Source: Runella sp. CRIBMP
GTDB taxonomy: Bacteria; Bacteroidota; Bacteroidia; Cytophagales; Spirosomataceae
Assembly: GCF_009905605.1 (NCBI RefSeq)
Contig: NZ_JAAAKZ010000008.1
Coordinates: 62,001 to 126,000 of the forward strand
Length of the DNA: 64,000 nucleotides
Reading direction: 5' to 3'
The notes below the pieces were generated by a model that saw only the letters and a list, made by a program, of their open reading frames with translations, was not told the origin of the DNA and did not search any database. Each line of letters opens with the position of its first letter. Positions within the stretch are counted from its first letter, which is position 1. Shown here piece by piece: positions 1 through 64,000 of this stretch. The position numbers and the translations under genes were made by a program.

Positions 1-2
1 AA

Positions 3-524
3 TTTCTGGAACGCAAAAAACAGAAGCTTTTGAAGGGATTGGAAGAAGAAAAAGCCATGGCGAGCCGAAATGCCGAGAGCCGCGAAACTGAGCGCAAGCT
101 GATGGAAAAGCAATACAGCAATGACCCTGTGAAACTACAAAAATACCTTAAAAACCAGTATGAATATTTTAAAGCCCAGGACCGAGAAAATCTGGCGAGA
201 ACCGAAAAGAATTTTCTAAATGCGGTTGCCAAAGTGGAAGAATTGCTAAAAATGCCCGCTGATGAATTGAACAAACCCGCCATTGTAAAGCAAGACCCTC
301 ACGATTTTTTGTCGCATCTTTTTATCAATGCTACCGACGCTTATCCTGATATTTTGATTAAGCCGAACCCTAATTATTTTGACAGAAAACTCCCCCGAAC
401 TTCGCCGCAGTTTATTTCGGTGGTTATTGTTGGTAATCACAAAGACCCCATGATGATACAAGCCATGGCAGGGCTACAAAAAGCGGTAGATTTCGCTAAA
501 TTGAAGGGAATGTTGGGGAAATAA
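3..524 (+). CDS. 3' end of unknown charged protein (partial)
   Basis: The reading frame is open to the left edge, so the true start lies outside the window and only the last 173 or so residues are visible. The visible part starts with a strongly charged, probably helical or coiled-coil stretch rich in Lys, Glu and Arg (about the first 90 residues), followed by a more mixed C-terminal domain with a PNYFDRKLPR segment and a hydrophobic ISVVIVG strand. I do not recognise the family. The charged N-terminal part could be a linker from a larger protein. It is transcribed toward a minus-strand gene (convergent, 20 bp apart). Coding status is good because of the long open frame and even codon use; function is unknown. 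Confidence 0.6.
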   Translation, partial: FLERKKQKLLKGLEEEKAMASRNAESRETERKLMEKQYSNDPVKLQKYLKNQYEYFKAQDRENLARTEKNFLNAVAKVEELLKMPADELNKPAIVKQDPHDFLSHLFINATDAYPDILIKPNPNYFDRKLPRTSPQFISVVIVGNHKDPMMIQAMAGLQKAVDFAKLKGMLGK

Positions 525-544
525 CGTATTTCCCCAACCCGCTT

Positions 545-1540
545 TTAGCGGGTTTGTGGCACAAATTCTATCTTCAAGTAAGCCCCCGTCGCGTTGGGAT
601 TGGTGACGATTTGGGGTAAACCGTTGACTACATCTAGTGATTGGTTGTGGGTGTGTCCTGCAAATACTCCTAGCAGGTTTGGCGCTTTCATTACTTCTTT
701 ATGAAAAGCCATGGTTACTTCGGTATGTCCGGCTTCTGGCCACCTCTGACGACGTTCGAGCTCGTGATTTCGGTCTTTTTTGGCACTCCATTCGGGATGC
801 CCACACCCGAAGCCCATGCCTCTTTCGGGCGCATACAGGGGAATATGAACCATCAAAACTAAGGGTTTTCCCGTGGCAACTTCTTTACGGAAAAATGCCA
901 ACTGCTCGGGCAATATTTCGTAAATAGAATTGTCGATAACGACAAAACGAACGCCGTTAACTTCGCGCACGGTCATCAGTGGGTTTTCGCCCTGATAGAG
1001 CGGAGAAAGGCGCTTTTTTGTCCACGTATCGCGCAGCTCCGTTGCCGAGCCCGACATTCCTTCGTAGTGCCAATCGTGGTTCCCTGCGGTATAGACGTAG
1101 GGCAAATTGACCGTTTTTAATTGTTGACTTACCCAATCGACGGCGGCTTCGGAAGGAAAACTCATGATGTCGCCAATGAGTGCCACCAACGAAACCTTTT
1201 CTTTTTGGGCAATGGCCAGTGTTTCCTGAAAGCATTTTTCTGGATTTGTCGGCTCACCCGTCTGAAAATGCTTCGTTTGGTTGTAGGCTTTGGCCATGCG
1301 GGCGCTATATTGTCGGTAAGGTTCTCCCCGCGCATCATCAATGAACAGGTGCGTGTCGGCCACAAATAGAATACTAAAACGCTCGCGAATGGCGGAGTTG
1401 AAGAAACGCACCCGGTTGGTATCAATGGCAAAAGTGCCTCGGTCCGAAAGCGTTGATTGGGTGGTATTTTTAGCACGAATGGCTAAAGGTGCCAAGGCGA
1501 GAGATGAAAGCAGTGTTCGTCTTTTCATGGTTAATGTCAT
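545..1540 (-). CDS. Secreted calcineurin-like metallophosphoesterase
   Basis: This protein has the full metal-binding signature of calcineurin-like phosphoesterases: VADTH (Asp-x-His), GD in IGDIMS, GNHDW, the VHIP histidine and AGHTH near the C-terminus. Such enzymes hydrolyse phosphomono- or diesters with a two-metal centre; the substrate cannot be told from the sequence. The N-terminus has a twin Arg followed by a hydrophobic stretch (MKRRTLLSSLALAPLA), suggesting Tat or Sec export, so it probably acts in the periplasm. I chose the start MTLTMKRR (ATG at 1540) because the longer frame runs into the stop of the upstream DoxX-like gene; the ATG at 1528 is an equal alternative. It lies a few bases behind that gene, so the two are probably co-transcribed. 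Confidence 0.85.
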   Translation of the reverse strand: MTLTMKRRTLLSSLALAPLAIRAKNTTQSTLSDRGTFAIDTNRVRFFNSAIRERFSILFVADTHLFIDDARGEPYRQYSARMAKAYNQTKHFQTGEPTNPEKCFQETLAIAQKEKVSLVALIGDIMSFPSEAAVDWVSQQLKTVNLPYVYTAGNHDWHYEGMSGSATELRDTWTKKRLSPLYQGENPLMTVREVNGVRFVVIDNSIYEILPEQLAFFRKEVATGKPLVLMVHIPLYAPERGMGFGCGHPEWSAKKDRNHELERRQRWPEAGHTEVTMAFHKEVMKAPNLLGVFAGHTHNQSLDVVNGLPQIVTNPNATGAYLKIEFVPQTR

Positions 1541-1544
1541 AGAA

Positions 1545-1904
1545 TTATTTTTTATGAATGAACCAAGCCCATAAAATAAACACAAATTGCAGGGGTAAGC
1601 GAATCAGCGCCATTTGATGACTGCCGATGGCGGGATTTTCTTTGAATACATCAACGATGTGCAATGGCAGAAACAGTAACATCAGCACGAGAATCCCGAG
1701 GGTAGACTGGGAGCGAAAGGCTGGAATAAAAACACCGATCCCCACGATGATTTCGGCTATTCCTGATAGATAGTTGATGGCCTCGCCTGGTAAAAAACTC
1801 GGAATAAAAGGAAGGTACATTTCGGGCTTTAGGAAGTGATTCACGCCCCCAAAAATCATGAATGCACCGAATAAGTACGTCAGGATGAGTTTTAGTATTT
1901 TCAT
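1545..1904 (-). CDS. DoxX-like small membrane protein
   Basis: About 119 residues with four predicted hydrophobic segments: KILKLILTYLFGAFMIFGG, a segment around SGIAEIIVGIGVFIPAF, TLGILVLMLLFLPLHIV and LPLQFVFILWAWFI. Size, topology and the FGGVNHFLKPEMY region fit DoxX/DoxD-like proteins, inner-membrane proteins of mostly unknown role, some linked to thiosulfate or thiol oxidation. The start is placed at MKILKL (1904) since the upstream part of the frame is not membrane-like and looks untranslated. The stop is 4 bases from the start of the phosphoesterase gene, implying one transcript. Confidence 0.75.
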   Translation of the reverse strand: MKILKLILTYLFGAFMIFGGVNHFLKPEMYLPFIPSFLPGEAINYLSGIAEIIVGIGVFIPAFRSQSTLGILVLMLLFLPLHIVDVFKENPAIGSHQMALIRLPLQFVFILWAWFIHKK

Positions 1905-1989
1905 TTTTAATGGTAAAAGGTTTAGGAATAAATAAAATGCGGTGGGTTGCTTAAATCCACCGCACCAATTTTTTTGCATTTTAAAACAA

Positions 1990-3261
1990 CTATAAACTTT
2001 TCAAAAATCCGCTTTCGACTTTCCAGCTTTTCTTGTCAGAACGAAGCTCAAAATTGCCTCGATCACCCAATCTTAACACGAGCGGCTTGCCTTTAGCGTC
2101 GATGATCATAGCGCCTTGGGCGTCGAGCTCATCAATGCCGTAGAAGACCGACAAATCCCCAAAATCTTCGATGCTACTGCGGTAACTGAACGCGGTGGCG
2201 TCGGCGTTGTTGACCTCGTTGCGGTTAATGGCCACATCAACGGTGTAGGTTTGGCCGTTTAATTCAGTTTTGGCATTACGAATGATGAGGTCGTAGTGGT
2301 TACGCGCGTTTTGCGGGATTTTCTCGTAATCGTTTCGATTTTCGCGGGCATAAGTGCCATCAGCGATGGATTCCAGCGCGGTCAAAATGGCGACGAAATT
2401 CATTTTGCGCAGATACTGCTTTTCGGGGTCATTTTTGTATCCGCCTGATTCAATCAACACCAAACTGGTGCCCCACTTGGCGATGTTGTCGCCAAAGGCG
2501 CGTGGTTCAAACTCATCCGAATAACGAGCTACCTGGTTGGGGACAAATTTCTGCAATTCACGGTTCATGCCCACAATCAACTGCATGGCGCGCTCACGAA
2601 CAGAATTGATGGTACGCTCTTCGTTGTAGGCCGTTGCCAAAAACGAAATTGCGGCTACTTCTTTCGACTCACCTACGCTGTAGCGTGGGCTTTGGTCGTG
2701 GAGATTGAAACCCACCGCCGGTTTAAGGGTTTGCTGAAGATGTTTGAGCAATTTTGATTCGGGGCATTGCAACCGCAACGCGTCGCGGTTCATGTCAATT
2801 TCTTGCGCGGTGCGGCGTTGCCAACGCTCCACGCCGTCGGGGTTGAGCATCGGAACGAAATAGAGCGTACTTTTTTCCTGAAGTTTTTTTCGCAAATCGT
2901 CAAAGCCATCGCCGCTTGCGTTCAGAAAATTGAAAATATCCAGCATCGCCATCGTGGCCGTGGCTTCGTCGCCGTGCATCTGCGACCACAGCAAAACGGG
3001 AGGGGCGCCCTTGCCGTATTTTAATTGGAAGATTGAACGACCCTCAAACGATTTACCCGCTTCGGTGACGGTAAAGTTTGGGTTGGCTTTGGCATTGTCG
3101 ATGAGGGGAACCAAATGACGATGCTTAAAAGCCCGGCGCTCGGCGACGCTTTTTTCTTTGAACATCTCGTGCGCGTCGAAAAGGCGCTGTGATAGGTTGT
3201 TTTGGGCAAAAATGGTTTCAGACATACAAAAAAAAGAAACCACCAACAAAAGGTGTTTCAT
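1990..3261 (-). CDS. Secreted M14 family zinc carboxypeptidase
   Basis: The protein starts with a clear signal peptide (MKHLLLVVSFFCMSETIFAQ, cleavage after AQ) and continues as a peptidase M14 domain. The zinc site is visible as QMHGDEA (His-x-x-Glu), the later ligand as NLHDQ, and the probable catalytic Glu in the LIESGGY region. M14 enzymes remove C-terminal residues or cleave gamma-D-Glu peptides; the exact substrate is not evident. After the catalytic domain (to about residue 310) there is a beta-rich C-terminal extension of about 110 residues. The start at 3261 fits the signal peptide; the longer open frame would overlap proA. The orientation matches proA, 50 bp upstream, but there is no obvious metabolic link. 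Confidence 0.85.
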   Translation of the reverse strand: MKHLLLVVSFFCMSETIFAQNNLSQRLFDAHEMFKEKSVAERRAFKHRHLVPLIDNAKANPNFTVTEAGKSFEGRSIFQLKYGKGAPPVLLWSQMHGDEATATMAMLDIFNFLNASGDGFDDLRKKLQEKSTLYFVPMLNPDGVERWQRRTAQEIDMNRDALRLQCPESKLLKHLQQTLKPAVGFNLHDQSPRYSVGESKEVAAISFLATAYNEERTINSVRERAMQLIVGMNRELQKFVPNQVARYSDEFEPRAFGDNIAKWGTSLVLIESGGYKNDPEKQYLRKMNFVAILTALESIADGTYARENRNDYEKIPQNARNHYDLIIRNAKTELNGQTYTVDVAINRNEVNNADATAFSYRSSIEDFGDLSVFYGIDELDAQGAMIIDAKGKPLVLRLGDRGNFELRSDKKSWKVESGFLKSL

Positions 3262-3310
3262 GTGGGCTTTAGGGTTTAACGTAAGGTTATATACAAAGTA
3301 ACAGGATTCT

Positions 3311-4564
3311 TTACCACCGCACCTGTCCATCACCCACAACCACCCATTTCTCCGTCACCAATTTTTCTAAGGCAAACGGGCCCCGGGCGTGAAGTTTTTG
3401 GGTCGAAATACCGATTTCAGCGCCGAGTCCAAACACCCCACCGTCGGTAAAGCGCGTGGATGCATTGGCATACACGGCAGCGGCATCTACTTCATTGAGA
3501 AAACGGTCAATGGCGGATTGATTTTGGGAAACAATGGCCTCAGAGTGGCGTGATGAATAATTTTGAATGTGCGAAAGGGCTTCATCCAGACCATCTACGA
3601 TTTTTACCGCTATTTTGTAATCCAGAAATTCTCGCCCAAAATCCTGCGGTTGAGCGTGTTGGAGCATGGGATATTGCATTTTCTCAAATAAAGGATAGGA
3701 CTCATCGTCCGCAAATACTTCGACGTTCCATTGGATAAAATCGTCTTTGAGCATCGGCAAAAAAGTAGTCGCAATGGCTTTGTCAACAATCACGCAATCC
3801 ATCGAATTACAAACCGACGGACGTGATACACGCGCATTAACTACAATGTCGCGGGCTTTGGTCAAATCGGCCGTAGTTTCTACATAACCATGACAAACCC
3901 CTGCGCCCGTTTCGATGGTGGGAATCAGTGAGTTTTTACGCACAAACTGAATCAATGATTCTGAACCACGAGGAATGATAATATCAACATAGCGCGTAGC
4001 CGTGAGCAATTCCATCACAAATTGGCGGTCGGTTGGGAGCAACATCACCGCGTTGGTGTCTATGCCGTTTTCTTGCAATGCTTGGTGAATCAGGCCCACC
4101 AAACAACGATTGGAGAAATCGGCTTCTTTACCGCCTTTGAGCACGCACGCGTTGCCCGAGCGCAGGCACAGCGCGGCTACGTCTACGGTTACGTTGGGGC
4201 GCGATTCAAAAATCGCTCCCACCACGCCGAGCGGCACGGCTATTTTTTTGAGTTTGAGTCCCTGTTCAATTTCCCGCTCAAACAACACCTGTCCCGATGG
4301 GTCGGGCAATTGCGCCACGTCGCGCAGGCTGTCGGCCAAGCCCTGTATACGTTTTTCGTTGAGAAATAAACGGTCTTTTTTTGGGTCTTTGTCTGGCATA
4401 CGCTCCATATCTTTTTGGTTTTCAGTCATGATATGGGCTTGGTTTTCAATCAATATGTCAGCCAAACGATTCAGGAGGGCCGTTTTTTGCTCACTGGTCA
4501 AACGGCGCACTTGGGCCGCCGCTTGTTGCGTAGCTTGGAGTTGGGGAACAATCGTGGTGGTCAT
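3311..4564 (-). CDS. proA: Gamma-glutamyl phosphate reductase (proline biosynthesis)
   Basis: Full-length (417 residues) glutamate-5-semialdehyde dehydrogenase. It reduces gamma-glutamyl phosphate to glutamate semialdehyde with NADPH, the second step of proline synthesis in the cytoplasm. The aldehyde-dehydrogenase fold is recognisable from FESRPNVTVDVAALCLRSGN, KGGKEA, IIPRGSE, the catalytic Cys in SRPSVCNSMD, and FTDGGVFGLGAEIGIST near the C-terminus. Length and motifs match ProA closely. The usual partner proB (glutamate 5-kinase) is not in the window; the gene stands alone upstream of the M14 peptidase and is divergent from the blaI-like gene. The divergent intergenic region holds the BlaI-type operators, so proA could be affected by them, though they lie much closer to blaI. 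Confidence 0.95.
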   Translation of the reverse strand: MTTTIVPQLQATQQAAAQVRRLTSEQKTALLNRLADILIENQAHIMTENQKDMERMPDKDPKKDRLFLNEKRIQGLADSLRDVAQLPDPSGQVLFEREIEQGLKLKKIAVPLGVVGAIFESRPNVTVDVAALCLRSGNACVLKGGKEADFSNRCLVGLIHQALQENGIDTNAVMLLPTDRQFVMELLTATRYVDIIIPRGSESLIQFVRKNSLIPTIETGAGVCHGYVETTADLTKARDIVVNARVSRPSVCNSMDCVIVDKAIATTFLPMLKDDFIQWNVEVFADDESYPLFEKMQYPMLQHAQPQDFGREFLDYKIAVKIVDGLDEALSHIQNYSSRHSEAIVSQNQSAIDRFLNEVDAAAVYANASTRFTDGGVFGLGAEIGISTQKLHARGPFALEKLVTEKWVVVGDGQVRW

Positions 4565-4650
4565 TTTTTTAGTCGTAAAAGCTAACGATGAACGAATAAC
4601 TGGTTAGCTATTTTAGGACTGTAAAATTGGGCAAAAAAGCCGCAAAACCC

Positions 4651-4683
4651 AAACTTGGCAAGTTTAAGAAACTGGCTAAGTTT
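4651..4683. repeat. Two imperfect AAACTTGGCAAGTTT palindromes in tandem
   Basis: AAACTTGGCAAGTTT (4651-4665) and the related AAACTGGCTAAGTTT (4669-4683) lie 3 bases apart in the proA-blaI divergent region. The first shares 13 of 15 bases with one arm of the perfect palindrome at 9606-9637, so this is probably a dispersed palindromic repeat family. A role as an additional operator is also possible. Confidence 0.5.
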
Positions 4684-4687
4684 TATC

Positions 4688-4759
4688 TACGAAATATTTC
4701 GTATAAAAAATTTGGTATTACGAAAGTCTTCGTATATGTTTGTTACGAAATTATTCGTA
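4688..4759. promoter_or_regulatory. Three tandem TACGAA-N4-TTCGTA operators
   Basis: Three 16-bp palindromes lie at 4688-4703, 4719-4734 and 4744-4759. All have the arms TACGAA and TTCGTA and differ only in the four central bases. Centre-to-centre spacing is 31 and 25 bp. They sit 33-105 bp in front of the BlaI-like start codon. BlaI/MecI repressors bind dyad operators in their own promoters, so these are very probably its autoregulatory sites. The TACGAA arm differs from the TACA/TGTA core known from staphylococcal bla and mec operators, which fits a different recognition helix. Confidence 0.8.
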
Positions 4760-4792
4760 GATTAAATAAATGCTTAACAGCATGACAAAACC

Positions 4793-5161
4793 ATGAAACC
4801 AACCGATTCTGAACTCGAAATTTTGCAGGTGCTTTGGCAAGAAGGTCCCTGCACCGTGCGGCAGGTGAATGAGCGCCTCGCCCAAAACAAAGATGTGGGC
4901 TACACCACTACGCTTAAACTGATGCAGATTATGCACGAAAAAGGCCTTTTGACGCGTTTGGAAGAAGCACGGTCGCACGTGTACGCTGCCAATGTCAGCG
5001 AAGAAGAAACGCAATCGACCTTACTCGAACGCTTTGTCGACACGGCCTTTCGCGGCTCGGCCAGCAAACTGGTCATGCACGCTTTGGGCAATCACAAAGC
5101 TACTCCTGCCGAACTCGACGAAATTCGTAAACTCTTAGACCAAATCGAAAAACAGCCATGA
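4793..5161 (+). CDS. BlaI/MecI/CopY family repressor
   Basis: A 122-residue winged-helix regulator. The N-terminal half (PTDSELEILQVLWQEGPCTV, then RQVNERL, YTTTLKLMQIMHEKGLL) is the typical BlaI/MecI DNA-binding domain, with Thr-rich recognition helix; the C-terminal half (LLERFVDTAFRGSASKLVMHAL) is the dimerisation and protease-cleavage region. In characterised systems the repressor is cut when the partner membrane protease senses a signal. Here the partner gene overlaps by ATGA (stop at 5161, next start 5158). Three operator dyads in the promoter imply autorepression. No beta-lactamase gene is adjacent, so the output genes and inducer are unknown; copper or cell-wall stress are possibilities for this family. 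Confidence 0.93.
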   Translation: MKPTDSELEILQVLWQEGPCTVRQVNERLAQNKDVGYTTTLKLMQIMHEKGLLTRLEEARSHVYAANVSEEETQSTLLERFVDTAFRGSASKLVMHALGNHKATPAELDEIRKLLDQIEKQP

Positions 5162-7233
5162 AACTTTTCTCATTATCTTCAGAACCCATCATTCAGGCCT
5201 TTGGCTGGATGCTCCTCCACGCCGTTTGGCAGGGATTTGCCATCGCTTTAGTGGCTGCTGGAATCTTATTTTTGCTGCGTCGGAAGGCAAGTTATAGTCG
5301 TTATTGGACGAGTATTGGTGCGCTTGCGTTGCAAGTAGCGGCCTCGGTGACCACATTTGCGTTGTATTATCAACCTCGGGTATTGCAGGCGTCTCTTCCT
5401 AAAGTGACCCAATTTGCGCAGCCTTTGATGGCAAAAGGCTCGCAAGTGATGATTTCCTTGCCTTGGTACAAACAGACTTTGTGGTTTTTGCAGAGCCATC
5501 TGGAGACCATCGTGCTGTTTTGGGTCATTGGTGCATCGGTATTGTTGTTGCGTCTGGTTGGGAGTTGGGTGTATGTACAACAACTGAAGGCTGAAGGGAT
5601 TCGACTGACCGAATCGGGCATTCAAGAGATGTTTCGGCGGATTGCCACTGCACTCAACATTCGCTCAACCGTGCACTTGTTTGAGTCGGTACGGGTGAGC
5701 ACGCCCGTGGTCATTGGCTTTATTCGCCCCGTCGTTTTGCTTCCCGTTGGGCTAGCGACTGGATTGAGTGTTAAGCAAATTGAGGCGATTTTGGCGCATG
5801 AATTGGCCCACGTGAAGCGTTACGACTATTTGGTCAATCTCCTGCAATCGTTGGTTGAGGTGGTTTATTTCTTCCATCCCGCGTTGTGGTGGGTGTCGTC
5901 GCGGGTGCGCATTGAGCGTGAGCATTGCTGCGACGACGTAGCGATTGAGGTTTGTGGCGACAAGGTGGCCTTTGCCCGGGCGTTGGCCGAAGTGGAGGCG
6001 TTTCGTCAGTCGCCCGCGTTGGCCATGGCCTTTGCGTCCAAAAGAGGGGTGATGTTGCAACGTGTGCGCAGGGTACTGGGGGTTCCCGAAAAACCGCACC
6101 GGAGAATGAACCCCAATGCGTTGGTATTGCTCGTACTGTTGGTATTTGGGGTGTCGGTGTATGCGTTTCAACCGCAAGATAAGCCTAAGGCACCCAAAAC
6201 CAAGAATATCAGCCATACATCCAAAGACGCAAAAATTGAATTGGATGAAAATGGAAAACTCACAAAAGTGACGTGGAAACAACGCCCATTAGCCGCGAAG
6301 GAAGTGGTTGAATTGCAGAAATTAAAAGAGAAGCTTGACAATGGAGAGATAACGCTTGAAAATATCAAAAATGCGGAACAAAAAGCCATTTTAGCTCGTC
6401 TTACCGATGTAGAAACTGGACTTCATCAAGGAATGGCGGCCTTGGCAAACGGACTTTCTCACATCGATTTTGAAAATATAAGTATTACAGATGACCAATT
6501 GGATGCCATATCTGAACAGGCATTGGCTGATGCTCAACCCATTGTTGACGCCATTGCGGTTGCTTTTTCTGATACCATTGATGAACGTAAAATGCAGTAT
6601 CATCACCGAAGAATGGACAGCCTCAACCGATTGATGGAGCCTCAACACCAAAAAATGGAAGCCCTTCGGTTGGAGATGGAGCAGCATGAATTCAAAACCA
6701 GCGAGTTGGAACGGAAAATGGAGGTGTTGGAATGGAAAAAGAACAAGGCTGCCGATGAACGAAACCAAGTGCTCGAAAAACGAAATAAGGTGATGTACCA
6801 AGAAGGGCAAAAAGTAAAAAAATCAGCGGCCGAAGTTGAAAAGGAAATCGACGAGTTGGAAAACCAAATCAAGCAGCGCGAAACACAGATGCAGCAGTTG
6901 AATCAACAACTGGGAGAGTTGCGGCTCCAACTAAAAACGGTTCGCAAACCCGTGGAGGAACTGGAAAATCAAATGCGGGAATTGGAAGAACTCAACGAGA
7001 AGTATTCACGCGAAATAGACTTTCACGCTGTAGAAATGAGTCGTGCCTATCCGCCGCCGCCGCCACCCGTTGAGCCAGCGAGAGCAAGAGTGCCCCGCAA
7101 GGTATCACCACCGCCGCCGCCAGCCGAGCCTGCACCGCGCGTTGGTACTCAAACACCCAAGGCGGTACGGTCTCCAGTGAGGGTAGGACAACCCGTGGGT
7201 CCTGTCACTCCTACACCGTCTAGAAAAAAATAA
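5158..7233 (+). CDS. BlaR1/MecR1-type M56 membrane protease with long coiled-coil tail
   Basis: N-terminal integral membrane region with at least four hydrophobic segments and a cytosolic-type M56 zinc protease domain: HELAH at residues 214-218 and the third-ligand region EREHCCDD near 253-260. A last membrane segment (NALVLLVLLVFGVSVYAF) precedes a large non-membrane C-terminus. That tail has no penicillin-binding sensor domain. Instead it has about 200 residues of charged heptad-like coiled coil (roughly 480-630) and then a proline-rich end with two PPPPPP runs. By analogy with BlaR1 it should sense a signal and cleave the BlaI-like repressor encoded just upstream (ATGA overlap). The coiled-coil/proline tail suggests a mechanical or protein-contact input rather than a beta-lactam. 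Confidence 0.88.
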   Translation: MKLFSLSSEPIIQAFGWMLLHAVWQGFAIALVAAGILFLLRRKASYSRYWTSIGALALQVAASVTTFALYYQPRVLQASLPKVTQFAQPLMAKGSQVMISLPWYKQTLWFLQSHLETIVLFWVIGASVLLLRLVGSWVYVQQLKAEGIRLTESGIQEMFRRIATALNIRSTVHLFESVRVSTPVVIGFIRPVVLLPVGLATGLSVKQIEAILAHELAHVKRYDYLVNLLQSLVEVVYFFHPALWWVSSRVRIEREHCCDDVAIEVCGDKVAFARALAEVEAFRQSPALAMAFASKRGVMLQRVRRVLGVPEKPHRRMNPNALVLLVLLVFGVSVYAFQPQDKPKAPKTKNISHTSKDAKIELDENGKLTKVTWKQRPLAAKEVVELQKLKEKLDNGEITLENIKNAEQKAILARLTDVETGLHQGMAALANGLSHIDFENISITDDQLDAISEQALADAQPIVDAIAVAFSDTIDERKMQYHHRRMDSLNRLMEPQHQKMEALRLEMEQHEFKTSELERKMEVLEWKKNKAADERNQVLEKRNKVMYQEGQKVKKSAAEVEKEIDELENQIKQRETQMQQLNQQLGELRLQLKTVRKPVEELENQMRELEELNEKYSREIDFHAVEMSRAYPPPPPPVEPARARVPRKVSPPPPPAEPAPRVGTQTPKAVRSPVRVGQPVGPVTPTPSRKK

Positions 7234-7253
7234 ACGTCTAGCAAATTCTTAAA

Positions 7254-7313
7254 AGAACAGTTTTCGGCTTTGAGTGCTTTTGCACCGAATTGTCGGAAAC
7301 TGTTTTCCTTTTT
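7254..7313 (+). terminator. Possible terminator after the blaI-blaR-like operon
   Basis: Inverted repeat AACAGTTTTC (from 7256) and GGAAACTGTT (ending 7304), about 9 of 10 bases paired, with a loop of roughly 28 bases and a TTTTCCTTTTT tract after it. It lies 20 bp behind the stop of the BlaR1-like gene. The loop is long, so confidence is modest. Confidence 0.4.
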
Positions 7314-7462
7314 ATGATTTTTATTCCAAAAAAAACAGATATACCAAAGACCGATAGATAAAAAAGGAGAAGGTTTTTTGCGACCGTATTCGAAATGCGT
7401 TTATTTTGTGCCTTCATATCCGCTGTTTCATGCCATTTGTTTGATGAAAGTGGCCTTATTTT

Positions 7463-7984
7463 ATGCTTGTGAAGAAGAAATCAACACTATTCAATTTTAA
7501 AGACCTCATCGTATATTTTTTGATTGCAGGCACTGGCGCGGCGGTACAATTTGTAGCAGGCAGTTTTTTTCGCAACTACGTTGATTTTTTTACGTCAGTA
7601 TCGTTGGGCTACATCGTCTCGTTTGTTGTGGGCTTTGTACTCACCAAAATGTTTGCTTTTGATGCCCGCAATACCAATAAAACCCGCCGTGAGATGGTGA
7701 AATTTGGTATTGTCGCCTGTATTTCTTTTGGAATTACGGTTGGTTTTGCGGCTTTAACGCTCAAAATTCTGCACTCATCAGATCCCAACGATTATATTTA
7801 TAAAATCCCCTACGGTATCATTCCCGAAAAATACAAGGATGTCAACGTCACCGAGGCATCTTCTACGCTGGTGGGAATGGGCCTGAGTTTTGTCAGCAAT
7901 TACATCCTTCACAAAACCTTTACCTTCAAAAGCACAGGTTTCTACGATCGCGCCAAAGCGGCGTTGCATTTAGGCAGAGACTAA
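7463..7984 (+). CDS. GtrA-like small membrane protein
   Basis: A 173-residue protein with four membrane segments (LIVYFLIAGTGAAVQFVAG, VSLGYIVSFVVGFVLT, FGIVACISFGITVGFAAL, and STLVGMGLSFVSNYI) and the C-terminal SNYILHKTFTFK signature typical of GtrA family (PF04138-type) proteins. GtrA-type proteins are thought to move polyprenyl-linked sugars across the inner membrane or to assist such flippases in cell-surface glycosylation. The loop between the third and fourth segments is longer than usual (about 40 residues). No glycosyltransferase is adjacent, so the substrate cannot be inferred. Its orientation matches blaI-blaR, but a probable terminator and 229 bp separate them. Confidence 0.8.
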   Translation: MLVKKKSTLFNFKDLIVYFLIAGTGAAVQFVAGSFFRNYVDFFTSVSLGYIVSFVVGFVLTKMFAFDARNTNKTRREMVKFGIVACISFGITVGFAALTLKILHSSDPNDYIYKIPYGIIPEKYKDVNVTEASSTLVGMGLSFVSNYILHKTFTFKSTGFYDRAKAALHLGRD

Positions 7985-8039
7985 GCTAAGCATCAGATGA
8001 GCTAGGCACTCCCGTTCAAAACCGTCCGACGCTTAGTCT
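7978..8039. terminator. Inverted repeat in a convergent gap, possible bidirectional terminator
   Basis: AGACTAAGC (7978-7986) and GCTTAGTCT (8031-8039) are a perfect 9-bp inverted repeat that spans the whole space between the converging GtrA-like and M20 genes, including the GtrA stop codon. The loop is 44 bases. There is T-rich sequence on the plus side (TGTTTATTTT). It is placed like a shared terminator, but the large loop weakens the call. Confidence 0.3.
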
Positions 8040-8041
8040 GT

Positions 8042-9574
8042 TTATTTTACTTGCTCCTGCGTCAAAATCGCCATCCACGTTTTTATTCCTTCTACATAAT
8101 TGCCTAGTCGCAAATTTTCATTGGCCGCGTGTTGATTGTTGTCCATGTTGACCATCGGCACGTGAATAGCGGGCAAATTCAACTCTCTTAAAAACGGCAC
8201 AATCGGCACGGAGCCGCCCGTCATGCGTATTTTGATGGGCTCTTTGCCAAAGGTGCGCATCATGGCGGCCGTCAGCCAGCGGTCGGGGTAAATGCCGAAA
8301 TCGGTCCGGAAAGGCAGCATTCTGGATTCCCGTTCGGTAAGGGTGACGATTTTAGGGTATTTGAGGCGTTCTTCATCGGTGGGTTTACGGTTAAAAATAA
8401 CGTAACCTTTTCCTTCAATGTGTTTTTTTATCAACGAAACCAAGCGGTCGGGGTCGGTTTCGGGAACCAGTCGCAGGTCTATTTCAGCAATAGCCTCTTC
8501 TGGTACGATGGTGTTGGCTTTTTCGCCGATGTTGGCACAAACCAACCCTCGAATGTTGAGAGAAGGGTATTGCAAGGCTTCCTGATAATTGGCACCTACC
8601 TTATCGGGCGCAGCAAAGCCTAGTTTTTGCCTAATGTTTTCGGGACTGTCGGGAACTGCCGCCAGAATTTTGCGGGCGTCGGCGTCGATGCTGATGCCGT
8701 CATAATAGCCTGGAATCGTCACGCGGCCGTCTTCGTCTTTCATGGAGGCCAGCAATTGTGCCATGCGCAACGCGGGGTTAGGGGCATAATTTCCGTAATG
8801 GCCGCTGTGTTGTGGTGTTTTTGGCCCATAAGTGGTCAGCGTAATGGTGGCAATGCCTCGACAGCCGTACGTAAGCGTAGGCTCGTTAGAAAGGTGCCGT
8901 CCGCCATCCATTACCATCAGAAAATCGGCGGCGAGCTTGTCTTTGTATTTCTTTACGGTTTCGGCCAGGTGTGGCGCACCGATTTCTTCCTCACTGTCTA
9001 AGATTACCTTGATGTGGTAGGGAGAGTTGATGTTTTCTTTTTGCATCATGTCCAACGCAGCCAGCAACATCAAAATCGGTCCTTTGTCGTCCGAAACAGC
9101 CCGGGCAAAGATGCGCCATTCGGGATCGTAGCCCGTTTGTAGGTTGTTCCAGTCTATCTTTTCCCATTGGCCGTTGGCTCCGCGTTTTTTAAGGACGGGC
9201 TTGTAGGGAGATTCCTGTTGCCATTTTTCGGGCTCCACGGGTTGTCCGTCAAAGTGCATATAAAACAACAATGTTTTGAGCGATCCAGTGGTTGGTGTAG
9301 CGGGTTTCTTTTCGGCAAAAAACACAGGGTGCCCGCCCGTTGGAAGTGCTTCGGTGCTGAAGCCGCGTTTGTCAAAGGCTTTTTTTAGCCAATCTAAGTT
9401 GGGCTGAATCTGCTCTTTGATGTGCGCATTGCTCGGCAAAACCATAAAATCATACAGGTCGCCGTAATAATTTTTGACGTGCTTTTGGACAATGCTTTCC
9501 AAGTCAGCCTTGGGCTGGGCAACAGCGGTAAAGGAGAGTACAAAAAGGCAGAAGGGTAGAAGTTGTTTTTTCAT
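8042..9574 (-). CDS. Secreted M20 family metallopeptidase
   Basis: About 510 residues, starting with a signal peptide (MKKQLLPFCLFVLSFTAVAQ). The M20/ArgE/DapE/CPG2 fold is shown by metal-ligand motifs in order: MHFDGQP (His-x-Asp), SDDKGP (bridging Asp), DSEEEIG (catalytic Glu plus ligand Glu), a Gly-rich dimerisation region around GCRGIATI, and a C-terminal TGGSVPIVPF plus NQHAANE region with the last His ligand. Such enzymes hydrolyse small peptides or acyl-amino acids; with a signal peptide it likely works in the periplasm. The start at 9574 was chosen for the signal peptide. The frame continues upstream only because the heptamer repeat has no stop codon there. It follows the S9 peptidase gene on the same strand, suggesting a peptide-scavenging pair. 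Confidence 0.88.
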   Translation of the reverse strand: MKKQLLPFCLFVLSFTAVAQPKADLESIVQKHVKNYYGDLYDFMVLPSNAHIKEQIQPNLDWLKKAFDKRGFSTEALPTGGHPVFFAEKKPATPTTGSLKTLLFYMHFDGQPVEPEKWQQESPYKPVLKKRGANGQWEKIDWNNLQTGYDPEWRIFARAVSDDKGPILMLLAALDMMQKENINSPYHIKVILDSEEEIGAPHLAETVKKYKDKLAADFLMVMDGGRHLSNEPTLTYGCRGIATITLTTYGPKTPQHSGHYGNYAPNPALRMAQLLASMKDEDGRVTIPGYYDGISIDADARKILAAVPDSPENIRQKLGFAAPDKVGANYQEALQYPSLNIRGLVCANIGEKANTIVPEEAIAEIDLRLVPETDPDRLVSLIKKHIEGKGYVIFNRKPTDEERLKYPKIVTLTERESRMLPFRTDFGIYPDRWLTAAMMRTFGKEPIKIRMTGGSVPIVPFLRELNLPAIHVPMVNMDNNQHAANENLRLGNYVEGIKTWMAILTQEQVK

Positions 9575-9605
9575 TGATAAAGGATAGGTTATGGGTTTCA
9601 AACAC

Positions 9606-9637
9606 AGACTTGCCAAGTTTTCAAACTTGGCAAGTCT
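9606..9637. repeat. Perfect 32-nt palindrome (15-bp arms, 2-nt loop)
   Basis: AGACTTGCCAAGTTT (9606-9620), TC, then AAACTTGGCAAGTCT (9623-9637): a perfect inverted repeat in the gap between the S9 and M20 peptidase genes. It directly abuts the heptamer array. A 15-bp stem with almost no loop could extrude as a cruciform or form an RNA hairpin between the two cistrons. A related half-palindrome lies at 4651-4665, which points to a dispersed REP-like element. Confidence 0.85.
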
Positions 9638-9717
9638 AACTGATAACTGATAACTGATAACTGATAACTGATAACTGATAACTGATAACTGATAACTGAT
9701 AACTGATAACTGATAAC
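9638..9717. repeat. Heptamer tandem repeat (AACTGAT) x 11
   Basis: Eleven exact copies of AACTGAT run from 9638 to 9714, followed by a partial AAC (9715-9717). The array begins at the last base of the palindrome and ends 2 bases before the stop codon of the S9 peptidase gene (9720). No copy has a substitution, suggesting recent expansion or ongoing slippage. On the minus strand the unit is ATCAGTT. Confidence 0.95.
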
Positions 9718-9719
9718 AA

Positions 9720-11693
9720 TTAACGGTTAACATCTTCGCCAAAGACCCATTTGCCAAACCATTGCAGGTTTTCTTCCATGACCTGCCGCATTTGTTTGGG
9801 TTTGGTGATGCCGTGGCCAAAGCCTTTGTAAACCACCATTTTGACGGGTACGTTGTTGTCTTCCAACGCCAGTCTCAACTCGTAGGCATTGGCAATCGGC
9901 ACGCGCCGGTCCAGTTCACCGTGTTGGATAAGGGTAGGTGTTTTTGCGGTCTTGATGTACGAAATCGGAGAGGTCTTTTTATAGATTTCCGGGTCATTCC
10001 ACGGGGTACCTTTGAGGTATTGCCGAGTAAAAGGCGTAATGTCCGTATTTTGGTAATAGGTAGCCCAGTTGGAAATTCCTGCCCCGACCGACGTAGCCTT
10101 GAAACGGTCGCTGAACGTAGTAATGAACGCCGAAATATACCCGCCCTGACTCCAGCCCATGGCCCCAACTTTTTCCTTGTCGACCATGCCTTTTCCGATC
10201 AGAAAATCGACGCCCGAAATGACATCGTCGTAATCGCCTACGCCCAGATTGCGAACATTTAAGGCTCTGAATGCCTTACCATAGCCCGCCGAGCCACGGT
10301 AATTGGGCCGCAGCACCAGTGCCCCTTTGGCCGCGAACAGTTCGATGGGGTAGTAGCGGTCGGCTGTAATGCTCGGCATGTCAATGCCCGTCGGGCCGCC
10401 GTGGATCACCACCAGCAGCGGGTATTTTTTGGCCGGATCATAATTGGCTGGTTTGATTAACACGCCTTCAATGGTGGCTCCGTCGCGCGATTTCCAACTG
10501 ACTACTTCGCGGGTGGCCGTTTTGTAGGGTTTGAGTTGGTCACCCATTTGCGTCAGAATTTTGGGGGCAAAAGAGGGGATAGCAGAAACGGCAATCTCGC
10601 CCATTTGATTGGGCGAAGCCATCACAAAAGCGGTTTGTTTGAAGTCTTTGGTGAACGAAAACTGGTTGGCAATGATATTATCAGGTTGCGTGATTTTGGT
10701 AAACTTCTTAGTAGACGGATTCAGTAAAAATAAATGGGAAGTTGTTTTCTGCAGTCCGCTGAACCAAATCCCTTCGGTCGACCAATCTAATAACCCCGCG
10801 TTTTCATCAAAACTCTGACTTAAAACAGTCGGGGTTCCTCCTTCGCTCGGAACGCTCGCAATGAGGCGATTGGCATAAAAAAAGAATTCATCTTCGTTGG
10901 CCGTTACGAATGCAATCTGCTGGCCGTCGGGCGACCAAACGGGGTTATTGTCGGGGCCTTTCATGGAAACAATCTTCCGGGTAGTGGTATCGGCCAACGT
11001 AAGTGCATAAATATCAGCCGTATGGCTGTTAATCAAGTCAGGATTTTTGGTGGCATCAAACGCGATTTTTGTGCCGTCGGGGGAAAAAGAAAAACTGCCT
11101 ACCGAAAAGTCCGTTCCTTTCGTCAGTGCTTTGGGCGTGGGGAGCTTGGTGGCGGTGTCCGAAACGGGTAGGATGTAGAGATGCGTCATTTTGTAATCCT
11201 GCTGCACCACTTCGTAATCGCTGTATTTTTCTACGCGTTCTTTAAACGCTTTGGAATCGGGAACGGTGGTGGCAAACACAATGGATTTTCCGTTGGGCGA
11301 AAAGTCAAAATACGATACGCCTGTTTCAAATTTGGTGAGTGCTTTGGCCTCTCCGCCCTGCGGATGGATGACGTAAATTTGGCTTTTATCGTCGCGGGTG
11401 GAGAGAAAGGCCAGCGTTTTGCCATCGGGCGACCAGACGGGGCTACTGTTTGATTTTTTGGAGTTGGTAAGCGGGTATTTCTCGCCGGTAGCGGTGTTGG
11501 CCAGCCAGATTTCGGTCTCGTAGGCATTCTCTTCCCAATTGGTTTCCGTAACGGTATACGCCACCCAACGGCCATCGGGAGAGATTTTTGGACTGCCCAC
11601 GCTTTTCATCGAAATGGATTGCTGAATGCTGGGCGTTTGGGCAAAGGCCATTGCTCCCACAAGGCAAAACAGGGGTAAAAGGTTTAGTTTCAT
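9720..11693 (-). CDS. Secreted S9 family prolyl oligopeptidase-like peptidase
   Basis: About 657 residues beginning with a signal peptide (MKLNLLPLFCLVGAMAFAQ). The first 380 or so residues contain beta-propeller repeats of WD40/TolB type (SPDGRWVAY, SPDGKTLAF, SPNGKSIVF, SPDGTKIAF, SPDGQQIAF). The rest is an alpha/beta-hydrolase peptidase domain with HGGPTGID, the nucleophile elbow GWSQGG, an Asp in HGELDRRVP and the catalytic His in GFGHGI. This layout is that of dipeptidyl aminopeptidase/acylaminoacyl peptidase enzymes of family S9, here likely periplasmic. The start at 11693 fits the signal peptide. The stop codon abuts the heptamer array and the M20 gene follows 146 bp later on the same strand. 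Confidence 0.92.
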   Translation of the reverse strand: MKLNLLPLFCLVGAMAFAQTPSIQQSISMKSVGSPKISPDGRWVAYTVTETNWEENAYETEIWLANTATGEKYPLTNSKKSNSSPVWSPDGKTLAFLSTRDDKSQIYVIHPQGGEAKALTKFETGVSYFDFSPNGKSIVFATTVPDSKAFKERVEKYSDYEVVQQDYKMTHLYILPVSDTATKLPTPKALTKGTDFSVGSFSFSPDGTKIAFDATKNPDLINSHTADIYALTLADTTTRKIVSMKGPDNNPVWSPDGQQIAFVTANEDEFFFYANRLIASVPSEGGTPTVLSQSFDENAGLLDWSTEGIWFSGLQKTTSHLFLLNPSTKKFTKITQPDNIIANQFSFTKDFKQTAFVMASPNQMGEIAVSAIPSFAPKILTQMGDQLKPYKTATREVVSWKSRDGATIEGVLIKPANYDPAKKYPLLVVIHGGPTGIDMPSITADRYYPIELFAAKGALVLRPNYRGSAGYGKAFRALNVRNLGVGDYDDVISGVDFLIGKGMVDKEKVGAMGWSQGGYISAFITTFSDRFKATSVGAGISNWATYYQNTDITPFTRQYLKGTPWNDPEIYKKTSPISYIKTAKTPTLIQHGELDRRVPIANAYELRLALEDNNVPVKMVVYKGFGHGITKPKQMRQVMEENLQWFGKWVFGEDVNR

Positions 11694-11739
11694 TGGATGA
11701 AGTTTAATTGCCCCTAAAAATAAAGATTTTAAACAGGAA

Positions 11740-11763
11740 AGGGCCGCAAAATTTTGCAGCCCT
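11740..11763 (-). terminator. Possible terminator behind the BspA-like gene
   Basis: Near-perfect palindrome AGGGC-C-GCAAAATTTTGC-A-GCCCT with a single mismatched pair. Read on the minus strand it is followed by CTTTCCTGTTT. It lies between the BspA-like reading frame and the S9 peptidase start, so it could end the former transcript. The T tract is weak. Confidence 0.35.
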
Positions 11764-11830
11764 AAATCCAAGGTCTGTGTCTCTACAGAACTTACGTCAA
11801 AATGTCTGTGGTGAGACAGACCCTGGCGAA
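11761..11830. repeat. Dispersed hairpin element, copy 1
   Basis: Begins AAATCCAAGGTCTGTG and ends GACAGACCCTGGCGAA. The ends form an imperfect inverted repeat (11768-11783 with 11813-11826). The same end sequences, with a shorter centre, recur at 14002-14040. No gene is seen in the 292 bp around it (11694-11985). Confidence 0.55.
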
Positions 11831-11985
11831 GTAGAAATAAATCGGACTGCCGACGCAGTTACTGATGTACGGATACTTTTTGGCTGGTTCAACTTGGTAG
11901 GCCGTCACAGACCCCGACCGCCGGTGCGGGCTATTTATGGAGAGTACGCAGGGTTCTTTTAAACACTACGCATTACTGAGAAATT

Positions 11986-13861
11986 TTAGTGAGAGCAACT
12001 TTCTGAGTCCCCGATAATAATCCAACCCTTGCCACCCGAAGCGGTAGGGGTAGTAAGTAGGATGCGGGCAGTTTCCGCACTGCAATATTTAAGGTTTACT
12101 GCTCCCATACTTCTGCCTGTTACCGAGCCTGTCGCAAAAGCTGTGAGGGTAGCATCGTAGTTGGCTATGCTCATGCCGCAGTTATTCAAAAAGTCTGTTA
12201 TATCAACATTGGCATTGAGTTGGCTGCCCCAAGAAGCCAAATTTTGGTTAAACGTACTACAACCAACAAACATATTGCTCATATTAGTAACAGCTACGAT
12301 ATTAAAATTGCTTACCGATTGGTTAAAAGCACGACAACCATAAAACATATTATCCATATTGCTAACTTTTTCGGTATTGAAATTGCTTACCGATTGGTTA
12401 AAAGCACTGCAACGAACAAACATACCACTCATATTGGTAACGGCAGCGGTATTGAAATTGCTTACCGATTGGTTAAAACCACTACAATCATAAAACATAT
12501 TACCCATATTGGTAACGGCTGCGGTATTAAAATTGCTTATCGATTGGTTAAATGAACTGCAACCAATAAACATACCACTCATATCGGTAACTTTTTCGGT
12601 ATTGAAATTACTTACCGATTGATTAAAGGCAATACAACTGTTAAAAACACCCCCCCATATTTGTAACGGCTGAGGTATTAAAACTGCTTACCGATTGGTT
12701 AAAGACACGACAACCGGAAAACATAGAACTCATATCGGTTACGGATGCCGTATTAAAATTGTTCACCGATTGGTTAAAGGCCCTACAACCGGAAAACATA
12801 TCTCTCATATTGGTAACGGATGCGGTATTAAAACTGCTCACCGATTGGTTAAAGGCGCTACAACCGGAAAACATAAAACTTATATTTGTAACGGATGCGG
12901 TATTAAAATTGCTCACCGATTGGTTAAAGGAACTACAACCAGAAAACATAAAAATCATATTGGTAACTTTTTCGGTATTGAAATTGCTCACCGATTGGTT
13001 AAAGGCGCTACAACCATGAAACATACCACTCATATTGGTAACGGATGCGGTATTAAAATTGCTCACCGATTGGTTAAAGGCGCTACAACCCGAAAACATA
13101 AAGCCCATATTGGTAACGGCTGAGGTATTAAAATTGCTGACGGATTGGTTAAAAACACTACACTCAGAAAACATCATACTCATATCGGTAACGGCTGCGG
13201 TATTAAAATTGCTGACAGAATGGCCAAAGGCTTTACAACCATTAAACATATGACTCATATTGGTAACCTTGTCGGTATTAAAATTACTCATCGATTGGTT
13301 AAAGGAACCACAACGAAAAAACATATAACTCATATCGGTAACAGCGGCGGTATTAAAATTGCTCACCGATTGGTTAAAAGAACTACAGTCAGCAAACATA
13401 TAACTCATATTAGTAACGGCGGCAAAGTTGGGCGTGTCAGTAGCTGTGAGTGTCATATTGGAGCAGCCGTAAAAAGCATTTTGCATACCGGTCCAATCCA
13501 CAGTACCCCACTGTTTTATTTCAGTGAGGCGTTGGCTGTCTGTACTGTTGTTAATGATGATTCTTTGAAAATTGGCCGGGCCAATGCTCACGTCTATGAT
13601 GCCATTGGCAGGTAAGTTCGTGATGGTGAGCGTACTTCCGCTAAAAGTACCACTGCCGGAGGCAGCGCCACCCACCTGTTGCCAAGTATAACTTACTGTA
13701 CCGGCCGTGGCTACGCCAAATGTCAATGTCGTAGCGGCCCCACCTGTTTTTGATAAATCCCAACGGGTAATGAATGGGCTGCTTTGGGCTTGGGCATTGT
13801 ACAGCATTGCCCCCCAGGCAAAAAGAAAGATAGTTAGAGATTGGAGTAAGGTTTTGTGCAT
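11986..13861 (-). pseudogene. BspA-like (DUF285) repeat surface protein, frameshifted in a 7-G tract
   Basis: Two minus-strand frames make one gene. The first (start at 13861, signal peptide MHKTLLQSLTIFLFAWGAML ending in AQAQ) has a beta-rich domain and then ten 25-residue repeats of the form FNQSVSNFNTAAVTNM plus a GMFSGCSA-like end, and stops at 12641. The second covers the remaining repeats and a C-terminal domain ending GWIIIGDSESCSH. Deleting one G from the seven-G run (C run at 12650-12656 on the plus strand) restores an uninterrupted repeat reading GGVFNSCIAFNQSVSNFNT. BspA/DUF285 repeats are leucine-rich-repeat-like surface adhesion modules. No type IX secretion C-terminal domain is seen. 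It may be a true pseudogene, a phase-variable gene or an assembly error in the homopolymer. Confidence 0.85.
12230..13400 (-). repeat. 75-bp tandem coding repeats (about 16 units)
   Basis: The repeats encode a 25-residue unit. Ten complete units lie in the N-terminal fragment, one spans the frameshift, four lie in the C-terminal fragment and a last degenerate unit reads FNQNLASWG. Neighbouring units are close enough in DNA that the opposite strand also stays open, producing several antisense frames that are not genes. The boundaries given are approximate. Confidence 0.85.
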
Positions 13862-14001
13862 AAGAAACGGTAAATTTTCGTTCAGGAGAACACCTGAACA
13901 CTTCAAAAGTACTTTGAAAATCAGCCATATTTGACAGCCTAAAGTAAGGGATTTTTGCGCATTTGTTGCAAGTCTTTATGAACTTTAGAATACGTGACAG
14001 T

Positions 14002-14040
14002 CCCCAAATCCAAGGTCTATGGAGACACAGACTTTGGCGA
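14002..14040. repeat. Dispersed hairpin element, copy 2
   Basis: CCAAGGTCTATG (14010-14021), loop GAGA, CACAGACTTTGG (14026-14037): a 12-bp stem with mismatches near the ends only. Flanks AAATC and CGAA match copy 1 at 11761-11830. It sits upstream of the toxin-antitoxin remnant in the 251-bp gap behind the BspA-like gene start. Confidence 0.55.
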
Positions 14041-14112
14041 AAAGTTGGTCAGAATGAAAGGGACGAACAAAAATTTAGTTACTTTCGTTATCTTTTCAAA
14101 AAAAGTACCTAA

Positions 14113-14352
14113 ATGAAAACGGTTGCTCATCTCACTACCAATATCACGCTGACATTTAATCAAGTGGCGGAGCTGACTCGTCAACTTCCCAAATCAGATC
14201 GTTTGCGACTTGTTACTCTTCTTCAGGAGCATGATGAACCAAGTAAAGAACAACTTTTGCAAGACCTTCGGGAGGCTATTGAAGAAGTAAATCTGGCTAA
14301 GGAAGGGAAAGTTAAACTTAAATCGGCGAGGGACTTTATTGATGAGCTATAA
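14113..14352 (+). CDS. Small antitoxin-like protein
   Basis: A 79-residue, mostly helical, charged protein. Its first 35 residues (LTFNQVAELTRQLPKSDRLRLVTLL) resemble the N-terminal helix region found in many small antitoxin-like proteins of Bacteroidota and cyanobacteria; the C-terminus (SARDFIDEL) resembles antitoxin tails that occlude a RelE-type toxin. It overlaps by 11 bp with the start of a RelE-like toxin reading frame, the normal order for a type II toxin-antitoxin pair. The frame is intact although the toxin gene is broken. I assign the antitoxin role from context rather than from a firm family match. Confidence 0.65.
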   Translation: MKTVAHLTTNITLTFNQVAELTRQLPKSDRLRLVTLLQEHDEPSKEQLLQDLREAIEEVNLAKEGKVKLKSARDFIDEL

Positions 14353-14672
14353 GATTTCCCTTACCGAAAAATTTTAAAAAGAAGCCAAGCGCTTGGCAAA
14401 GAAATATCCTTCACTTAAAATTGATTTATTACAACTTATCGAAAAACTTAGAAGAAGACCCTATACAAGGCGATGCTTTAGGAAATTTATGCTATAAGGT
14501 ACGTTTAAAAATTTCTTCTAAAGGAAAAAGAAAGAGTGGTGGGGCACGTGTAATCACTCACGTACATATTGCACACGAAAATGTGTATTTGCTCACTATC
14601 TATGATAAATCCAGAAAAGCTGACCTTGAACAGGGTGAATTGGAGTCGCTGTTACGAATTATTAAACATTAA
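14342..14672 (+). pseudogene. RelE/HigB-like toxin, inactivated by a nonsense codon and a +1 insertion
   Basis: From ATG at 14342 the frame reads MSYKISLTEKF and stops at TAA (14375-14377), where AAA (Lys) is expected. Reading through, it continues KEAKRLAKKYPSLKIDLLQL and then IEKL. An extra A at 14450 then shifts the frame. The rest (EEDPIQGDALGNLCYKVRL, then SGGARVITHVHI and YLLTIYDKS) is in another frame and ends at 14672. Put together this is a full RelE-superfamily mRNA interferase of about 109 residues. The C-terminal part alone has a TTG codon at 14421, but would lack a third of the fold. Two independent lesions indicate real decay rather than a single sequencing error. The stop is 3 bp from the converging gene. 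Confidence 0.8.
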
Positions 14673-14675
14673 GCC

Positions 14676-15917
14676 CTACTTCGCCAGCGTATTCACGATC
14701 TGCCGCATGGCGTCGGAGGGAATGATGAAATTGAAGTTTCCCCAGAATACCTCATCATATTTAGGAATGACCTGCGGAGAAAAGTTTTCGGTATCAATCA
14801 ATACGTCCGTTTCAGGAATACGCATACCGTTGCTTTTCTGAATTTCGGTGGTGACAAATTGTAGTTTTATGCTTCCCAATGTTTGGACTTTATTCTGTTC
14901 AAACTGCGTATCCAGTAGCATTCTGTAATCTTGCAAATACCATTTTCCCGCAAAAGGCTTGTAATTGATGCAGGTATAGACGCGTTTGGCTTCGCGCTTG
15001 GTTTTGCCGAAAACCTTATCAGATGTGCTCGTTTTGAGTATGTCTTTAACGCCTTCGGCCGTAAAATCATATTCAATTTGAATGATGGCCGAATCGGCGG
15101 CGTTGATACTGATGCTGCCCGTACGAGCTGCTTTGATGCCTGCGCTAACGGGTCGAAAAAGTACCCGGTATACCTGCTTATCGAGATAATAGGCGATGGT
15201 GTCATCCAGTTCGTACACATAATCGTACAGGTTTTTGCCGTCGAGGTATTCGGGAATGCCCACGTCAATCGAATGCGTCACAATCGTGGCACCGTTGGGG
15301 AATGAATATCCTTCGAGCGTTTTTGAACGATTATCGCTTAAAAACTGGCGTCCTCTCAGGGCTTTTACTTTCTCTGGAACCAAAATCTTGGGGCGAGGGT
15401 CTTTTTCAGATTGCAGCACCGCCTCCCGAATGTCGACGTATTCGCCGTTTTGTTGGAGAGATTCGCGGTAAAACCCATTGAGTAAATAAGGCGTTTCTGG
15501 ATTGTTTTTCTTTATTTTTCCCAACGCGTCCGACACCAGATTTCGTGCTTCAAAAGTCTTGATGAAAGAACTATCAACGAGCCGTGGGGTGGCGGGTTCG
15601 AGTTCTATCACTACGTCTTTTTGGTTCAGGGTATAGGCCGAGGCTTTTTGTCGAAAAGGTTTGTAACCAATCACGGCTACCACCACCACAGAGTCGATGG
15701 CAATGCGTGGGAAACGATAAAAAAAATGGCCATCCTCGTTGGTCAGTGTGCCAGTACTTTTGCTCATCATGCCCACGTACGCGTGCGAAATGGGCTTTTG
15801 GGTCGATTGATCAATGACTTTTCCCGAAAGCAGCAAGTAGCCCTGCGCCTGTGCGGAGGTTGAAGTGAGCCACTGAAAAACAGCAAAAAAAAGTAGGGTG
15901 TAGAATGAAAGACGCAT
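14676..15917 (-). CDS. Secreted protein with carboxypeptidase-regulatory-like domain
   Basis: A 413-residue protein with signal peptide (MRLSFYTLLFFAVFQWLTS, ending AQAQ) followed by a CarboxypepD_reg-like beta-sandwich (about residues 28-105: LSGKVIDQSTQKPISHAYV, then GHFFYRFP and VIGYKPF). The remaining 300 residues are a domain of unknown function commonly attached to this module in Bacteroidota, predicted beta-rich and without membrane helices. It probably sits in the periplasm or at the outer membrane. There is no TonB plug or barrel, so it is not a transporter. It stands alone between the toxin remnant and the thymidine kinase gene. The molecular role is unknown. Confidence 0.75.
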   Translation of the reverse strand: MRLSFYTLLFFAVFQWLTSTSAQAQGYLLLSGKVIDQSTQKPISHAYVGMMSKSTGTLTNEDGHFFYRFPRIAIDSVVVVAVIGYKPFRQKASAYTLNQKDVVIELEPATPRLVDSSFIKTFEARNLVSDALGKIKKNNPETPYLLNGFYRESLQQNGEYVDIREAVLQSEKDPRPKILVPEKVKALRGRQFLSDNRSKTLEGYSFPNGATIVTHSIDVGIPEYLDGKNLYDYVYELDDTIAYYLDKQVYRVLFRPVSAGIKAARTGSISINAADSAIIQIEYDFTAEGVKDILKTSTSDKVFGKTKREAKRVYTCINYKPFAGKWYLQDYRMLLDTQFEQNKVQTLGSIKLQFVTTEIQKSNGMRIPETDVLIDTENFSPQVIPKYDEVFWGNFNFIIPSDAMRQIVNTLAK

Positions 15918-15955
15918 CAGTTCAACTTAGTTAATGAAGATTTTTGTGGCAATAA

Positions 15956-16543
15956 TCACGCCAATTCCCCCATCGTATAACATCTCCGGCAGCGCGCTTC
16001 GTAGGAATCGGTTTCGCCCAAAAGAATTTTATCTTGAGAAGTCACTTTTCGGTATGAATATTGCGCTACTTCTCCACAGACAACACATACCGCGTGGACT
16101 TTGGTAACGTACTCGGCAATAGACATCAACAGCGGCATAGGACCGAAAGGCTTGCCCGCAAAATCCATGTCTAAGCCCGCCACAATGACGCGTTTGCCGC
16201 TGCCGGCAAGTTTGTTGCAGACATCCACGAGATTGTTGTCTAAAAATTGCGCTTCGTCGATGCCCACCACGTCGCAATCACCGGCGAAGAGTAAAATCTC
16301 CTCGGAGGTGTTGACGGGAGTCGAACGAATCGAATTTTCGTTGTGAGAAACAATGTCGAGGTCGTGGTAACGTTTATCAATGGCGGGTTTAAAGATTTCC
16401 ACTTTTTGACGCGCTATCTTTGCCCGGTTGAGCCGACGAATGAGTTCTTCGGTTTTTCCCGAAAACATAGAGCCGCAAACGACCTCCACCCACCCAATGC
16501 GAGGCTGCGAATGTTTAGTATTGTGATTGGGTTCGATGAACAT
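15956..16543 (-). CDS. tdk: Thymidine kinase
   Basis: A 195-residue type II thymidine kinase, which phosphorylates thymidine with ATP in the pyrimidine salvage pathway. The Walker A loop GSMFSGKT is at residues 24-31, the Walker B-like DEAQF lies in [11 protein letters not shown], the lasso region contains [15 protein letters not shown], and four zinc-binding cysteines are present as CVVC and CRRC. Length and motifs are standard. The ATG at 16543 is the first start; the N-terminal 15 residues before IGWVEVV are slightly longer than in enterobacterial enzymes but usual in Bacteroidota. It is a single gene, divergent from the 16669 gene. Confidence 0.95.
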
Positions 16544-16668
16544 TACGATAAATAATAGCCGTGATACTTGAACCGTTATTTGTTTTATTTTTATCGAAAA
16601 ATTTTCGAATAATGGATAGCAGAAACCGGCTTTGAAAAACTACTTTTACAAAACAAACGATTTTTAGG

Positions 16669-17829
16669 ATGCTTCACAAGTTTAATGTTTCGGCCCTCAA
16701 TGACTATAGTCAGCAGTTTGCCCATAAAGTTTGCGACGATTTTTTTGCGCATAATTCTGTCGCATCAGGTCAGCACATCCTGAACTTAACGGCAATTCCA
16801 CAAGTGAATTTGTTTATTATCAGTAGTTTATACGATAAATGGAAAGCCGATGCAGAAGCGTTCAAAAGCCCATTTTTTGACTTTGAAAGCAGCGAGGTAA
16901 AAGAAGCGCTCAAGCAGTTTATGAATGTGGTGTCGCGCAAGATTTCGGTAAAAAGAGAGCAGCTTGAGCCTGTTTTGGTGGAAGCCACCAAAGATACGTT
17001 GGTGCTCTTGATTGACCCCAACAGTTATTTCAACGAAATTTTTCGCAATCAGCCCAATTTTACCGTCACCGCCGATACAATTCAGCAACTGCGTAAGTAC
17101 ATTCGATTCAATAAATTTGTGCCGCAGTCCATCGCCGAAGCAATGGCCGACCGGGCGTTTGTGTACGTCAATCAGGCCATTGAATGGTCGGAGCAAGCCA
17201 TTGCGCAACGCACCGCCGAACTAGATTCTATCGACCAATGGGTGGCGGTTTTTTCGGAAAAGGCCGCGTTGGATGCTTCGTCGCTGTTGAAGAAGACGAA
17301 TCGTCCTGAGTCGATTGTGATTCCAGGAGAGCCGCAGGCCGACCAATCGTTTTTTGATACACTGGTAGAGGAGCCAGTGGCCAATCCCGTCAAATTGAGC
17401 GAGCCAGAACCTCTGCGTCCTGTGGATGTCTACGTTCCTCCCGTACCCGCTTTTACGCCCCCCGCCGCGCCTCCCATGCCTCCGACCCTCCACGAAACCG
17501 TGGGTGGAAATGGCAACGCCGCCAAGGAGTCGCTAAACGAGCGTTTCAGAACCGAGCAAGCGTCGATTTCAAGCAACTATCAAAAGCAGCCGATTGCGAG
17601 CATTTCGCAAAATATACCGCTTCACCAGAAATTTATGTTTATTCACCAATTGTTTGGGGGAAGCAACAGCGCCTACGAAAATGCCATTACCGAATTGGAA
17701 CAAGCACCTGATTTTCAAACCGCCCGTGGCCTGATTACCTACAAATTTGCCTCTCAGCATCTATGGGACATGACGGGTGATACCGTGGGCGAATTGTTAG
17801 AAATTGTAAAACGACGTTTTGGGCAATAA
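16669..17829 (+). CDS. Conserved-looking hypothetical protein
   Basis: A 386-residue soluble protein that I cannot assign. The first 190 residues are helical and mixed-charge. They are followed by a proline-rich linker (about 235-285, with PVPAFTPPAAPPMPPT). A C-terminal helical domain of about 95 residues (SLNERFRTEQASI to EIVKRRFGQ) contains IPLHQKFMFIHQLFGG. No signal peptide, membrane segment or enzyme motif is visible. The two-domain layout with a flexible linker suggests a scaffold or adaptor. It is divergent from tdk, 125 bp away, and is followed by an ABC ATPase gene 94 bp downstream on the same strand; a functional link is not evident. Confidence 0.7.
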   Translation: MLHKFNVSALNDYSQQFAHKVCDDFFAHNSVASGQHILNLTAIPQVNLFIISSLYDKWKADAEAFKSPFFDFESSEVKEALKQFMNVVSRKISVKREQLEPVLVEATKDTLVLLIDPNSYFNEIFRNQPNFTVTADTIQQLRKYIRFNKFVPQSIAEAMADRAFVYVNQAIEWSEQAIAQRTAELDSIDQWVAVFSEKAALDASSLLKKTNRPESIVIPGEPQADQSFFDTLVEEPVANPVKLSEPEPLRPVDVYVPPVPAFTPPAAPPMPPTLHETVGGNGNAAKESLNERFRTEQASISSNYQKQPIASISQNIPLHQKFMFIHQLFGGSNSAYENAITELEQAPDFQTARGLITYKFASQHLWDMTGDTVGELLEIVKRRFGQ

Positions 17830-17923
17830 TCGCTCTTTCTTCATTTTAGTTGGGAGTTTCTGCGTTTCTAAGTTTCTTTGTATTTAATAACCGAACCGCA
17901 GAAACTCTTACATACCGCGCCCG

Positions 17924-18550
17924 ATGATTGCTTGCCACAACCTTACGTTTTCGTATTCCCCCCAAAAGCATTTTTCTTTTCCTGATATTGTTTGTAACGA
18001 CCGCGAAGCGCTCTTGATTTTGGGCCAATCGGGCAAGGGAAAAACGACGTTGTTGCATTTAATGGCCTTGTTGTTGCGTCCCGAAGGCGGTCAAGTTTTT
18101 ATCAACAATCAAGATATTACGCCCCTTTCGGTAGCCGAAGCGGCGGCTGTACGCGCAAGTCAAATCGGTATTGTCTACCAACGTCCGCATTTTGTTAGCT
18201 CGCTCAATGTGATGGATAATGTGCTTCTTTCGAGTTACTTAGCCCAAAAACCGCAAGATAAAGTGCGGGCAAAACAGCTTGCGGAGCAATTGGGTTTTGC
18301 CGATCATCTGTCCAAAAAAACCAATCAATTGAGTCAGGGAGAGCAACAACGCGTCAGTATTGCCCGGGCGTTGATGAACAACCCAGCGGTCATTTTGGCC
18401 GATGAGCCTACCTCCAGCCTCGACGACATCAATTGCGATAAAGTAATCGAACTTCTGAAGAATCAATCCGAGCAAATCGGGGCCAGTCTCGTCGTCGTAA
18501 CGCACGACCAACGCCTCAAAGATGCCTTTGCAAAGCAGGTGAAGTTGTAA
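17924..18550 (+). CDS. ABC transporter ATP-binding protein (stand-alone)
   Basis: A 208-residue ABC ATPase with Walker A GQSGKGKT (residues 34-41), Q-loop in YQRPHF, signature LSQGEQQR, Walker B VILADEPTSSLDD and the H-loop in VVVTHDQRL. The subclass resembles LolD/MacB/FtsE-type ATPases that work with FtsX-like permeases in lipoprotein release, macrolide export or cell division. No permease is encoded next to it, so the partner must lie elsewhere. The ATG at 17924 gives a normal N-terminus (MIACHNLTFSYSP). The downstream 258 bp have no recognisable gene. Confidence 0.9.
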   Translation: MIACHNLTFSYSPQKHFSFPDIVCNDREALLILGQSGKGKTTLLHLMALLLRPEGGQVFINNQDITPLSVAEAAAVRASQIGIVYQRPHFVSSLNVMDNVLLSSYLAQKPQDKVRAKQLAEQLGFADHLSKKTNQLSQGEQQRVSIARALMNNPAVILADEPTSSLDDINCDKVIELLKNQSEQIGASLVVVTHDQRLKDAFAKQVKL

Positions 18551-18808
18551 ACTATGGTCAGGAATGTTTATAGTCAAGAAGTGGTTATAGACTGTCAAGA
18601 AATACTCATAATTATAATTAGCCGATTGCCGAAACTTTTCTTTTGAGCACTGTCTTAGAATTATCATCTGTTGCGACGGCACCAATGCCCTACCGCTGTT
18701 TTTTCTCCTGATTAAACATATACATAACTTGCTAAAATTCAATTAATTAAATTGCCTGTAAACTTAATATGTATTAAATTTGTTTCGACTACCAAACAGA
18801 CTTAATAA

Positions 18809-19228
18809 TTGGCAACGGCAGCAGAATTAAAAGTAATGGTAGAGGATCGCCTTAACGAAGCTGAATTATTGTACGAAAACAGGTTTTACGCAGGTGCTTA
18901 TTATCTATCTGGTTATGCTGTGGAATTTGGATTGAAAGCGGTGATTTGTAAACGGTTAAATATTGAGATGTTTGAGAAAAATCCAAGTACAAAAAATATT
19001 GCAAAGACTTTCCAAATACATGACCTAAGTGACTTAATTATATTATCTGGTCTACATCAGGAATTAGAAGACCTAAAAAGTACAGATGCAAGTTTTGCTA
19101 AACTATGGTCTATAGTTTCTGGATGGACCGAACAAAGGCGGTATGATTTTGGATGTAAGCAACAAACATCAAGAAGATTTTTAACATCAGTAAAAACATT
19201 TATGTCATGGATACAACAGCATTGGTAA
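18809..19228 (+). CDS. HEPN-domain-like protein
   Basis: A 139-residue helical protein with the core typical of HEPN domains: RLNEAELLYENRFYAGAYYL then SGYAVEFGLKAVICKR, IHDLSDLI, and a C-terminal helix ending SWIQQHW. HEPN proteins are often ribonucleases or nucleotide-binding partners in toxin-antitoxin and defence systems. The usual catalytic R-x4-6-H motif is not obvious, so it may be a non-catalytic member. The start is TTG at 18809; an internal ATG eight codons later is possible. The downstream gene overlaps it by 22 bp and shares its terminator, so they form a two-gene operon. The region is more AT-rich than its surroundings, which hints at horizontal gain. Confidence 0.65.
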   Translation: MATAAELKVMVEDRLNEAELLYENRFYAGAYYLSGYAVEFGLKAVICKRLNIEMFEKNPSTKNIAKTFQIHDLSDLIILSGLHQELEDLKSTDASFAKLWSIVSGWTEQRRYDFGCKQQTSRRFLTSVKTFMSWIQQHW

Positions 19229-19566
19229 ATAAATTAAAGACTTTATTCTTAAATGAAAAGAGTAAAGGCCTGCTAGTTGATGCAATAGGGTTGGCTCCTG
19301 CATATGGAGGTTTGGTCAGCGACTCTTTTATACTAGGAGTCAGTGCACCTTCTATGGCAATGATTGATTGTTATGATAAAATGGACATTATTATAGATTT
19401 ATTATTTGCCAATTTGAATGAAGCTGAACGGAGAATGATTGATCGCGTGCGTGTATACGATAGTATTAATGAGCTAAAAAGTCATGCCGAAAATGATTTT
19501 GACGACTCATCATGTGCTTGTGAAAGACCCCTGCAATTGAATGCAGCTCTTTATGAAATGGCTTGA
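19207..19566 (+). CDS. Small unknown protein paired with the HEPN-like gene
   Basis: A 119-residue acidic protein without membrane segments. It contains a glycine-containing hydrophobic stretch (GLAPAYGGLVSDSFILGVSA), an acidic centre (DCYDKMDIIIDLLF) and a Cys pair near the end (SSCACE). I do not recognise the family; it lacks the GS-x10-DxD motif of MNT-type nucleotidyltransferases that often accompany HEPN proteins. Its start lies inside the upstream gene (22-bp overlap), which implies translational coupling and a joint function, possibly as partner or inhibitor of the HEPN protein. The stop is followed 23 bp later by a strong terminator. Confidence 0.6.
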   Translation: MDTTALVNKLKTLFLNEKSKGLLVDAIGLAPAYGGLVSDSFILGVSAPSMAMIDCYDKMDIIIDLLFANLNEAERRMIDRVRVYDSINELKSHAENDFDDSSCACERPLQLNAALYEMA

Positions 19567-19588
19567 TTAATATCATTATAAAACAAGT

Positions 19589-19614
19589 AAGGAGGGCTTT
19601 AACCCTCCTTTTTT
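19589..19614 (+). terminator. Intrinsic terminator of the HEPN operon
   Basis: AAGGAGGG (19589-19596), 6-nt loop, CCCTCCTT (19603-19610), followed by a run of T. A textbook GC-rich stem and U tract on the plus strand. Confidence 0.9.
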
Positions 19615-19646
19615 ATGTTAATATTGGCCTATAAACGTACCGACCT

Positions 19647-20684
19647 TTAAAATTTAGGACACGATAGCTGTTTGTCTTTCTTTGAGCGACGATGACGGGG
19701 CGAAGGCTCGAAATCGAAGGTGTAAGCCATCGAAATTTCGTGCGAACCGCCGCTCGGCAATCCCAACGACGAAATCGTAATGTCGTAGCTGTAACCAAAT
19801 GAAAACTTATCTTGGCGATACCCAATCAGGGCAATGAGCGACTCGCGGTTGGTGATGTTGTCAACGTATTTCTTAATGGGCAGCCCACGGTACCAAAGAC
19901 CCAATACGATAGGAGAATAGGTAAGATACACCCCCAAATCTAACTGATCGTATTTGCCCTGAAATTTATAGTTAATGGCGGGTGAAATGCTCATTTCGCG
20001 GTTCCATTCATCCCCCAAACCAGTATAGCCCCCAAACGGAATGACCAACCCTGCATGAATACTTCCTTTGATGGGTAGACGCGTGCCGTCGGCTATCTGA
20101 AAAAATCCTTGCTCTGGGCGGTTAAGGTGGTGCGCTGATACTCCTACCCAATAACGGTCAGAATAAAGCAATAATCCCGTGGCGAAACTCATGTATCCAA
20201 TCGTAGGCGTGCCGTTGGCGGCGAGGGGGTCAGCGGTAGGGTTTCCTGTAAAACCACGGTTGGTGTACTGGTCTCCAAAAGTCAATTCGCGTAGGTCGGC
20301 GCGGCGATTGGCGTAGGTTCCCTGCAATCCCATGCGCAGGGCGGTTGTTTCGTTGAATTTAAGTTGATAGGCGTATTGGGCCGATATTTCGGAAGTTCTC
20401 AAATTGCCCGTTCCCTGACTGTCGTTAACAAACATCAAGCCCACACCGCTATTGACTCCTGAGAAGTAATGGTCAACGGCAAACGAAGTGGTAACGTAGT
20501 TGGCGGCTAGGCCAGGCCATTGGTTACGATAGTTCATCATAACGCGCGGTGCCAAAGCCCCACCAGCAAAGGCAGGGTTAAGATACAAGGGGTTCGCGTA
20601 GAATTGCGAAAATTGAGGGTCTTGCGCTTGCGCAACCCAAAAAGATATACCTAACAGCAGGGTTAAAAGAAGTCTTCTCGTCAT
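19647..20684 (-). CDS. PorP/SprF family type IX secretion outer-membrane protein
   Basis: A 345-residue outer-membrane beta-barrel-like protein with signal peptide (MTRRLLLTLLLGISFWVAQA) directly followed by the family hallmark QDPQFSQFYANPLYLNPAFAG. Many alternating hydrophobic strands follow, and ASGLLLYSD-like and VGVSAHHLNRP-like segments are typical of PorP/SprF. Members act with the Bacteroidota type IX secretion system, often anchoring a specific large adhesin or gliding protein encoded upstream. Here no large adhesin gene is adjacent, so it is an orphan copy. The start is well supported by the signal peptide. Confidence 0.9.
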   Translation of the reverse strand: MTRRLLLTLLLGISFWVAQAQDPQFSQFYANPLYLNPAFAGGALAPRVMMNYRNQWPGLAANYVTTSFAVDHYFSGVNSGVGLMFVNDSQGTGNLRTSEISAQYAYQLKFNETTALRMGLQGTYANRRADLRELTFGDQYTNRGFTGNPTADPLAANGTPTIGYMSFATGLLLYSDRYWVGVSAHHLNRPEQGFFQIADGTRLPIKGSIHAGLVIPFGGYTGLGDEWNREMSISPAINYKFQGKYDQLDLGVYLTYSPIVLGLWYRGLPIKKYVDNITNRESLIALIGYRQDKFSFGYSYDITISSLGLPSGGSHEISMAYTFDFEPSPRHRRSKKDKQLSCPKF

Positions 20685-20953
20685 GATACCAAAGCTACCG
20701 CAAACATTTTGCCAAATTAATCATTAAATCTCCGAGAATTTAACGGATTTTTCAAGCAAATGTTATTTAGGTTTAAAAAAAGGCCCTTGAAAAGATAGAA
20801 TGCAACTTTTAGGGAGGTTTAGATTGGGGGAGATTAGTGAGTTTTATGCGCAGAGATGGCGAAATAGAGCAATTCTGTTCTTTATATTGTAAACTAAAGT
20901 TACTATGGGGCAGTTTGTGAACCTGCTTAACTTAATGTAAAATCATTAAATGA
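20685..20953. other. Intergenic region upstream of the PorP-like gene
   Basis: No convincing gene is present. On the minus strand, just before the PorP start, there is a TAGCTTTG that fits the Bacteroidota -7 box (TAnnTTTG), but it lies only 5 bases from the ATG and has no clear -33 partner, so a promoter cannot be fixed. The rest is AT-rich. Confidence 0.4.
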
Positions 20954-21001
20954 AAAACGCCCATAAAACAGTTGATTAATCAGCTGTTTTATGGGCGTTT
21001 T
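20954..21001 (-). terminator. Strong long-stem terminator of the RND efflux operon
   Basis: An 18-bp perfect stem (20954-20971 with 20984-21001) carrying GCCCATAAAACAG. The 12-nt centre includes the palindrome TGATTAATCA, so nearly the whole element can pair. Read on the minus strand it ends in GTTTTTCATTT. It lies 21 bp behind the AcrB-like stop. Confidence 0.88.
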
Positions 21002-21022
21002 AGTTATTTCCTAAAATGTTTC

Positions 21023-24000
21023 TTACTCCACTACCGTCGAAGTTGTGTTTGTTTTTTGTTCGTTTTCTGTACGTTTTTTCTTGCCCATGCTGATTTTTTC
21101 AATCAAGACAAACAGTACGGGTACTACAAAAATAGCCAGCGACGTGGCGGCCAACATTCCCCCAAATACGGTCCAACCGATGGTCTTGCGTGATTCGGCA
21201 GCGGCACCGCTGGCAAACGCCAATGGCAACACCCCCAGAATAAATGCCAACGAAGTCATGATGATGGGTCGGAGGCGCAACTGTACGGCTTCCAGCGTTG
21301 CTTTGACCAATTCCATACCGCCGTCTACGCGCTCTTTGGCAAATTCCACAATCAAAATGGCATTTTTTGCGGCCAATCCAATCAGCGTAATCAACCCGAT
21401 TTGGGCGTAGATGTTGTTGGATAAGTTGGGTAAAAACGTCAGCGTCAAAATTGAGCCGAAGGCCCCGATGGGAACGGCAAAAAGCACTGAAAATGGAATG
21501 GACCAGCTTTCGTACAAAGCGGCCAAAAACAAAAAGACAAAGACGATAGAAATGGCAAAAATGGTCGTGGTGCTGTCGCCTGCCTTGATTTCTTCGCTAC
21601 TCATCCCCGAAAATTCATAGCCATATCCAGCGGGAAGGGTTTGGGCGGCTACTTCCCGCAGCGCCGTAATCGCTTGCCCACTGCTGAAGCCAGGTTTGGG
21701 CGTCCCGTTGATTTCGACCGACCGGTAAATATTATAGTGGGAAATCAAGGCGGGGTTTTCAACCACTTTTGTCGTGACCAAAGCACTCAGCGGAATCATG
21801 TTCCCTTCGCGGTTGCGTACATAAAACTTCTCAATTTTATCCAACGATGAGCGGAAACTGCTGTCGGCTTGTACCACCACGCGGAAGTTTCGTCCGTAAA
21901 GATTGAAGTCGTTGACGTAATTGCTTCCCAACATGGCCGACAATGAACTGAATACCTCTGAAACCGATACGCCCAGTTTTTTGGTTTTTTCGCGGTCTAC
22001 GTCAATTTTATAGCTGGGAGTTCGGGTGTTAAAAAAGGTGAAGGCCGCGCCGATTTCGGGGCGTTTGGTAAGCGCTCCCAGAAAATTACGGGCTACACCC
22101 TCAAATTGCTGAATGTTATCTGTGCTGGTGGTTTGCTGTATCTGAAACGTAAATCCAGACGTGGCACCCAAGCCCGGAATAGCGGGCGGTGCAATGGCCA
22201 AAACGCGCGCCTCGCGGATGTCGGCGGTGCGTTTTTGGATTTCTTTGATGACACTCTGCACGTGGTGCTCGGCACCTTTGCGCTCGGCCCACGGGTGCAG
22301 GTTGATAAACAGCGTACCAACGTTGGATTTGTTGGAAAAACTGAGCACGTTCAACCCCGCCAAACCACCCACGACCCGTACTTCGGGAATGGATTCTACG
22401 CGGGTCATGATTTCCTTAATCATCGCAATGTTACGTGTGGTAGAAGTTGCTTCTTGCATTTCATAGGTGACAAAAAGGCGCCCTTCGTCTTCAACGGGGA
22501 TAAAACCCGTTGGTTTATTTTTGAACAGAAAAAACAGTCCTACAAACAAACACACCATCATCACCATCACGTAGGGGGTACCTTTGATCCACTTTGCCAC
22601 ACCGCTGGTGTAGGAAATCGACAAGCGCTCGAACCATTTGTTGAATCGGTCGAAGAATTTCTCCATTAAATTCTTCTTATCGGCCGCTCCTTTGGAAGGG
22701 CGAAGCATGGTAGAACACAACGCTGGCGTCAGCGAAAGCGCTACGAAAGCCGACAACAGCACCGAAACGGCAATCGTAATGGCGAACTGCTGGTATAAAC
22801 GCCCCACGATGCCCGGCACAAAACTCACGGGCACAAACACCGCCGCCAAAATCAAGGCGATGGCAATCACGGGTCCAGAAATTTCTTTCATGGCCTTGGC
22901 GGTTGCTTCTTTGGGCGAAAGTTTTTCGTGGTCAATATTGTGCTGAACGGCTTCCACGACCACAATGGCGTCGTCGACGACGATACCGATGGCCAGCACG
23001 AAAGCAAAAAGCGTGAGGGTATTGATGGTAAATCCAAACGGGATAAAAAAGATGAACGTGCCAATGAGTGAAACGGGAATGGCCAGAATCGGAATCAATG
23101 TAGCGCGCCAGTTTTGCAGGAACAAAAACACCACGATAATCACCAAAATCATGGCTTCGCCAAAAGTCTTTAATACTTCATTGATGGAAACCCGGACCAC
23201 TGTGGCAGTTTCGGTCGGCATGACGTAGTCGATGTCTTTCGGAAACGTTTTTTTCATGGTTTCGAGGGCGTTTACTACTCCGTCGTAGGTTTCGAGGGCG
23301 TTGGCACCGGGCGCCTGATAAATCAGAATAAATGCCGCAGGTTTCCCGTTGACAAAGGCGTTTACCCCATAATCAAACTTGCCGAGCTCGACCCGCGCCA
23401 CGTCGCGTAGATACACCACGCGCCCTTCAGCGGGTGAGGAGCGCACCACGATGTCTTCAAACTGTTCTTTGGTGTTTAAGCGGCTGTTGGTCAGTACACT
23501 GTATTCAAATGTCTGGGTGTTGGGTTGCGGATTTCCGCCCACGGTTCCCGCCGCAATCTGAAGGTTTTGCTCCGAAAGTGCCGCCGAAATATCCGCGGGC
23601 GTCATTTTGAGGCTGGCGAGTTTGTCGGGATTTAACCAGATACGCATTCCGAAATCATCGGCGCGCGAAACAATATCGCCCACGCCTTTGACCCGTTGGA
23701 GGGCATCTTTTAGGTAAATATTGGCGTAGTTTCCGATAAATTGCGCATCGTGCGTGCCTTTGGGCGAATAAAGTGCCAATACCACCATGATGCTCGGCTG
23801 ACGTTTCCTGACCGTAACCCCCAAACGTTTGACTGCATCTGGAAGCGAAGGCTCGGCTACGCTGACGCGGTTTTGCACGTCGAGTGCCGCAATGTTGACG
23901 TCGGTGCCCACCTCAAATACCACATTGACGCCGCTTTGCCCGCTGCTCGTACTGGTACTCGACATATAACTCATGCCTGGCACGCCGTTGACTTGGGTTT

Positions 24001-24199
24001 CGATGGCGGTGGTGGTGGTTTGTTCTACCGTTTGTGCATCTGCTCCGATAAAGTTCCCCGAAATCGTCACAGTAGGTGGGGTCACATCTGGATACTGCGC
24101 GATGGGCAGGGTAGATAATGCAATGAGTCCCACCAACACAATCACAATCGACGAGACGATGGCGGTAATGGGCCTTTTGATGAAAATATCTGCAATCAT
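21023..24199 (-). CDS. RND efflux pump inner-membrane transporter (AcrB-like, HAE1 type)
   Basis: A full-length 1058-residue RND permease starting MIADIFIKRPITAIVSS. It has the twelve-helix plan with two large periplasmic loops; the proton-relay Asp pair is visible in the fourth helix (GIVVDDAIVVVEAVQHNI), and FIPVEDEGRLFV and GLAAKNAILIVEFAKE are characteristic HAE1 segments. These pumps export drugs, dyes, detergents or lipophilic metabolites using the proton gradient. It is the last gene of an operon with an outer-membrane channel and an adaptor upstream (62-bp gap), and a strong terminator follows. No regulator is adjacent. The substrate cannot be predicted. Confidence 0.95.
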   Translation of the reverse strand: MIADIFIKRPITAIVSSIVIVLVGLIALSTLPIAQYPDVTPPTVTISGNFIGADAQTVEQTTTTAIETQVNGVPGMSYMSSTSTSSGQSGVNVVFEVGTDVNIAALDVQNRVSVAEPSLPDAVKRLGVTVRKRQPSIMVVLALYSPKGTHDAQFIGNYANIYLKDALQRVKGVGDIVSRADDFGMRIWLNPDKLASLKMTPADISAALSEQNLQIAAGTVGGNPQPNTQTFEYSVLTNSRLNTKEQFEDIVVRSSPAEGRVVYLRDVARVELGKFDYGVNAFVNGKPAAFILIYQAPGANALETYDGVVNALETMKKTFPKDIDYVMPTETATVVRVSINEVLKTFGEAMILVIIVVFLFLQNWRATLIPILAIPVSLIGTFIFFIPFGFTINTLTLFAFVLAIGIVVDDAIVVVEAVQHNIDHEKLSPKEATAKAMKEISGPVIAIALILAAVFVPVSFVPGIVGRLYQQFAITIAVSVLLSAFVALSLTPALCSTMLRPSKGAADKKNLMEKFFDRFNKWFERLSISYTSGVAKWIKGTPYVMVMMVCLFVGLFFLFKNKPTGFIPVEDEGRLFVTYEMQEATSTTRNIAMIKEIMTRVESIPEVRVVGGLAGLNVLSFSNKSNVGTLFINLHPWAERKGAEHHVQSVIKEIQKRTADIREARVLAIAPPAIPGLGATSGFTFQIQQTTSTDNIQQFEGVARNFLGALTKRPEIGAAFTFFNTRTPSYKIDVDREKTKKLGVSVSEVFSSLSAMLGSNYVNDFNLYGRNFRVVVQADSSFRSSLDKIEKFYVRNREGNMIPLSALVTTKVVENPALISHYNIYRSVEINGTPKPGFSSGQAITALREVAAQTLPAGYGYEFSGMSSEEIKAGDSTTTIFAISIVFVFLFLAALYESWSIPFSVLFAVPIGAFGSILTLTFLPNLSNNIYAQIGLITLIGLAAKNAILIVEFAKERVDGGMELVKATLEAVQLRLRPIIMTSLAFILGVLPLAFASGAAAESRKTIGWTVFGGMLAATSLAIFVVPVLFVLIEKISMGKKKRTENEQKTNTTSTVVE

Positions 24200-24261
24200 T
24201 TGGAAAGATTTTTATATTTGCAATTGTCGATTTCTTATTGAAATAAACAATTGTAAATGAG

Positions 24262-25371
24262 TTATTTGTCCGTTTTAATTAGTGCTCCTTCGCGTAAGTT
24301 TTGGACTCCTTCAACGGCGATTTTTTCACCTTCTTTCAATCCCTCTTTCACAATGATTTTGGTCCCCAACGGTTGGCCCACCACAATTCTCCGCTGACTT
24401 ACTTTGCTGCTATCACCTGCAACGTAGACAAAAAACTCGCCCAATTGCTCAGTTACGGCCTTGTACGGAATCACGACCGATTTGGTTGAGGCGCGGTTCA
24501 GTACGCGCACGGTTCCGGTCATGCCCGCACGCAGTAAATTGTCGGGATTAGGAAAAATCAGTCGCGTTTTGATGGTTCCTGTTTGCGGGTCAACGGCGCG
24601 GTCAAGCAATTGAATTTTGCCAGGATGAGGATAAATATCGGGGCCAAAAGCAAGCGTAAATGTTGAGTCTTTGGAAGCTCTATTTTTAAGTAAGGTCGCA
24701 AACCGATAGATTTCTTTTTGGTCGACGCCAAAATCTACGGCCAGTTGTCCATCAGTCGAGACAGTATTCAGCAGGGTTTGTCCTGCCGAAACCGCTGCGC
24801 CGGGTTTCACCAAAGAGATGCCAATTACACCATCAAATGGAGCGTAGACTTTGGTATATCGTACGCTGGTAGATACCGCCGAAATATTGGCCTTGGCGGC
24901 TTCTGCTTGTTTCTTGGCTACTTCGAGTGCGGCGTCGGCATTGTCAACTAATTGCTTGGCTACGGCATCGTTTTTGTCTAATTCATGGTACCGGTCGGCG
25001 TCTTTCTGGGCTTTGTTGACGTTGGCTTCCTGTACTTTCAGGTTGGCCACGGCCTGCTCATAATTGGCCGAATAAAGTTGCGCATCGATGGAGTATAAAA
25101 GCTGTCCTTTTTTCACCCGTGCCCCATCCTGAAAATGTACCCCCGTAATAAAACCTGTCACCTGCGGGCGCAGTTCAACTTGATTGATGGGCGTAATGCT
25201 GGCGGGGTATTCGTCGTAATAAACGGCGTTGGTAGTGGTGACTTCTTCCAACGTCACGGCCACGGCGGGAGGGGCCTGTTGGGCCGCTTTTTGTTCCTCT
25301 TTTTTATCGCAAGAGGTCAGAAAAACGATGGACAATGCGGCGGTAAAGTAGTGTATGGGATTCGAATACAT
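24262..25371 (-). CDS. RND efflux periplasmic adaptor lipoprotein (AcrA-like)
   Basis: A 369-residue membrane-fusion protein with a lipoprotein signal (MYSNPIHYFTAALSIVFLTSC, lipidated Cys at 21). Then come a barrel-sandwich/lipoyl part (PQVTGFITGVHFQDGARVKKGQLLYSID), a helical hairpin (about 95-160), the returning lipoyl half (VYAPFDGVIGISLVKPGAAVSAGQTL) and the beta-barrel and membrane-proximal domains. It joins the AcrB-like pump to a TolC-like channel. It is encoded between those two genes in the order channel-adaptor-pump, 21 bp behind the channel gene. Confidence 0.95.
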   Translation of the reverse strand: MYSNPIHYFTAALSIVFLTSCDKKEEQKAAQQAPPAVAVTLEEVTTTNAVYYDEYPASITPINQVELRPQVTGFITGVHFQDGARVKKGQLLYSIDAQLYSANYEQAVANLKVQEANVNKAQKDADRYHELDKNDAVAKQLVDNADAALEVAKKQAEAAKANISAVSTSVRYTKVYAPFDGVIGISLVKPGAAVSAGQTLLNTVSTDGQLAVDFGVDQKEIYRFATLLKNRASKDSTFTLAFGPDIYPHPGKIQLLDRAVDPQTGTIKTRLIFPNPDNLLRAGMTGTVRVLNRASTKSVVIPYKAVTEQLGEFFVYVAGDSSKVSQRRIVVGQPLGTKIIVKEGLKEGEKIAVEGVQNLREGALIKTDK

Positions 25372-25392
25372 ATAATTCGGAGATTCAGTTTT

Positions 25393-26748
25393 TTAATAAT
25401 TAAGTTGGCCAAGGGCACGTTGTACGTCAATTTTATTGGAAAGCACTTGATAAAGCGCGTTGTAATAATTGATGCGAGCCAGTCGTAAATCAGTCTCCGA
25501 AGCGATGACCTCGAGGTAGGTTTTGATGCCCGACCGGTATTGCAGTTGAATGATGTCGTAGACTTCGCGCGCCAATTCCATGTTTTCTTTTTGGGTAAGC
25601 AAATTGGTCAAGCTCCCTTTATAACTGCCCAAAGCCCGCACATATTCGGCGTTGACGTTGAGTTGCAGGCGTTTAATGTCCAAATCAATGCGTTTGAGCT
25701 GCCACTCGGCGGTGTTGGTATTAATCTTGCGTTTTCCTCCTTGATAAATAGGAAACGAAAGCGTAATGGCTGCAAATGAATTGGGGAAATTTTTGGAGTA
25801 CAAATCCAAAAACTGATTGTTTTGAAAGTTCAAATTGTAGGCTCCGTTGGCCGCTACCGTAGGTAAATAGCTCCATTTGGTGTATTGATAATTATACTCT
25901 AATAAGCGCTTTTGGGTATTCAGCAACTGATATTCAATGCGGGACGTGTATTCGGCATTTTGGAGGGTATCCAAAAAAAGCTCACGTTCCATTTGCAGGC
26001 TGTCGTACTGAAGATTTAGCTCCTGCGCTTTCGGATACGCCATCAAGGATTTGAGGTGTTCAATTTTTCCTTTCAGAATTTCCTCATTGCCTTTCTTCGA
26101 TGCTTTGGTATTATTGAGCGAAATCAGCGCCCGTTTGTAGTCAATTTTATCGGCAACGCCCGCTTTGTACTGATTTTGCGCATCTTTCAGGCTGCGCTCT
26201 AGCCGCACAATGTCTTCGTTGGCCACGTCGATTTGTTGCTTGGTGGTCAAAACATCATAAAAGGCTTTGGAGACATCGACGGCCAAATCGGTTTTGTTGG
26301 AAGATGTTAGTTGATTGGCCTGCAATCGTACCTCGTTTTGGGTGCGCCGAGCCAAAAGCACGTCGCGGTTAAAGAGTGGTTGCGACACCGTAAACTGCCC
26401 CGCCGAGATATTACTAACACCTAACTTGACGGGATTGCCGCCAATGATGCTGGTTTGGACAATAAAGTTGTGTTGAAGGTTGTAATTGAAGTTGATTTGC
26501 GGATACCAATCAGCGAGTCGGCTTTTGATGTTGTTTTCGGTAATGCGCTCATCAATCACCGATTGTTGAATGGCGGGCTGATTTTTCAGAGCGTATTTCA
26601 CGACCTCTTCTAAGGTGGCTTTTTCCAAGGTTCCGCCGTCGACCGATGCCTGCGATTGTGCCCAAAGCAGGCTGGAAGGCGGAGACAGGAATGTAACGGT
26701 AATCAGCGCTAAAAAAAACTTTTTATCTGATTTTGACCAATAACTCAT
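25393..26748 (-). CDS. TolC-like outer-membrane efflux channel
   Basis: A 451-residue outer-membrane efflux protein with an N-terminal signal peptide (FFLALITVTFLSPPSSLLWAQ). The two repeated halves each contain long helical coiled-coil segments (for instance YALKNQPAIQQSVIDERI and LLNTQKRLLEYNYQYTKW) as in TolC/OprM. It supplies the exit duct of the RND pump encoded behind it. As the first gene of the operon it is preceded by a 513-bp region without a clear regulator. The first Met of the frame gives a slightly charged leader before the hydrophobic core, acceptable for a signal peptide. Confidence 0.9.
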   Translation of the reverse strand: MSYWSKSDKKFFLALITVTFLSPPSSLLWAQSQASVDGGTLEKATLEEVVKYALKNQPAIQQSVIDERITENNIKSRLADWYPQINFNYNLQHNFIVQTSIIGGNPVKLGVSNISAGQFTVSQPLFNRDVLLARRTQNEVRLQANQLTSSNKTDLAVDVSKAFYDVLTTKQQIDVANEDIVRLERSLKDAQNQYKAGVADKIDYKRALISLNNTKASKKGNEEILKGKIEHLKSLMAYPKAQELNLQYDSLQMERELFLDTLQNAEYTSRIEYQLLNTQKRLLEYNYQYTKWSYLPTVAANGAYNLNFQNNQFLDLYSKNFPNSFAAITLSFPIYQGGKRKINTNTAEWQLKRIDLDIKRLQLNVNAEYVRALGSYKGSLTNLLTQKENMELAREVYDIIQLQYRSGIKTYLEVIASETDLRLARINYYNALYQVLSNKIDVQRALGQLNY

Positions 26749-27261
26749 TCAGGGTAAAAATTATGAAAGTAAGAGGAAATTGAAAGATATTTAGGCGGTG
26801 CGAAGCTCGGATACTTCAAGAACCGTTGGGAAAAAAATGGAGTAAAAAAACGGAAGAATCGGCAGAATAATGACTTCTACCCCTCGCTCTCCAGTACGTG
26901 ATAGCAGGAGCGAAGATGTATACGGGCAATGTTCTCATAGTGTTTAAATTCTTAAATGACCGGACTATATTTCTTTCTGATTGCCTGTTAAATAGGATAA
27001 AACCAATGGACTTTTTAGAAAGTGTAACGAGTCATTCGGGACGTTAAGAAAGTTGTGATGGTGTGGATAGTAACGCAATGGGTATAAGCTATAAAACAAT
27101 AATTTTTTAAAAGCGTTCACACTTGAGGCAGATATGGAGGACGCAGAAAGAATAATTTTCAAGCATGAAAGGCTTGCTGATTGGCGTAGAAATGGGCAAA
27201 TAATCTTTAACATTGAACAAATGTTTTTCTAAACCTGATTCACACAATCCTTCGAAGTTGT
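26749..27261. other. 513-bp intergenic region with a possible gene remnant
   Basis: No complete gene is recognised. On the plus strand there are short coding-like stretches: MDFLESVTSHSGR ending in a stop around 27005-27050, and an open piece ending at 27232 that includes MEDAERIIFKHERLADW from 27134. They are in different frames and could be the remains of one decayed gene, or chance. A minus-strand frame over the same bases (26965-27213) has unnatural composition and is probably not real. Confidence 0.3.
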
Positions 27262-28161
27262 ATGAAAAAAGCCCTTTTTATGATTCGCCCGTACCTAATG
27301 TTTTGTCTCCTGACGATGTGGGTAGGCAGTGCCGTGTATGGGCAAGCACCAAAGCGTTCTATCAAGAAACTCCTCAGCACCAAAGGCTTGGTGGCCTTGT
27401 GGGATTTTAAAGAACAGGAGGGACAGCCTAGAAAGGCCTGGGGCATGGAAGATTATCCATTACAAGAGCAAAACGGCACACTGCCTCGCATCAACGAAGG
27501 GCCGTTGTCGGGCTATTCGGCGCTTTTTGGTAACAAGGCTTTTCTTTCGCTGCCCAATGCGGAAATCGGCAAGCTTAATATTTATGGTAAAAATCAAGGA
27601 GTGACTGTGGTGGCCTGGGTCAAGTGGACGGGAGAACAAACGGGATTTGTGGGAGGGATTTGGAACGAATACCAAGACGGGGGCAAACGGCAGTATGGGC
27701 TGTTTGTGTCGTTGCCGTATTACAACGGTCGAAATCAGGTTTGCGGGCATATTTCCTTCACTGGCAAACCTACGCCGCCGTTTCCGTATTCCATTGATTA
27801 TTCAGCGAGTGAACAGACCGTGCCCGCCAATGAGTGGTGCTGCGTTGCTTTTACGTACGATGGGCAATACATTCGCTCGTATTTTAACGGTATTTTCAAA
27901 GCACGTACGCCCGAACTCATCGACCATACCAAAGGCTTTGAGGGCTACCCCGAGGGTTTGACCCAGTCCAAAAATCCGTATTACTTTCCCGATGGCATGG
28001 GCAACAACGGTTCTGATTTTACCGTGGGGGCGGTGCTGCTTAAAGCGGGAATGGGTAATTTTTTTAAGGGACAAATCGGCGGATTAGCTGTTTTTGACCG
28101 CGCATTGAGCAATGCCAAACTGAAAAAGTTATCTACAGCTTTTTTGGAAGTGGGGTATTAA
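27262..28161 (+). CDS. Secreted LamG/concanavalin-like domain protein
   Basis: A 299-residue protein with signal peptide (MIRPYLMFCLLTMWVGSAVYGQ after a short leader) and one LamG-like beta-sandwich. The features are LVALWDFKEQEG near the start, FGNKAFLSLPN, VTVVAWVKWTG, EWCCVAFTYDGQYIRSYFNG and GQIGGLAVFDRALSNAKL at the end. Such domains bind carbohydrates or serve as jelly-roll modules of secreted enzymes; no catalytic domain is attached here. It may therefore be a surface or periplasmic binding protein. It converges with the DUF4833 gene (7 bp between stops). The Met at the third residue group (MIRPYL) is an alternative start. Confidence 0.8.
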   Translation: MKKALFMIRPYLMFCLLTMWVGSAVYGQAPKRSIKKLLSTKGLVALWDFKEQEGQPRKAWGMEDYPLQEQNGTLPRINEGPLSGYSALFGNKAFLSLPNAEIGKLNIYGKNQGVTVVAWVKWTGEQTGFVGGIWNEYQDGGKRQYGLFVSLPYYNGRNQVCGHISFTGKPTPPFPYSIDYSASEQTVPANEWCCVAFTYDGQYIRSYFNGIFKARTPELIDHTKGFEGYPEGLTQSKNPYYFPDGMGNNGSDFTVGAVLLKAGMGNFFKGQIGGLAVFDRALSNAKLKKLSTAFLEVGY

Positions 28162-28168
28162 GCCACCT

Positions 28169-28735
28169 TTAAACAGGCTTGATGCGTTGAGTCAGGGTTT
28201 TACCCGTTGCTATTTCAGTTCCTTTTAACTCAATATAAAGAACATTTGGCGACCAAAATGAGCCACCATCGATGCGGATAAATACCCGGCTCAGAACGCA
28301 TTCTTTTTTATTGATTGCGGTATATACCTGATATTGGTTTTGGGCGTCTTTTTTCAACAAAAGCGGTAGTTTAGAATAAGCCACCGAGCGCAATTCGTAG
28401 CGGTCGTTTCCCGTCGACTTTACGTTGATTCCGTAGGCAAATTTTCGTTGAATGTAGTTCAGATCTTTACGCATTCCTCCCTCCGGATAGCGAATCCAAA
28501 ATGCATGAACGGGGTCTTCTGTTTCTAATTTCCCGTTTTTGTCCACATTGATTTCGTAACAAATCGTGTTGGTATTAGGGTCGCGCTGGATATAAAACAG
28601 GAGTCCTTTGATTCCGTTGGGTACGGGAAAGCTCTCGGGGTCGGGGAGTGGTGCTTTATCGGTGCTACTGTTGGGCGTCGAAAACGATAAAAGTAGCGGG
28701 GCAACAAGCAACCACAAAATAATTGAAAGTTTCAT
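28169..28735 (-). CDS. DUF4833-like secreted protein
   Basis: A 188-residue protein with signal peptide (MKLSIILWLLVAPLLLSFS). The body has features I associate with DUF4833: FPVPNGIKGLLFYIQRDPNT, NTICYEINVDKNGKL, VHAFWIRYPEGG and LNYIQRKFAYGI. The family is common in Bacteroidota and its function is unknown; the fold is probably beta-rich and exported. The gene is 26 bp downstream of the PfkB kinase gene on the same strand, so co-transcription is possible, but a link to the lipid genes further upstream is only positional. Confidence 0.7.
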   Translation of the reverse strand: MKLSIILWLLVAPLLLSFSTPNSSTDKAPLPDPESFPVPNGIKGLLFYIQRDPNTNTICYEINVDKNGKLETEDPVHAFWIRYPEGGMRKDLNYIQRKFAYGINVKSTGNDRYELRSVAYSKLPLLLKKDAQNQYQVYTAINKKECVLSRVFIRIDGGSFWSPNVLYIELKGTEIATGKTLTQRIKPV

Positions 28736-28761
28736 GACTATAGTTTACTGCAAAAACAACT

Positions 28762-29697
28762 TTAAACGACCGAAGACCACGCCTCTGCCCATGAAAAAAC
28801 CTTTTCGTACCCCTCATGAGTTCCATAAGCAAGCACTTTTTCAACTTTGGTGAAATCGCCCGAGAAAGGACCAGAAGCTTCGATATTGATGGTAGCCATG
28901 GCTGCCCCAAACTCTCCGGCTTCTTCCACGTCGGCACCGGCTATCTTTTTGGATAAATAGCCCGCCATGTACGTATCGCCGCAACCCGTGGCGTCCACTA
29001 CTTTTGTGGGTGTAAAAGCGGGGATTTTATGAAAGCGATTATCGGTATAAATCACCGAGCCGTGGCTGCCAAGGGTGATGATTACTTCTTTAACGCCCAT
29101 ATCGGCCAAGTATTTGGCACCTTCTTGCACCTTACTTTTTCCTGTCAATACCTCCATTTCAAACTCATTGGCTTTCAGAATGCTCACGTGCGGCAGCGCC
29201 TCTTTTTTGTCGGCCCAGTCTTTGTAAAGCACCTTTTTGTCTTTAACGTACCGCAAATACCCCTGAATATCCAGCGAAACCATGCCTTTGGTGGCGAGTA
29301 GTTTTAATAGTTCCAAGGAGATGTCGTCTGAAAGTAAAGGCCCTAAATGGTAGATTTTGGCGGTAATATCGGGCATGACCGGAACATCAAACGGGGAGGC
29401 TTTTTGCAATACGTTTTGTTCGCGGTGGTTTTGATTTTCGGGGTAAATGTTTTCAAAATACACCGAGTGCTCGCTGGGCAATGCATATACTTCAATACCT
29501 GATTTGCGAAGGTCGGCAACCACTCCCAACTCACTCGTTGCCAAAGCCGTGACCAAAGCATAGTCTAATTGTGCCTTTTGGATGGCTTTGGAAAAATAAA
29601 AAGAAGTGCCTCCCGGCATATATTTGACCGAGTGGGGTGTCACGACTTTATCAAGCGTGATGTGCCCGATGGTGCATATATCGTACATACTCTTCAA
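28762..29697 (-). CDS. PfkB family carbohydrate/nucleoside kinase
   Basis: A 311-residue ribokinase-like enzyme. The N-terminal PGGTSFYFSKAIQ matches the substrate-binding Gly-Gly motif, and DATGCGDTYMAGYL near residues 235-247 is the PfkB signature with the catalytic base Asp at about 241. Family members phosphorylate sugars, nucleosides or cyclitols such as myo-inositol. Position at the end of the lipid-headgroup cluster (129 bp after the HAD gene, same strand) makes a polyol such as inositol or glycerol-like alcohol an attractive but unproven substrate. The start at 29697 (MKSMYDICTIGH) could also be the second Met. Confidence 0.85.
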   Translation of the reverse strand: MKSMYDICTIGHITLDKVVTPHSVKYMPGGTSFYFSKAIQKAQLDYALVTALATSELGVVADLRKSGIEVYALPSEHSVYFENIYPENQNHREQNVLQKASPFDVPVMPDITAKIYHLGPLLSDDISLELLKLLATKGMVSLDIQGYLRYVKDKKVLYKDWADKKEALPHVSILKANEFEMEVLTGKSKVQEGAKYLADMGVKEVIITLGSHGSVIYTDNRFHKIPAFTPTKVVDATGCGDTYMAGYLSKKIAGADVEEAGEFGAAMATINIEASGPFSGDFTKVEKVLAYGTHEGYEKVFSWAEAWSSVV

Positions 29698-29825
29698 TGA
29701 TTTGGTGTCAGTATTTTTGTAAAAATGCGTCGAAGCTAAATCTTAAAAAGTAAGCAATCAGAATGATGAATTTACAATAAAATCATTTAACTACCTATCT
29801 TTTAATTGTTTAACTTCATTGGTGC

Positions 29826-30536
29826 TTAACTTATTAATTTCGTAACCTCCTCAGGTACCAATGCAAAATCATGGATTTCGGCATCGGCGACGGAGTCAGT
29901 TTTGGCAGTTGTTTCTTCCCAACCTTGTACATTTAGCCAGATTGTTTTGCAGCCGATTTCGTGCGCTGGAACAATGTCTTTGCTGTATGAGTCGCCAATG
30001 ACGACGCAGGCTTCGGCGGGCAATTGTAACGCGTCTACGCCGAGTTGATAAATGGCTGGATTAGGCTTTCTTACGCCCACCACGGCCGATTCTACCACGG
30101 CGTTGAAATACGCGGCAATTCCAAAATCATTTAAAACGCTATTGATATTTCCGTAAAAATTAGAAACCATCACCAGCGGATACTGCTTTGCAAGTTGCGC
30201 TAAAACGGGAGCGGCCTGCGCCACCGTTGTTTTGGCAAAAAGATGACAGTCTGTTGCAATCAGCTCAATGCTTTCAGGATTAACCCGAAAACCGTTGTCT
30301 TTTAAAAACTGAAACTGTTGCTCCACCTTGAGCCGTAAGGTATCTAAAAAAGTATGCTCAGGTTTCACAATCGGATGAATCGCCAAGGCTCTCTCCCCAA
30401 ATGAGTACGCTTTTGAAAATGTTTCTTGGTCAATTTGTACCCCGTATTCTTGGTAACTGTTCCACAATACACCGCCCCAATGCAATCCGTTGGTGTCGAT
30501 TGTGCCACCGTAGTCCAGCAAAACTCCTTTTATCAT
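29826..30536 (-). CDS. HAD-superfamily hydrolase with atypical motif I
   Basis: A 236-residue HAD protein with a cap-domain insertion. Motif I is LLDYGGT (residues 6-12): the nucleophile Asp8 is present, but the usual second Asp two positions later, the general acid/base, is Gly10. Motif II (VMVSNFYGN), the motif III Lys in GVRKPNPAIY and motif IV GDSYSKDI are present. HAD enzymes usually dephosphorylate small phosphates. The replaced Asp means it may be slow, use another acid, or have a non-phosphatase role. It lies 44 bp behind the LPG-synthase-like membrane gene in the headgroup cluster, where a lipid-phosphate or polyol-phosphate phosphatase would fit. Confidence 0.85.
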   Translation of the reverse strand: MIKGVLLDYGGTIDTNGLHWGGVLWNSYQEYGVQIDQETFSKAYSFGERALAIHPIVKPEHTFLDTLRLKVEQQFQFLKDNGFRVNPESIELIATDCHLFAKTTVAQAAPVLAQLAKQYPLVMVSNFYGNINSVLNDFGIAAYFNAVVESAVVGVRKPNPAIYQLGVDALQLPAEACVVIGDSYSKDIVPAHEIGCKTIWLNVQGWEETTAKTDSVADAEIHDFALVPEEVTKLIS

Positions 30537-30580
30537 AAACGATTTACTTTAAATAATGGGTGACAGATAAACCAAAAAAA

Positions 30581-31618
30581 TCATAATTTATTTGAAACGG
30601 TTTCCAGCGCAGTTTCTTTGCCCACTGATTGAACGTTTGTACGTTGGAGCAAAAGCAGCCCAATGCCTATCCACACCAACTCCCTGATACGCACCACGAT
30701 ACCGATAAAAAGGCCCGTTGCGGCGGGCATTCCGATGCTCTGCAACGCCAGCGCCAACCCCCCTTCCCGGGTGCCGAGCTGCATCGGAAAGAAAAAAATC
30801 AGGTTGGCAAACAACGAAGAACCTGAGCTAACAATCAGCGATTCTGTGATCGACATATCCAATCCTACGGCCTGGGCCGTAAAGTAAATCTCGGCGCACC
30901 CTACCACCCGGGCCGCAAATTCTAGCCCCAGCGAAGCGTAAAAACGCGGTTTTCGTTCGGCGTAGAGAATGCGGATTTGTTCGTCGATTTCGTGCAATGC
31001 GTCAATTTTTTCGGCCATAAAGCCCTTTACTATTTTATTGACGAAGTACATTTTTTCTAACAATCGAAATGTACTGACCGTGAAGCCGCGTTGGTAGACG
31101 CGAATAAACCAAAAGCCCAGCACCAAACCCACCACCAACATAACGCCACAACCCGCGAGCATCAGCGTACTCAGCGGAACAAAAGCCACGATGAGCACAA
31201 TCGACGCCAACCAAAACAACACGTGCGAAAACATGTGCATCAGGCTGTACAACAACACCGACGACGTGGCCTTGCGCACACCCAGCGCGGGTTTGAGCAA
31301 CATGATGCGGTACGGCTCGCCGCCCAGCGCCACAAATGGCGTAATGTAATTGATAACGTAACCCGTAATTGTCAGTCGAAGCACCGACCAAAAGGAAAGG
31401 TTGCTTGCGGGCAATTGTGGATCTTCAATGATAGCCTTAAAGGCAAAAGCATTCAGAACATAAATCACCAACCAGCTGCCAATGACGGGAATAAACCAAA
31501 AACCCATTTTTTTGATATTGGCCCCAATAACATCAAGCCCCATGCCATAAATCATATAGCCCAGAAAAATGACGCCCAGCACCAAAAATAGGGCTTTGTA
31601 TATCGTCGTACTCTTCAC
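30581..31618 (-). CDS. LPG-synthase-like (UPF0104) integral membrane protein
   Basis: About 345 residues with eight or so membrane helices, matching the flippase-like half of lysylphosphatidylglycerol synthases (MprF N-terminal domain, UPF0104). Examples are the segments GFWFIPVIGSWLVIYVLNAFAFKA, GYVINYITPFVALGGEPYRI, and SGSSLFANLIFFFPMQLGTREGGLAL. The TPFVALGGEPYR and GTREGG motifs are characteristic. The catalytic aminoacyl-transfer domain of MprF is absent, so the likely role is lipid flipping or export. I favour GTG at 31618 (MKSTTIYKALF after initiation), one base behind the upstream stop; a TTG at 31630 would overlap that gene by 11 bp. Tight coupling with the CDP-alcohol phosphatidyltransferase suggests it moves that enzyme's product. 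Confidence 0.85.
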   Translation of the reverse strand: MKSTTIYKALFLVLGVIFLGYMIYGMGLDVIGANIKKMGFWFIPVIGSWLVIYVLNAFAFKAIIEDPQLPASNLSFWSVLRLTITGYVINYITPFVALGGEPYRIMLLKPALGVRKATSSVLLYSLMHMFSHVLFWLASIVLIVAFVPLSTLMLAGCGVMLVVGLVLGFWFIRVYQRGFTVSTFRLLEKMYFVNKIVKGFMAEKIDALHEIDEQIRILYAERKPRFYASLGLEFAARVVGCAEIYFTAQAVGLDMSITESLIVSSGSSLFANLIFFFPMQLGTREGGLALALQSIGMPAATGLFIGIVVRIRELVWIGIGLLLLQRTNVQSVGKETALETVSNKL

Positions 31619-31619
31619 G

Positions 31620-32567
31620 TTAAGACACAATTTTTTGGTAAAAATGACGGCTGACTTTCTCCTGACTCACGCACATGTAAATGAGAATGGGGTTCAGAAT
31701 AAAGATGTCGAATAGAAAATAAATCCAGGCTTGGTCGATAAACAACCACAAAAACAGAAATAAAACCCGCGTGTTGAACTGAATAATATTGGTATATTTC
31801 ATCAGGGGCTTATTTTGTGCTCTAAACTCGGTAATAAGCCATTCGGGTAATCCTGAGCTATATTTTTCGCGTACTACACCCAATAATTTTTGCAGATTGG
31901 GCGAGAAGCTTTCCTGCATTTTGGTATAGTTTAAGTAAAATCTTGCGACCAGTTTCATGCCGAAGTTTTTACCCCACGTAAGCGTGTCGTATTCTTTCTG
32001 CAACTCGCGGCTGTTGTCCAGTTCGCTGCCAGAAGTGCCTTTTATAAAGAACAAATGCACGTTGCGGTAGTAATCGGCCATTGCTGATTGCACCACGTGC
32101 GAAGCCCCCGCTACCACGCCCGGTACCCAAATAAACGCGCTCCAACCTTCGTTTTGGCTCCGTAAACAAATGGCAACGTGAATGGCAATAAACCAAAAGT
32201 CCCCTGCCGCTCCGTCTAAGATGCGTCCTAGTCGGCTCTTGTTGTTGGTCATGCGGGCCAGCTGTCCGTCGGCACTGTCGAGAGAGTTGGCAAAAACCAA
32301 CAACAACATTCCGATAACGTTTATCCACAGTTCTTGGTAATAGAAAAGAATTCCTGCCGCTACGCCAAAAAAGATGCTGACAATGGTAACGGGATTGGGC
32401 GTAATGCCAACTTTGGCGCAAAAAAGGGCAATTTGATAGCCAATGGGCCGATAAAACCAAATATCAATCTGCTCTTCGGTATCGCTTGATTTCAGTGAAT
32501 TTTCAAAAGCACTGCTTTTGGGCTCTTCCTTTTTTTCGGTGGGTATTTTTTTTGTCAAATTTTCCAT
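31620..32567 (-). CDS. CDP-alcohol phosphatidyltransferase family enzyme
   Basis: A 315-residue membrane enzyme with an approximately 35-residue charged N-terminal extension. The family signature is present: D97-x2-D100-G101-x2-A104-R105, then G114-x3-D118. The final Asp follows at 123, a spacing of four residues instead of the usual three. Multiple membrane helices surround it. These enzymes join an alcohol to a CDP-activated lipid, or a CDP-activated alcohol to a lipid alcohol, releasing CMP. Here the upstream coupled genes encode a nucleotidyltransferase and an ATP-grasp enzyme (TGATG overlap at 32567). A CDP-activated headgroup made by the nucleotidyltransferase is therefore plausible, with diacylglycerol or ceramide as acceptor. 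Confidence 0.88.
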   Translation of the reverse strand: MENLTKKIPTEKKEEPKSSAFENSLKSSDTEEQIDIWFYRPIGYQIALFCAKVGITPNPVTIVSIFFGVAAGILFYYQELWINVIGMLLLVFANSLDSADGQLARMTNNKSRLGRILDGAAGDFWFIAIHVAICLRSQNEGWSAFIWVPGVVAGASHVVQSAMADYYRNVHLFFIKGTSGSELDNSRELQKEYDTLTWGKNFGMKLVARFYLNYTKMQESFSPNLQKLLGVVREKYSSGLPEWLITEFRAQNKPLMKYTNIIQFNTRVLFLFLWLFIDQAWIYFLFDIFILNPILIYMCVSQEKVSRHFYQKIVS

Positions 32568-33436
32568 CAGGCAGCTATGGTAAATTGTTGAAAAATGGCT
32601 TGGGCAATCGACTCAGCGGCGTCTTGACGGCACGGAGCGAAGCTTGGCCAGTCGTTGAGGTCAATGATGTGAAACCGTCCGTCTTTTCCCACGATGGCAT
32701 CCCCACCATACACGTGTACATCGAGGGCTTCGGCTGATGCATTGGCGGCTTTGCGGAGCGCATCCTCATCAAAAGGATAGTACAGCGACTTGCCGTTGAT
32801 GTTTTCATAATCGGCGTATTTGTGGTGGTTGTTGGCGTACGGATAAAACCAATAGAAAAAATCGGTGTTGCGTACGGCATAAAACTTCACCAAATCGCCC
32901 ATCAAATGCTCAGAAATGACAGCGTCGGGAATATCCCGGAGCGCGTATTCACGCAATATCTCCCGGGCTTCGTCGGCGCTTGCCGCAAAGGTCACGTCTT
33001 CTTTGTGAATGGCGTGAAAATCACCGCGCTTGATCCAAAACCCTTTGCCGGGAAGTTGCTCAAAAACATCATTTCCAGTGTAGGAAGTGGGCACAATAAA
33101 ACTTTTGGGATATGGAATGCCGTTTTCGACCAGTCCTTTGGTCATATTTGTTCTAAAACATTTTTCGATTCCAAAACCCGAATTGACAACTACTTTTCCC
33201 GCCAATTCCAACTCCTGCAATTTTTTCACTACTTCTTTCTGCCGGGCCATGGTAAAAATAAAACGTTGCTCAATCGTCTGTTTTTGCAGAAACTCATCTT
33301 CGCAACAGATGCTTACCGTGCATCCCATTCGTTGGAGTGCTTGGGCGGTTAATGAAAAAATGGCGTCATCATTTCCGATATGATTGGGGGAAAACTTCTT
33401 GTTTCGGTGTACTCCCAGTAATTCAAATGTATCCAT
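32567..33436 (-). CDS. ATP-grasp-like enzyme of the lipid headgroup operon
   Basis: A 289-residue protein with an ATP-grasp-type layout: an N-terminal alpha/beta domain (to about residue 105), a GFWIKRGDFHAIHKEDV segment as the first nucleotide-binding strand-loop, VISEHLMGDLVKFYAV as the second, and a C-terminal metal-binding region GGDAIVGKDGRFHIIDLNDWP with the Asp/Asn ligands. ATP-grasp enzymes ligate a carboxylate to an amine or other nucleophile through an acyl phosphate, but kinase activity (as in inositol polyphosphate kinases of this fold) is also known. It overlaps by one base with the genes on both sides (TAATG and TGATG), so it almost certainly acts in the same pathway. Substrate unknown. 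Confidence 0.78.
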   Translation of the reverse strand: MDTFELLGVHRNKKFSPNHIGNDDAIFSLTAQALQRMGCTVSICCEDEFLQKQTIEQRFIFTMARQKEVVKKLQELELAGKVVVNSGFGIEKCFRTNMTKGLVENGIPYPKSFIVPTSYTGNDVFEQLPGKGFWIKRGDFHAIHKEDVTFAASADEAREILREYALRDIPDAVISEHLMGDLVKFYAVRNTDFFYWFYPYANNHHKYADYENINGKSLYYPFDEDALRKAANASAEALDVHVYGGDAIVGKDGRFHIIDLNDWPSFAPCRQDAAESIAQAIFQQFTIAA

Positions 33437-34170
33437 TATAAAACAACTTCATGATTTGGTGTCTGCTGCGCGTGGCTCAAAAAAAGCTCGGCAGTGGTAA
33501 TGTCCCTCACGTGGTCTATGTCCACGATTTTTGAAAAGGGAAAAGCTTTGATAATTAACTTATTGTCAATCAATTGGCGTTGAAAATTGCGCATCCGGCT
33601 GGTGCCGCTTTCAATCGCCTGCGTAACGCAATCGAGGGCTTTGTTGCGCAAACAATAAATGCCCCCCGATACAAATGGCGTGTTCAAAGTGTTGGTGTCG
33701 GTAAAAGCCGTGACCAAATGTTGTTCATCGGTTGCCACAAACAAAGGACTTTCGTCATCCACAAAGGTGGTGACGGCCATTAATCCGTCAAGCTCGCGGT
33801 TTTGCTCAAATGCCAGAATATATGACTCAAATTCATCTTCAGTAAATACCGTATCGGTGGTGGTCAGACACAACTCGTCAATGGCGGGATTGGCCTTTAG
33901 CAATTCATAAAAGCTGTGCAATGAACTCGGCGTGGATTTTTTAATGACCCGAACTGGAACCTCATAGGTTGTTTCCGACAAGTGTTTCTCCAGTGCTTCC
34001 GATGTTTCGTTAATGATAATTTGAATGCTTTCGGCCCGATTATTACTGAAAATACCAATCAAACGGTCAATCAATATTTCGCCGTGCAGCGCGACCATCG
34101 GCTTAGGAAGCGTAAACCCTTCCTGCGCCAATCGTGAACCTTCCCCTGCTGCGATGATTGCGTAATTCAT
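33436..34170 (-). CDS. Sugar/alcohol-phosphate nucleotidyltransferase
   Basis: A 244-residue NTP-transferase with the Rossmann-like signature AIIAAGEGSRLAQEGFTLPKPM (start shown in two parts: AAGEGSRL at 7-14 and the LPKPM lysine at about 23). The family activates sugar 1-phosphates or alcohol phosphates (inositol-, glycerol-, choline-phosphate) to NDP derivatives. It lacks the C-terminal left-handed helix domain of GlmU-type enzymes, so it is a simple transferase. It is the first gene of a four-gene overlapping unit ending with the LPG-like membrane protein, and 47 bp behind the DUF5686 gene. A CTP:alcohol-phosphate cytidylyltransferase feeding the CDP-alcohol enzyme is my inference. Confidence 0.82.
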   Translation of the reverse strand: MNYAIIAAGEGSRLAQEGFTLPKPMVALHGEILIDRLIGIFSNNRAESIQIIINETSEALEKHLSETTYEVPVRVIKKSTPSSLHSFYELLKANPAIDELCLTTTDTVFTEDEFESYILAFEQNRELDGLMAVTTFVDDESPLFVATDEQHLVTAFTDTNTLNTPFVSGGIYCLRNKALDCVTQAIESGTSRMRNFQRQLIDNKLIIKAFPFSKIVDIDHVRDITTAELFLSHAQQTPNHEVVL

Positions 34171-34217
34171 TCTTTGTGCTTCTTTAAATAATTGATAATT
34201 AGGTGATTGAGGGTAGT

Positions 34218-36779
34218 TTAGAAATCAACCCTAAACCGCGCCCGAATGCCCCACTCGGATACACCCGGATGATTGAGGTAATTAAAACGCTTTACCAAAT
34301 CCAGACGCAATAATTTGAAAATATTGGCTATCCCGACGCTGCCTTCTACGTACGGCGTGCGTCCCAAAGAGTAACTGATGGATTTGTCTTGCTCGTCAAC
34401 TGGAAAGCGAAAAACGGAGGTTTGTTTGTTCGGATTGTTCTCGTCGCGTAGGCCACCTACGAGCGCTTTCAAGCTGACCACCTCTCTGAGTTTTAGTTTT
34501 TTGAGCAATGGTATCTTATTGAAAATGAATCCGTTGAAGTAATATTGTACGTCTACGCTAGCGTAATGGTCACTCACGAACTCAAGAAAATTCATCAAGT
34601 TGTACGAGTTCAATTGGTAGGCGTAGGTCTGGTTGGCGCGGTGAATCATCAGCAACGGAAACGGAATGTTTTTGCCCACAATGTAGCCGCCTTCCGTCGT
34701 GACGTCGGCGTAGCCGTACTGCGAGAAGTAAAAACGTTTTGCAATATTGGCCGTAATGTTGTGGTAGTTGTTTTGGCCCGACAAAAAGCCTTTCACGCCC
34801 ACATTGTAGCGAAGTGTGAAAATAGGTGAGCGGTTGATGAGTGGTGTGCGGTACAGTTTTCCTTGGTAAAACTGCTCGTTGGGCGCGTATCGCAGTTCCA
34901 GACTCAGCTCGGTATTTTTCAACTGTGGTACACTTTGTACGTTGCCTTCATTATCAACGGTTTCATAACGCAGGATGCCCGCGGGGCTTTGATTCCACTG
35001 CGTAAAGCCCACCCGGTAAGAGAAATGGTTGGCTAACTCACGGATGTATTCGATTTTAAAAATGTCATTGTACAGCCAGCGGTTATTGTCGCCGCGTTTG
35101 AAGGACAACAAAAAGTTGTCTTCTTGCACAAACTGCAAGTCTTGTCCAGGAATTTTGGTATCGCGCTGAAAACTGGCCCGTATGTAATGAAACGGAAACT
35201 GGTACACCGATTTATTGTTGAGCGAATACGTACCGCTTAAAAAATACTTCCATTTTTCGTCCTTGAAACCGTAGGCCGCGTAGGTTTCAAAAAAGTAACG
35301 ATTGCTCAAATCAGTGGTGGTTCGGCCGCCAAAACGCAGACGGAATCCTTCCACGGGATTGAAACTGTAAAACGTGTTTACGGGCCCTACTTCTACAAGG
35401 CCGAAGGATTTATAACCAGCCAAAAGCAAGGTTGCGATGTCCATTGTTCGGCGGAAAGACGGGATGGTTTGCAGCGTGTCTACGTTTCTGTAAATATTGC
35501 GCTCTAGCCGGTCCAAGGGTAAGTGCCTCACGTTGTTCCAGTAAGATTCGCCTTTGTTTACGGCCAAAAGCGCGGTCACGTTTTCTTGCGCGGGGCCTTT
35601 ATAAACGCTGTCGGGACGGGCTTGATTGATGGTAAAGTTCTTGAAATTTACCACGCGTTGTCCATAGAGGCCGCCCGATTTATCGCCCAGTGCAAACTCC
35701 ATTCCCAACGTAGTTTTAGCGGGATGGTAGCGACCGTCCGTACCTTTTTCAAACTCCAACTTTGCTTCCAAATCGCGCATGAAGTTGAGGTTGATTTCCT
35801 TATTGACCGTCAGGTAGGCATTCTGAACGCTGTAGTTACCATCTAGGGTCACAAATAGTTTCCCTTCAAAGAGCATATCGGTTTTATTGCGCGGCACAAA
35901 TCCCAACTCAACGAGCCAAGGTGTTTGGGTTTTAACGGTATCGCGAATAAAAAATTTGTAAAACGTCGGTGCCGTGTTGGCAATGGGGCTTAGCAGCAGG
36001 TTGGTGGCAATAGAAATGTCGTTTTTGTAAATGTCTACATCCTCGTACAAACGTCGGAAGTAGGCGTTCAAGCCGTCATTATCAATAAATTTAGAATCAA
36101 ATTCGGCCTTGCGGTCGGCTTCTACCCATTGTTTTTTGGTATAGGGATTTTTGCGAAAATAGACTTTAGAGAGTTTTTCCTGCATGTAAGCGGGCAACAG
36201 ATTTTTGCCGCCCATGCCCGTTGAATCTTGATTGACAAACAAAAACTGGTAGTTCCGAAAAATGCGACGCTCTTTAAAACTGTCGGAAAGGTTGCTCAAC
36301 GACAAGGCGATTTTCTCGTATTGTTCGTATTCTACATAGTCATTGGCCGCCATCTGGTTTTGTTCTTTGTGCTCAATCACCTCCCGGATGAGCTGAACCG
36401 CTGGATTATCTTTGTTTCGATAGCGGCTCGTTTTTCCCCTGACGGTCACTTCCTTCAATTGCAAGGCGTCGACGGCCATCTTTATGTTAATGGTCTGCGC
36501 AATCCCCGGCGTGACGTTTTTCTCGATGCTCAGGTACCCTATATAAGTAAACTTAATGACTGATTTATTGGCGGGTACGGTAAGGCTGTAGCGGCCTTCG
36601 GCATCGGAAGTGCTTCCGATGTTGGTTCCTACTACCTGCACATTTACATAGGGCAGGGTTTCACCCGATTTAGTGTCGGTAATGACGCCTTTGACGGTGG
36701 TTGTTTGGGCAAACGCAACGCCTAACGTCAGACATAAAATTGACAGGAGGTTGGTTATATCTGTGGCTAATTTTTTCAT
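34218..36779 (-). CDS. DUF5686 outer-membrane barrel with carboxypeptidase-regulatory domain
   Basis: About 853 residues: a signal peptide (KKLATDITNLLSILCLTLG, ending FAQ), then a CarboxypepD_reg-like domain (about 28-110: VKGVITDTKSGETLPYVNV, then TYIGYLSIEKNV). A large DUF5686 region of beta strands follows, ending in the aromatic-terminated strand GIRARFRVDF typical of outer-membrane barrels. The TonB box and plug are lacking, so it is not a standard TonB receptor. I placed the start at 36779. Its position inside the sphingolipid/headgroup block (112 bp after the reductase gene, 47 bp before the nucleotidyltransferase gene) suggests a role in placing or using the lipid at the outer membrane, but this is inference. 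Confidence 0.82.
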   Translation of the reverse strand: MKKLATDITNLLSILCLTLGVAFAQTTTVKGVITDTKSGETLPYVNVQVVGTNIGSTSDAEGRYSLTVPANKSVIKFTYIGYLSIEKNVTPGIAQTINIKMAVDALQLKEVTVRGKTSRYRNKDNPAVQLIREVIEHKEQNQMAANDYVEYEQYEKIALSLSNLSDSFKERRIFRNYQFLFVNQDSTGMGGKNLLPAYMQEKLSKVYFRKNPYTKKQWVEADRKAEFDSKFIDNDGLNAYFRRLYEDVDIYKNDISIATNLLLSPIANTAPTFYKFFIRDTVKTQTPWLVELGFVPRNKTDMLFEGKLFVTLDGNYSVQNAYLTVNKEINLNFMRDLEAKLEFEKGTDGRYHPAKTTLGMEFALGDKSGGLYGQRVVNFKNFTINQARPDSVYKGPAQENVTALLAVNKGESYWNNVRHLPLDRLERNIYRNVDTLQTIPSFRRTMDIATLLLAGYKSFGLVEVGPVNTFYSFNPVEGFRLRFGGRTTTDLSNRYFFETYAAYGFKDEKWKYFLSGTYSLNNKSVYQFPFHYIRASFQRDTKIPGQDLQFVQEDNFLLSFKRGDNNRWLYNDIFKIEYIRELANHFSYRVGFTQWNQSPAGILRYETVDNEGNVQSVPQLKNTELSLELRYAPNEQFYQGKLYRTPLINRSPIFTLRYNVGVKGFLSGQNNYHNITANIAKRFYFSQYGYADVTTEGGYIVGKNIPFPLLMIHRANQTYAYQLNSYNLMNFLEFVSDHYASVDVQYYFNGFIFNKIPLLKKLKLREVVSLKALVGGLRDENNPNKQTSVFRFPVDEQDKSISYSLGRTPYVEGSVGIANIFKLLRLDLVKRFNYLNHPGVSEWGIRARFRVDF

Positions 36780-36890
36780 TTTAATGTGGGCTTTTGGCCC
36801 TTTGTTCATCACGACTGTACATTAAATGGGTCCAATCAAGTTTCTTTTTAGGAAAGAAAACTTCGGTAAAGGTACTTTTGGTAGATTGCT

Positions 36891-37882
36891 TTAAATCCAG
36901 TCATTGGCTTTGTACCACTGCCAGGTTTCGGCAATTCCTTTGTTTAAATTATAATGAGGCTGGTACTGTAAATCCCGTTTGGCGGCTTCGATACTGCAAA
37001 ACCAATTCGGCGCGGTCAGCTCTTTTACCTTTTCACGGTTTATTACGGGGGCTACCGACGAAAACGTGGCGCCCAATTCCATGATATTGGCGGCTAGTTT
37101 CAACACGCCCACGGGCAAATGAATCCGACGCGGTTTTTTGCCGCTGGCTGCCTTAAAGGCGTCGGCCAAAGCGTATCGGTCGTAGGCAAATCCATCTGAG
37201 ATGTTGTAGACCTGACGTTCATCTTGGCCTTTGAGCAAGGCCGCCACCGTCACTTCTGCCAAATCTTTGACGTAGACAAAACTCAGTCGCTGGGGTTCCT
37301 TGCCGATGTAAGCGTCAAGGCCTTGATTGAGGGTTTTGAAAAGAATGAACAAATCTTTTTCCCTTGGTCCGTACACGGCAGTGGGCCGTATGGTGGTCAG
37401 CGGTAAAGCTGTTAATTTTTCCAACATCTTCTCTGCCAACAGTTTACTTTTTCCATAACTCGTAATGGGCAATGGTAAAGTGTTCTCCGTGATGGACTGC
37501 TCTTCGGCATACGATAGAGGACCCAGCGCCGCCAAACTGCTCATAAACAAAAACCGTTTTAGCGGAATATCAGCTTCTAGTGCCGCTTCGGCCAGCAAAC
37601 GCGTATAATCGGCATTGATTAGGTTGTAGGCCTGGGTGTTTTTGGCTCGTGTGGCTCCCGCCGCGTGAATAATGTAGCTGTAATCCCCTTCCTTCAACAG
37701 TTTTTTCAGTGCCTCTTTATCACTTAACGCTGGATAGACAAATACAGGATTGAATTTTCTTAGGTGATTGACATTACTGGAACGGCGGACGGCGGCGTGA
37801 ACTTCCAAGCCCTCTTTTTGGGCGGCTTCTATCAGATGATAACCGATAAAACCGCTTGCTCCCGTAATCAATACCCTGCTGC

Positions 37883-37886
<4 letters not shown>
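36891..37886 (-). CDS. NAD(P)-dependent epimerase/dehydratase, probable ceramide reductase (CerR)
   Basis: A 331-residue extended short-chain dehydrogenase. The NAD(P)-binding motif GASGFIG lies at residues 9-15, SS at 116-117, and the catalytic Y144-x3-K148 in TSYGKSK. By itself this is generic. Context gives the specific call: it overlaps by ATGA with a GNAT-like acyltransferase that in turn overlaps spt by ATGA. In the characterised bacterial ceramide pathway (serine palmitoyltransferase, bCerS, CerR), CerR is an epimerase-like reductase that reduces the 3-keto group after N-acylation. The gene order here mirrors that reaction order. Alternative: a sugar epimerase for surface polysaccharides, less likely given the coupling. 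Confidence 0.8.
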
Positions 37887-40261
<2,375 letters not shown>

Positions 40262-40357
40262 CATCATAGGTTCTCAGCAATTTTAATAGCGGGCAGGGTA
40301 AAGAAGGGTAATCTAGTGAACAATAATTGCGTGAAAATGTTTCAATGGCTTTTAAAA

Positions 40358-40981
40358 CTAACTAACAGTCTCAGAAATAAAAAGATATTCGGTAATCATA
40401 CTGATAATTAGATTCTTATGGTTTTCGGCAAATGCATTAAATTCCTCTTCTGATGCATTGTACATTTTCATATTCATATTCTTACCCACAAAAACAAACT
40501 GCAAACTCCCCATAATCAAAGGCATCAAATGCTCCACACTTATATTGCGCATTCGGCCGTTTATGATCTCTTCTTCAATTTGGTTTGATAGTGTAACATG
40601 TAATAATTCCTTAAACCTTGATAACTCCGGCAAAAGCCGTTCGGGGTCCCGATGGATTTCGGTCATCAAAAACAACACTAAGCTCGGCTCCTTCTTCATC
40701 ATTTGAAAATCTTCTTCAATAAGCTCAATCAGCTTTTCACGGATGCTGATTGGTTTCTCAAAGATTTTCAGCGTGTTTTTACAGTAATAACTGAACAAAT
40801 CTCTAAAAATCTCAAAAAAAAGTTTCTCTTTACTTCTGAAATAATAGTTCGTAAGCGCAATGTTCATGCTGGCTGCCTCCGCTATGTCTCTTGCGGTGGT
40901 GCCTGCATATCCCTTTTTTAAAAAAACAGACTTCGCTGCTTCTTTAATTTTTTCTTCACTTGATTGAGTAATGCACGTCAC
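40358..40981 (-). CDS. TetR family regulator, probable controller of the sphingolipid operon
   Basis: A 207-residue TetR-type protein. The N-terminal helix-turn-helix is clear (KIKEAAKSVFLKKGYAGTTA, RDIAEAASMNIALTNYYFRSKEKLF), and the C-terminal helical ligand-binding domain follows (about 60-200). TetR proteins bind palindromic operators and release them on binding a small, often hydrophobic, ligand. Its gene ends 151 bp upstream of spt on the same strand; a perfect dyad in that gap and another nested dyad upstream of its own start are candidate operators. A fatty acyl-CoA, long-chain base or ceramide would be a sensible effector, but the sequence does not show it. Confidence 0.88.
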   Translation of the reverse strand: MTCITQSSEEKIKEAAKSVFLKKGYAGTTARDIAEAASMNIALTNYYFRSKEKLFFEIFRDLFSYYCKNTLKIFEKPISIREKLIELIEEDFQMMKKEPSLVLFLMTEIHRDPERLLPELSRFKELLHVTLSNQIEEEIINGRMRNISVEHLMPLIMGSLQFVFVGKNMNMKMYNASEEEFNAFAENHKNLIISMITEYLFISETVS

Positions 40982-41343
40982 TTTTGCCTCCTAATTTTCA
41001 AAACTTGAGCCAAAGTTGAAAACTATTTTTTTAACCGCCAAATATTTAAATGCATATTTTAAACAAATGTTTAAAATGTTTGTTTAGTTTAAAAAAAACT
41101 GTGTTTTGTACTAAAAAACAGAGACTTACTTTTCATTGAAATAATGGAATAATATTAGTTTGACTTTTTTTAATTCCCTGAATAAGTGATTAGTTATTTG
41201 TGGATGCCCTTTGCTGTTTTATAAAAATATCCAAATAATATGATGCTTTTGCATTGGTATTATGCTTATAAAAAATAGTATGATTTGTGAGGGTTTGTTT
41301 GTTAATTTGATGTCAACTTTGGTAAAACTCACAAATCTCCCTT
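40982..41343. other. AT-rich divergent intergenic region with nested inverted repeats
   Basis: No gene is seen in these 362 bp between the TetR and sigma-factor genes, which are transcribed divergently. The notable element is TTTTAAACA-AA-TGTTTAAAA (41057-41076), a perfect 9-bp dyad 76 bp from the tetR start. It overlaps a second one, AAACAAA and TTTGTTT (41061-41085). These may be the TetR autoregulatory site, but low-complexity AT sequence gives such dyads by chance more often. Confidence 0.4.
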
Positions 41344-41946
41344 TTGAAAATCACCTTCTTACATAACGAAGAAGAACTTCTCTGGCAGCGCTTCAAAGCG
41401 GGTGACAGTGGCGCGTTGGGGCAGCTTTCGCGGCGTCATTACCGGGCGTTGTTTAATTACGCCGCCAAATTCACCAAAGACCGCGAAATTGTCAGAGATT
41501 GTATTCAGGATTTGTTTCTTGAACTCTGGGAGCGACGAGAACACCTGACCGAGACGCCTTTTGTTCGGATTTACCTCATCAAATCCTTGCGTAACAACCT
41601 ATTTCGTAAACTTCGTCAAGAACGATGGATGCTTGAGTCGGAAGATTTGGACGAAGATTTGCCTTTCTCAGATCATACCTCCGCCGAATCAACCTTGATT
41701 GAAAGCGAGCTTTTTCAAGAAAACGAAGGAAAAATAAAGGCAGTTTTGGCCAAACTTCCCAAACGGCAGCAAGAGATTATCTTTTTAAAATTCTACGAAG
41801 GTCTGTCCAATGATCAAATCGCCGAAATTTTGACCATGAACCGTCAATCGGTGGCCAATTTGCTGCATCGGGCCCTTACTTCTTTAAAAACCAATTGGTT
41901 TTCGTTGGCCAAAATGTTGCTTTTCTGCTGGGCCAATGTAAAATAA
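41344..41946 (+). CDS. FecI-type ECF RNA polymerase sigma factor (locus 1)
   Basis: A 200-residue ECF sigma factor. Region 2 is seen as LWQRFKAGDSGALGQLSRRHYRALFNYA and VRDCIQDLFLELWERRE. Region 4 is seen as LAKLPKRQQEIIFLKFYEGLSNDQIAEILTMNRQSVANLL. It should direct transcription of the SusC/SusD locus when released by the FecR protein encoded 87 bp downstream. The start is a TTG at 41344; no ATG is available in a better position. In the usual Bacteroidota arrangement the sigma factor, FecR and TonB receptor with an STN domain form one signalling relay, exactly the order found here. Confidence 0.92.
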   Translation: MKITFLHNEEELLWQRFKAGDSGALGQLSRRHYRALFNYAAKFTKDREIVRDCIQDLFLELWERREHLTETPFVRIYLIKSLRNNLFRKLRQERWMLESEDLDEDLPFSDHTSAESTLIESELFQENEGKIKAVLAKLPKRQQEIIFLKFYEGLSNDQIAEILTMNRQSVANLLHRALTSLKTNWFSLAKMLLFCWANVK

Positions 41947-42033
41947 TCAAAAAAAATGTTTTTGTAAGTGAGTATTGCCACGGGCCATGTGTCTATCTCT
42001 TTATAGACAAGGTATCAAAGTACAATTCTTTCT

Positions 42034-43125
42034 ATGATTGATTATACCGCCTACGACGCCGAGGCGTTGGCATTAGACGAATCGTTTCGGGCGTGGGTTT
42101 TGGAAAATGCGGAATCACTTTTTTGGGAGCGATGGCTGGCAGAGCATCCCGAAAAGGACGCGGCTGTGCAACAAGCTAGGCGGGTTGTCTGGGCATTGTA
42201 TCGGGCGCAAGAAGAGATTTCGGAAGCGGAAGTAGACGAGGCCATCCAACAGCTTGTGCAACGTGCCGAGGAAGGCGTAGCGGTGGTGCCGCTTTGGCGC
42301 CAAACTTGGGTGCGCGTGGCGGCGGCAGTGGTGTTGATTCCACTCGCTGGATGGCTGATTTTTCAGCGGAATTTTAGCGAAGAAGTAAGCTCTTACCATG
42401 AGGTTGTTCAGCAGATTAAGCATGAAGTTAAGCTCATCGAATTTACCAATACAACCTCCCGCGCCCAATCAGTGATGCTTTCCGACGGCAGTTCTGTGGT
42501 GTTACAACCGCAAACGCGCATTAGTTATCCCACCATTTTTCAGACCGATAAGCGGGAGGTTGTATTGTCTGGCGAAGCCTTTTTTGAAGTCTCTAAAAAT
42601 CCCGAAAAACCGTTTTTTGTATTTGCCAACGGGTTGGTAACCAAAGTTTTGGGTACTTCATTTACGGTGCAAGCCTACGACAAAGACCAGGAAGTTCGGG
42701 TCATTGTCAAAACCGGAAAAGTGTCTGTGTTTACCCGGGAAGACCCCACGGCGGATGCCAAACAAAAAAATCGAGAACTGACTGGCTTGGTGCTGACTCC
42801 CAACCAACAAGTGACTTTTCGACGAGCTGATAGCCGATTGGTGCGCTCGTTGGTTGAAAAACCGCAGTTATTGGCGCTGTCCGACATTCAGCAGCAGAGT
42901 TTTGAGTTTCGTCAGGCGCCTGTTTCGGATGTATTTGCGGTGTTGGAAAAAGCCTACGGCGTAAAAATTGTGTACGACGAAGAACTCATGGGCGCTTGCG
43001 AACTCACCGCGACGCTCGGCGATGAACCGTTGTTGGAAAAAATGCACCTTATCTGTAAAGTACTTGAAGCCAATTATGAACTGATAGACGCGCAGATTGT
43101 GGTGACAGGGAAGGGATGTAAGTAA
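42034..43125 (+). CDS. FecR family anti-sigma factor (locus 1)
   Basis: A 363-residue single-pass protein. The cytoplasmic N-terminus (about 1-90) is the sigma-binding part with FRAWVLENAESLFWERWLAEHPE; one membrane helix lies at about 95-110 (VAAAVVLIPLAGWLIF). The periplasmic FecR domain has the conserved LSDGSSVVLQPQTRISYP, REVVLSGEAFFEVSKNPEKPF and TKVLGTSFTVQAY. A C-terminal secretin/STN-binding-like domain follows (VFAVLEKAYGVKIVYDEELM). It relays the ligand signal from the STN domain of the SusC receptor to the sigma factor. It is 237 bp upstream of that receptor gene; the gap carries a hairpin. Confidence 0.93.
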   Translation: MIDYTAYDAEALALDESFRAWVLENAESLFWERWLAEHPEKDAAVQQARRVVWALYRAQEEISEAEVDEAIQQLVQRAEEGVAVVPLWRQTWVRVAAAVVLIPLAGWLIFQRNFSEEVSSYHEVVQQIKHEVKLIEFTNTTSRAQSVMLSDGSSVVLQPQTRISYPTIFQTDKREVVLSGEAFFEVSKNPEKPFFVFANGLVTKVLGTSFTVQAYDKDQEVRVIVKTGKVSVFTREDPTADAKQKNRELTGLVLTPNQQVTFRRADSRLVRSLVEKPQLLALSDIQQQSFEFRQAPVSDVFAVLEKAYGVKIVYDEELMGACELTATLGDEPLLEKMHLICKVLEANYELIDAQIVVTGKGCK

Positions 43126-43236
43126 AAAAACAAATAATAACTGCTAAACTCCACATACTTCGATAAGTAAAGAACCTTTTAAACCCCTTGGAGACGCTAT
43201 GATTTAGAAAAGTATCACCGATTAACCAACAAAAAA

Positions 43237-43262
43237 GTCGGCGATGTGTCCGCATCACCGAC
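43237..43262 (+). promoter_or_regulatory. Leader hairpin between FecR and SusC (locus 1)
   Basis: GTCGGCGATG, 6-nt loop TGTCCG, CATCACCGAC: ten base pairs with one G-U pair, preceded by AAAAAA. It sits 100 bp before the SusC start. A similar hairpin, also behind an A run, occupies the same place in locus 2 (58736-58763). It may be a terminator/attenuator or an mRNA processing and stability element in the receptor leader. Confidence 0.55.
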
Positions 43263-43362
43263 CCGTAATTTTCCCCAAAGTTTCTCAGGCTTCGTGACAC
43301 CCGTTTATTGACGAGTGCGGGGATGTTTTTGTCAATTCAGTAAACCAACAAAGTCCAAAATT

Positions 43363-46300
43363 ATGTCAAAACATCGACAATTCAACAAGTTGCTGCTCAA
43401 AATCATGCGAATCACTTGTTACCAATTATTTCTGACAATTCTGTGCACTTCCCTAGGGTACGCCATAGATACCAGAGGGCAGGAACTACTCGAACGAAAA
43501 ATCAGCGTTCAGGTGGCTAACCAAGAAATTGGACGCGCGCTCGAACGCATCGAAAAAGTGGCGGATGTGCATTTTATGTACAGCCCTCAGCTTATTTCTT
43601 CAAAACGAAAAGTGACTTTAGTAGCTAAGAATGAGCGACTTTCCACCATATTGGAAGGCCTACTTCGGCCTTTAAATATTGAATATGAGGTGGTAGGAAA
43701 CAAAATCCTGCTCAACCGGATGCCGCCCAGAACCGAACCCGAAAACGAGCGAGCCGAGCCTTTGCTGAAAGAAAAACCCGCCGATAAACTTCTTAAAGGG
43801 AGAGTGATTGACGCCGAAAAAGGAGATGGACTGCCGGGGGTGAGTATTTTGCTCAAAGGAACGCAGCGCGGCACTTCAACCAATGGCGACGGCGAATATT
43901 CCATTGCCCTACCCGACGGTGAATCGGCAGCGGTGTTGGTGTTTAGTTTTGTGGGTTACGAGCCGCAAGAAATCGTAGTAGGCAATCGCACCACACTTGA
44001 TGTTTCGCTCAAAACCGACATTAAAGCCCTCAGCGAGGTGGTGGTAGTGGGTTATGGACAGGTCAAAAAGAGTGACTTGACGGGTTCCGTAGCATCGGTA
44101 AAAGCAAAAGACATTACTTCGTTTCCGATAACGACGCCCGTGCAGGGAATGCAGGGCCGCGTGGCGGGTGTACAGGTAATTCAGAACTCGGGAGCGCCCG
44201 GCTCTAATATTTCGGTGCGGATTCGGGGGGGAAACTCCCTGAGAGCCAGTAATGAACCCTTGTACGTAGTTGACGGTTTCGCACTTTCGGGAAGCCTTGC
44301 CGCGCTCAACCCCTCCGACATTGAATCCATGGAAGTGTTGAAAGATGCCTCCGCCACCGCCATTTACGGTTCGCGCGGTGCCAACGGGGTCGTGATTGTG
44401 ACGACCAAAAAAGGCAAAGCGGGTAAAAGTCAGGTGGATGTGGAAAGCTTTTACGGGATTCAATCACCCACAAAGCTGATTGAAATGATGAACGCCCGCG
44501 AAATGGCCGAAATTGCCAACGAGCGCGCTACCAATGACGGAGTAAAGCCTTATTTTACGCAAGATGAAATCAATGGGTTTGGCCAAGGAACCAATTGGCA
44601 GAAGGAATTGCTCCGAAACGCCCCCATCCAAAACCACGGACTGACTTTCTCGGGCGGGACCGAACGGATGCAGTATTCATTTTCGGGAAATTTGCTCTCA
44701 CAGGAGGGAATTGTTCCCAACTCAAGTTACAAAAAAGGGACCATTCGCGGCAATATCAATCACCGCGTAAGTGATAAACTGACCTTTGATTTTAGTACCA
44801 TTTTGAGCCGACTCAACCAAGGCCGTATCGATGGTGAAAACAGCAACCGGGGCAACGGGGCGCTTTCTGCCATTTTGGTAGCTCCCCCTACGGTAGCACC
44901 GTTTACGCCGTCTGGCGATTATAGCAATGTGGTTCCGTATTCGTTCAGTTCCAACGTATTGCTCAATCCGTTTGCGCTTGTCAATGAGCGGACCGACAAA
45001 GATGTGCGGGACTACGTTTTGGCCAACACCGCCGTCAATTATGAATTTATCAAGGGACTTTCGTTGCGAATTTCGGGAGGTATTGAAACCTTTAATAGCC
45101 GTCAGGATCAATATTCGACCCGTAAATTGTCTACTTCTCCCACTGGTTCGGCCTCGGTTTCCACGTCTCGACAAACCAACCTCTTGAACGAAAATATCCT
45201 GAACTACGTCCGTTCGTTCAATGACAAACACAACCTGGCATTAACGGGCGGGGTGACTTACCAAAATCAAAAAAACAATTCGTTGAGTGCGGGCGGAAGC
45301 GGTTTTGCTTCCGATGTACTCACCACCGATGCGTTGCAGGGAGCCGCTACGCCGGGTATTCCCAGCAGCGGGGCGTCGGAATGGACGTTGCTTTCGTACC
45401 TCGGGCGGGTCAATTATTCCTTGAAAAACCGCTATTTATTCACCGCCAGCTACCGGGCCGACGGGTCGTCGCGGTTTGGGAAGAGCAATAAATGGGGGTA
45501 TTTCCCGTCGGCCGCTTTTGCGTGGCGGGTGATTGAAGAAGATTTTCTGAAAGACAAATCGTTTTTGTCGGACCTTAAACTGCGGGTTTCGTGGGGACAA
45601 ACGGGCAACACGGCGCTGAGTCCGTACCAAACCCTGAACAGTTTGGCATCGTATCAAACGATTTTTGGCAACGACCTTTCTATTGGCTACGCCCCTAGCG
45701 GTAGCTTATCCAACCCAGATTTGAAGTGGGAAACTACCACCCAGACCGACATCGGACTCGACATTGGCTTCTGGCAAGACCGCATTCGTCTGACGGCGGA
45801 TTATTACCAAAAAAATACCAAAGACTTGTTGGCCATTGTCTCGTTGCCGACTTCCGCAGGTTACACCAGTACGACCCAAAATATTGGTGAAATCCAAAAT
45901 TCAGGGGTAGAACTAGGACTGGACGCCAATTTGTTTTCGGGAGAATTTAAGTGGGATATTTCGGCCAATGTTTCTTTTAACCGCAACAAAGTGAATCAGT
46001 TGGTGGGAGGAAGCGACGTGTTTGGCAGTAGCCTGCAAAACCCGCTTGGGGTGCCTGTCAGCTTGGTGCGTGTGGGGCAGCCCGTGGGGGTTTTCTTTGG
46101 GTATCAAGAAAATGGACTGAACGAAAAAGGGGAGATTATTTTCAAAGATTTGAACAATGACGGTATTATCAACACCAATGATAAAACCATCATCGGTAAC
46201 CCCAACCCCAGTGCTATTTTTGGATTCAGTTCGTCGGCTTCGTTTAAAAACTTTGAGTTGAACCTGTTTGTACAAGGTGTGCAGGGGGTAGACTTGTTTA

Positions 46301-46713
46301 ACTTCAACGTGGCCAGTTTTGCCAACAGTTTCAATTTTGGCGAAAACCAAATCAAGGATTTGTACGCCAATCGCTGGACACCACAAAGCCCTAATCCTAA
46401 CGCCAAATATCCCAAAATAAGCGTTAATACAAAGTTCAGAGAATCAGATAGGTATGTAGAAAATGGCTCTTTTGTGCGGGTTAAAAATATCCAATTGGCG
46501 TATAACTTGCCCACGGCCCGATGGGGGCTTAAATGGATGCGAAAAGCACAGGTGTACGTGAGCGGTCAGAATTTGTTGACCTTGACCAAATATTCGTGGT
46601 ACGACCCTGAAGTAAGCACCCTCGGCGGCGGCAATTCCATCAGTCCTGGCGTGGATCAGTTTGGTTATCCCGTAGCCAAAACCATCACATTCGGCGCACG
46701 TCTCGGTTTTTAA
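43363..46713 (+). CDS. SusC-like TonB-dependent outer-membrane receptor with STN domain (locus 1)
   Basis: About 1116 residues: signal region, STN (secretin/TonB N-terminal) signalling domain at about 45-115 (ISVQVANQEIGRALERI to LNIEYEVVGNKILL). A CarboxypepD_reg domain follows (LKGRVIDAEKGDGLPGVSIL), then a TonB-box-like EVVVVGYG, plug (KSDLTGSVASVKAKDITSFP, then GSRGANGVVIVTTKKG) and a 22-strand-type barrel ending TITFGARLGF. It imports oligosaccharides or peptides with the SusD lipoprotein encoded 19 bp downstream. The STN domain makes it a signal transducer to FecR. I start at MSKHRQFN (43363), since upstream residues do not look like a leader. Confidence 0.95.
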   Translation: MSKHRQFNKLLLKIMRITCYQLFLTILCTSLGYAIDTRGQELLERKISVQVANQEIGRALERIEKVADVHFMYSPQLISSKRKVTLVAKNERLSTILEGLLRPLNIEYEVVGNKILLNRMPPRTEPENERAEPLLKEKPADKLLKGRVIDAEKGDGLPGVSILLKGTQRGTSTNGDGEYSIALPDGESAAVLVFSFVGYEPQEIVVGNRTTLDVSLKTDIKALSEVVVVGYGQVKKSDLTGSVASVKAKDITSFPITTPVQGMQGRVAGVQVIQNSGAPGSNISVRIRGGNSLRASNEPLYVVDGFALSGSLAALNPSDIESMEVLKDASATAIYGSRGANGVVIVTTKKGKAGKSQVDVESFYGIQSPTKLIEMMNAREMAEIANERATNDGVKPYFTQDEINGFGQGTNWQKELLRNAPIQNHGLTFSGGTERMQYSFSGNLLSQEGIVPNSSYKKGTIRGNINHRVSDKLTFDFSTILSRLNQGRIDGENSNRGNGALSAILVAPPTVAPFTPSGDYSNVVPYSFSSNVLLNPFALVNERTDKDVRDYVLANTAVNYEFIKGLSLRISGGIETFNSRQDQYSTRKLSTSPTGSASVSTSRQTNLLNENILNYVRSFNDKHNLALTGGVTYQNQKNNSLSAGGSGFASDVLTTDALQGAATPGIPSSGASEWTLLSYLGRVNYSLKNRYLFTASYRADGSSRFGKSNKWGYFPSAAFAWRVIEEDFLKDKSFLSDLKLRVSWGQTGNTALSPYQTLNSLASYQTIFGNDLSIGYAPSGSLSNPDLKWETTTQTDIGLDIGFWQDRIRLTADYYQKNTKDLLAIVSLPTSAGYTSTTQNIGEIQNSGVELGLDANLFSGEFKWDISANVSFNRNKVNQLVGGSDVFGSSLQNPLGVPVSLVRVGQPVGVFFGYQENGLNEKGEIIFKDLNNDGIINTNDKTIIGNPNPSAIFGFSSSASFKNFELNLFVQGVQGVDLFNFNVASFANSFNFGENQIKDLYANRWTPQSPNPNAKYPKISVNTKFRESDRYVENGSFVRVKNIQLAYNLPTARWGLKWMRKAQVYVSGQNLLTLTKYSWYDPEVSTLGGGNSISPGVDQFGYPVAKTITFGARLGF

Positions 46714-46732
46714 TTTCCAAAATGAACTTATT

Positions 46733-48196
46733 ATGAAAAAGATAGCTATTCTCTTTCTTACCCTCTTGTTTACATCCTGCGAAGGTTTACTGGAAGAAGT
46801 CCCAACGGACCGCTTGTCGCAAGAGAATTTTTATAAATCCAAAGAAGACCTCATTGCGGCCCTGAATGCCGTGTATGCGCAGGTACGCGGGGCAAACTCG
46901 TACGGCACCAACTACCCAGCGCAATTGAACGGGATGACGGATTATTGTATTTCGCGCGGTACCCAGATTCCTGTCAGCGAATTTCAGGGATTGGACGGTA
47001 CCAATATCGGCCGCACAGATGCCATTTGGCGCGACTTGTTTCAAAGCATCAATTCCTCTAACATTGTGATTCAGGCCGTTAAAGCCGTAAACATCACCGA
47101 AGCCGAGAAAAACGCCATCGAAGCAGAAGCTCGTTTTTTGAGGGCGTTAAACTATTATAATTTGGTGCGCAACTACGGCGGAGTGCCACTCCGCACCACG
47201 CCCATCGGTGAGGTGTCGCAGGTGCGTGGAAAACGCGCTTCGGTAGATGAGGTCTATAAACTAATCACCGACGATTTGCAGTATGCCGAAACAAATTTGC
47301 CCAAGACCGTTACCTCTGGGCAAGCAGGACGACCCACGCAGTTTGCGGCTAAGCTGCTGTTGGCCAGTGTGTATTTGACCCGTGAAAACTGGGCCCTGGC
47401 CCGCGACAAAGCCGACGAGGTCATTAAGTCAGGGTTGTATTCATTGGTTGAAGTCAAGACCTCAGATGATTTTGAAAAACTTTACGGTGCTGACTTAACC
47501 ACGACTTCGGAGGAGGTTTTTTACATTAAATACGCCCGCATTACGGGTCAGGGATGGGGGTATCCGAGTTATCAACACCCCGCCGATGGGCCCTACACCA
47601 CGGGCGTACGGGCGCATTTTACCTTGCCCACTTTGCCTTTGATCAAAAACTGGTCTGACAAAGACTTGCGCAAAGATTACAACCTGTATTCGTCTTATAC
47701 CAATCGCAGCGGTAGACTAACGACTTTCCCCACAGCGGAGCCGATTTGTTTCCGCAAATTCAGGGATACGCCCGCCAATCCTGCAGGTAATGACTTTCCG
47801 ATTTTACGTTATGCCGAAGCATTACTTATTTATGCCGAGGCGGTAAGTCAAGCCAACAACGGCCCCACCGCCCAAGCTTTGGAAAGCCTCAATAAAGTAC
47901 ACCGTCGGGCGTATGGGTATCCTTCAGGGGCGGTATCTCCCGTTGATTTTACGTTGGAGGGACAATCGGCGGCGTCCTTTCGCGAATTGGTCATGACCGA
48001 ACGGGCTTACGAATTTATGATGGAAGCAAGTCGTTGGTATGATCTCAAACGATTGGGCGTGGCCAAACTCAAAGAAATCATCAAAACGGCGCGCGGCAAA
48101 GACGTGAAAGATGCGCATTTGTTTTGGCCGATTCCGAAGCAGGAAATGGATAATAACCCCGATTTAACTCCTGCTGACCAAAATCCCGGATATTAA
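46733..48196 (+). CDS. SusD/RagB family nutrient-binding lipoprotein (locus 1)
   Basis: A 487-residue surface lipoprotein with lipobox LFTSC (lipidated Cys at 16). Characteristic SusD features are VPTDRLSQENFYKSKEDLIAALNAVY, EAEARFLRALNYYNLVRNYGGVPL, a TPR-like helical core, FPILRYAEALLIYAEAVSQA, and the C-terminal WYDLKRLG and FWPIPKQEMDNNPDLT. It forms the lid on the SusC channel and binds substrate. Together they make the transport core of the locus. A terminator follows 6 bp after the stop, so the downstream oxidoreductase genes may have partly separate expression. Confidence 0.95.
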   Translation: MKKIAILFLTLLFTSCEGLLEEVPTDRLSQENFYKSKEDLIAALNAVYAQVRGANSYGTNYPAQLNGMTDYCISRGTQIPVSEFQGLDGTNIGRTDAIWRDLFQSINSSNIVIQAVKAVNITEAEKNAIEAEARFLRALNYYNLVRNYGGVPLRTTPIGEVSQVRGKRASVDEVYKLITDDLQYAETNLPKTVTSGQAGRPTQFAAKLLLASVYLTRENWALARDKADEVIKSGLYSLVEVKTSDDFEKLYGADLTTTSEEVFYIKYARITGQGWGYPSYQHPADGPYTTGVRAHFTLPTLPLIKNWSDKDLRKDYNLYSSYTNRSGRLTTFPTAEPICFRKFRDTPANPAGNDFPILRYAEALLIYAEAVSQANNGPTAQALESLNKVHRRAYGYPSGAVSPVDFTLEGQSAASFRELVMTERAYEFMMEASRWYDLKRLGVAKLKEIIKTARGKDVKDAHLFWPIPKQEMDNNPDLTPADQNPGY

Positions 48197-48202
48197 TATC
48201 TT

Positions 48203-48246
48203 AAGGTGTTTTTAGGTAGTAAAATATGCTTAAAAACACCTTTTTT
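48203..48246 (+). terminator. Terminator behind the SusCD pair (locus 1)
   Basis: AAGGTGTTTTTA (48203-48214) pairs perfectly with TAAAAACACCTT (48231-48242) over 12 bp; loop 16 nt; TTTT follows. It lies between susD and the first FAD oxidoreductase. Confidence 0.75.
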
Positions 48247-48268
48247 AACCAATAATCACTTTTTTACA

Positions 48269-49957
48269 ATGAACAAAATTCGCTCTCTGGTGTGGCTGAT
48301 TGCCACCGTTATTTTATTGCCGAGTCATAAAATGGGAGGTCTGACGGAATCTCCGAAAAACGCACCAAATAGCCCAATGGCGGTGCGACAGGCCGATGTG
48401 ATTATTTATGGCGGCACCTGTGCGGCGGTCATTGCGGCAGTACAGGTGAAAAAAATGGGTAAAACCGTCATTGTTGTTTCTCCCGACAAACACTTGGGCG
48501 GCTTGTCGTCGGGTGGGTTGGGCTTTACCGACACGGGCAACAAAGAAGTAATCGGGGGCTTGTCTCGCGAGTTTTATCAGCGACTTTACACGCATTATCA
48601 GAAAGAAACCTCCTGGAAATGGCAGAAAAAAGAAGAATACGGCAACAAAGGACAAGGTACGCCTGCCCTTGACGGTACCAACCGGACCATGTGGATTTTT
48701 GAGCCTCACGCGGCAGAAGGCGTTTTTGAGGATTTTGTAAAAGAATACAAATTGACCATTTATCGTAACGAATGGCTCGACCGTTCGGCCAAAGGAATCA
48801 CTAAAAAATCGGGCGGAATCACTTCCATTAAGACCCTGAGTGGAAATGTATATCAGGGGAAAATGTTTATCGACGCCACCTACGAAGGCGATTTAATGGC
48901 ATTGGCGGGGGTGAAATACCACGTAGGCCGCGAAGCCAACAGCGTATACGGCGAAAAATGGAACGGTGTACAGGCGGGCGTGTTTCAACACGGTCACTAT
49001 TTCAAAGCCAATGTCAGTCCTTACAAAATTGAAGGCGATCCCAAAAGTGGATTACTACCTGAAATATCGGCTGAACCCATCGCTGAAAACGGTACTGGCG
49101 ACAATAAGATTCAGGCGTACTGCTTCAGAATGTGCCTCAGCAATAATCCCGACAACCGCATTCCTTTCCCAAAACCAGAAGGTTATGACCCCGCCCGTTA
49201 TGAATTATACGCGCGGGTGTTCAAAACGGGCTGGCGCGAAACCTACGATAAGTTTGACCCAATTCCCAACCGTAAAACCGACACCAACAACCACGGGCCG
49301 TTTAGTACAGATTACATCGGCAAAAACTACGATTATCCCGAAGCAAGCTACGAGCGCCGTCAAGAAATCATTAAAGACCACGAGTTATACCAAAAAGGTC
49401 TGATGTATTTTCTGCAAAACGACCCGCGTGTTCCTGCCGATGTGCAGGACAAAATGAAGCAATGGGGCTTGCCCAAAGATGAATTTACCGACAATGGCAA
49501 CTGGCCCCACCAACTCTATATCCGTGAAGCGCGGCGCATGATTGGCGAATTTGTGATGAAAGAAGCCGACGCTTTGGCGCAAACCAAAGTGCCCAACCCT
49601 ATCGGTATGGGTTCGTACGCACTTGATGCCCACAACGCGCAGCGGTACGTCAAAAGTGATGGCTTTGTGCAAAACGAAGGGGACATTGGCGTACACCCAA
49701 AAAGTGCCTATTCTATCGCTTACGGGTCGATTTTGCCTAAAGAAAATGAGTGTAATAATCTTTTGGTGCCCGTTTGCGTGTCGAGTTCGCACATTGCGTT
49801 TGGCTCGATTCGGATGGAACCCGTTTTTATGATTTTGGGACAATCAGCAGCTACGGCGGCGGTTTTAGCTATTGAGGGTAAAATGCCACCCCAAAAACTT
49901 CCCTACGAAAAACTCCGTGAGGTGTTGTTGAAAGACAAACAGCGGTTGGAGTTATAA
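48269..49957 (+). CDS. Secreted FAD-dependent oxidoreductase, copy 1
   Basis: About 562 residues with N-terminal hydrophobic leader (KIRSLVWLIATVILLPSH) followed by an FAD_oxidored-type enzyme. The dinucleotide motif is VIIYGGTCAAVIAAV, where the usual last Gly is Ala. Further motifs are GGLSSGGLGFTDTGNK, GKMFIDATYEGDLMALAG, DSKI-like NKIQAYCFRMC, YIREARRMIGEFV and SSHIAFGSIRMEPVFMILGQSAATAA. The family is frequent near SusCD genes and is thought to oxidise sugars or cyclitols, but the substrate is unproven. It is followed 52 bp later by a paralogue. The start at 48269 agrees with the leader peptide; the longer frame includes the terminator. Confidence 0.88.
   Translation: MNKIRSLVWLIATVILLPSHKMGGLTESPKNAPNSPMAVRQADVIIYGGTCAAVIAAVQVKKMGKTVIVVSPDKHLGGLSSGGLGFTDTGNKEVIGGLSREFYQRLYTHYQKETSWKWQKKEEYGNKGQGTPALDGTNRTMWIFEPHAAEGVFEDFVKEYKLTIYRNEWLDRSAKGITKKSGGITSIKTLSGNVYQGKMFIDATYEGDLMALAGVKYHVGREANSVYGEKWNGVQAGVFQHGHYFKANVSPYKIEGDPKSGLLPEISAEPIAENGTGDNKIQAYCFRMCLSNNPDNRIPFPKPEGYDPARYELYARVFKTGWRETYDKFDPIPNRKTDTNNHGPFSTDYIGKNYDYPEASYERRQEIIKDHELYQKGLMYFLQNDPRVPADVQDKMKQWGLPKDEFTDNGNWPHQLYIREARRMIGEFVMKEADALAQTKVPNPIGMGSYALDAHNAQRYVKSDGFVQNEGDIGVHPKSAYSIAYGSILPKENECNNLLVPVCVSSSHIAFGSIRMEPVFMILGQSAATAAVLAIEGKMPPQKLPYEKLREVLLKDKQRLEL
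49891..49953 (+). repeat. 63-bp segment identical to the end of the paralogue
   Basis: The last 63 coding bases before the final codon of copy 1 are identical to 51629-51691 in copy 2, while the flanking coding sequence differs. It encodes the end PYEKLREVLLKDKQRLE. Confidence 0.9.
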
Positions 49958-50009
49958 AAATGGATGTAACGCCAGTAAAACAAATGTTTATCATTAAACC
50001 ATCACGAGG

Positions 50010-51695
50010 ATGTTCAAGAATTGTTTGTCTTTGTTGACAATTTTGGTTTTCTCTTCCTTTTTGGGAAAGTTCCAACGCGCTTTTTGTCAGATTACGCCTG
50101 CATACGATGTCGTAATTTATGGTGGTACTTCGGCGGGAGTCGCTGCTGCAATTCAGGGGGCGAGAATGGGTAAAACCATCGTGTTGATTGAGCCATCAAA
50201 ACGAATAGGAGGACTGACCACCGGTGGATTAGGTCAAACAGATATTGGTAACAAACAAGCCATCGGTGGGATTTCAAGGGAGTTTTACCAGAATGTCAAA
50301 AAACATTATCAAAACCTAGAAAGCTGGAAATTCCAAAAGAAAGAATCTTATCGAGATGGTGGGCAAACCAAAACAGGCCCCAATGAAGATGCAATGTGGA
50401 CTTTTGAACCTTCGGCCGCTTTGAAAATAATGAAGGAAATGCTGGAGCAAGAAAAAAATATAACCTTGGTGTATGCGCAACGCTTGAACCGTAAGAGTGG
50501 CGTAAAAAAATCTAAGGGGATTATCAAGTCCATTCAGATGGAAAGCGGCCAAGTATATAGCGGTAAAATGTTTATTGATGCTACTTACGAAGGTGATCTG
50601 ATGGCTGCGACGGGAATTTCTTATGCAGTTGGAAGAGAATCAAATGCGCAATACGGCGAAAGTTTGAACGGTGTACAGGCCAATGAAACAAGCCCTTCTT
50701 TAAAGGGAACTATTTCCAAAAATGGAATTAACCATAATTTTGTAAACGGAGTTGACCCTTACATCGAAAAAGGAAATCCTAAAAGTGGATTACTTCCCTT
50801 CATTGAAAAAGAACATCCACCCAAGGATGGTACAGGCGATTCAAAAATTCAGGCGTACTGCTTTAGAATGTGTTTGACTGATGATGAAAGAAACCGCATT
50901 CCATTTGTTAAACCTACCAATTATCGTGAAATAGATTATGAGCTTCTTTTTAGAAACTACGAAGCAGGCGAGAAAGCAGTTCCTTGGATCAATTCTAGTA
51001 TGCCTAATCGAAAAACAGATACCAACAATAGTAGGGGCTTTTCCACTGATTTTATTGGTCAAAACTACGCCTATCCAGAAGCCAGTTATGCAGAACGGAA
51101 ACGGATTTTTGAAAACCATTTGAATTATCAGAAAGGATTAATGTGGTCTCTTGCGTATCATCCCAGAATACCTGCTTTCATCAGGGAAGAGGTGTCAAAA
51201 TGGGGAATGTGTAAAGATGAATTTGAAGACGGACAAGGCTGGCAGTCGCAAATATATGTGAGAGAAGCTCGTCGAATGATAAGCAACTACGTAATGACCC
51301 AACGCAATTGTGAACGCTTAGAAGTGGCTCCTGACCCCGTGGGGTTAGCTGCTTACGGAATGGATTCGCACAATACCCAACGGTACGTAACCAAGGAAGG
51401 CTACATACGGAATGAAGGAAATGTAGAAGCTGGCGTAAAAGAACCGTTTGCAATAAGTTATCAATCGATCATTCCTAAAAAAGAAGAGTGCGGCAATTTG
51501 CTGACTCCCATCTGCCTTAGTGCTACCCATATTGCCTATGGCTCTATTCGGATGGAGCCCGTTTTTATGGTGTTGGGACAATCGGCAGCAACGGCGGCGG
51601 TTTTAGCGATTGACGCTAAAACGCCACTCCAAAAACTTCCCTACGAAAAACTCCGTGAGGTGTTGTTGAAAGACAAACAGCGGTTGGAGTTGTAA
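50010..51695 (+). CDS. Secreted FAD-dependent oxidoreductase, copy 2
   Basis: A 561-residue paralogue of the preceding gene, with signal peptide (MFKNCLSLLTILVFSSFLG, cleavage likely near FCQ) and an intact VVIYGGTSAGVAAAI dinucleotide motif. It has the same landmarks: GGLTTGGLGQTDIGNK, GKMFIDATYEGDLMAATG, KIQAYCFRMC, YVREARRMISNYV and ATHIAYGSIRMEPVFMVLG. Base use differs from copy 1: it is visibly more A+T-rich for most of its length. The last 63 coding bases are identical to copy 1. This suggests either an independently acquired homologue joined by recombination or gene conversion at the 3' end. The substrate is presumed to be a sugar or polyol, as for copy 1. A strong terminator follows. 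Confidence 0.88.
   Translation: MFKNCLSLLTILVFSSFLGKFQRAFCQITPAYDVVIYGGTSAGVAAAIQGARMGKTIVLIEPSKRIGGLTTGGLGQTDIGNKQAIGGISREFYQNVKKHYQNLESWKFQKKESYRDGGQTKTGPNEDAMWTFEPSAALKIMKEMLEQEKNITLVYAQRLNRKSGVKKSKGIIKSIQMESGQVYSGKMFIDATYEGDLMAATGISYAVGRESNAQYGESLNGVQANETSPSLKGTISKNGINHNFVNGVDPYIEKGNPKSGLLPFIEKEHPPKDGTGDSKIQAYCFRMCLTDDERNRIPFVKPTNYREIDYELLFRNYEAGEKAVPWINSSMPNRKTDTNNSRGFSTDFIGQNYAYPEASYAERKRIFENHLNYQKGLMWSLAYHPRIPAFIREEVSKWGMCKDEFEDGQGWQSQIYVREARRMISNYVMTQRNCERLEVAPDPVGLAAYGMDSHNTQRYVTKEGYIRNEGNVEAGVKEPFAISYQSIIPKKEECGNLLTPICLSATHIAYGSIRMEPVFMVLGQSAATAAVLAIDAKTPLQKLPYEKLREVLLKDKQRLEL
51629..51691 (+). repeat. 63-bp segment identical to the end of copy 1
   Basis: Second copy of the segment described at 49891-49953. 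The identity ends at the penultimate codon, where copy 1 has TTA and copy 2 TTG before TAA. Confidence 0.9.
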
Positions 51696-51850
51696 GGGAG
51701 ACCGCTGTTGGGCTATGGTTTTTTTGATAAATCACTTTATTTAAGAACTCGGCCAACGTTTTGGTATAATTTTAAAATATTCAGTGAAAAAAAGGTAGAA
51801 TTTCTATAATTTTAACGGGTGCGAAAGCACTTTACAATTGGTTAGTAATT

Positions 51851-51884
51851 AAAAAAGCCTCGGCGAGTTTCGCCGAGGTTTTTT
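51851..51884. terminator. Strong terminator behind the FAD oxidoreductases
   Basis: CCTCGGCG (51858-51865), 5-nt loop, CGCCGAGG (51871-51878), with AAAAAA before and TTTTTT after. The symmetry allows function in both directions. Confidence 0.92.
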
Positions 51885-51989
51885 ATGGGAGATTTTAACA
51901 AAAAGGGGGTAATATCCTGTTTAAAAATGCTTTAAGTGGTCAGAGAAAGTGCTGGCAATGAAACCAACAATGATTAACGAAGATTCACT

Positions 51990-52877
51990 ATGGCAATAAA
52001 CACATCACGCCGTACGGCCCTAAAAAATATGGCAGGCAGCGCGGCCCTTTTATCGTCGCCTATGACGCTGACGGAAGCTTTTGCAGCATCCGACAAAGCC
52101 CTGGGCCCCGAGCTAAAAGGCAGAATCAAGCAGTCAGTTTGCCGCTGGTGCTACAACAAAATACCACTAGAAGACCTTGCCCGCGAAGCAAAAGCCATGG
52201 GCCTGCAATCTATTGAATTGTTGGGGCCCAACGACTGGCCCATTATTCAAAAATATGGCCTAACGTGCGCCCTGCCCAACGGTGCGGGTATGGGTATCGA
52301 AAAAGGATTCAATAATCCGATTTATCACGATGATTTGGTGGCGAGTTATGAAGCCCTTTTTCCTAAGTTGGTGGAGGCGGGCCTGAACACTGTCATTTGT
52401 TTTTCGGGCAACCGCAAAGGAATTTCTGACGAAGAAGGTTTGGTAAACTGCACCATTGGACTCAAACGGCTGATGCCCTCCGCTGAAAAATATAAAATCA
52501 CCCTCATTATGGAGCTGCTCAATAGTCGGGTCAATCACAAAGACTATCAGGCCGATAAAAGTGCTTGGGGCGTTGAGCTTTGCAAGCGGGTAGGCTCGGA
52601 GCGTTTTAAATTACTATACGATATTTATCACATGCAAATTATGGAAGGCGACATCATCGCCACCATCAAGCGCGATCATCAGTACTTCGGGCATTATCAT
52701 ACGGGCGGCGTACCAGGTCGGGCCGAAATCGACGATACGCAAGAACTGAATTACCCCGCCATCATGAAAGCCATTGTGGATACGGGCTATCAAGGATATG
52801 TGGCGCAGGAATTCATCCCCAAACGCCCAGACCCGATCGCTTCGTTGAAACAGGCCGTGGAAATTTGTGATGTATAG
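51990..52877 (+). CDS. Exported hydroxypyruvate isomerase/sugar epimerase-like TIM-barrel protein
   Basis: A 295-residue xylose-isomerase-like TIM barrel with a twin-arginine type leader (SRRTALKNMAGSAALLSSP). Features are VCRWCYNKIPLEDLAREAKAM, SIELLGPNDWP, the metal-ligand Glu in LIMELLNSR, LLYDIYHMQIMEGD, FGHYHTGGVPGRAEID and the late Glu in YVAQEFIPKRPD. This pattern is close to hydroxypyruvate isomerases and related 3-keto-sugar or inosose isomerases. A Tat leader suggests periplasmic action after folding with its metal. Together with the secreted FAD oxidoreductases upstream it could make an extracytoplasmic oxidise-then-isomerise route for a sugar imported by the SusCD pair; this is inference. 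Confidence 0.85.
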   Translation: MAINTSRRTALKNMAGSAALLSSPMTLTEAFAASDKALGPELKGRIKQSVCRWCYNKIPLEDLAREAKAMGLQSIELLGPNDWPIIQKYGLTCALPNGAGMGIEKGFNNPIYHDDLVASYEALFPKLVEAGLNTVICFSGNRKGISDEEGLVNCTIGLKRLMPSAEKYKITLIMELLNSRVNHKDYQADKSAWGVELCKRVGSERFKLLYDIYHMQIMEGDIIATIKRDHQYFGHYHTGGVPGRAEIDDTQELNYPAIMKAIVDTGYQGYVAQEFIPKRPDPIASLKQAVEICDV

Positions 52878-52920
52878 ACCCTGAATAAGGGGTAGAAAAT
52901 TTTGAATCCTTAACCATTCA

Positions 52921-52971
52921 ACACAAAAAAGAAGAGTCCTGCTTTTTCAAAGGCGGGACTCTTTTGTGTTT
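52921..52971 (+). terminator. Terminator behind the TIM-barrel gene
   Basis: AAGAGTCCTGC (52932-52942) pairs with GCGGGACTCTT (52953-52963) with one wobble pair, loop 10 nt, flanked by ACACAAAA and TTGTGTTT that extend the pairing. Confidence 0.8.
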
Positions 52972-53326
52972 ATAGGCACCGCAAAGGCACTTTTGACGAA
53001 GGTTCTGTTGGAGGTATTGCTAAAATGAACCCATATTTTATGCATGTTGTATAATTTTAATCCAAATTATATTTTGTAAAATAGTCTGTTTTATACTAAA
53101 AAAGTCTGATTTTGGCGATTTTCAAGGACTTAAAAAATGCTTTTCCGAATATAATTCCGTTCAAATGGTTTTTCATGCACTTCGACCCTTAAAACCTACG
53201 CTTCATCCCATTTCCCTTTTTCAGCTCAGAAATACCTGCCACTTTTGTCATGTCATTAAGACAAACAAACAGCCAGAAACAAAAAATTAAAATAATTACA
53301 GCCAACAATTTAAGAACATTAAAATC
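52972..53326. other. 355-bp AT-rich upstream region of the LMASLPT-repeat gene
   Basis: No gene is apparent. The region contains AT-rich stretches (around 53040-53110) and an A-rich leader just before the start codon. A CACTTTTG near 53240 partly resembles the -7 box but has no clear partner. The length and richness suggest a regulated or strong promoter, but nothing specific can be fixed. Confidence 0.3.
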
Positions 53327-53821
53327 ATGAAATCGTTAATCACAACCGCCGCCTTAAGTCTTTTAGCATTAAGTACTATTGCAGAAGCACAACCTCAAAA
53401 AGAGCAATCGTGTATCGCCGCTCATTTAATGGCCTCGTTACCAACTCAGGATGTTGAATCAACTACTCCCGCTTTTGTGGTCCTCAATATTCAATCTTTA
53501 ATGGCTTCATTGCCCACGCTCGACGCTACCAACGAAATGCCGACAAACCCAATGAGTGCTGAACTGATGGCTTCATTGCCTACCGAAGATGAAAACATCG
53601 AAGCACCCGCCGCTCGTACCAACACCGCGAAACTGATGGCTTCATTGCCTACCGTGGATGAAACAATGAGCTTGCCCGCCGCTCGTATCAGCAGCGCGAA
53701 ATTGATGGCTTCATTGCCAACGATGGATGCAACAACCGTAACGAGTGTGTTGGTAGATACCAACATCAATCACTTGGATAGCAAATACCATCATACGCCC
53801 GTTCGTTTGACCGAAGAATAA
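53327..53821 (+). CDS. Secreted protein with five LMASLPT repeats
   Basis: A 164-residue protein with signal peptide (MKSLITTAALSLLALSTIAEA). The mature part consists of five units, each carrying the invariant heptapeptide LMASLPT at residues 34-40, 58-64, 80-86, 103-109 and 126-132, nearly always followed by x-Asp. Units are 22-24 residues apart, separated by variable acidic/Thr/Pro/Ala segments, two of them with AAR-(I/T)-x-(S/T)-AKLMASLPT. The tail is HLDSKYHHTPVRLTEE. I know no family with this repeat. The fixed motif with free spacers may be a binding or protease-processing motif, or a precursor cut into several similar peptides. It has its own upstream region and a terminator. Confidence 0.8.
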   Translation: MKSLITTAALSLLALSTIAEAQPQKEQSCIAAHLMASLPTQDVESTTPAFVVLNIQSLMASLPTLDATNEMPTNPMSAELMASLPTEDENIEAPAARTNTAKLMASLPTVDETMSLPAARISSAKLMASLPTMDATTVTSVLVDTNINHLDSKYHHTPVRLTEE

Positions 53822-53848
53822 TCAAGCTACAATTCCATAATCAGATAG

Positions 53849-53897
53849 AAAGGCGCATCGGAAGGAGGTCAAACTCCCACGATGCGCCTTTTCGTGT
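53849..53897. terminator. Shared terminator of two converging genes
   Basis: AAAGGCGCATCG (53849-53860) pairs perfectly with CGATGCGCCTTT (53880-53891); the 19-nt loop contains a small inner GGAG/CTCC pairing. T-rich sequence follows on the plus strand, and AAAGG precedes on the other. Confidence 0.8.
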
Positions 53898-53898
53898 T

Positions 53899-54933
53899 TT
53901 AGGCCGTTTTTTCCTGATTGCGCCATTGCTCGGCTTTGCGCCCCACCCACCAGAAAGAGAATGCCAGAATGGCAAAAAAGATACCTTTGTTGGTGCGGTC
54001 CCAAAAATATTCAAAGTACCGGGTGTAAATATTGGCCAAAAAGAACACCAGACAAATATCCCGAAGGGTATCGTTTTTGCTTCTAAATGCGTATGCCGTA
54101 AGCGTGGCCAAAACAACCGTAAATCCCGCCGACCAGTACCAAAGTGTGCCCTGTTTGATGGCTGACCAGCGCCCCAAATCGTCGTAATTGCCGAAGATGG
54201 AAAGCATCCAAGCCGCAAAAAGAAACAAAACCAGTCCAAAAGTATAGGTGGCGCGCTCGAACGAAACCAGCGGTTTGATTTTTTCGACCAACCAAGACGA
54301 TGCCCAAATCAACAGTCCTAAAAGGGTCATACTCAATGGATAATTCATTCCTGCCAACCGAAATCCTCCCCCCGACCATTCGTAGATTTGAACCGCCCAC
54401 CAGCCCGTCAACGACAAAAGCATGATAACCCATAAAAGCTGTGAGGGCAAAAAGCCGCCGATGAGGCCGTAAACGATGGTCGCAATCAGCAAAGGTTGAG
54501 CATAATTGCCGTTGAAAAGGCCCAGACTGCGGGTCCAGTACGCAATCGCGACGGCTACGCTGAGGGCAATAGTAATGGTGTAAGATTCATTGCTGATTTG
54601 GGAGGTAGGGTATTTGAGCTTTCGGCGATGGGCCAAGTACACAAACACGCCTGCCACGAGCGTAAAACCTATGCCTACGGTTGCTTCTGAAAACTCCCAT
54701 CGTTTGCGCAATAATTCAATCCATTTTTCATCAATTACCAGTGCTCCAAAAGCCAAAAGGCCGCAAGAAATGGCAGAAATAAAGGCATACCAAGCGATGG
54801 TATCGACGTTGGAGCTGCGGACTTCGTAGCTGTTGCGCAGTTCTTCAGCTAGTTCGGGAGATATTTTTTGGGAATCTTCCCAAAAACGAATGGCGTTGAT
54901 AATGGTAGCAGCTTCTTTTTTGTCAAGTTTCAT
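53899..54933 (-). CDS. Multi-pass membrane protein (DUF2157-like)
   Basis: A 344-residue protein with a soluble N-terminus of about 45 residues (LDKKEAATIINAIRFWEDSQ then KISPELAEELRNSYE) followed by nine or ten membrane helices; near the end KGIFFAILAFSFWWVGRKAEQW. The short helical head followed by many transmembrane spans fits DUF2157-type proteins, whose function is unknown. No transporter motif is seen. It converges on the LMASLPT gene with a shared terminator and is divergent from the 55213 gene; there is no operon partner. Confidence 0.7.
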   Translation of the reverse strand: MKLDKKEAATIINAIRFWEDSQKISPELAEELRNSYEVRSSNVDTIAWYAFISAISCGLLAFGALVIDEKWIELLRKRWEFSEATVGIGFTLVAGVFVYLAHRRKLKYPTSQISNESYTITIALSVAVAIAYWTRSLGLFNGNYAQPLLIATIVYGLIGGFLPSQLLWVIMLLSLTGWWAVQIYEWSGGGFRLAGMNYPLSMTLLGLLIWASSWLVEKIKPLVSFERATYTFGLVLFLFAAWMLSIFGNYDDLGRWSAIKQGTLWYWSAGFTVVLATLTAYAFRSKNDTLRDICLVFFLANIYTRYFEYFWDRTNKGIFFAILAFSFWWVGRKAEQWRNQEKTA

Positions 54934-55212
54934 AGGGCTGTTAATTGATGCTCTGACTAGTAAAATCCCGTGCCGGCGGAGTCATTGATTGGCGGAATAC
55001 GTCTCAAAATAAAGGATTTTATTGAAGTGTCAGAAAGTGATAGTAGCGCGACGCGGCCATTTATGAAGAAATTGAAACAAAAAGCGATGGACGTAATAAG
55101 TAATCGTTTGATTATCAATATGTTTTTGTTTTGTGTGTTTGATTTTTCTTTTTTATGCCCTTTCTTTTTTGACCTTATTTAATCCTGTTATAAATTGCAG
55201 TAAAATAACGTT

Positions 55213-55716
55213 ATGAAAAATAGTATTTTATTCTTTGCCTTGCTACTATCATTGCCTGCATTTTCCCAACATGACTGCGAAAAAATAATTCATTACGAAT
55301 ACAGCAGTTTTGACGGTGAGCACCGATTTTTTACGCCTAAAGAAGATGAAAAAAAAAGGGACGAGCCTATTTACTTCGAAAAGGCGTTATCAAAAGGAGA
55401 AACTAAATATTATGTACACATAAAGGTTTACTATCCAACGTTTTATACGGCATTGGTTGACCTGAGTATTCTGTTTGCCGATGGCTCGAAAATTTTGCGT
55501 CGGCAGCAGCTCATTGGGGTAAAGCCTTCCAAAATAACCAACTTCTACGAGTCAACTACGCTCATTCGGATTAACGAAAGCGAATTGAATTTGCTACTGA
55601 GCAAGCGTATTGGCAGTTTTAGGATTCAAACCGATGAATTTAAAATTCCTGCCGAAGAAGGTGTTCAGTTAAAACACGAAGTGGAATGCCTGCGGTACGC
55701 TCAAGTGCCTAAGTGA
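55213..55716 (+). CDS. Small secreted protein of unknown function
   Basis: A 167-residue protein with signal peptide (MKNSILFFALLLSLPAFSQ). The mature part is beta-rich with one Cys near the start (HDCEKIIHYEYSSFDGEHRFF) and one near the end (HEVECLRYA), possibly a disulfide pair. YYVHIKVYYPTFYTALVDLSILFADGSKIL looks like paired strands, similar to small periplasmic beta-sandwich proteins of Bacteroidota. I do not recognise a family. The 279 bp before it contain only a doubtful 70-codon frame. Confidence 0.7.
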   Translation: MKNSILFFALLLSLPAFSQHDCEKIIHYEYSSFDGEHRFFTPKEDEKKRDEPIYFEKALSKGETKYYVHIKVYYPTFYTALVDLSILFADGSKILRRQQLIGVKPSKITNFYESTTLIRINESELNLLLSKRIGSFRIQTDEFKIPAEEGVQLKHEVECLRYAQVPK

Positions 55717-55757
55717 GCTGTTGGTGTTTTTCCATCAGTAGCCATCGCTTCCTAACT

Positions 55758-56492
55758 TTATTTAATCAGTTTCTGTTCTTCCGTCCACCGCATTCGGTAG
55801 GCATTGATGGCGGTTTTTCCCAATTTGTTAATCAAACGGTAGTTGACCACCACGCCCACGGCAGCACCGATGCCAGGGATGAGTTGGGCCATTTTGGCGA
55901 GGTCGATGTAATCGCGGTATTCCTGCTGGAAGGTGCGCCAGTCAAAAGCGTGGATGTCTTCGGGAAATTGTTTGCTTTTTTCGTCCCAATTTACCATCTG
56001 TAAATACACTTCTTTGCGGCGCTCCTGACTCGAAAAAGCCAGTTGGAAAATATGCAAGATATAAAGACGCTCGCGGTAATCGTCGATGGGGTAGCCGTAC
56101 TGCGCCGCAATATCAAAAAGCAGTTTGAGTTTAATACTCAGCAACAGTGGGAAATCTGCAAGTGCCAACAGAAACCCACCCGCGCCTGCTACACCCCCTT
56201 CGGCGGCTCCTGCCGTTTTGTAAAAATTGATTCGCTTCTGCACGGCAGCTTCGCGCTCTTCCAATGTCTCGGCGGGAATCGGTTGAGGGGTAATAAATTC
56301 AGCCCCAAACAACACCCCCCTCGTCATTTGCTTGATGGTGGCGGTGATAACGTCGTGGATTTTTTCGGGAATGAGGTTATTTATCCAAGTCTGGGCCGAT
56401 TTTGATAATCGGTTGACGGCCGAAGGCTTTTTCAGCATTTGGCGTTGCCATACGTTTAATTCCTTTTGGGCGAGTTCTTCGTAGGGAGTCAT
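55758..56492 (-). CDS. EcsC family protein
   Basis: A 244-residue protein resembling EcsC: TPYEELAQKELNVWQRQMLKKPS at the start, KIHDVITATIKQMTRGVLFGAEF, a glycine-rich hydrophobic core (GAAEGGVAGAGGFLLALADFPLLLSIKLKLLFDIA) and PGIGAAVGVVVNYRLINKLG near the end. In Bacillus, ecsC lies with an ABC transporter but its own function is unknown; Bacteroidota copies are usually isolated as here. The hydrophobic core may associate with membranes. It converges with the unknown secreted protein gene (41 bp between stops). Confidence 0.85.
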   Translation of the reverse strand: MTPYEELAQKELNVWQRQMLKKPSAVNRLSKSAQTWINNLIPEKIHDVITATIKQMTRGVLFGAEFITPQPIPAETLEEREAAVQKRINFYKTAGAAEGGVAGAGGFLLALADFPLLLSIKLKLLFDIAAQYGYPIDDYRERLYILHIFQLAFSSQERRKEVYLQMVNWDEKSKQFPEDIHAFDWRTFQQEYRDYIDLAKMAQLIPGIGAAVGVVVNYRLINKLGKTAINAYRMRWTEEQKLIK

Positions 56493-56846
56493 GGTTAAGG
56501 GGTTGGTGCGTGGTGTAGTTACAAATTATCCCCTAAAAAACAAAATGTAAAGATAGATTTCCTATGGCATGGTGGGTGTTTTCTGAAAGGCATCCATGGT
56601 GATACAGGTCAAAGCAGGATGGAAAAGACGGAACATAGCCGTTTATTCATTAAAATAACGTAAGAGGGACGCCTGATAAATGTCTTTTGGAGATGGGTAA
56701 AAAGGGGTAATTATGAAGAAAATTAAAAAATATTTAGAAAAAATAGGATTAAAATCCACCCTTTCGGGCATTAGTATATTAGAAGGTCGTTGCACCCATC
56801 AAAATCAACGTTTTCAGCGCCGTGTACTATTTTTAACAATTTTTCT
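56493..56846. other. Upstream region of the second sigma-factor gene
   Basis: This 354-bp stretch holds one small open frame (56713-56850, listed separately). Otherwise no gene or clear regulatory repeat is seen. A TTG at 56790, preceded by AGAAGG, could extend the sigma factor by 19 residues. Confidence 0.4.
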
Positions 56847-56850
56847 GTGA
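56713..56850 (+). CDS. Possible 45-residue basic peptide upstream of the sigma factor
   Basis: ATG at 56713, preceded by AAAAAGGGG, opens a 45-codon frame, MKKIKKYLEKIGLKSTLSGI and so on, ending ...VLFLTIFL. Its TGA stop overlaps the GTG start proposed for the sigma factor (GTGA). The product is strongly basic with a hydrophobic end. It may be a coupling leader peptide or chance. Confidence 0.3.
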   Translation: MKKIKKYLEKIGLKSTLSGISILEGRCTHQNQRFQRRVLFLTIFL

Positions 56851-57437
56851 CAGCACATCATCCAAATAATGGCCTTTGGAATGCTTTTCGGGAGGGCGAT
56901 CAGTGTGCATTTAAGCGCATTTATGAGTTGTATGCCAAAGAGTTGGTAAGTTATGGATATAAAATTACGACGAATGTTCAGTTGGTCGAAGATAGTATTC
57001 ATGATCTTTTCATTGAATTGTGGCAAAGCCGTACCAATCTCAGTGAGACAGATTCTATTCGGTTTTATTTGTTCCGGTCGCTTCGCAATAAAATCAACCG
57101 TGCACAACAACGGGATGTTTTTTATCAATCGGTGAGCGTGGAAGGAATAGATGGTACTTGCGAAGAGGATACCTGCGAGAGCCGCCTGATTAAAGATGAG
57201 AGTCAGGAGCAGCTTTTGCGCCAACTCAAGCAAGGATACGGACGCCTGAGCCCTCGCCAGCAGCAGGCCATTGATTTGCGTTTTACGCATCATTTCAGCA
57301 ACGAAGAAGTGGCGCACATTATGGGCGTTAATTATCAATCAGCGTGTAAATTCATTTATACCGCTCTCAAAACCCTGCGCGAAGCAGTACGTATTTTTTC
57401 AGTCATCGGTGTTCTTATTTTCAATACCATACCCTGA
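56847..57437 (+). CDS. FecI-type ECF RNA polymerase sigma factor (locus 2)
   Basis: About 196 residues from GTG at 56847. Region 2: LWNAFREGDQCAFKRIYELY and VEDSIHDLFIELWQSR; region 4: YGRLSPRQQQAIDLRFTHHF, SNEEVAHIMGVNYQSACKFI. I choose the GTG because it puts the region-2 GD pair at about residue 17, as in the locus 1 sigma factor; a TTG at 56790 is possible. It should switch on the second SusCD pair in response to FecR, encoded 67 bp downstream. A C-terminal hydrophobic stretch (IFSVIGVLIFNTIP) is also present at the end of the locus 1 sigma factor (LAKMLLFCWANVK), perhaps for membrane proximity. Confidence 0.9.
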   Translation: MTAHHPNNGLWNAFREGDQCAFKRIYELYAKELVSYGYKITTNVQLVEDSIHDLFIELWQSRTNLSETDSIRFYLFRSLRNKINRAQQRDVFYQSVSVEGIDGTCEEDTCESRLIKDESQEQLLRQLKQGYGRLSPRQQQAIDLRFTHHFSNEEVAHIMGVNYQSACKFIYTALKTLREAVRIFSVIGVLIFNTIP

Positions 57438-57504
57438 GCTTAAGGCAGGCTTTACAATCTATATCCACTACCATTTTTTGAATTTATTTTTTTTACTAAC
57501 CTAG

Positions 57505-58581
57505 ATGGACTATTATCAATATACCGCCGAAGATTTTGCCGCCGATGACTACTTTAAGGAATGGGTATGTTGTCCTACGGCCGAAAATGACGCCTTTTGG
57601 CAGGGCTTTTTACGGGATTGCCCCGAGCGCTATTATCAGATAGAAGAAGCTCGGCGGCTCATTGAGGGGCTGAACCAAATTTGTCCAACCCCAGAAGGGA
57701 GTCAATCGGTGCCAGTGATTTGGGCGCGGATTGAGAAAACGCTGCATGAGCAATCAACTGAGCGTATGCACAGACCCCAACGTTGGTACATACCTGTTCT
57801 ATCCATTGCGGCTACTCTTGTGGTGCTAATTGCGGCAGGGTGGTTGTATTGGCGTCGTTCTACTCCGTTGGAGATTCCGGGCGTATTGGCTACTGCGCCC
57901 ACCGAATGGGCAGAGGCTGTCAACGGAGCCGACAAAACCATGTTGCTCCAACTGCCAGATGGTAGCATTGTTAAATTAGAAAAAAACAGTCGTCTCAAAT
58001 ATCCCGTTGAGTTTGATGATTCAAAAAGGGAGGTACATTTAGAAGGCGGCGCTTTTTTTGAAGTGCAAAAAAATCCAAAGCGGCCGTTTTTGGTGTTTTC
58101 TAATGGATTGGTTACTAGAGTTTTAGGTACTAGTTTTCACGTAAAGGCGTATCAGAAAGACCCAAATGTAACGGTGGCGGTAAAGTCGGGACGGGTTTCG
58201 GTGTATGCCGAGCGGAACGACACCCAGCAAGACCCTGAAGTAAAGGGTGTTGTACTGACTCCCAACCAAAAGGCGGTTTTTCACCGAAGCGAGTCCACCA
58301 TCAGCAAAGTATTGGTAGAGGCTCCGTTGCTGCTGTTACCGCCCGTCGAAATGGCCCGGTTTGTGTTTGAAGCGGCCCCCGCAACGGAGGTATTTGCGGC
58401 CCTAGAAAAATCGTACGGGATAAAGGTAGTGTTTGACGAAGAAGTACTCAAAGACTGCACGCTGACCATTAACCTGACCGATGAAAACTTGTTTCAAAAA
58501 CTTGAAGTAATATGTAAAGTGCTAGATGCTCGATACAAATTGATTGATGGTCAGGTGATTATCTACAGCAAAGGATGTTGA
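57505..58581 (+). CDS. FecR family anti-sigma factor (locus 2)
   Basis: A 358-residue FecR protein. The cytoplasmic part (YFKEWVCCPTAENDAFWQGFL) is followed by one membrane helix at about 95-116 (YIPVLSIAATLVVLIAAGWLYW). The periplasmic FecR domain has QLPDGSIVKLEKNSRLKYP, REVHLEGGAFFEVQKNPKRPF and TRVLGTSFHVKAY. A C-terminal domain follows (VFAALEKSYGIKVVFDEEVL) like that of locus 1. It transmits the receptor signal to the sigma factor. The spacing to the SusC gene is 279 bp and includes a hairpin. Confidence 0.93.
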   Translation: MDYYQYTAEDFAADDYFKEWVCCPTAENDAFWQGFLRDCPERYYQIEEARRLIEGLNQICPTPEGSQSVPVIWARIEKTLHEQSTERMHRPQRWYIPVLSIAATLVVLIAAGWLYWRRSTPLEIPGVLATAPTEWAEAVNGADKTMLLQLPDGSIVKLEKNSRLKYPVEFDDSKREVHLEGGAFFEVQKNPKRPFLVFSNGLVTRVLGTSFHVKAYQKDPNVTVAVKSGRVSVYAERNDTQQDPEVKGVVLTPNQKAVFHRSESTISKVLVEAPLLLLPPVEMARFVFEAAPATEVFAALEKSYGIKVVFDEEVLKDCTLTINLTDENLFQKLEVICKVLDARYKLIDGQVIIYSKGC

Positions 58582-58735
58582 TTTTTAAAATACCCTGATT
58601 AAAAAAAGAACATTTTTCAAATAAAAAACGCACCATTTGTTACATACGATACTACCTAAACAACAAAATGCTTCTTTAACCTTAAACAATTTTATGTCTA
58701 TGAAGAGTCCGTCGTTTTTCTCCTGACAAAAAAAA

Positions 58736-58763
58736 CATCAGCAGTGGTCGCACACCGCTGATG
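58736..58763 (+). promoter_or_regulatory. Leader hairpin between FecR and SusC (locus 2)
   Basis: CATCAGCAGTG, 6-nt loop GTCGCA, CACCGCTGATG: ten of eleven positions pair. It follows an A run, as in locus 1, and lies about 97 bp before the SusC start, almost the same distance as the hairpin at 43237-43262 (100 bp). The stem sequences differ between loci, but position, size and A run are shared. Confidence 0.55.
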
Positions 58764-58860
58764 CCGTTACCTCCCTGTGATTTTGACCGATCAGCAAGCG
58801 CCTGTAAAGACGTGAAGGAGGAGTTTTTGCTATAATTATTCACAAAAACAATCAAAACTA

Positions 58861-61800
58861 ATGAAAAAAACGGTACGTTTTAAACCCCTTGTGTATCATC
58901 TCATGAAAATATCGTTGATACAATGTGTGTTGGCATTGATCTTTACGGGTATCTCTTTAGCCCGGGAGGCCAGTGCGCAGGAAATACTCCAGCAGAGAGT
59001 AACCATTAATGTTGAGAATCAGGACGTACGAAAGGCGTTGACGGTGATTGAAAAACAGGTCAAAATACGATTTGCGTATCGCCCAGTTACGCTTCCCTCC
59101 AATCGGAAAATTACGCTCAGTGCTTCCAATGAGCCGTTGGTGGAAGTGCTCGGTAAGCTAATAAAACCTCTTCATTTGAGGTATGAAATAATTGGAAATC
59201 AGATTATTCTGACCCCAGAAAAAGAAGCTGTACCCACCGTCACTCCCGCGCCAAAGGTAGTGCCCATCGAAACCACGGCCCCCGTGGTTCGTAAAATATC
59301 CGGTGTTGTTACGGATGAAGCCAATGCTGGGTTGCCTGGTGTGAGTGTGGTTTTGAAAGGAACGCAGCGTGGTACAACGACCAATTCTGAAGGACGTTTT
59401 GACCTTGATGTACCCGACAACAACGCGGTGCTTGTGTTCAGTTTTTTAGGTTATCTGACGCAAGAATTGACCGTAGGCGCGCAAACACAGTTGAATGTTT
59501 CGCTGAAAGTAGACACCAAATCGTTGGAGGAGGTAATTGTGGTGGGTTATGGTGTACAGCGCAAATCAGACTTGACGGGAGCTGTGGGAACCGTAAAAGG
59601 AGAAACCCTTTTGGAGCGCCCGTCGGCGTCTTTGAATCAGGCCCTTGGGGGGCGGATTACGGGGGTGAATGTATCGGTTAACTCGGGACGCCCGGGTGGT
59701 CGTGCCAACATTCGTATTCGGGGAAATACCTCCGTGAGTGTAGCCAACAACCCTTTGTACGTCATTGACGGTGTGATTTTGAACGCCACCGATTTGGCCA
59801 ACGGAAGCACACCCATTGATTACATTAACCCTAACGATATTGCTTCCATTGAAGTGTTAAAAGATGCTTCTGCTACGGCTATTTACGGTGCTCGCGGCGC
59901 CAACGGCGTTATCTTGGTGACCACCAAGCGTGGCAGTCAGGACGGCGGTCGTATTAGTTATGATACAGATTTCAGCGTTGGGGTATTGCCCCGCAAAATC
60001 CCCTTGCTCAATTCGGAAGAATTTTTGAGAACGGAAGAAATTGCGTATCAAAATGCTAAAAAATACGACCCCGTAGGTTGGGCTGGTGGCAAGTACGTGA
60101 ATCCAGTAACCAAGCGTACAAACCCTTTATTGTTTGATGCAAGCGGTAAGCCGCTTTACAACACCGATTGGCAGGATGAGTCGTTCCAAAGAGCGTTTAC
60201 CCAAAATCACCAACTTGCGTTCAGCGGTGGCAACGCCCGCGATAACTTTGGCTTATACCTTGGATACCGCAACGAAGATGGTTTGATGAAAGAATCGTGG
60301 CTCAAACGCTATTCGGCTCGTTTTGTGATGGATAGCCAAATTAAAAAATGGATCAAGGTAGGCGGTTCGCTCAGCTACAATGACCAGAGCGAAAGTCAGG
60401 TAGACCCACTGGGTGCTGGTGGTATCATTGCGATGCGACAGGTATTGGAAGCGCTGCCCATTATTCCAGTCAAATACCCTGACGGACGTTGGGGAGGCAA
60501 CGAAGACTATCCTGGTATGGAAGGCGGTGGTAACCCCCTTCACGTAGCTACTGAGCGGCTTTATTACCTCAAGACCCAAACCATGTTGGGGAATATCTAT
60601 ACCAATATTTCATTGGCAAAAGGCTTAGAACTGCGCACTACATTGGGGACCAACATCATCAACCAGCGTATTGATTACTACGGAGGTCGGAACCTGAATT
60701 ATATTTCGCGCAACCAAGGCGGTGATGCATCTATCACTGGCGACCGTCATAATTCGTGGCAGTTTGAAAACTACCTGACCTACAACACCAAAATCAACAA
60801 AATTCACTCGGTCAATGCCTTGTTGGGATTGGCGTGGCAGCACGTAGATCGCTTCAATTTTCAGGCGAGAGCACAGCGTTTTCAGGATGACTATTTTCAA
60901 TTCAACAACCTCGGTGCGGGGGCAGTGGCGCTTGCTCCTACCTCTGGAACGAGTGCGTATGGCTTGAATTCCTATTTTGGACGGATTAACTATGGCCTCA
61001 AAGACAAGTATTTACTCACGGTTACGGGGCGGATTGATGGTTCCTCAAAGTTTGGTTCTGCCAATCGCTACGCGGTATTTCCATCGGCGGCGTTGGCGTG
61101 GAGAGTTATTGAAGAAGACTTCATGCAAAATGTACCTTTTATCTCTAACCTCAAAGTACGTACCAGCTACGGTGTAACGGGCAACTCGGAAATTACGGCT
61201 TATCAGGCATTGGCTGGTTTGGGCAACTACTCGGTGATTTTCAACAACGCCCGTCAAATAGGTATCGGGGTAAACCGCCTCGCCAATCCTGACCTGCGTT
61301 GGGAAAAAACGGCCCAAGTGGATGCTGGCGTAGAGTTGGGGCTGTTTAATAACCGTATCATGCTCGAAGCTGACGTGTACCGCAAACTCACCACTGATAT
61401 GCTTTTGAGCGCACCCGTACCTTCAAGTAGCGGTTTTACGACGGTAAGTCAAAACATCGGTAGCATGGAAAACCGTGGGGTAGAATTGGGCATCAACACG
61501 GTCAACGTAGCAGGCCGCAATTTCTCGTGGAATTCATCATTTAATATCTCCTTCAACCGCAACAAAGTAATTGCGCTTACGGGCGGAGCGGATATTTTTA
61601 GCGGCTCTACCATCATTCGCGAAGGCGAGCCAGTAGGGTCATTTTTCGGATTTGTGCACCAGGGCACTTGGAGCATAGCTGAAGAATCAGAAGCGGCTAA
61701 GTATCTCAAAAAGCCAGGCGATATCAAATACCAAGACGTAAACAATGACGGACGTATCAACGACAATGACCGCGTGGTAATCGGTAAAGGTATTCCAGAT

Positions 61801-62292
61801 GGTTTTGGTACGTTTATCAACACCTTTACGCACAAAAATCTGGAGTTGATGGTTGACCTGCAATTTATGTACGGCAACGACGTATTGTTCAGAAGCAAGC
61901 ACTCGGCCGAAGACCGCCAAGGAATCGCCAATAGTTTCAAGACCGTTTTGAACGCATGGACGCCTACTAATCAGAATACCAATATTGCCGAATTGCGCCC
62001 TGTATCAGCAGGTTACAACACCAACAACGATACCGACCGCGTGCAAGACGGCTCTTTCTTGAGAGGTAGAAACATCCTATTGTCGTATAAATTCTCCCCA
62101 AAAATGATTGAGAAAATCCACCTTAATCGTTTGAGAGCCTTTGTTTCGGTACAAAACTTCTTCCTTAACACCAAGTTTGAAGGCTATGACCCTGAAGTAT
62201 CAACTTCTGGTTCGGCATTTGACCAAGGAGTTGATTTGTATGCCTATCCAAAACCGCGCGTTTTTATGGTTGGGTTAAACATCGGATTGTAA
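58861..62292 (+). CDS. SusC-like TonB-dependent outer-membrane receptor with STN domain (locus 2)
   Basis: A 1143-residue receptor with signal region, STN domain (about 45-115: RVTINVENQDVRKALTVIEK to LRYEIIGNQIILTP), a Pro/Val-rich linker, a CarboxypepD_reg domain (ISGVVTDEANAGLPGVSVVL), TonB-box-like EVIVVGYGVQ, plug (KSDLTGAVGTVKGETLLERP, then GARGANGVILVTTKRG) and a large barrel ending FMVGLNIGL. It differs from the locus 1 receptor in the loop regions and so should have another substrate. Its SusD partner starts within 30 bp downstream. The STN domain links it to the FecR and sigma factor encoded just before. Confidence 0.95.
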   Translation: MKKTVRFKPLVYHLMKISLIQCVLALIFTGISLAREASAQEILQQRVTINVENQDVRKALTVIEKQVKIRFAYRPVTLPSNRKITLSASNEPLVEVLGKLIKPLHLRYEIIGNQIILTPEKEAVPTVTPAPKVVPIETTAPVVRKISGVVTDEANAGLPGVSVVLKGTQRGTTTNSEGRFDLDVPDNNAVLVFSFLGYLTQELTVGAQTQLNVSLKVDTKSLEEVIVVGYGVQRKSDLTGAVGTVKGETLLERPSASLNQALGGRITGVNVSVNSGRPGGRANIRIRGNTSVSVANNPLYVIDGVILNATDLANGSTPIDYINPNDIASIEVLKDASATAIYGARGANGVILVTTKRGSQDGGRISYDTDFSVGVLPRKIPLLNSEEFLRTEEIAYQNAKKYDPVGWAGGKYVNPVTKRTNPLLFDASGKPLYNTDWQDESFQRAFTQNHQLAFSGGNARDNFGLYLGYRNEDGLMKESWLKRYSARFVMDSQIKKWIKVGGSLSYNDQSESQVDPLGAGGIIAMRQVLEALPIIPVKYPDGRWGGNEDYPGMEGGGNPLHVATERLYYLKTQTMLGNIYTNISLAKGLELRTTLGTNIINQRIDYYGGRNLNYISRNQGGDASITGDRHNSWQFENYLTYNTKINKIHSVNALLGLAWQHVDRFNFQARAQRFQDDYFQFNNLGAGAVALAPTSGTSAYGLNSYFGRINYGLKDKYLLTVTGRIDGSSKFGSANRYAVFPSAALAWRVIEEDFMQNVPFISNLKVRTSYGVTGNSEITAYQALAGLGNYSVIFNNARQIGIGVNRLANPDLRWEKTAQVDAGVELGLFNNRIMLEADVYRKLTTDMLLSAPVPSSSGFTTVSQNIGSMENRGVELGINTVNVAGRNFSWNSSFNISFNRNKVIALTGGADIFSGSTIIREGEPVGSFFGFVHQGTWSIAEESEAAKYLKKPGDIKYQDVNNDGRINDNDRVVIGKGIPDGFGTFINTFTHKNLELMVDLQFMYGNDVLFRSKHSAEDRQGIANSFKTVLNAWTPTNQNTNIAELRPVSAGYNTNNDTDRVQDGSFLRGRNILLSYKFSPKMIEKIHLNRLRAFVSVQNFFLNTKFEGYDPEVSTSGSAFDQGVDLYAYPKPRVFMVGLNIGL

Positions 62293-62321
62293 TAGTTGTG
62301 TAATTTTTAATGGATACTCTA

Positions 62322-63827
62322 ATGAAATACACTATAAAGTTTTTTAGTCAACTGATACTGAGCGGAACATTGGTTTTGTGCGGGGTGAGCTGCTCCGATT
62401 TTTTGGAAGAGCCCGATCGTTCAAATTTTACGATGGAAAACTATTTCACCAAGCCCGAACACGCCGAAAGTGTGGTGAACTCCATTTACGAAAACCTTCG
62501 AAACGTGTTAGGAGGTGGATTTGGCGGCGCGCCATGGATGATGCTTGAATTTGCTACTGGCTTGGCCAACACCGAGTTGGGGCAGGCCCAAAACAGCATT
62601 TTTGTGCGGAATCTGGTCAATAATTCAGACAATGGTTACGGTGCCACCTACTGGACTAGCCACTACCGGGGTATTGCTAATGCCAACCTAGCGATTGCGA
62701 AAATACCAGGTATTTCGATGAACGAAGCCGCTAAAAAGCGCTATCTGGGAGAAGCACGATTCCTGCGGGCGTTGTATTACTATGATTTGGTGCGCATCTT
62801 CGGCAACATTTCGCTTATTACAGAGCCAGTTGATTTGAAATCGCCCGATTTATACCCTACGCAGGTATCGCCAGAAGAGGTATATAAGGTAATCGTAGCC
62901 GATTTGATTGAGGCGGAAGCTTCCGGCTTGCCGTACACCGATGCCACTGGGCGGGTGTCTTTAGGGGCTGTTAAGTCGCTGCTGTCGAGTGTATACCTTA
63001 CCATGGCGGGCTTCCCCTTGCAAAAAGGCGCTGAATACTACAAAAAAGCGGCTGATAAGGCCAAGGAGGTAGTCGATTCTGGCAAATTTAGCCTGTTTCC
63101 TTCGTATGATGATTTGCGTAATCCTGCTAAAAAGAACATCGGCGAAAACATTTTCATGGCGCAATATGTCGCTTTCGTATTGCCTTCCAATTGGCAAACA
63201 TCCATTATTCCGTACAATCAAGGTATCTCGGCCTATACGGATGAGACTGGGGCTATTTTTGCCAATAAAGAGTTTGTAGAATCGTACGAAAATGGCGACA
63301 AACGAGCGGCCGAAAAGCAATTTTATTACACTTCTTTCTCACTGCGGAGCGACCGTACCAAAACCCGTAATTTGGGAGGCTATTACCTGTACAAACACTT
63401 CGATACCGAAGCTCAACTCAGCACCACAAGCAGTGGCTTGAACTGGACCATGATGCGCTACGCGGAAGTTTTGCTGACCTATGCCGAAGCCGAAAACGAA
63501 GCAAATGGCCCCTCAGCGGCGGTATATGAAGCTGTTAATGCCATTCGCCGACGCGCTCAACTACCCGATTTGGCTGGTTTGACCAAAGCACAACTCAGAG
63601 AGGCAATCTGGAAAGAGCGCTGGTACGAGCTGAGTTTTGAAAACAAAACTTGGTATGACATGACCCGCCTCCGCAAGGCGTTTAACGTAACGACTAAGAA
63701 GTTTGAGGATTTTGTCGGTCATAAGTTTTCATACGGTCCTGTGCTCAAAGAAAGAGAATTGTTGTTTCCGATTCCCACCGCCGAAATTCGTAACAACAAT
63801 AAGTTGAAGCAGAATACTGGTTATTGA
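62322..63827 (+). CDS. SusD/RagB family nutrient-binding lipoprotein (locus 2)
   Basis: About 501 residues from MKYTIKFF (62322; an ATG at 62310 is four codons earlier), with lipobox GVSC (lipidated Cys at 24). SusD features are SDFLEEPDRSNFTMENYFTKPEHAESVVNS in two parts, YLGEARFLRALYYYDLVRIFGN, YAEVLLTYAEAENEANGP, WKERWYELSFENKTWYDMTRL and the end LLFPIPTAEIRNNNKLKQN. It is the surface lid of the locus 2 SusC. A terminator-like hairpin follows 31 bp after the stop, so no enzyme gene of this locus is visible before the window ends. Confidence 0.95.
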   Translation: MKYTIKFFSQLILSGTLVLCGVSCSDFLEEPDRSNFTMENYFTKPEHAESVVNSIYENLRNVLGGGFGGAPWMMLEFATGLANTELGQAQNSIFVRNLVNNSDNGYGATYWTSHYRGIANANLAIAKIPGISMNEAAKKRYLGEARFLRALYYYDLVRIFGNISLITEPVDLKSPDLYPTQVSPEEVYKVIVADLIEAEASGLPYTDATGRVSLGAVKSLLSSVYLTMAGFPLQKGAEYYKKAADKAKEVVDSGKFSLFPSYDDLRNPAKKNIGENIFMAQYVAFVLPSNWQTSIIPYNQGISAYTDETGAIFANKEFVESYENGDKRAAEKQFYYTSFSLRSDRTKTRNLGGYYLYKHFDTEAQLSTTSSGLNWTMMRYAEVLLTYAEAENEANGPSAAVYEAVNAIRRRAQLPDLAGLTKAQLREAIWKERWYELSFENKTWYDMTRLRKAFNVTTKKFEDFVGHKFSYGPVLKERELLFPIPTAEIRNNNKLKQNTGY

Positions 63828-63857
63828 TAAATGTTTTGTAGATAGAAGTGATTTCTT

Positions 63858-63889
63858 ACCGTAGGCACCTTTTTTTCGGTGCTTACGGT
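63858..63889 (+). terminator. Hairpin behind the locus 2 SusD gene
   Basis: ACCGTAGGCACC pairs with GGTGCTTACGGT (one G-U), with a T-rich 8-nt loop. The following sequence is ATAAATTTT rather than a clean T run. Likely a terminator. Confidence 0.65.
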
Positions 63890-64000
63890 ATAAATTTTAG
63901 AAATATGACTTTTCAAATATTAGCGATTTTGCTTAACAACAAATAGCTTTTAGGTTAAAAAGTATAGAATTGTTTAACACCCGCTTAATGACACACTGCA

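What the first reader, a model, noticed from the sequence alone, without database searches (positions are those of the whole stretch)
28762..34170. Undescribed lipid headgroup module attached to the ceramide operon
Seen: nucleotidyltransferase, ATP-grasp enzyme, CDP-alcohol phosphatidyltransferase and LPG-synthase-like membrane protein are joined by 1-base overlaps or near contact, then a HAD protein and a PfkB kinase follow on the same strand. Known: these families activate, condense, flip and dephosphorylate polar lipid headgroups. Inference: together they make a CDP-activated headgroup (PfkB and nucleotidyltransferase), attach it to ceramide or diacylglycerol, modify it by ATP-dependent ligation and flip it outward. 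I know of no described pathway with this exact gene set.
Basis: inference. Interest (0 to 1): 0.82.

Follow-up and report, generated by a model that had tools for sequence, protein, structure and literature searches.

The report
Inositol headgroup genes beside ceramide genes
Next to its ceramide-making genes this bacterium carries a gene set that most likely builds an inositol-phosphate headgroup through CDP-inositol; the core was predicted in gut relatives in 2022, but two kinases in it, one of which seems to replace the usual inositol-making enzyme, add something new.

Summary
The gene array is real but not undescribed: its core fits the putative "alternative inositol lipid cluster" of Bacteroides vulgatus (Heaver 2022, PMC9246714). 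Inositol: in 395 sampled genomes of the phylum, 14 of 15 with the ATP-grasp hit the myo-inositol-phosphate synthase (MIPS) model, against 49 of 380 without. The nucleotidyltransferase profile's best solved match is an inositol-1-phosphate cytidylyltransferase. The PfkB keeps four inositol contacts of TM0415. PfkB occurs in 14 of 14 tested module genomes without intact MIPS, and in 2 of 9 with it. Ceramide: elsewhere a PIP-synthase module occupies the same slot of the ceramide operon. This genome's MIPS is truncated, so PfkB probably phosphorylates salvaged inositol. Beyond Heaver's text: PfkB in place of MIPS; an ATP-grasp in 79 of 80 loci, inositol-phosphate kinase or ligase, undecided; a transferase lacking the fourth catalytic Asp; a HAD lacking its second. 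Catalytic steps and the lipid are inferred. New variant of a known kind.

The parts
39001..40251 (-). serine palmitoyltransferase (spt), first gene of the ceramide part
   Evidence: NCBIfam NF047600 736.7 bits, cut-off 640
37883..39004 (-). GNAT-like protein, presumed bacterial ceramide synthase (role recalled, not tested)
   Evidence: weak Acetyltransf_1 hit, E 7.7e-5; no NCBIfam hit; kept beside spt
36891..37886 (-). NAD-dependent epimerase/dehydratase-family protein, presumed ceramide reductase CerR (role recalled, not tested)
   Evidence: Pfam Epimerase; kept beside spt in Runella, Dyadobacter, Parapedobacter loci
34218..36812 (-). CarboxypepD_reg + DUF5686 protein; also precedes the PIP-synthase module in other ceramide operons
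33436..34170 (-). NTPt: candidate CTP:inositol-phosphate cytidylyltransferase
   Evidence: profile A4 best PDB match 4JD0, E 1.1e-10, profile 5-222; R13, K23, D106 invariant in 18 of 18, corresponding to active-site R16, K26, D112 of T. maritima IMPCT (passages of PMC12275187)
32567..33436 (-). ATP-grasp protein; candidate inositol-phosphate kinase (ITPK-like), ligase not excluded
   Evidence: model, Foldseek, profile searches, DxNDWPSF motif
31620..32567 (-). CDP-alcohol phosphotransferase with Gly at the fourth motif Asp; candidate CDP-inositol:ceramide/diacylglycerol transferase
   Evidence: Pfam PF01066; motif counts; Foldseek AF2299 and PIP synthases, best E 4.2e-3
30581..31630 (-). LPG_synthase_TM membrane protein, possible flippase (role inferred only)
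   Evidence: Pfam PF03706; NCBIfam HpnL far below its cut-off
29826..30536 (-). HAD-superfamily protein, motif I D-Y-G-G-T (second Asp absent)
28762..29697 (-). PfkB/ribokinase-family kinase, predicted ATP-dependent myo-inositol kinase
   Evidence: best PDB match TM0415, E 2.3e-26; D, N, Q, R contacts and GCGD; stands in for MIPS
28169..28735 (-). DUF4833 protein closing the block; also follows the PIP synthase in L134
   Evidence: Pfam PF16117 in window, L054 and L134

Best explanation
The block makes phosphoinositol lipids, here most likely ceramide phosphoinositol, by a CDP-inositol route. Proposed steps: PfkB phosphorylates salvaged myo-inositol with ATP, in place of MIPS; the ATP-grasp, acting as a kinase, adds a further phosphate; the nucleotidyltransferase makes CDP-(phospho)inositol from CTP; the CDP-alcohol enzyme transfers phospho-inositol to the hydroxyl of ceramide (or diacylglycerol); HAD removes the extra phosphate; LPG-TM and DUF5686 move the lipid outward. 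Supported by sequence and genome comparison: inositol as the substrate, the PfkB and nucleotidyltransferase assignments, and exchange with a PIP-synthase module in ceramide operons. Inferred: the lipid acceptor, the order of steps, and the roles of ATP-grasp, HAD, LPG-TM and DUF5686.
For: MIPS model (PF01658) hits 14 of 15 ATP-grasp-bearing genomes against 49 of 380 others, Fisher p 2.4e-11, genomes not independent; one of the 14 is the window's own truncated copy. MIPS lies within 52 of 80 named loci and 11 of 18 unnamed ones, a few of which are the same places. NTPt: best PDB match is inositol-1-P cytidylyltransferase 4JD0. PfkB: best PDB match TM0415, a PPi-dependent myo-inositol kinase (PMC5931981 passages); four contact motifs in 17 of 17 PfkB loci, 16 genomes. 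Of 23 distinct module genomes compared, 14 lack an intact MIPS and all 14 have PfkB at E <= 1e-15; 9 have MIPS and 2 of these have PfkB; Fisher p 1.5e-4, not independent. One of the 9, G527, showed no CDP-alcohol gene in its 20 kb. Parapedobacter L054 has spt-GNAT-CerR-MIPS-DUF5686-NTPt-ATPgrasp-CDPalcohol-LPGTM-HAD-PfkB-DUF4833 in one run. Slot exchange: all seven fetched loci with spt and MIPS together (L133-L139) have a different CDP-alcohol gene just after DUF5686, six seen by tblastn at 25-27% identity, L138's; the two scored, L134 and L138, are above the BT1523 PIP-synthase cut-off. Fusions: NTPt-ATPgrasp in L083, L117, L123 and NTPt-ATPgrasp-CDPalcohol in L119. BT1523-type PIP synthase and PI-dihydroceramide synthase models find nothing in 14 of 14 module genomes tested, and hit both comparison genomes, the second model below its cut-off. 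PMC9246714 reports PI-dihydroceramide from B. vulgatus and Prevotella veroralis, which it credits with the alternative cluster, and cites ceramide phosphoinositol from Sphingobacterium spiritivorum (passages); other Sphingobacterium species here carry the module with MIPS.
Against: No lipid data for this organism. 10 of 15 ATP-grasp-bearing genomes have no spt above cut-off, so the module often serves another acceptor. The CDP-alcohol enzyme lacks the fourth motif Asp in all 79 named module copies that could be scored and HAD lacks the second Asp of motif I in 76 of 76, so neither the transfer nor the dephosphorylation is standard chemistry. ATP-grasp undecided: Foldseek's first hits are ligases, the deeper profile puts the ligase PsnB first, and the window protein scores 12.3 bits against the ITPK Pfam model, cut-off 23. 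NTPt: CpgD, which makes CDP-glycerate, has the same best structural match and the same three residues. Heaver et al. report either cluster absent or infrequent in the genus Sphingobacterium, with moderate homology in Sphingobacteria, which sits uneasily with the Sphingobacterium loci found here.
Confidence: 0.75

Rival explanations
1. The ATP-grasp is a ligase that attaches an amino acid or other carboxylate to the headgroup, so the final lipid is a modified phospho-inositol lipid (closest to the first reader's view). This concerns the ATP-grasp step only.
For: Foldseek's first ranks are ArgX and D-Ala or D-Lac ligases, with the first ITPK at rank 11; with profile A3 PsnB scores E 2.3e-5, just ahead of an ITPK (1z2n) at 3.6e-5; RimK and ITPK Pfam models each match 3 of 23 members at about the same E-value; weak MptN/RimK NCBIfam hits.
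Against: Profile A1's best PDB match is ITPK4 at 3.7e-6, PsnB 3e-5. The motif D-x-N-D-[WF]-P-S-[FY] is in 78 of 80 ATP-grasp stretches scanned; the printed ITPK alignments read DLNYLPSF and DVNVFPSY, PsnB ELNASAMF. PI-dihydroceramide is what Heaver et al. report from B. vulgatus and P. veroralis; the passages seen mention no acylated form.
Confidence: 0.3
2. The acceptor is diacylglycerol and the product phosphatidylinositol; adjacency to spt in Runella/Dyadobacter is incidental or reflects later transfer to ceramide by an enzyme not identified.
For: 10 of 15 ATP-grasp-bearing genomes lack spt above the cut-off; spt is close in 11 of 80 named loci; Heaver et al. propose diacylglycerol as the first acceptor.
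Against: The window, nine named Runella/Dyadobacter loci and Parapedobacter have spt at the head of the same run, and one MAG locus (L096) has it within 10 kb; the PI-dihydroceramide synthase model finds nothing in the five Runella/Dyadobacter G genomes or R. zeae and R. defluvii, though that model is narrow (no hit in any of its 14 named controls).
Confidence: 0.25
3. The headgroup is another phospho-alcohol, for example phosphoglycerate as activated by Caulobacter CpgD, a cytidylyltransferase of the same fold that serves ceramide.
For: CpgD makes CDP-glycerate for ceramide diphosphoglycerate and its best structural match is the same 4JD0 (PMC12275187, passages).
Against: MIPS association, PfkB in place of MIPS, and inositol contacts in PfkB.
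Confidence: 0.06
4. The block decorates a surface polysaccharide or makes a soluble inositol phosphodiester rather than a lipid.
For: Heaver et al. found minor inositol in the capsule of B. thetaiotaomicron; NTPt and CDP-alcohol enzyme resemble the two halves of the di-inositol-phosphate enzyme.
Against: Shared slot with the PIP-synthase module in ceramide operons; no glycosyltransferase among the Pfam hits of the block.
Confidence: 0.05

Closest known systems
Putative alternative inositol lipid cluster of Bacteroides vulgatus / Prevotella (Heaver et al. 2022, PMC9246714; passages read)
   Same: NTP transferase, CDP-alcohol phosphatidyltransferase and HAD, with an LPG-synthase-like gene and a carboxypeptidase-regulatory-domain protein in the vicinity. 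BVU_RS13095/13105/13115 leave one tag each for the ATP-grasp and LPG-TM that lie between them in the Bacteroides loci here (inferred, assuming steps of 5).
   Different: No MIPS nearby and a PfkB kinase instead; the block is joined to spt-GNAT-CerR. 'ATP-grasp' and 'PfkB' occur 0 times in the paper's main text, and it proposes HAD as the PI-dihydroceramide synthase.
B. thetaiotaomicron BT1522-1526 inositol phosphoceramide operon (PMC8791184, PMC9246714; passages read)
   Same: Presumed same final lipid; PIP-synthase homologues occupy the same place in ceramide operons of other Bacteroidota.
   Different: Uses CDP-diacylglycerol + inositol phosphate and a PAP2-type ceramide transferase; neither model hits the window's genome.
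Thermotoga TM0415 and Thermococcus MI3K_TK myo-inositol kinases (PMC5931981; passages read)
   Same: Ribokinase family; TM0415's inositol contacts D11, N78, Q141, R145 and catalytic D234 are kept in the window PfkB.
   Different: The PPi-specific R229 and R232 are Ala and Cys in the window, so ATP is the expected donor; TM0415's true substrate is itself left open in that paper.
Plant ITPK4 (7PUP; PMC7614388, start of abstract and passages read)
   Same: ATP-grasp inositol-phosphate kinase with D-x-N-x-x-P-S-F motif, joined to an N-terminal HAD-like domain whose motif I also lacks the second Asp.
   Different: Weak sequence similarity; the bacterial HAD is a separate protein; ITPK4 does not use inositol monophosphates.
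Caulobacter ceramide phosphoglycerate genes (CpgA-D; PMC12275187, passages read)
   Same: A cytidylyltransferase of the same fold making a CDP-headgroup for a ceramide lipid.
   Different: Substrate phosphoglycerate; the pathway includes a ceramide kinase.

Membership tests
Heaver alternative inositol lipid cluster | NTP transferase + CDP-alcohol phosphatidyltransferase + HAD encoded together | tested here: met
Heaver alternative inositol lipid cluster | MIPS homologue in the vicinity | tested here: not met
   In the window's genome the only MIPS relative lies on another contig and matches only residues 124-431 of a 432-residue MIPS; in named relatives MIPS is within 52 of 80 loci. Heaver et al. 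themselves note exceptions
Heaver alternative inositol lipid cluster | no BT1522/BT1523-type genes in the genome | tested here: met
   NF052609 and NF052561 without a hit in G000; BT1525 not tested
Heaver alternative inositol lipid cluster | direct homology to BVU_RS13095, 13105, 13115 | not tested
   no named B. vulgatus record was fetched; inferred from Bacteroides loci such as L095, L090, L121, L126
Heaver alternative inositol lipid cluster | product PI-dihydroceramide | not testable with these tools
   needs lipidomics
myo-inositol kinases of the ribokinase family | inositol contacts D11, N78, Q141, R145 (TM0415 numbering) and the GXGD Asp | tested here: met
   alignment; by motif in 17 of 17 loci from 16 genomes
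myo-inositol kinases of the ribokinase family | phosphorylation of myo-inositol | not testable with these tools
   needs assay
PPi-dependent ribokinase-family kinases | RXGRGD motif | tested here: not met
   window reads ATGCGD
inositol-1-phosphate cytidylyltransferases | active-site Arg, Lys, Asp (R16, K26, D112 in T. maritima IMPCT) | tested here: met
   R13, K23, D106 invariant in 18 of 18, aligned; also kept in CpgD, so not specific
inositol-1-phosphate cytidylyltransferases | CTP and inositol phosphate as substrates | not testable with these tools
   needs assay
ITPK inositol-phosphate kinases | Pfam PF05770 above curated cut-off | tested here: not met
   12.3 bits against cut-off 23 for the window protein; 3 of 23 family members match at E <= 1
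ITPK inositol-phosphate kinases | ATP-grasp fold with D-x-N metal motif | tested here: met
   that D-x-N (not E-x-N) marks kinases is a reading of the printed alignments, partly recalled
CDP-alcohol phosphotransferases | DxxDGxxARx8GxxxDxxxD with all four Asp | tested here: not met
   Gly at the fourth Asp in 79 of 79 named module copies scored and 17 of 17 in A2; six other CDP-alcohol enzymes checked keep it. Pfam PF01066 membership is above its cut-off
HAD phosphatases | motif I DxDx[TV] | tested here: not met
   D-[YF]-G-[GA]-T in 76 of 76 named and 17 of 17 unnamed copies; first Asp kept, GDxxxxD in 74 of 76
BT1522-1526 inositol phosphoceramide operon | BT1523-type PIP synthase and PI-dihydroceramide synthase | tested here: not met

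The most novel reading that the evidence does not exclude
A bacterial inositol-lipid route that runs through a bis-phosphorylated inositol: an ITPK-like ATP-grasp kinase turns inositol monophosphate (from MIPS or from PfkB) into a bisphosphate, for example the mirror-symmetric Ins(1,3)P2, which would make the two possible precursors Ins(1)P and Ins(3)P equivalent; the cytidylyltransferase activates one phosphate, a CDP-alcohol enzyme without the usual fourth Asp transfers it to ceramide, and the HAD removes or moves the other. This would put a kinase of the eukaryotic inositol-phosphate type at the centre of a bacterial lipid pathway, with a phosphoinositide-like intermediate.
Probability: 0.3. 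Interest if true: 0.75.

Novelty: new variant of a known kind. Interest (0 to 1): 0.5.

Why it matters
How B. vulgatus, Prevotella, Parabacteroides and Sphingobacterium would make inositol lipids is open: the 2022 proposal names three enzymes that its authors call unconfirmed, and a 2023 review still calls the route predicted but not fully characterised. The data here add two further enzymes with concrete candidate substrates, show a salvage-type kinase where MIPS is missing, and show that this module and a PIP-synthase module take the same place in ceramide operons. They also point at unusual active sites in two of the enzymes. Each step becomes a simple enzyme assay.

Tried and rejected
Rejected: heptose-type activation (PfkB + HAD + nucleotidyltransferase), considered because of HldE-like hits among the weak NCBIfam matches; dropped for the MIPS association and inositol contacts. 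Rejected: an own-genome MIPS feeding the pathway; the only copy is truncated, and no N-terminal part was found by tblastn in its 20 kb or by PF07994 in the genome. Rejected: weak PF01658 hits in three Dyadobacter genomes (G127, G139 = G532, G533) as MIPS; no tblastn match to B. ihuae MIPS and no PF07994 hit. Undecided: ITPK against ligase for the ATP-grasp; the fold search does not separate them, and the deeper profile lowered the ITPK lead. The model of the CDP-alcohol enzyme (mean pLDDT 91) gave weak Foldseek E-values, AF2299 and PIP synthases ahead of choline-phosphotransferases; it does not settle the acceptor.

Rows dropped or limits of the counts: one SPT-like hit of 33% (L086) was not counted among the 11; 30 of 80 named loci are shorter than 18 kb, so missing neighbours may be contig ends; the L068 CDP-alcohol copy could not be scored; L096 holds a second, distant CDP-alcohol enzyme that keeps the fourth Asp and is not a module copy; two of 80 ATP-grasp stretches did not show the motif. 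G139 and G532 have identical coordinates and were counted once. In the MIPS/PfkB comparison MIPS of G539, G540, G541 is taken from their loci, that of G486, G527, G216, G362, G275, and G527 is counted as a module genome though no CDP-alcohol gene was seen in its 20 kb. No search term for PfkB in this context was used in the literature searches.

Full report
WHAT IS THERE. The window lies on a 222-kb contig of a 7.13-Mb genome. The six genes are confirmed at the stated places, minus strand, with 1-base overlaps between the first three and an 11-base overlap to the fourth. They follow spt, a GNAT-like gene, a CerR-like gene and a DUF5686 gene, and are followed after 26 bases by a DUF4833 gene. 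The nearest named relatives are Runella and Dyadobacter (L048-L053, L063, L069, L097). All nine keep spt, GNAT, CerR, DUF5686, NTPt, ATP-grasp and CDP-alcohol gene in order; eight also show LPG-TM, HAD and PfkB, and the ninth, L050, ends at the CDP-alcohol gene.

DISTRIBUTION. In 148 genomes of the order, 5 (the window's own included) hold the CDP-alcohol gene at E <= 1e-10, all in the window's family. In 395 genomes of the phylum, 15 hold the ATP-grasp at E <= 1e-6. In these 80: ATP-grasp 79, HAD 76, NTPt 72, MIPS 52, LPG-TM 35, DUF5686 16, PfkB 11, of which L089 is a distant, opposite-strand kinase and L070 only 30% alike; spt at 55% identity or more 11. In the 50 loci of 18 kb or more: ATP-grasp 50, HAD 49, NTPt 48, MIPS 32. 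Three loci fuse NTPt with ATP-grasp and one fuses NTPt, ATP-grasp and CDP-alcohol enzyme.

INOSITOL. Of the 15 ATP-grasp genomes 14 hit the MIPS model PF01658, against 49 of the 380 others (Fisher p 2.4e-11; genomes are related, so this is a guide only). The exception, G010, is in the window's genus. The window's own hit, one of the 14, lies on another contig and matches only residues 124-431 of a 432-residue MIPS; tblastn finds no N-terminal part in the 20 kb around it, and the genome's only PF07994 match begins at profile position 135. Of 23 distinct module genomes compared, 14 lack an intact MIPS and all 14 carry a PfkB homologue at E <= 1e-15; 9 have MIPS and 2 of these carry PfkB (p 1.5e-4, not independent). 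The 14 are eleven Runella/Dyadobacter-type genomes and three from Parabacteroides and Massilibacteroides, where PfkB lies outside the module. In G486 PfkB and MIPS are divergent neighbours. The PfkB's best solved match is TM0415, which uses PPi to phosphorylate myo-inositol in vitro, though its authors leave its true acceptor open (PMC5931981, passages). D11, N78, Q141, R145 and the catalytic Asp of TM0415 are matched in the window protein and, by motif, in 17 of 17 loci from 16 genomes. The PPi-specific arginines are not; the motif is GCGD, and that paper lists Cys among the small residues of ATP-dependent members.

NUCLEOTIDYLTRANSFERASE. The family profile's best PDB match is 4JD0 (E 1.1e-10), which PMC12275187 identifies as T. 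maritima inositol-1-phosphate cytidylyltransferase (passages). Another inositol enzyme, 2xme, matches along its length at 2.2e-6, but several sugar nucleotidyltransferases match better than that. CpgD, which makes CDP-glycerate for a Caulobacter ceramide lipid, has the same best structural match and the same three residues, so this evidence alone does not prove inositol.

CERAMIDE AND THE MODULE EXCHANGE. Parapedobacter luteus (L054) has spt, GNAT, CerR, MIPS, DUF5686, the six window genes and DUF4833 in one run, then a fatty-acid hydroxylase. I fetched regions around MIPS of 13 genomes without the ATP-grasp. Seven (L133-L139) hold spt and MIPS together; in all seven a different CDP-alcohol gene lies just after DUF5686, in six by tblastn at 25-27% identity to the query family and in L138. 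The two of the seven that were scored, L134 and L138, are above the cut-off of the BT1523 PIP-synthase family. L134 continues with DUF4833, a fatty-acid hydroxylase and a PAP2 protein that hits the PI-dihydroceramide-synthase model below its cut-off. So two different modules sit in one slot. Neither model hits any of 14 module genomes tested, while both comparison genomes hit; the PI-dihydroceramide-synthase model also missed all 14 named controls of the search, so it is narrow. Against a fixed ceramide role: 10 of 15 ATP-grasp genomes have no spt above cut-off. Presence of spt is still enriched, 5 of 15 against 13 of 380 (p 2.5e-4, not independent).

ATP-GRASP. The model is confident. Foldseek ranks ArgX and D-Ala ligases first with an ITPK at rank 11. 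Profile A1 ranks ITPK4 first (3.7e-6), then PsnB (3e-5) and the ITPK 1z2n (6.4e-4); profile A3 gives PsnB 2.3e-5, 1z2n 3.6e-5, ITPK4 7.2e-5. DxND[WF]PS[FY] was found in 78 of 80 stretches; the aligned ITPKs read DLNYLPSF and DVNVFPSY, PsnB ELNASAMF. The window protein is under the ITPK Pfam cut-off, and RimK and ITPK models match equally few members. I call it ITPK-like in motif but do not file it as an ITPK. Since PI-dihydroceramide and ceramide phosphoinositol are the lipids reported from bacteria with this route or genus (PMC9246714, passages), a transient change such as a phosphate fits better than a permanent one; this is inference.

UNUSUAL ACTIVE SITES. The CDP-alcohol enzyme keeps three of the four motif Asp; the fourth is Gly in all 79 named module copies scored, followed by Asp (72), Asn (6) or Glu (1), and Gly in 17 of 17 of alignment A2. 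Six other CDP-alcohol enzymes checked keep it. That this Asp is the general base is recalled knowledge. HAD motif I is D-[YF]-G-[GA]-T in 76 of 76, so the second Asp, usually the acid/base of HAD phosphatases (recalled), is missing. PMC7614388 reports absence of the second Asp in the HAD domain of plant ITPK4 and notes that this need not abolish activity (passages). A plain phosphatase role for HAD is therefore not secure.

LITERATURE. The core gene set is in PMC9246714 (passages); a 2023 review calls the route predicted but not fully characterised (PMC10191378, passages), and a 2025 review mentions a variant form in Prevotella (PMC12482443, passages). Searches combining ATP-grasp with inositol-lipid terms listed no paper that by its title or abstract start deals with an ATP-grasp in this route; PfkB was not searched for, only looked up in PMC9246714 (0 occurrences). 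The library lacks most subscription journals.

MECHANISM AND VERDICT. Shown by comparison: gene order and its conservation; MIPS association; PfkB where MIPS is missing; exchange with a PIP-synthase module. Inferred: each catalytic step and the lipid. The finding is real, largely anticipated, and extended here by two kinases and two unusual active sites.

Noticed in passing
An amino-inositol lipid is a possible reading.
   Followed up: partly
L046:9522-10460 (own genome C3): MIPS relative lacking its N-terminal NAD-binding part, beside an ORF that looks by eye like a LacI-type regulator piece; looks like a decayed gene.
   Followed up: yes
window 34218-36812 and 28169-28735: DUF5686 and DUF4833 proteins accompany both types of inositol module in ceramide operons (L054, L134); they may serve lipid export.
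   Followed up: partly
window 21023-26748: By eye, RND efflux genes (AcrB-like, membrane fusion, TolC-like) lie downstream of the block, and a TetR-like gene (40358-40981) upstream of spt; a TolC-like ORF also stands before spt in L134.
   Followed up: no
L168, L169: In two Parabacteroides-type genomes the unlinked PfkB stands next to an opposite-strand ORF of about 400 aa that looks by eye like the same transporter, a candidate for inositol uptake.
   Followed up: no
L070:2757-3776: A Bacteroidales MAG has a distant PfkB (30% identity) with a QGYLR stretch right after HAD, a possible independent acquisition.
   Followed up: no
L040 (G527): NTPt and ATP-grasp occur together without a CDP-alcohol gene in the 20 kb fetched.
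   Followed up: no
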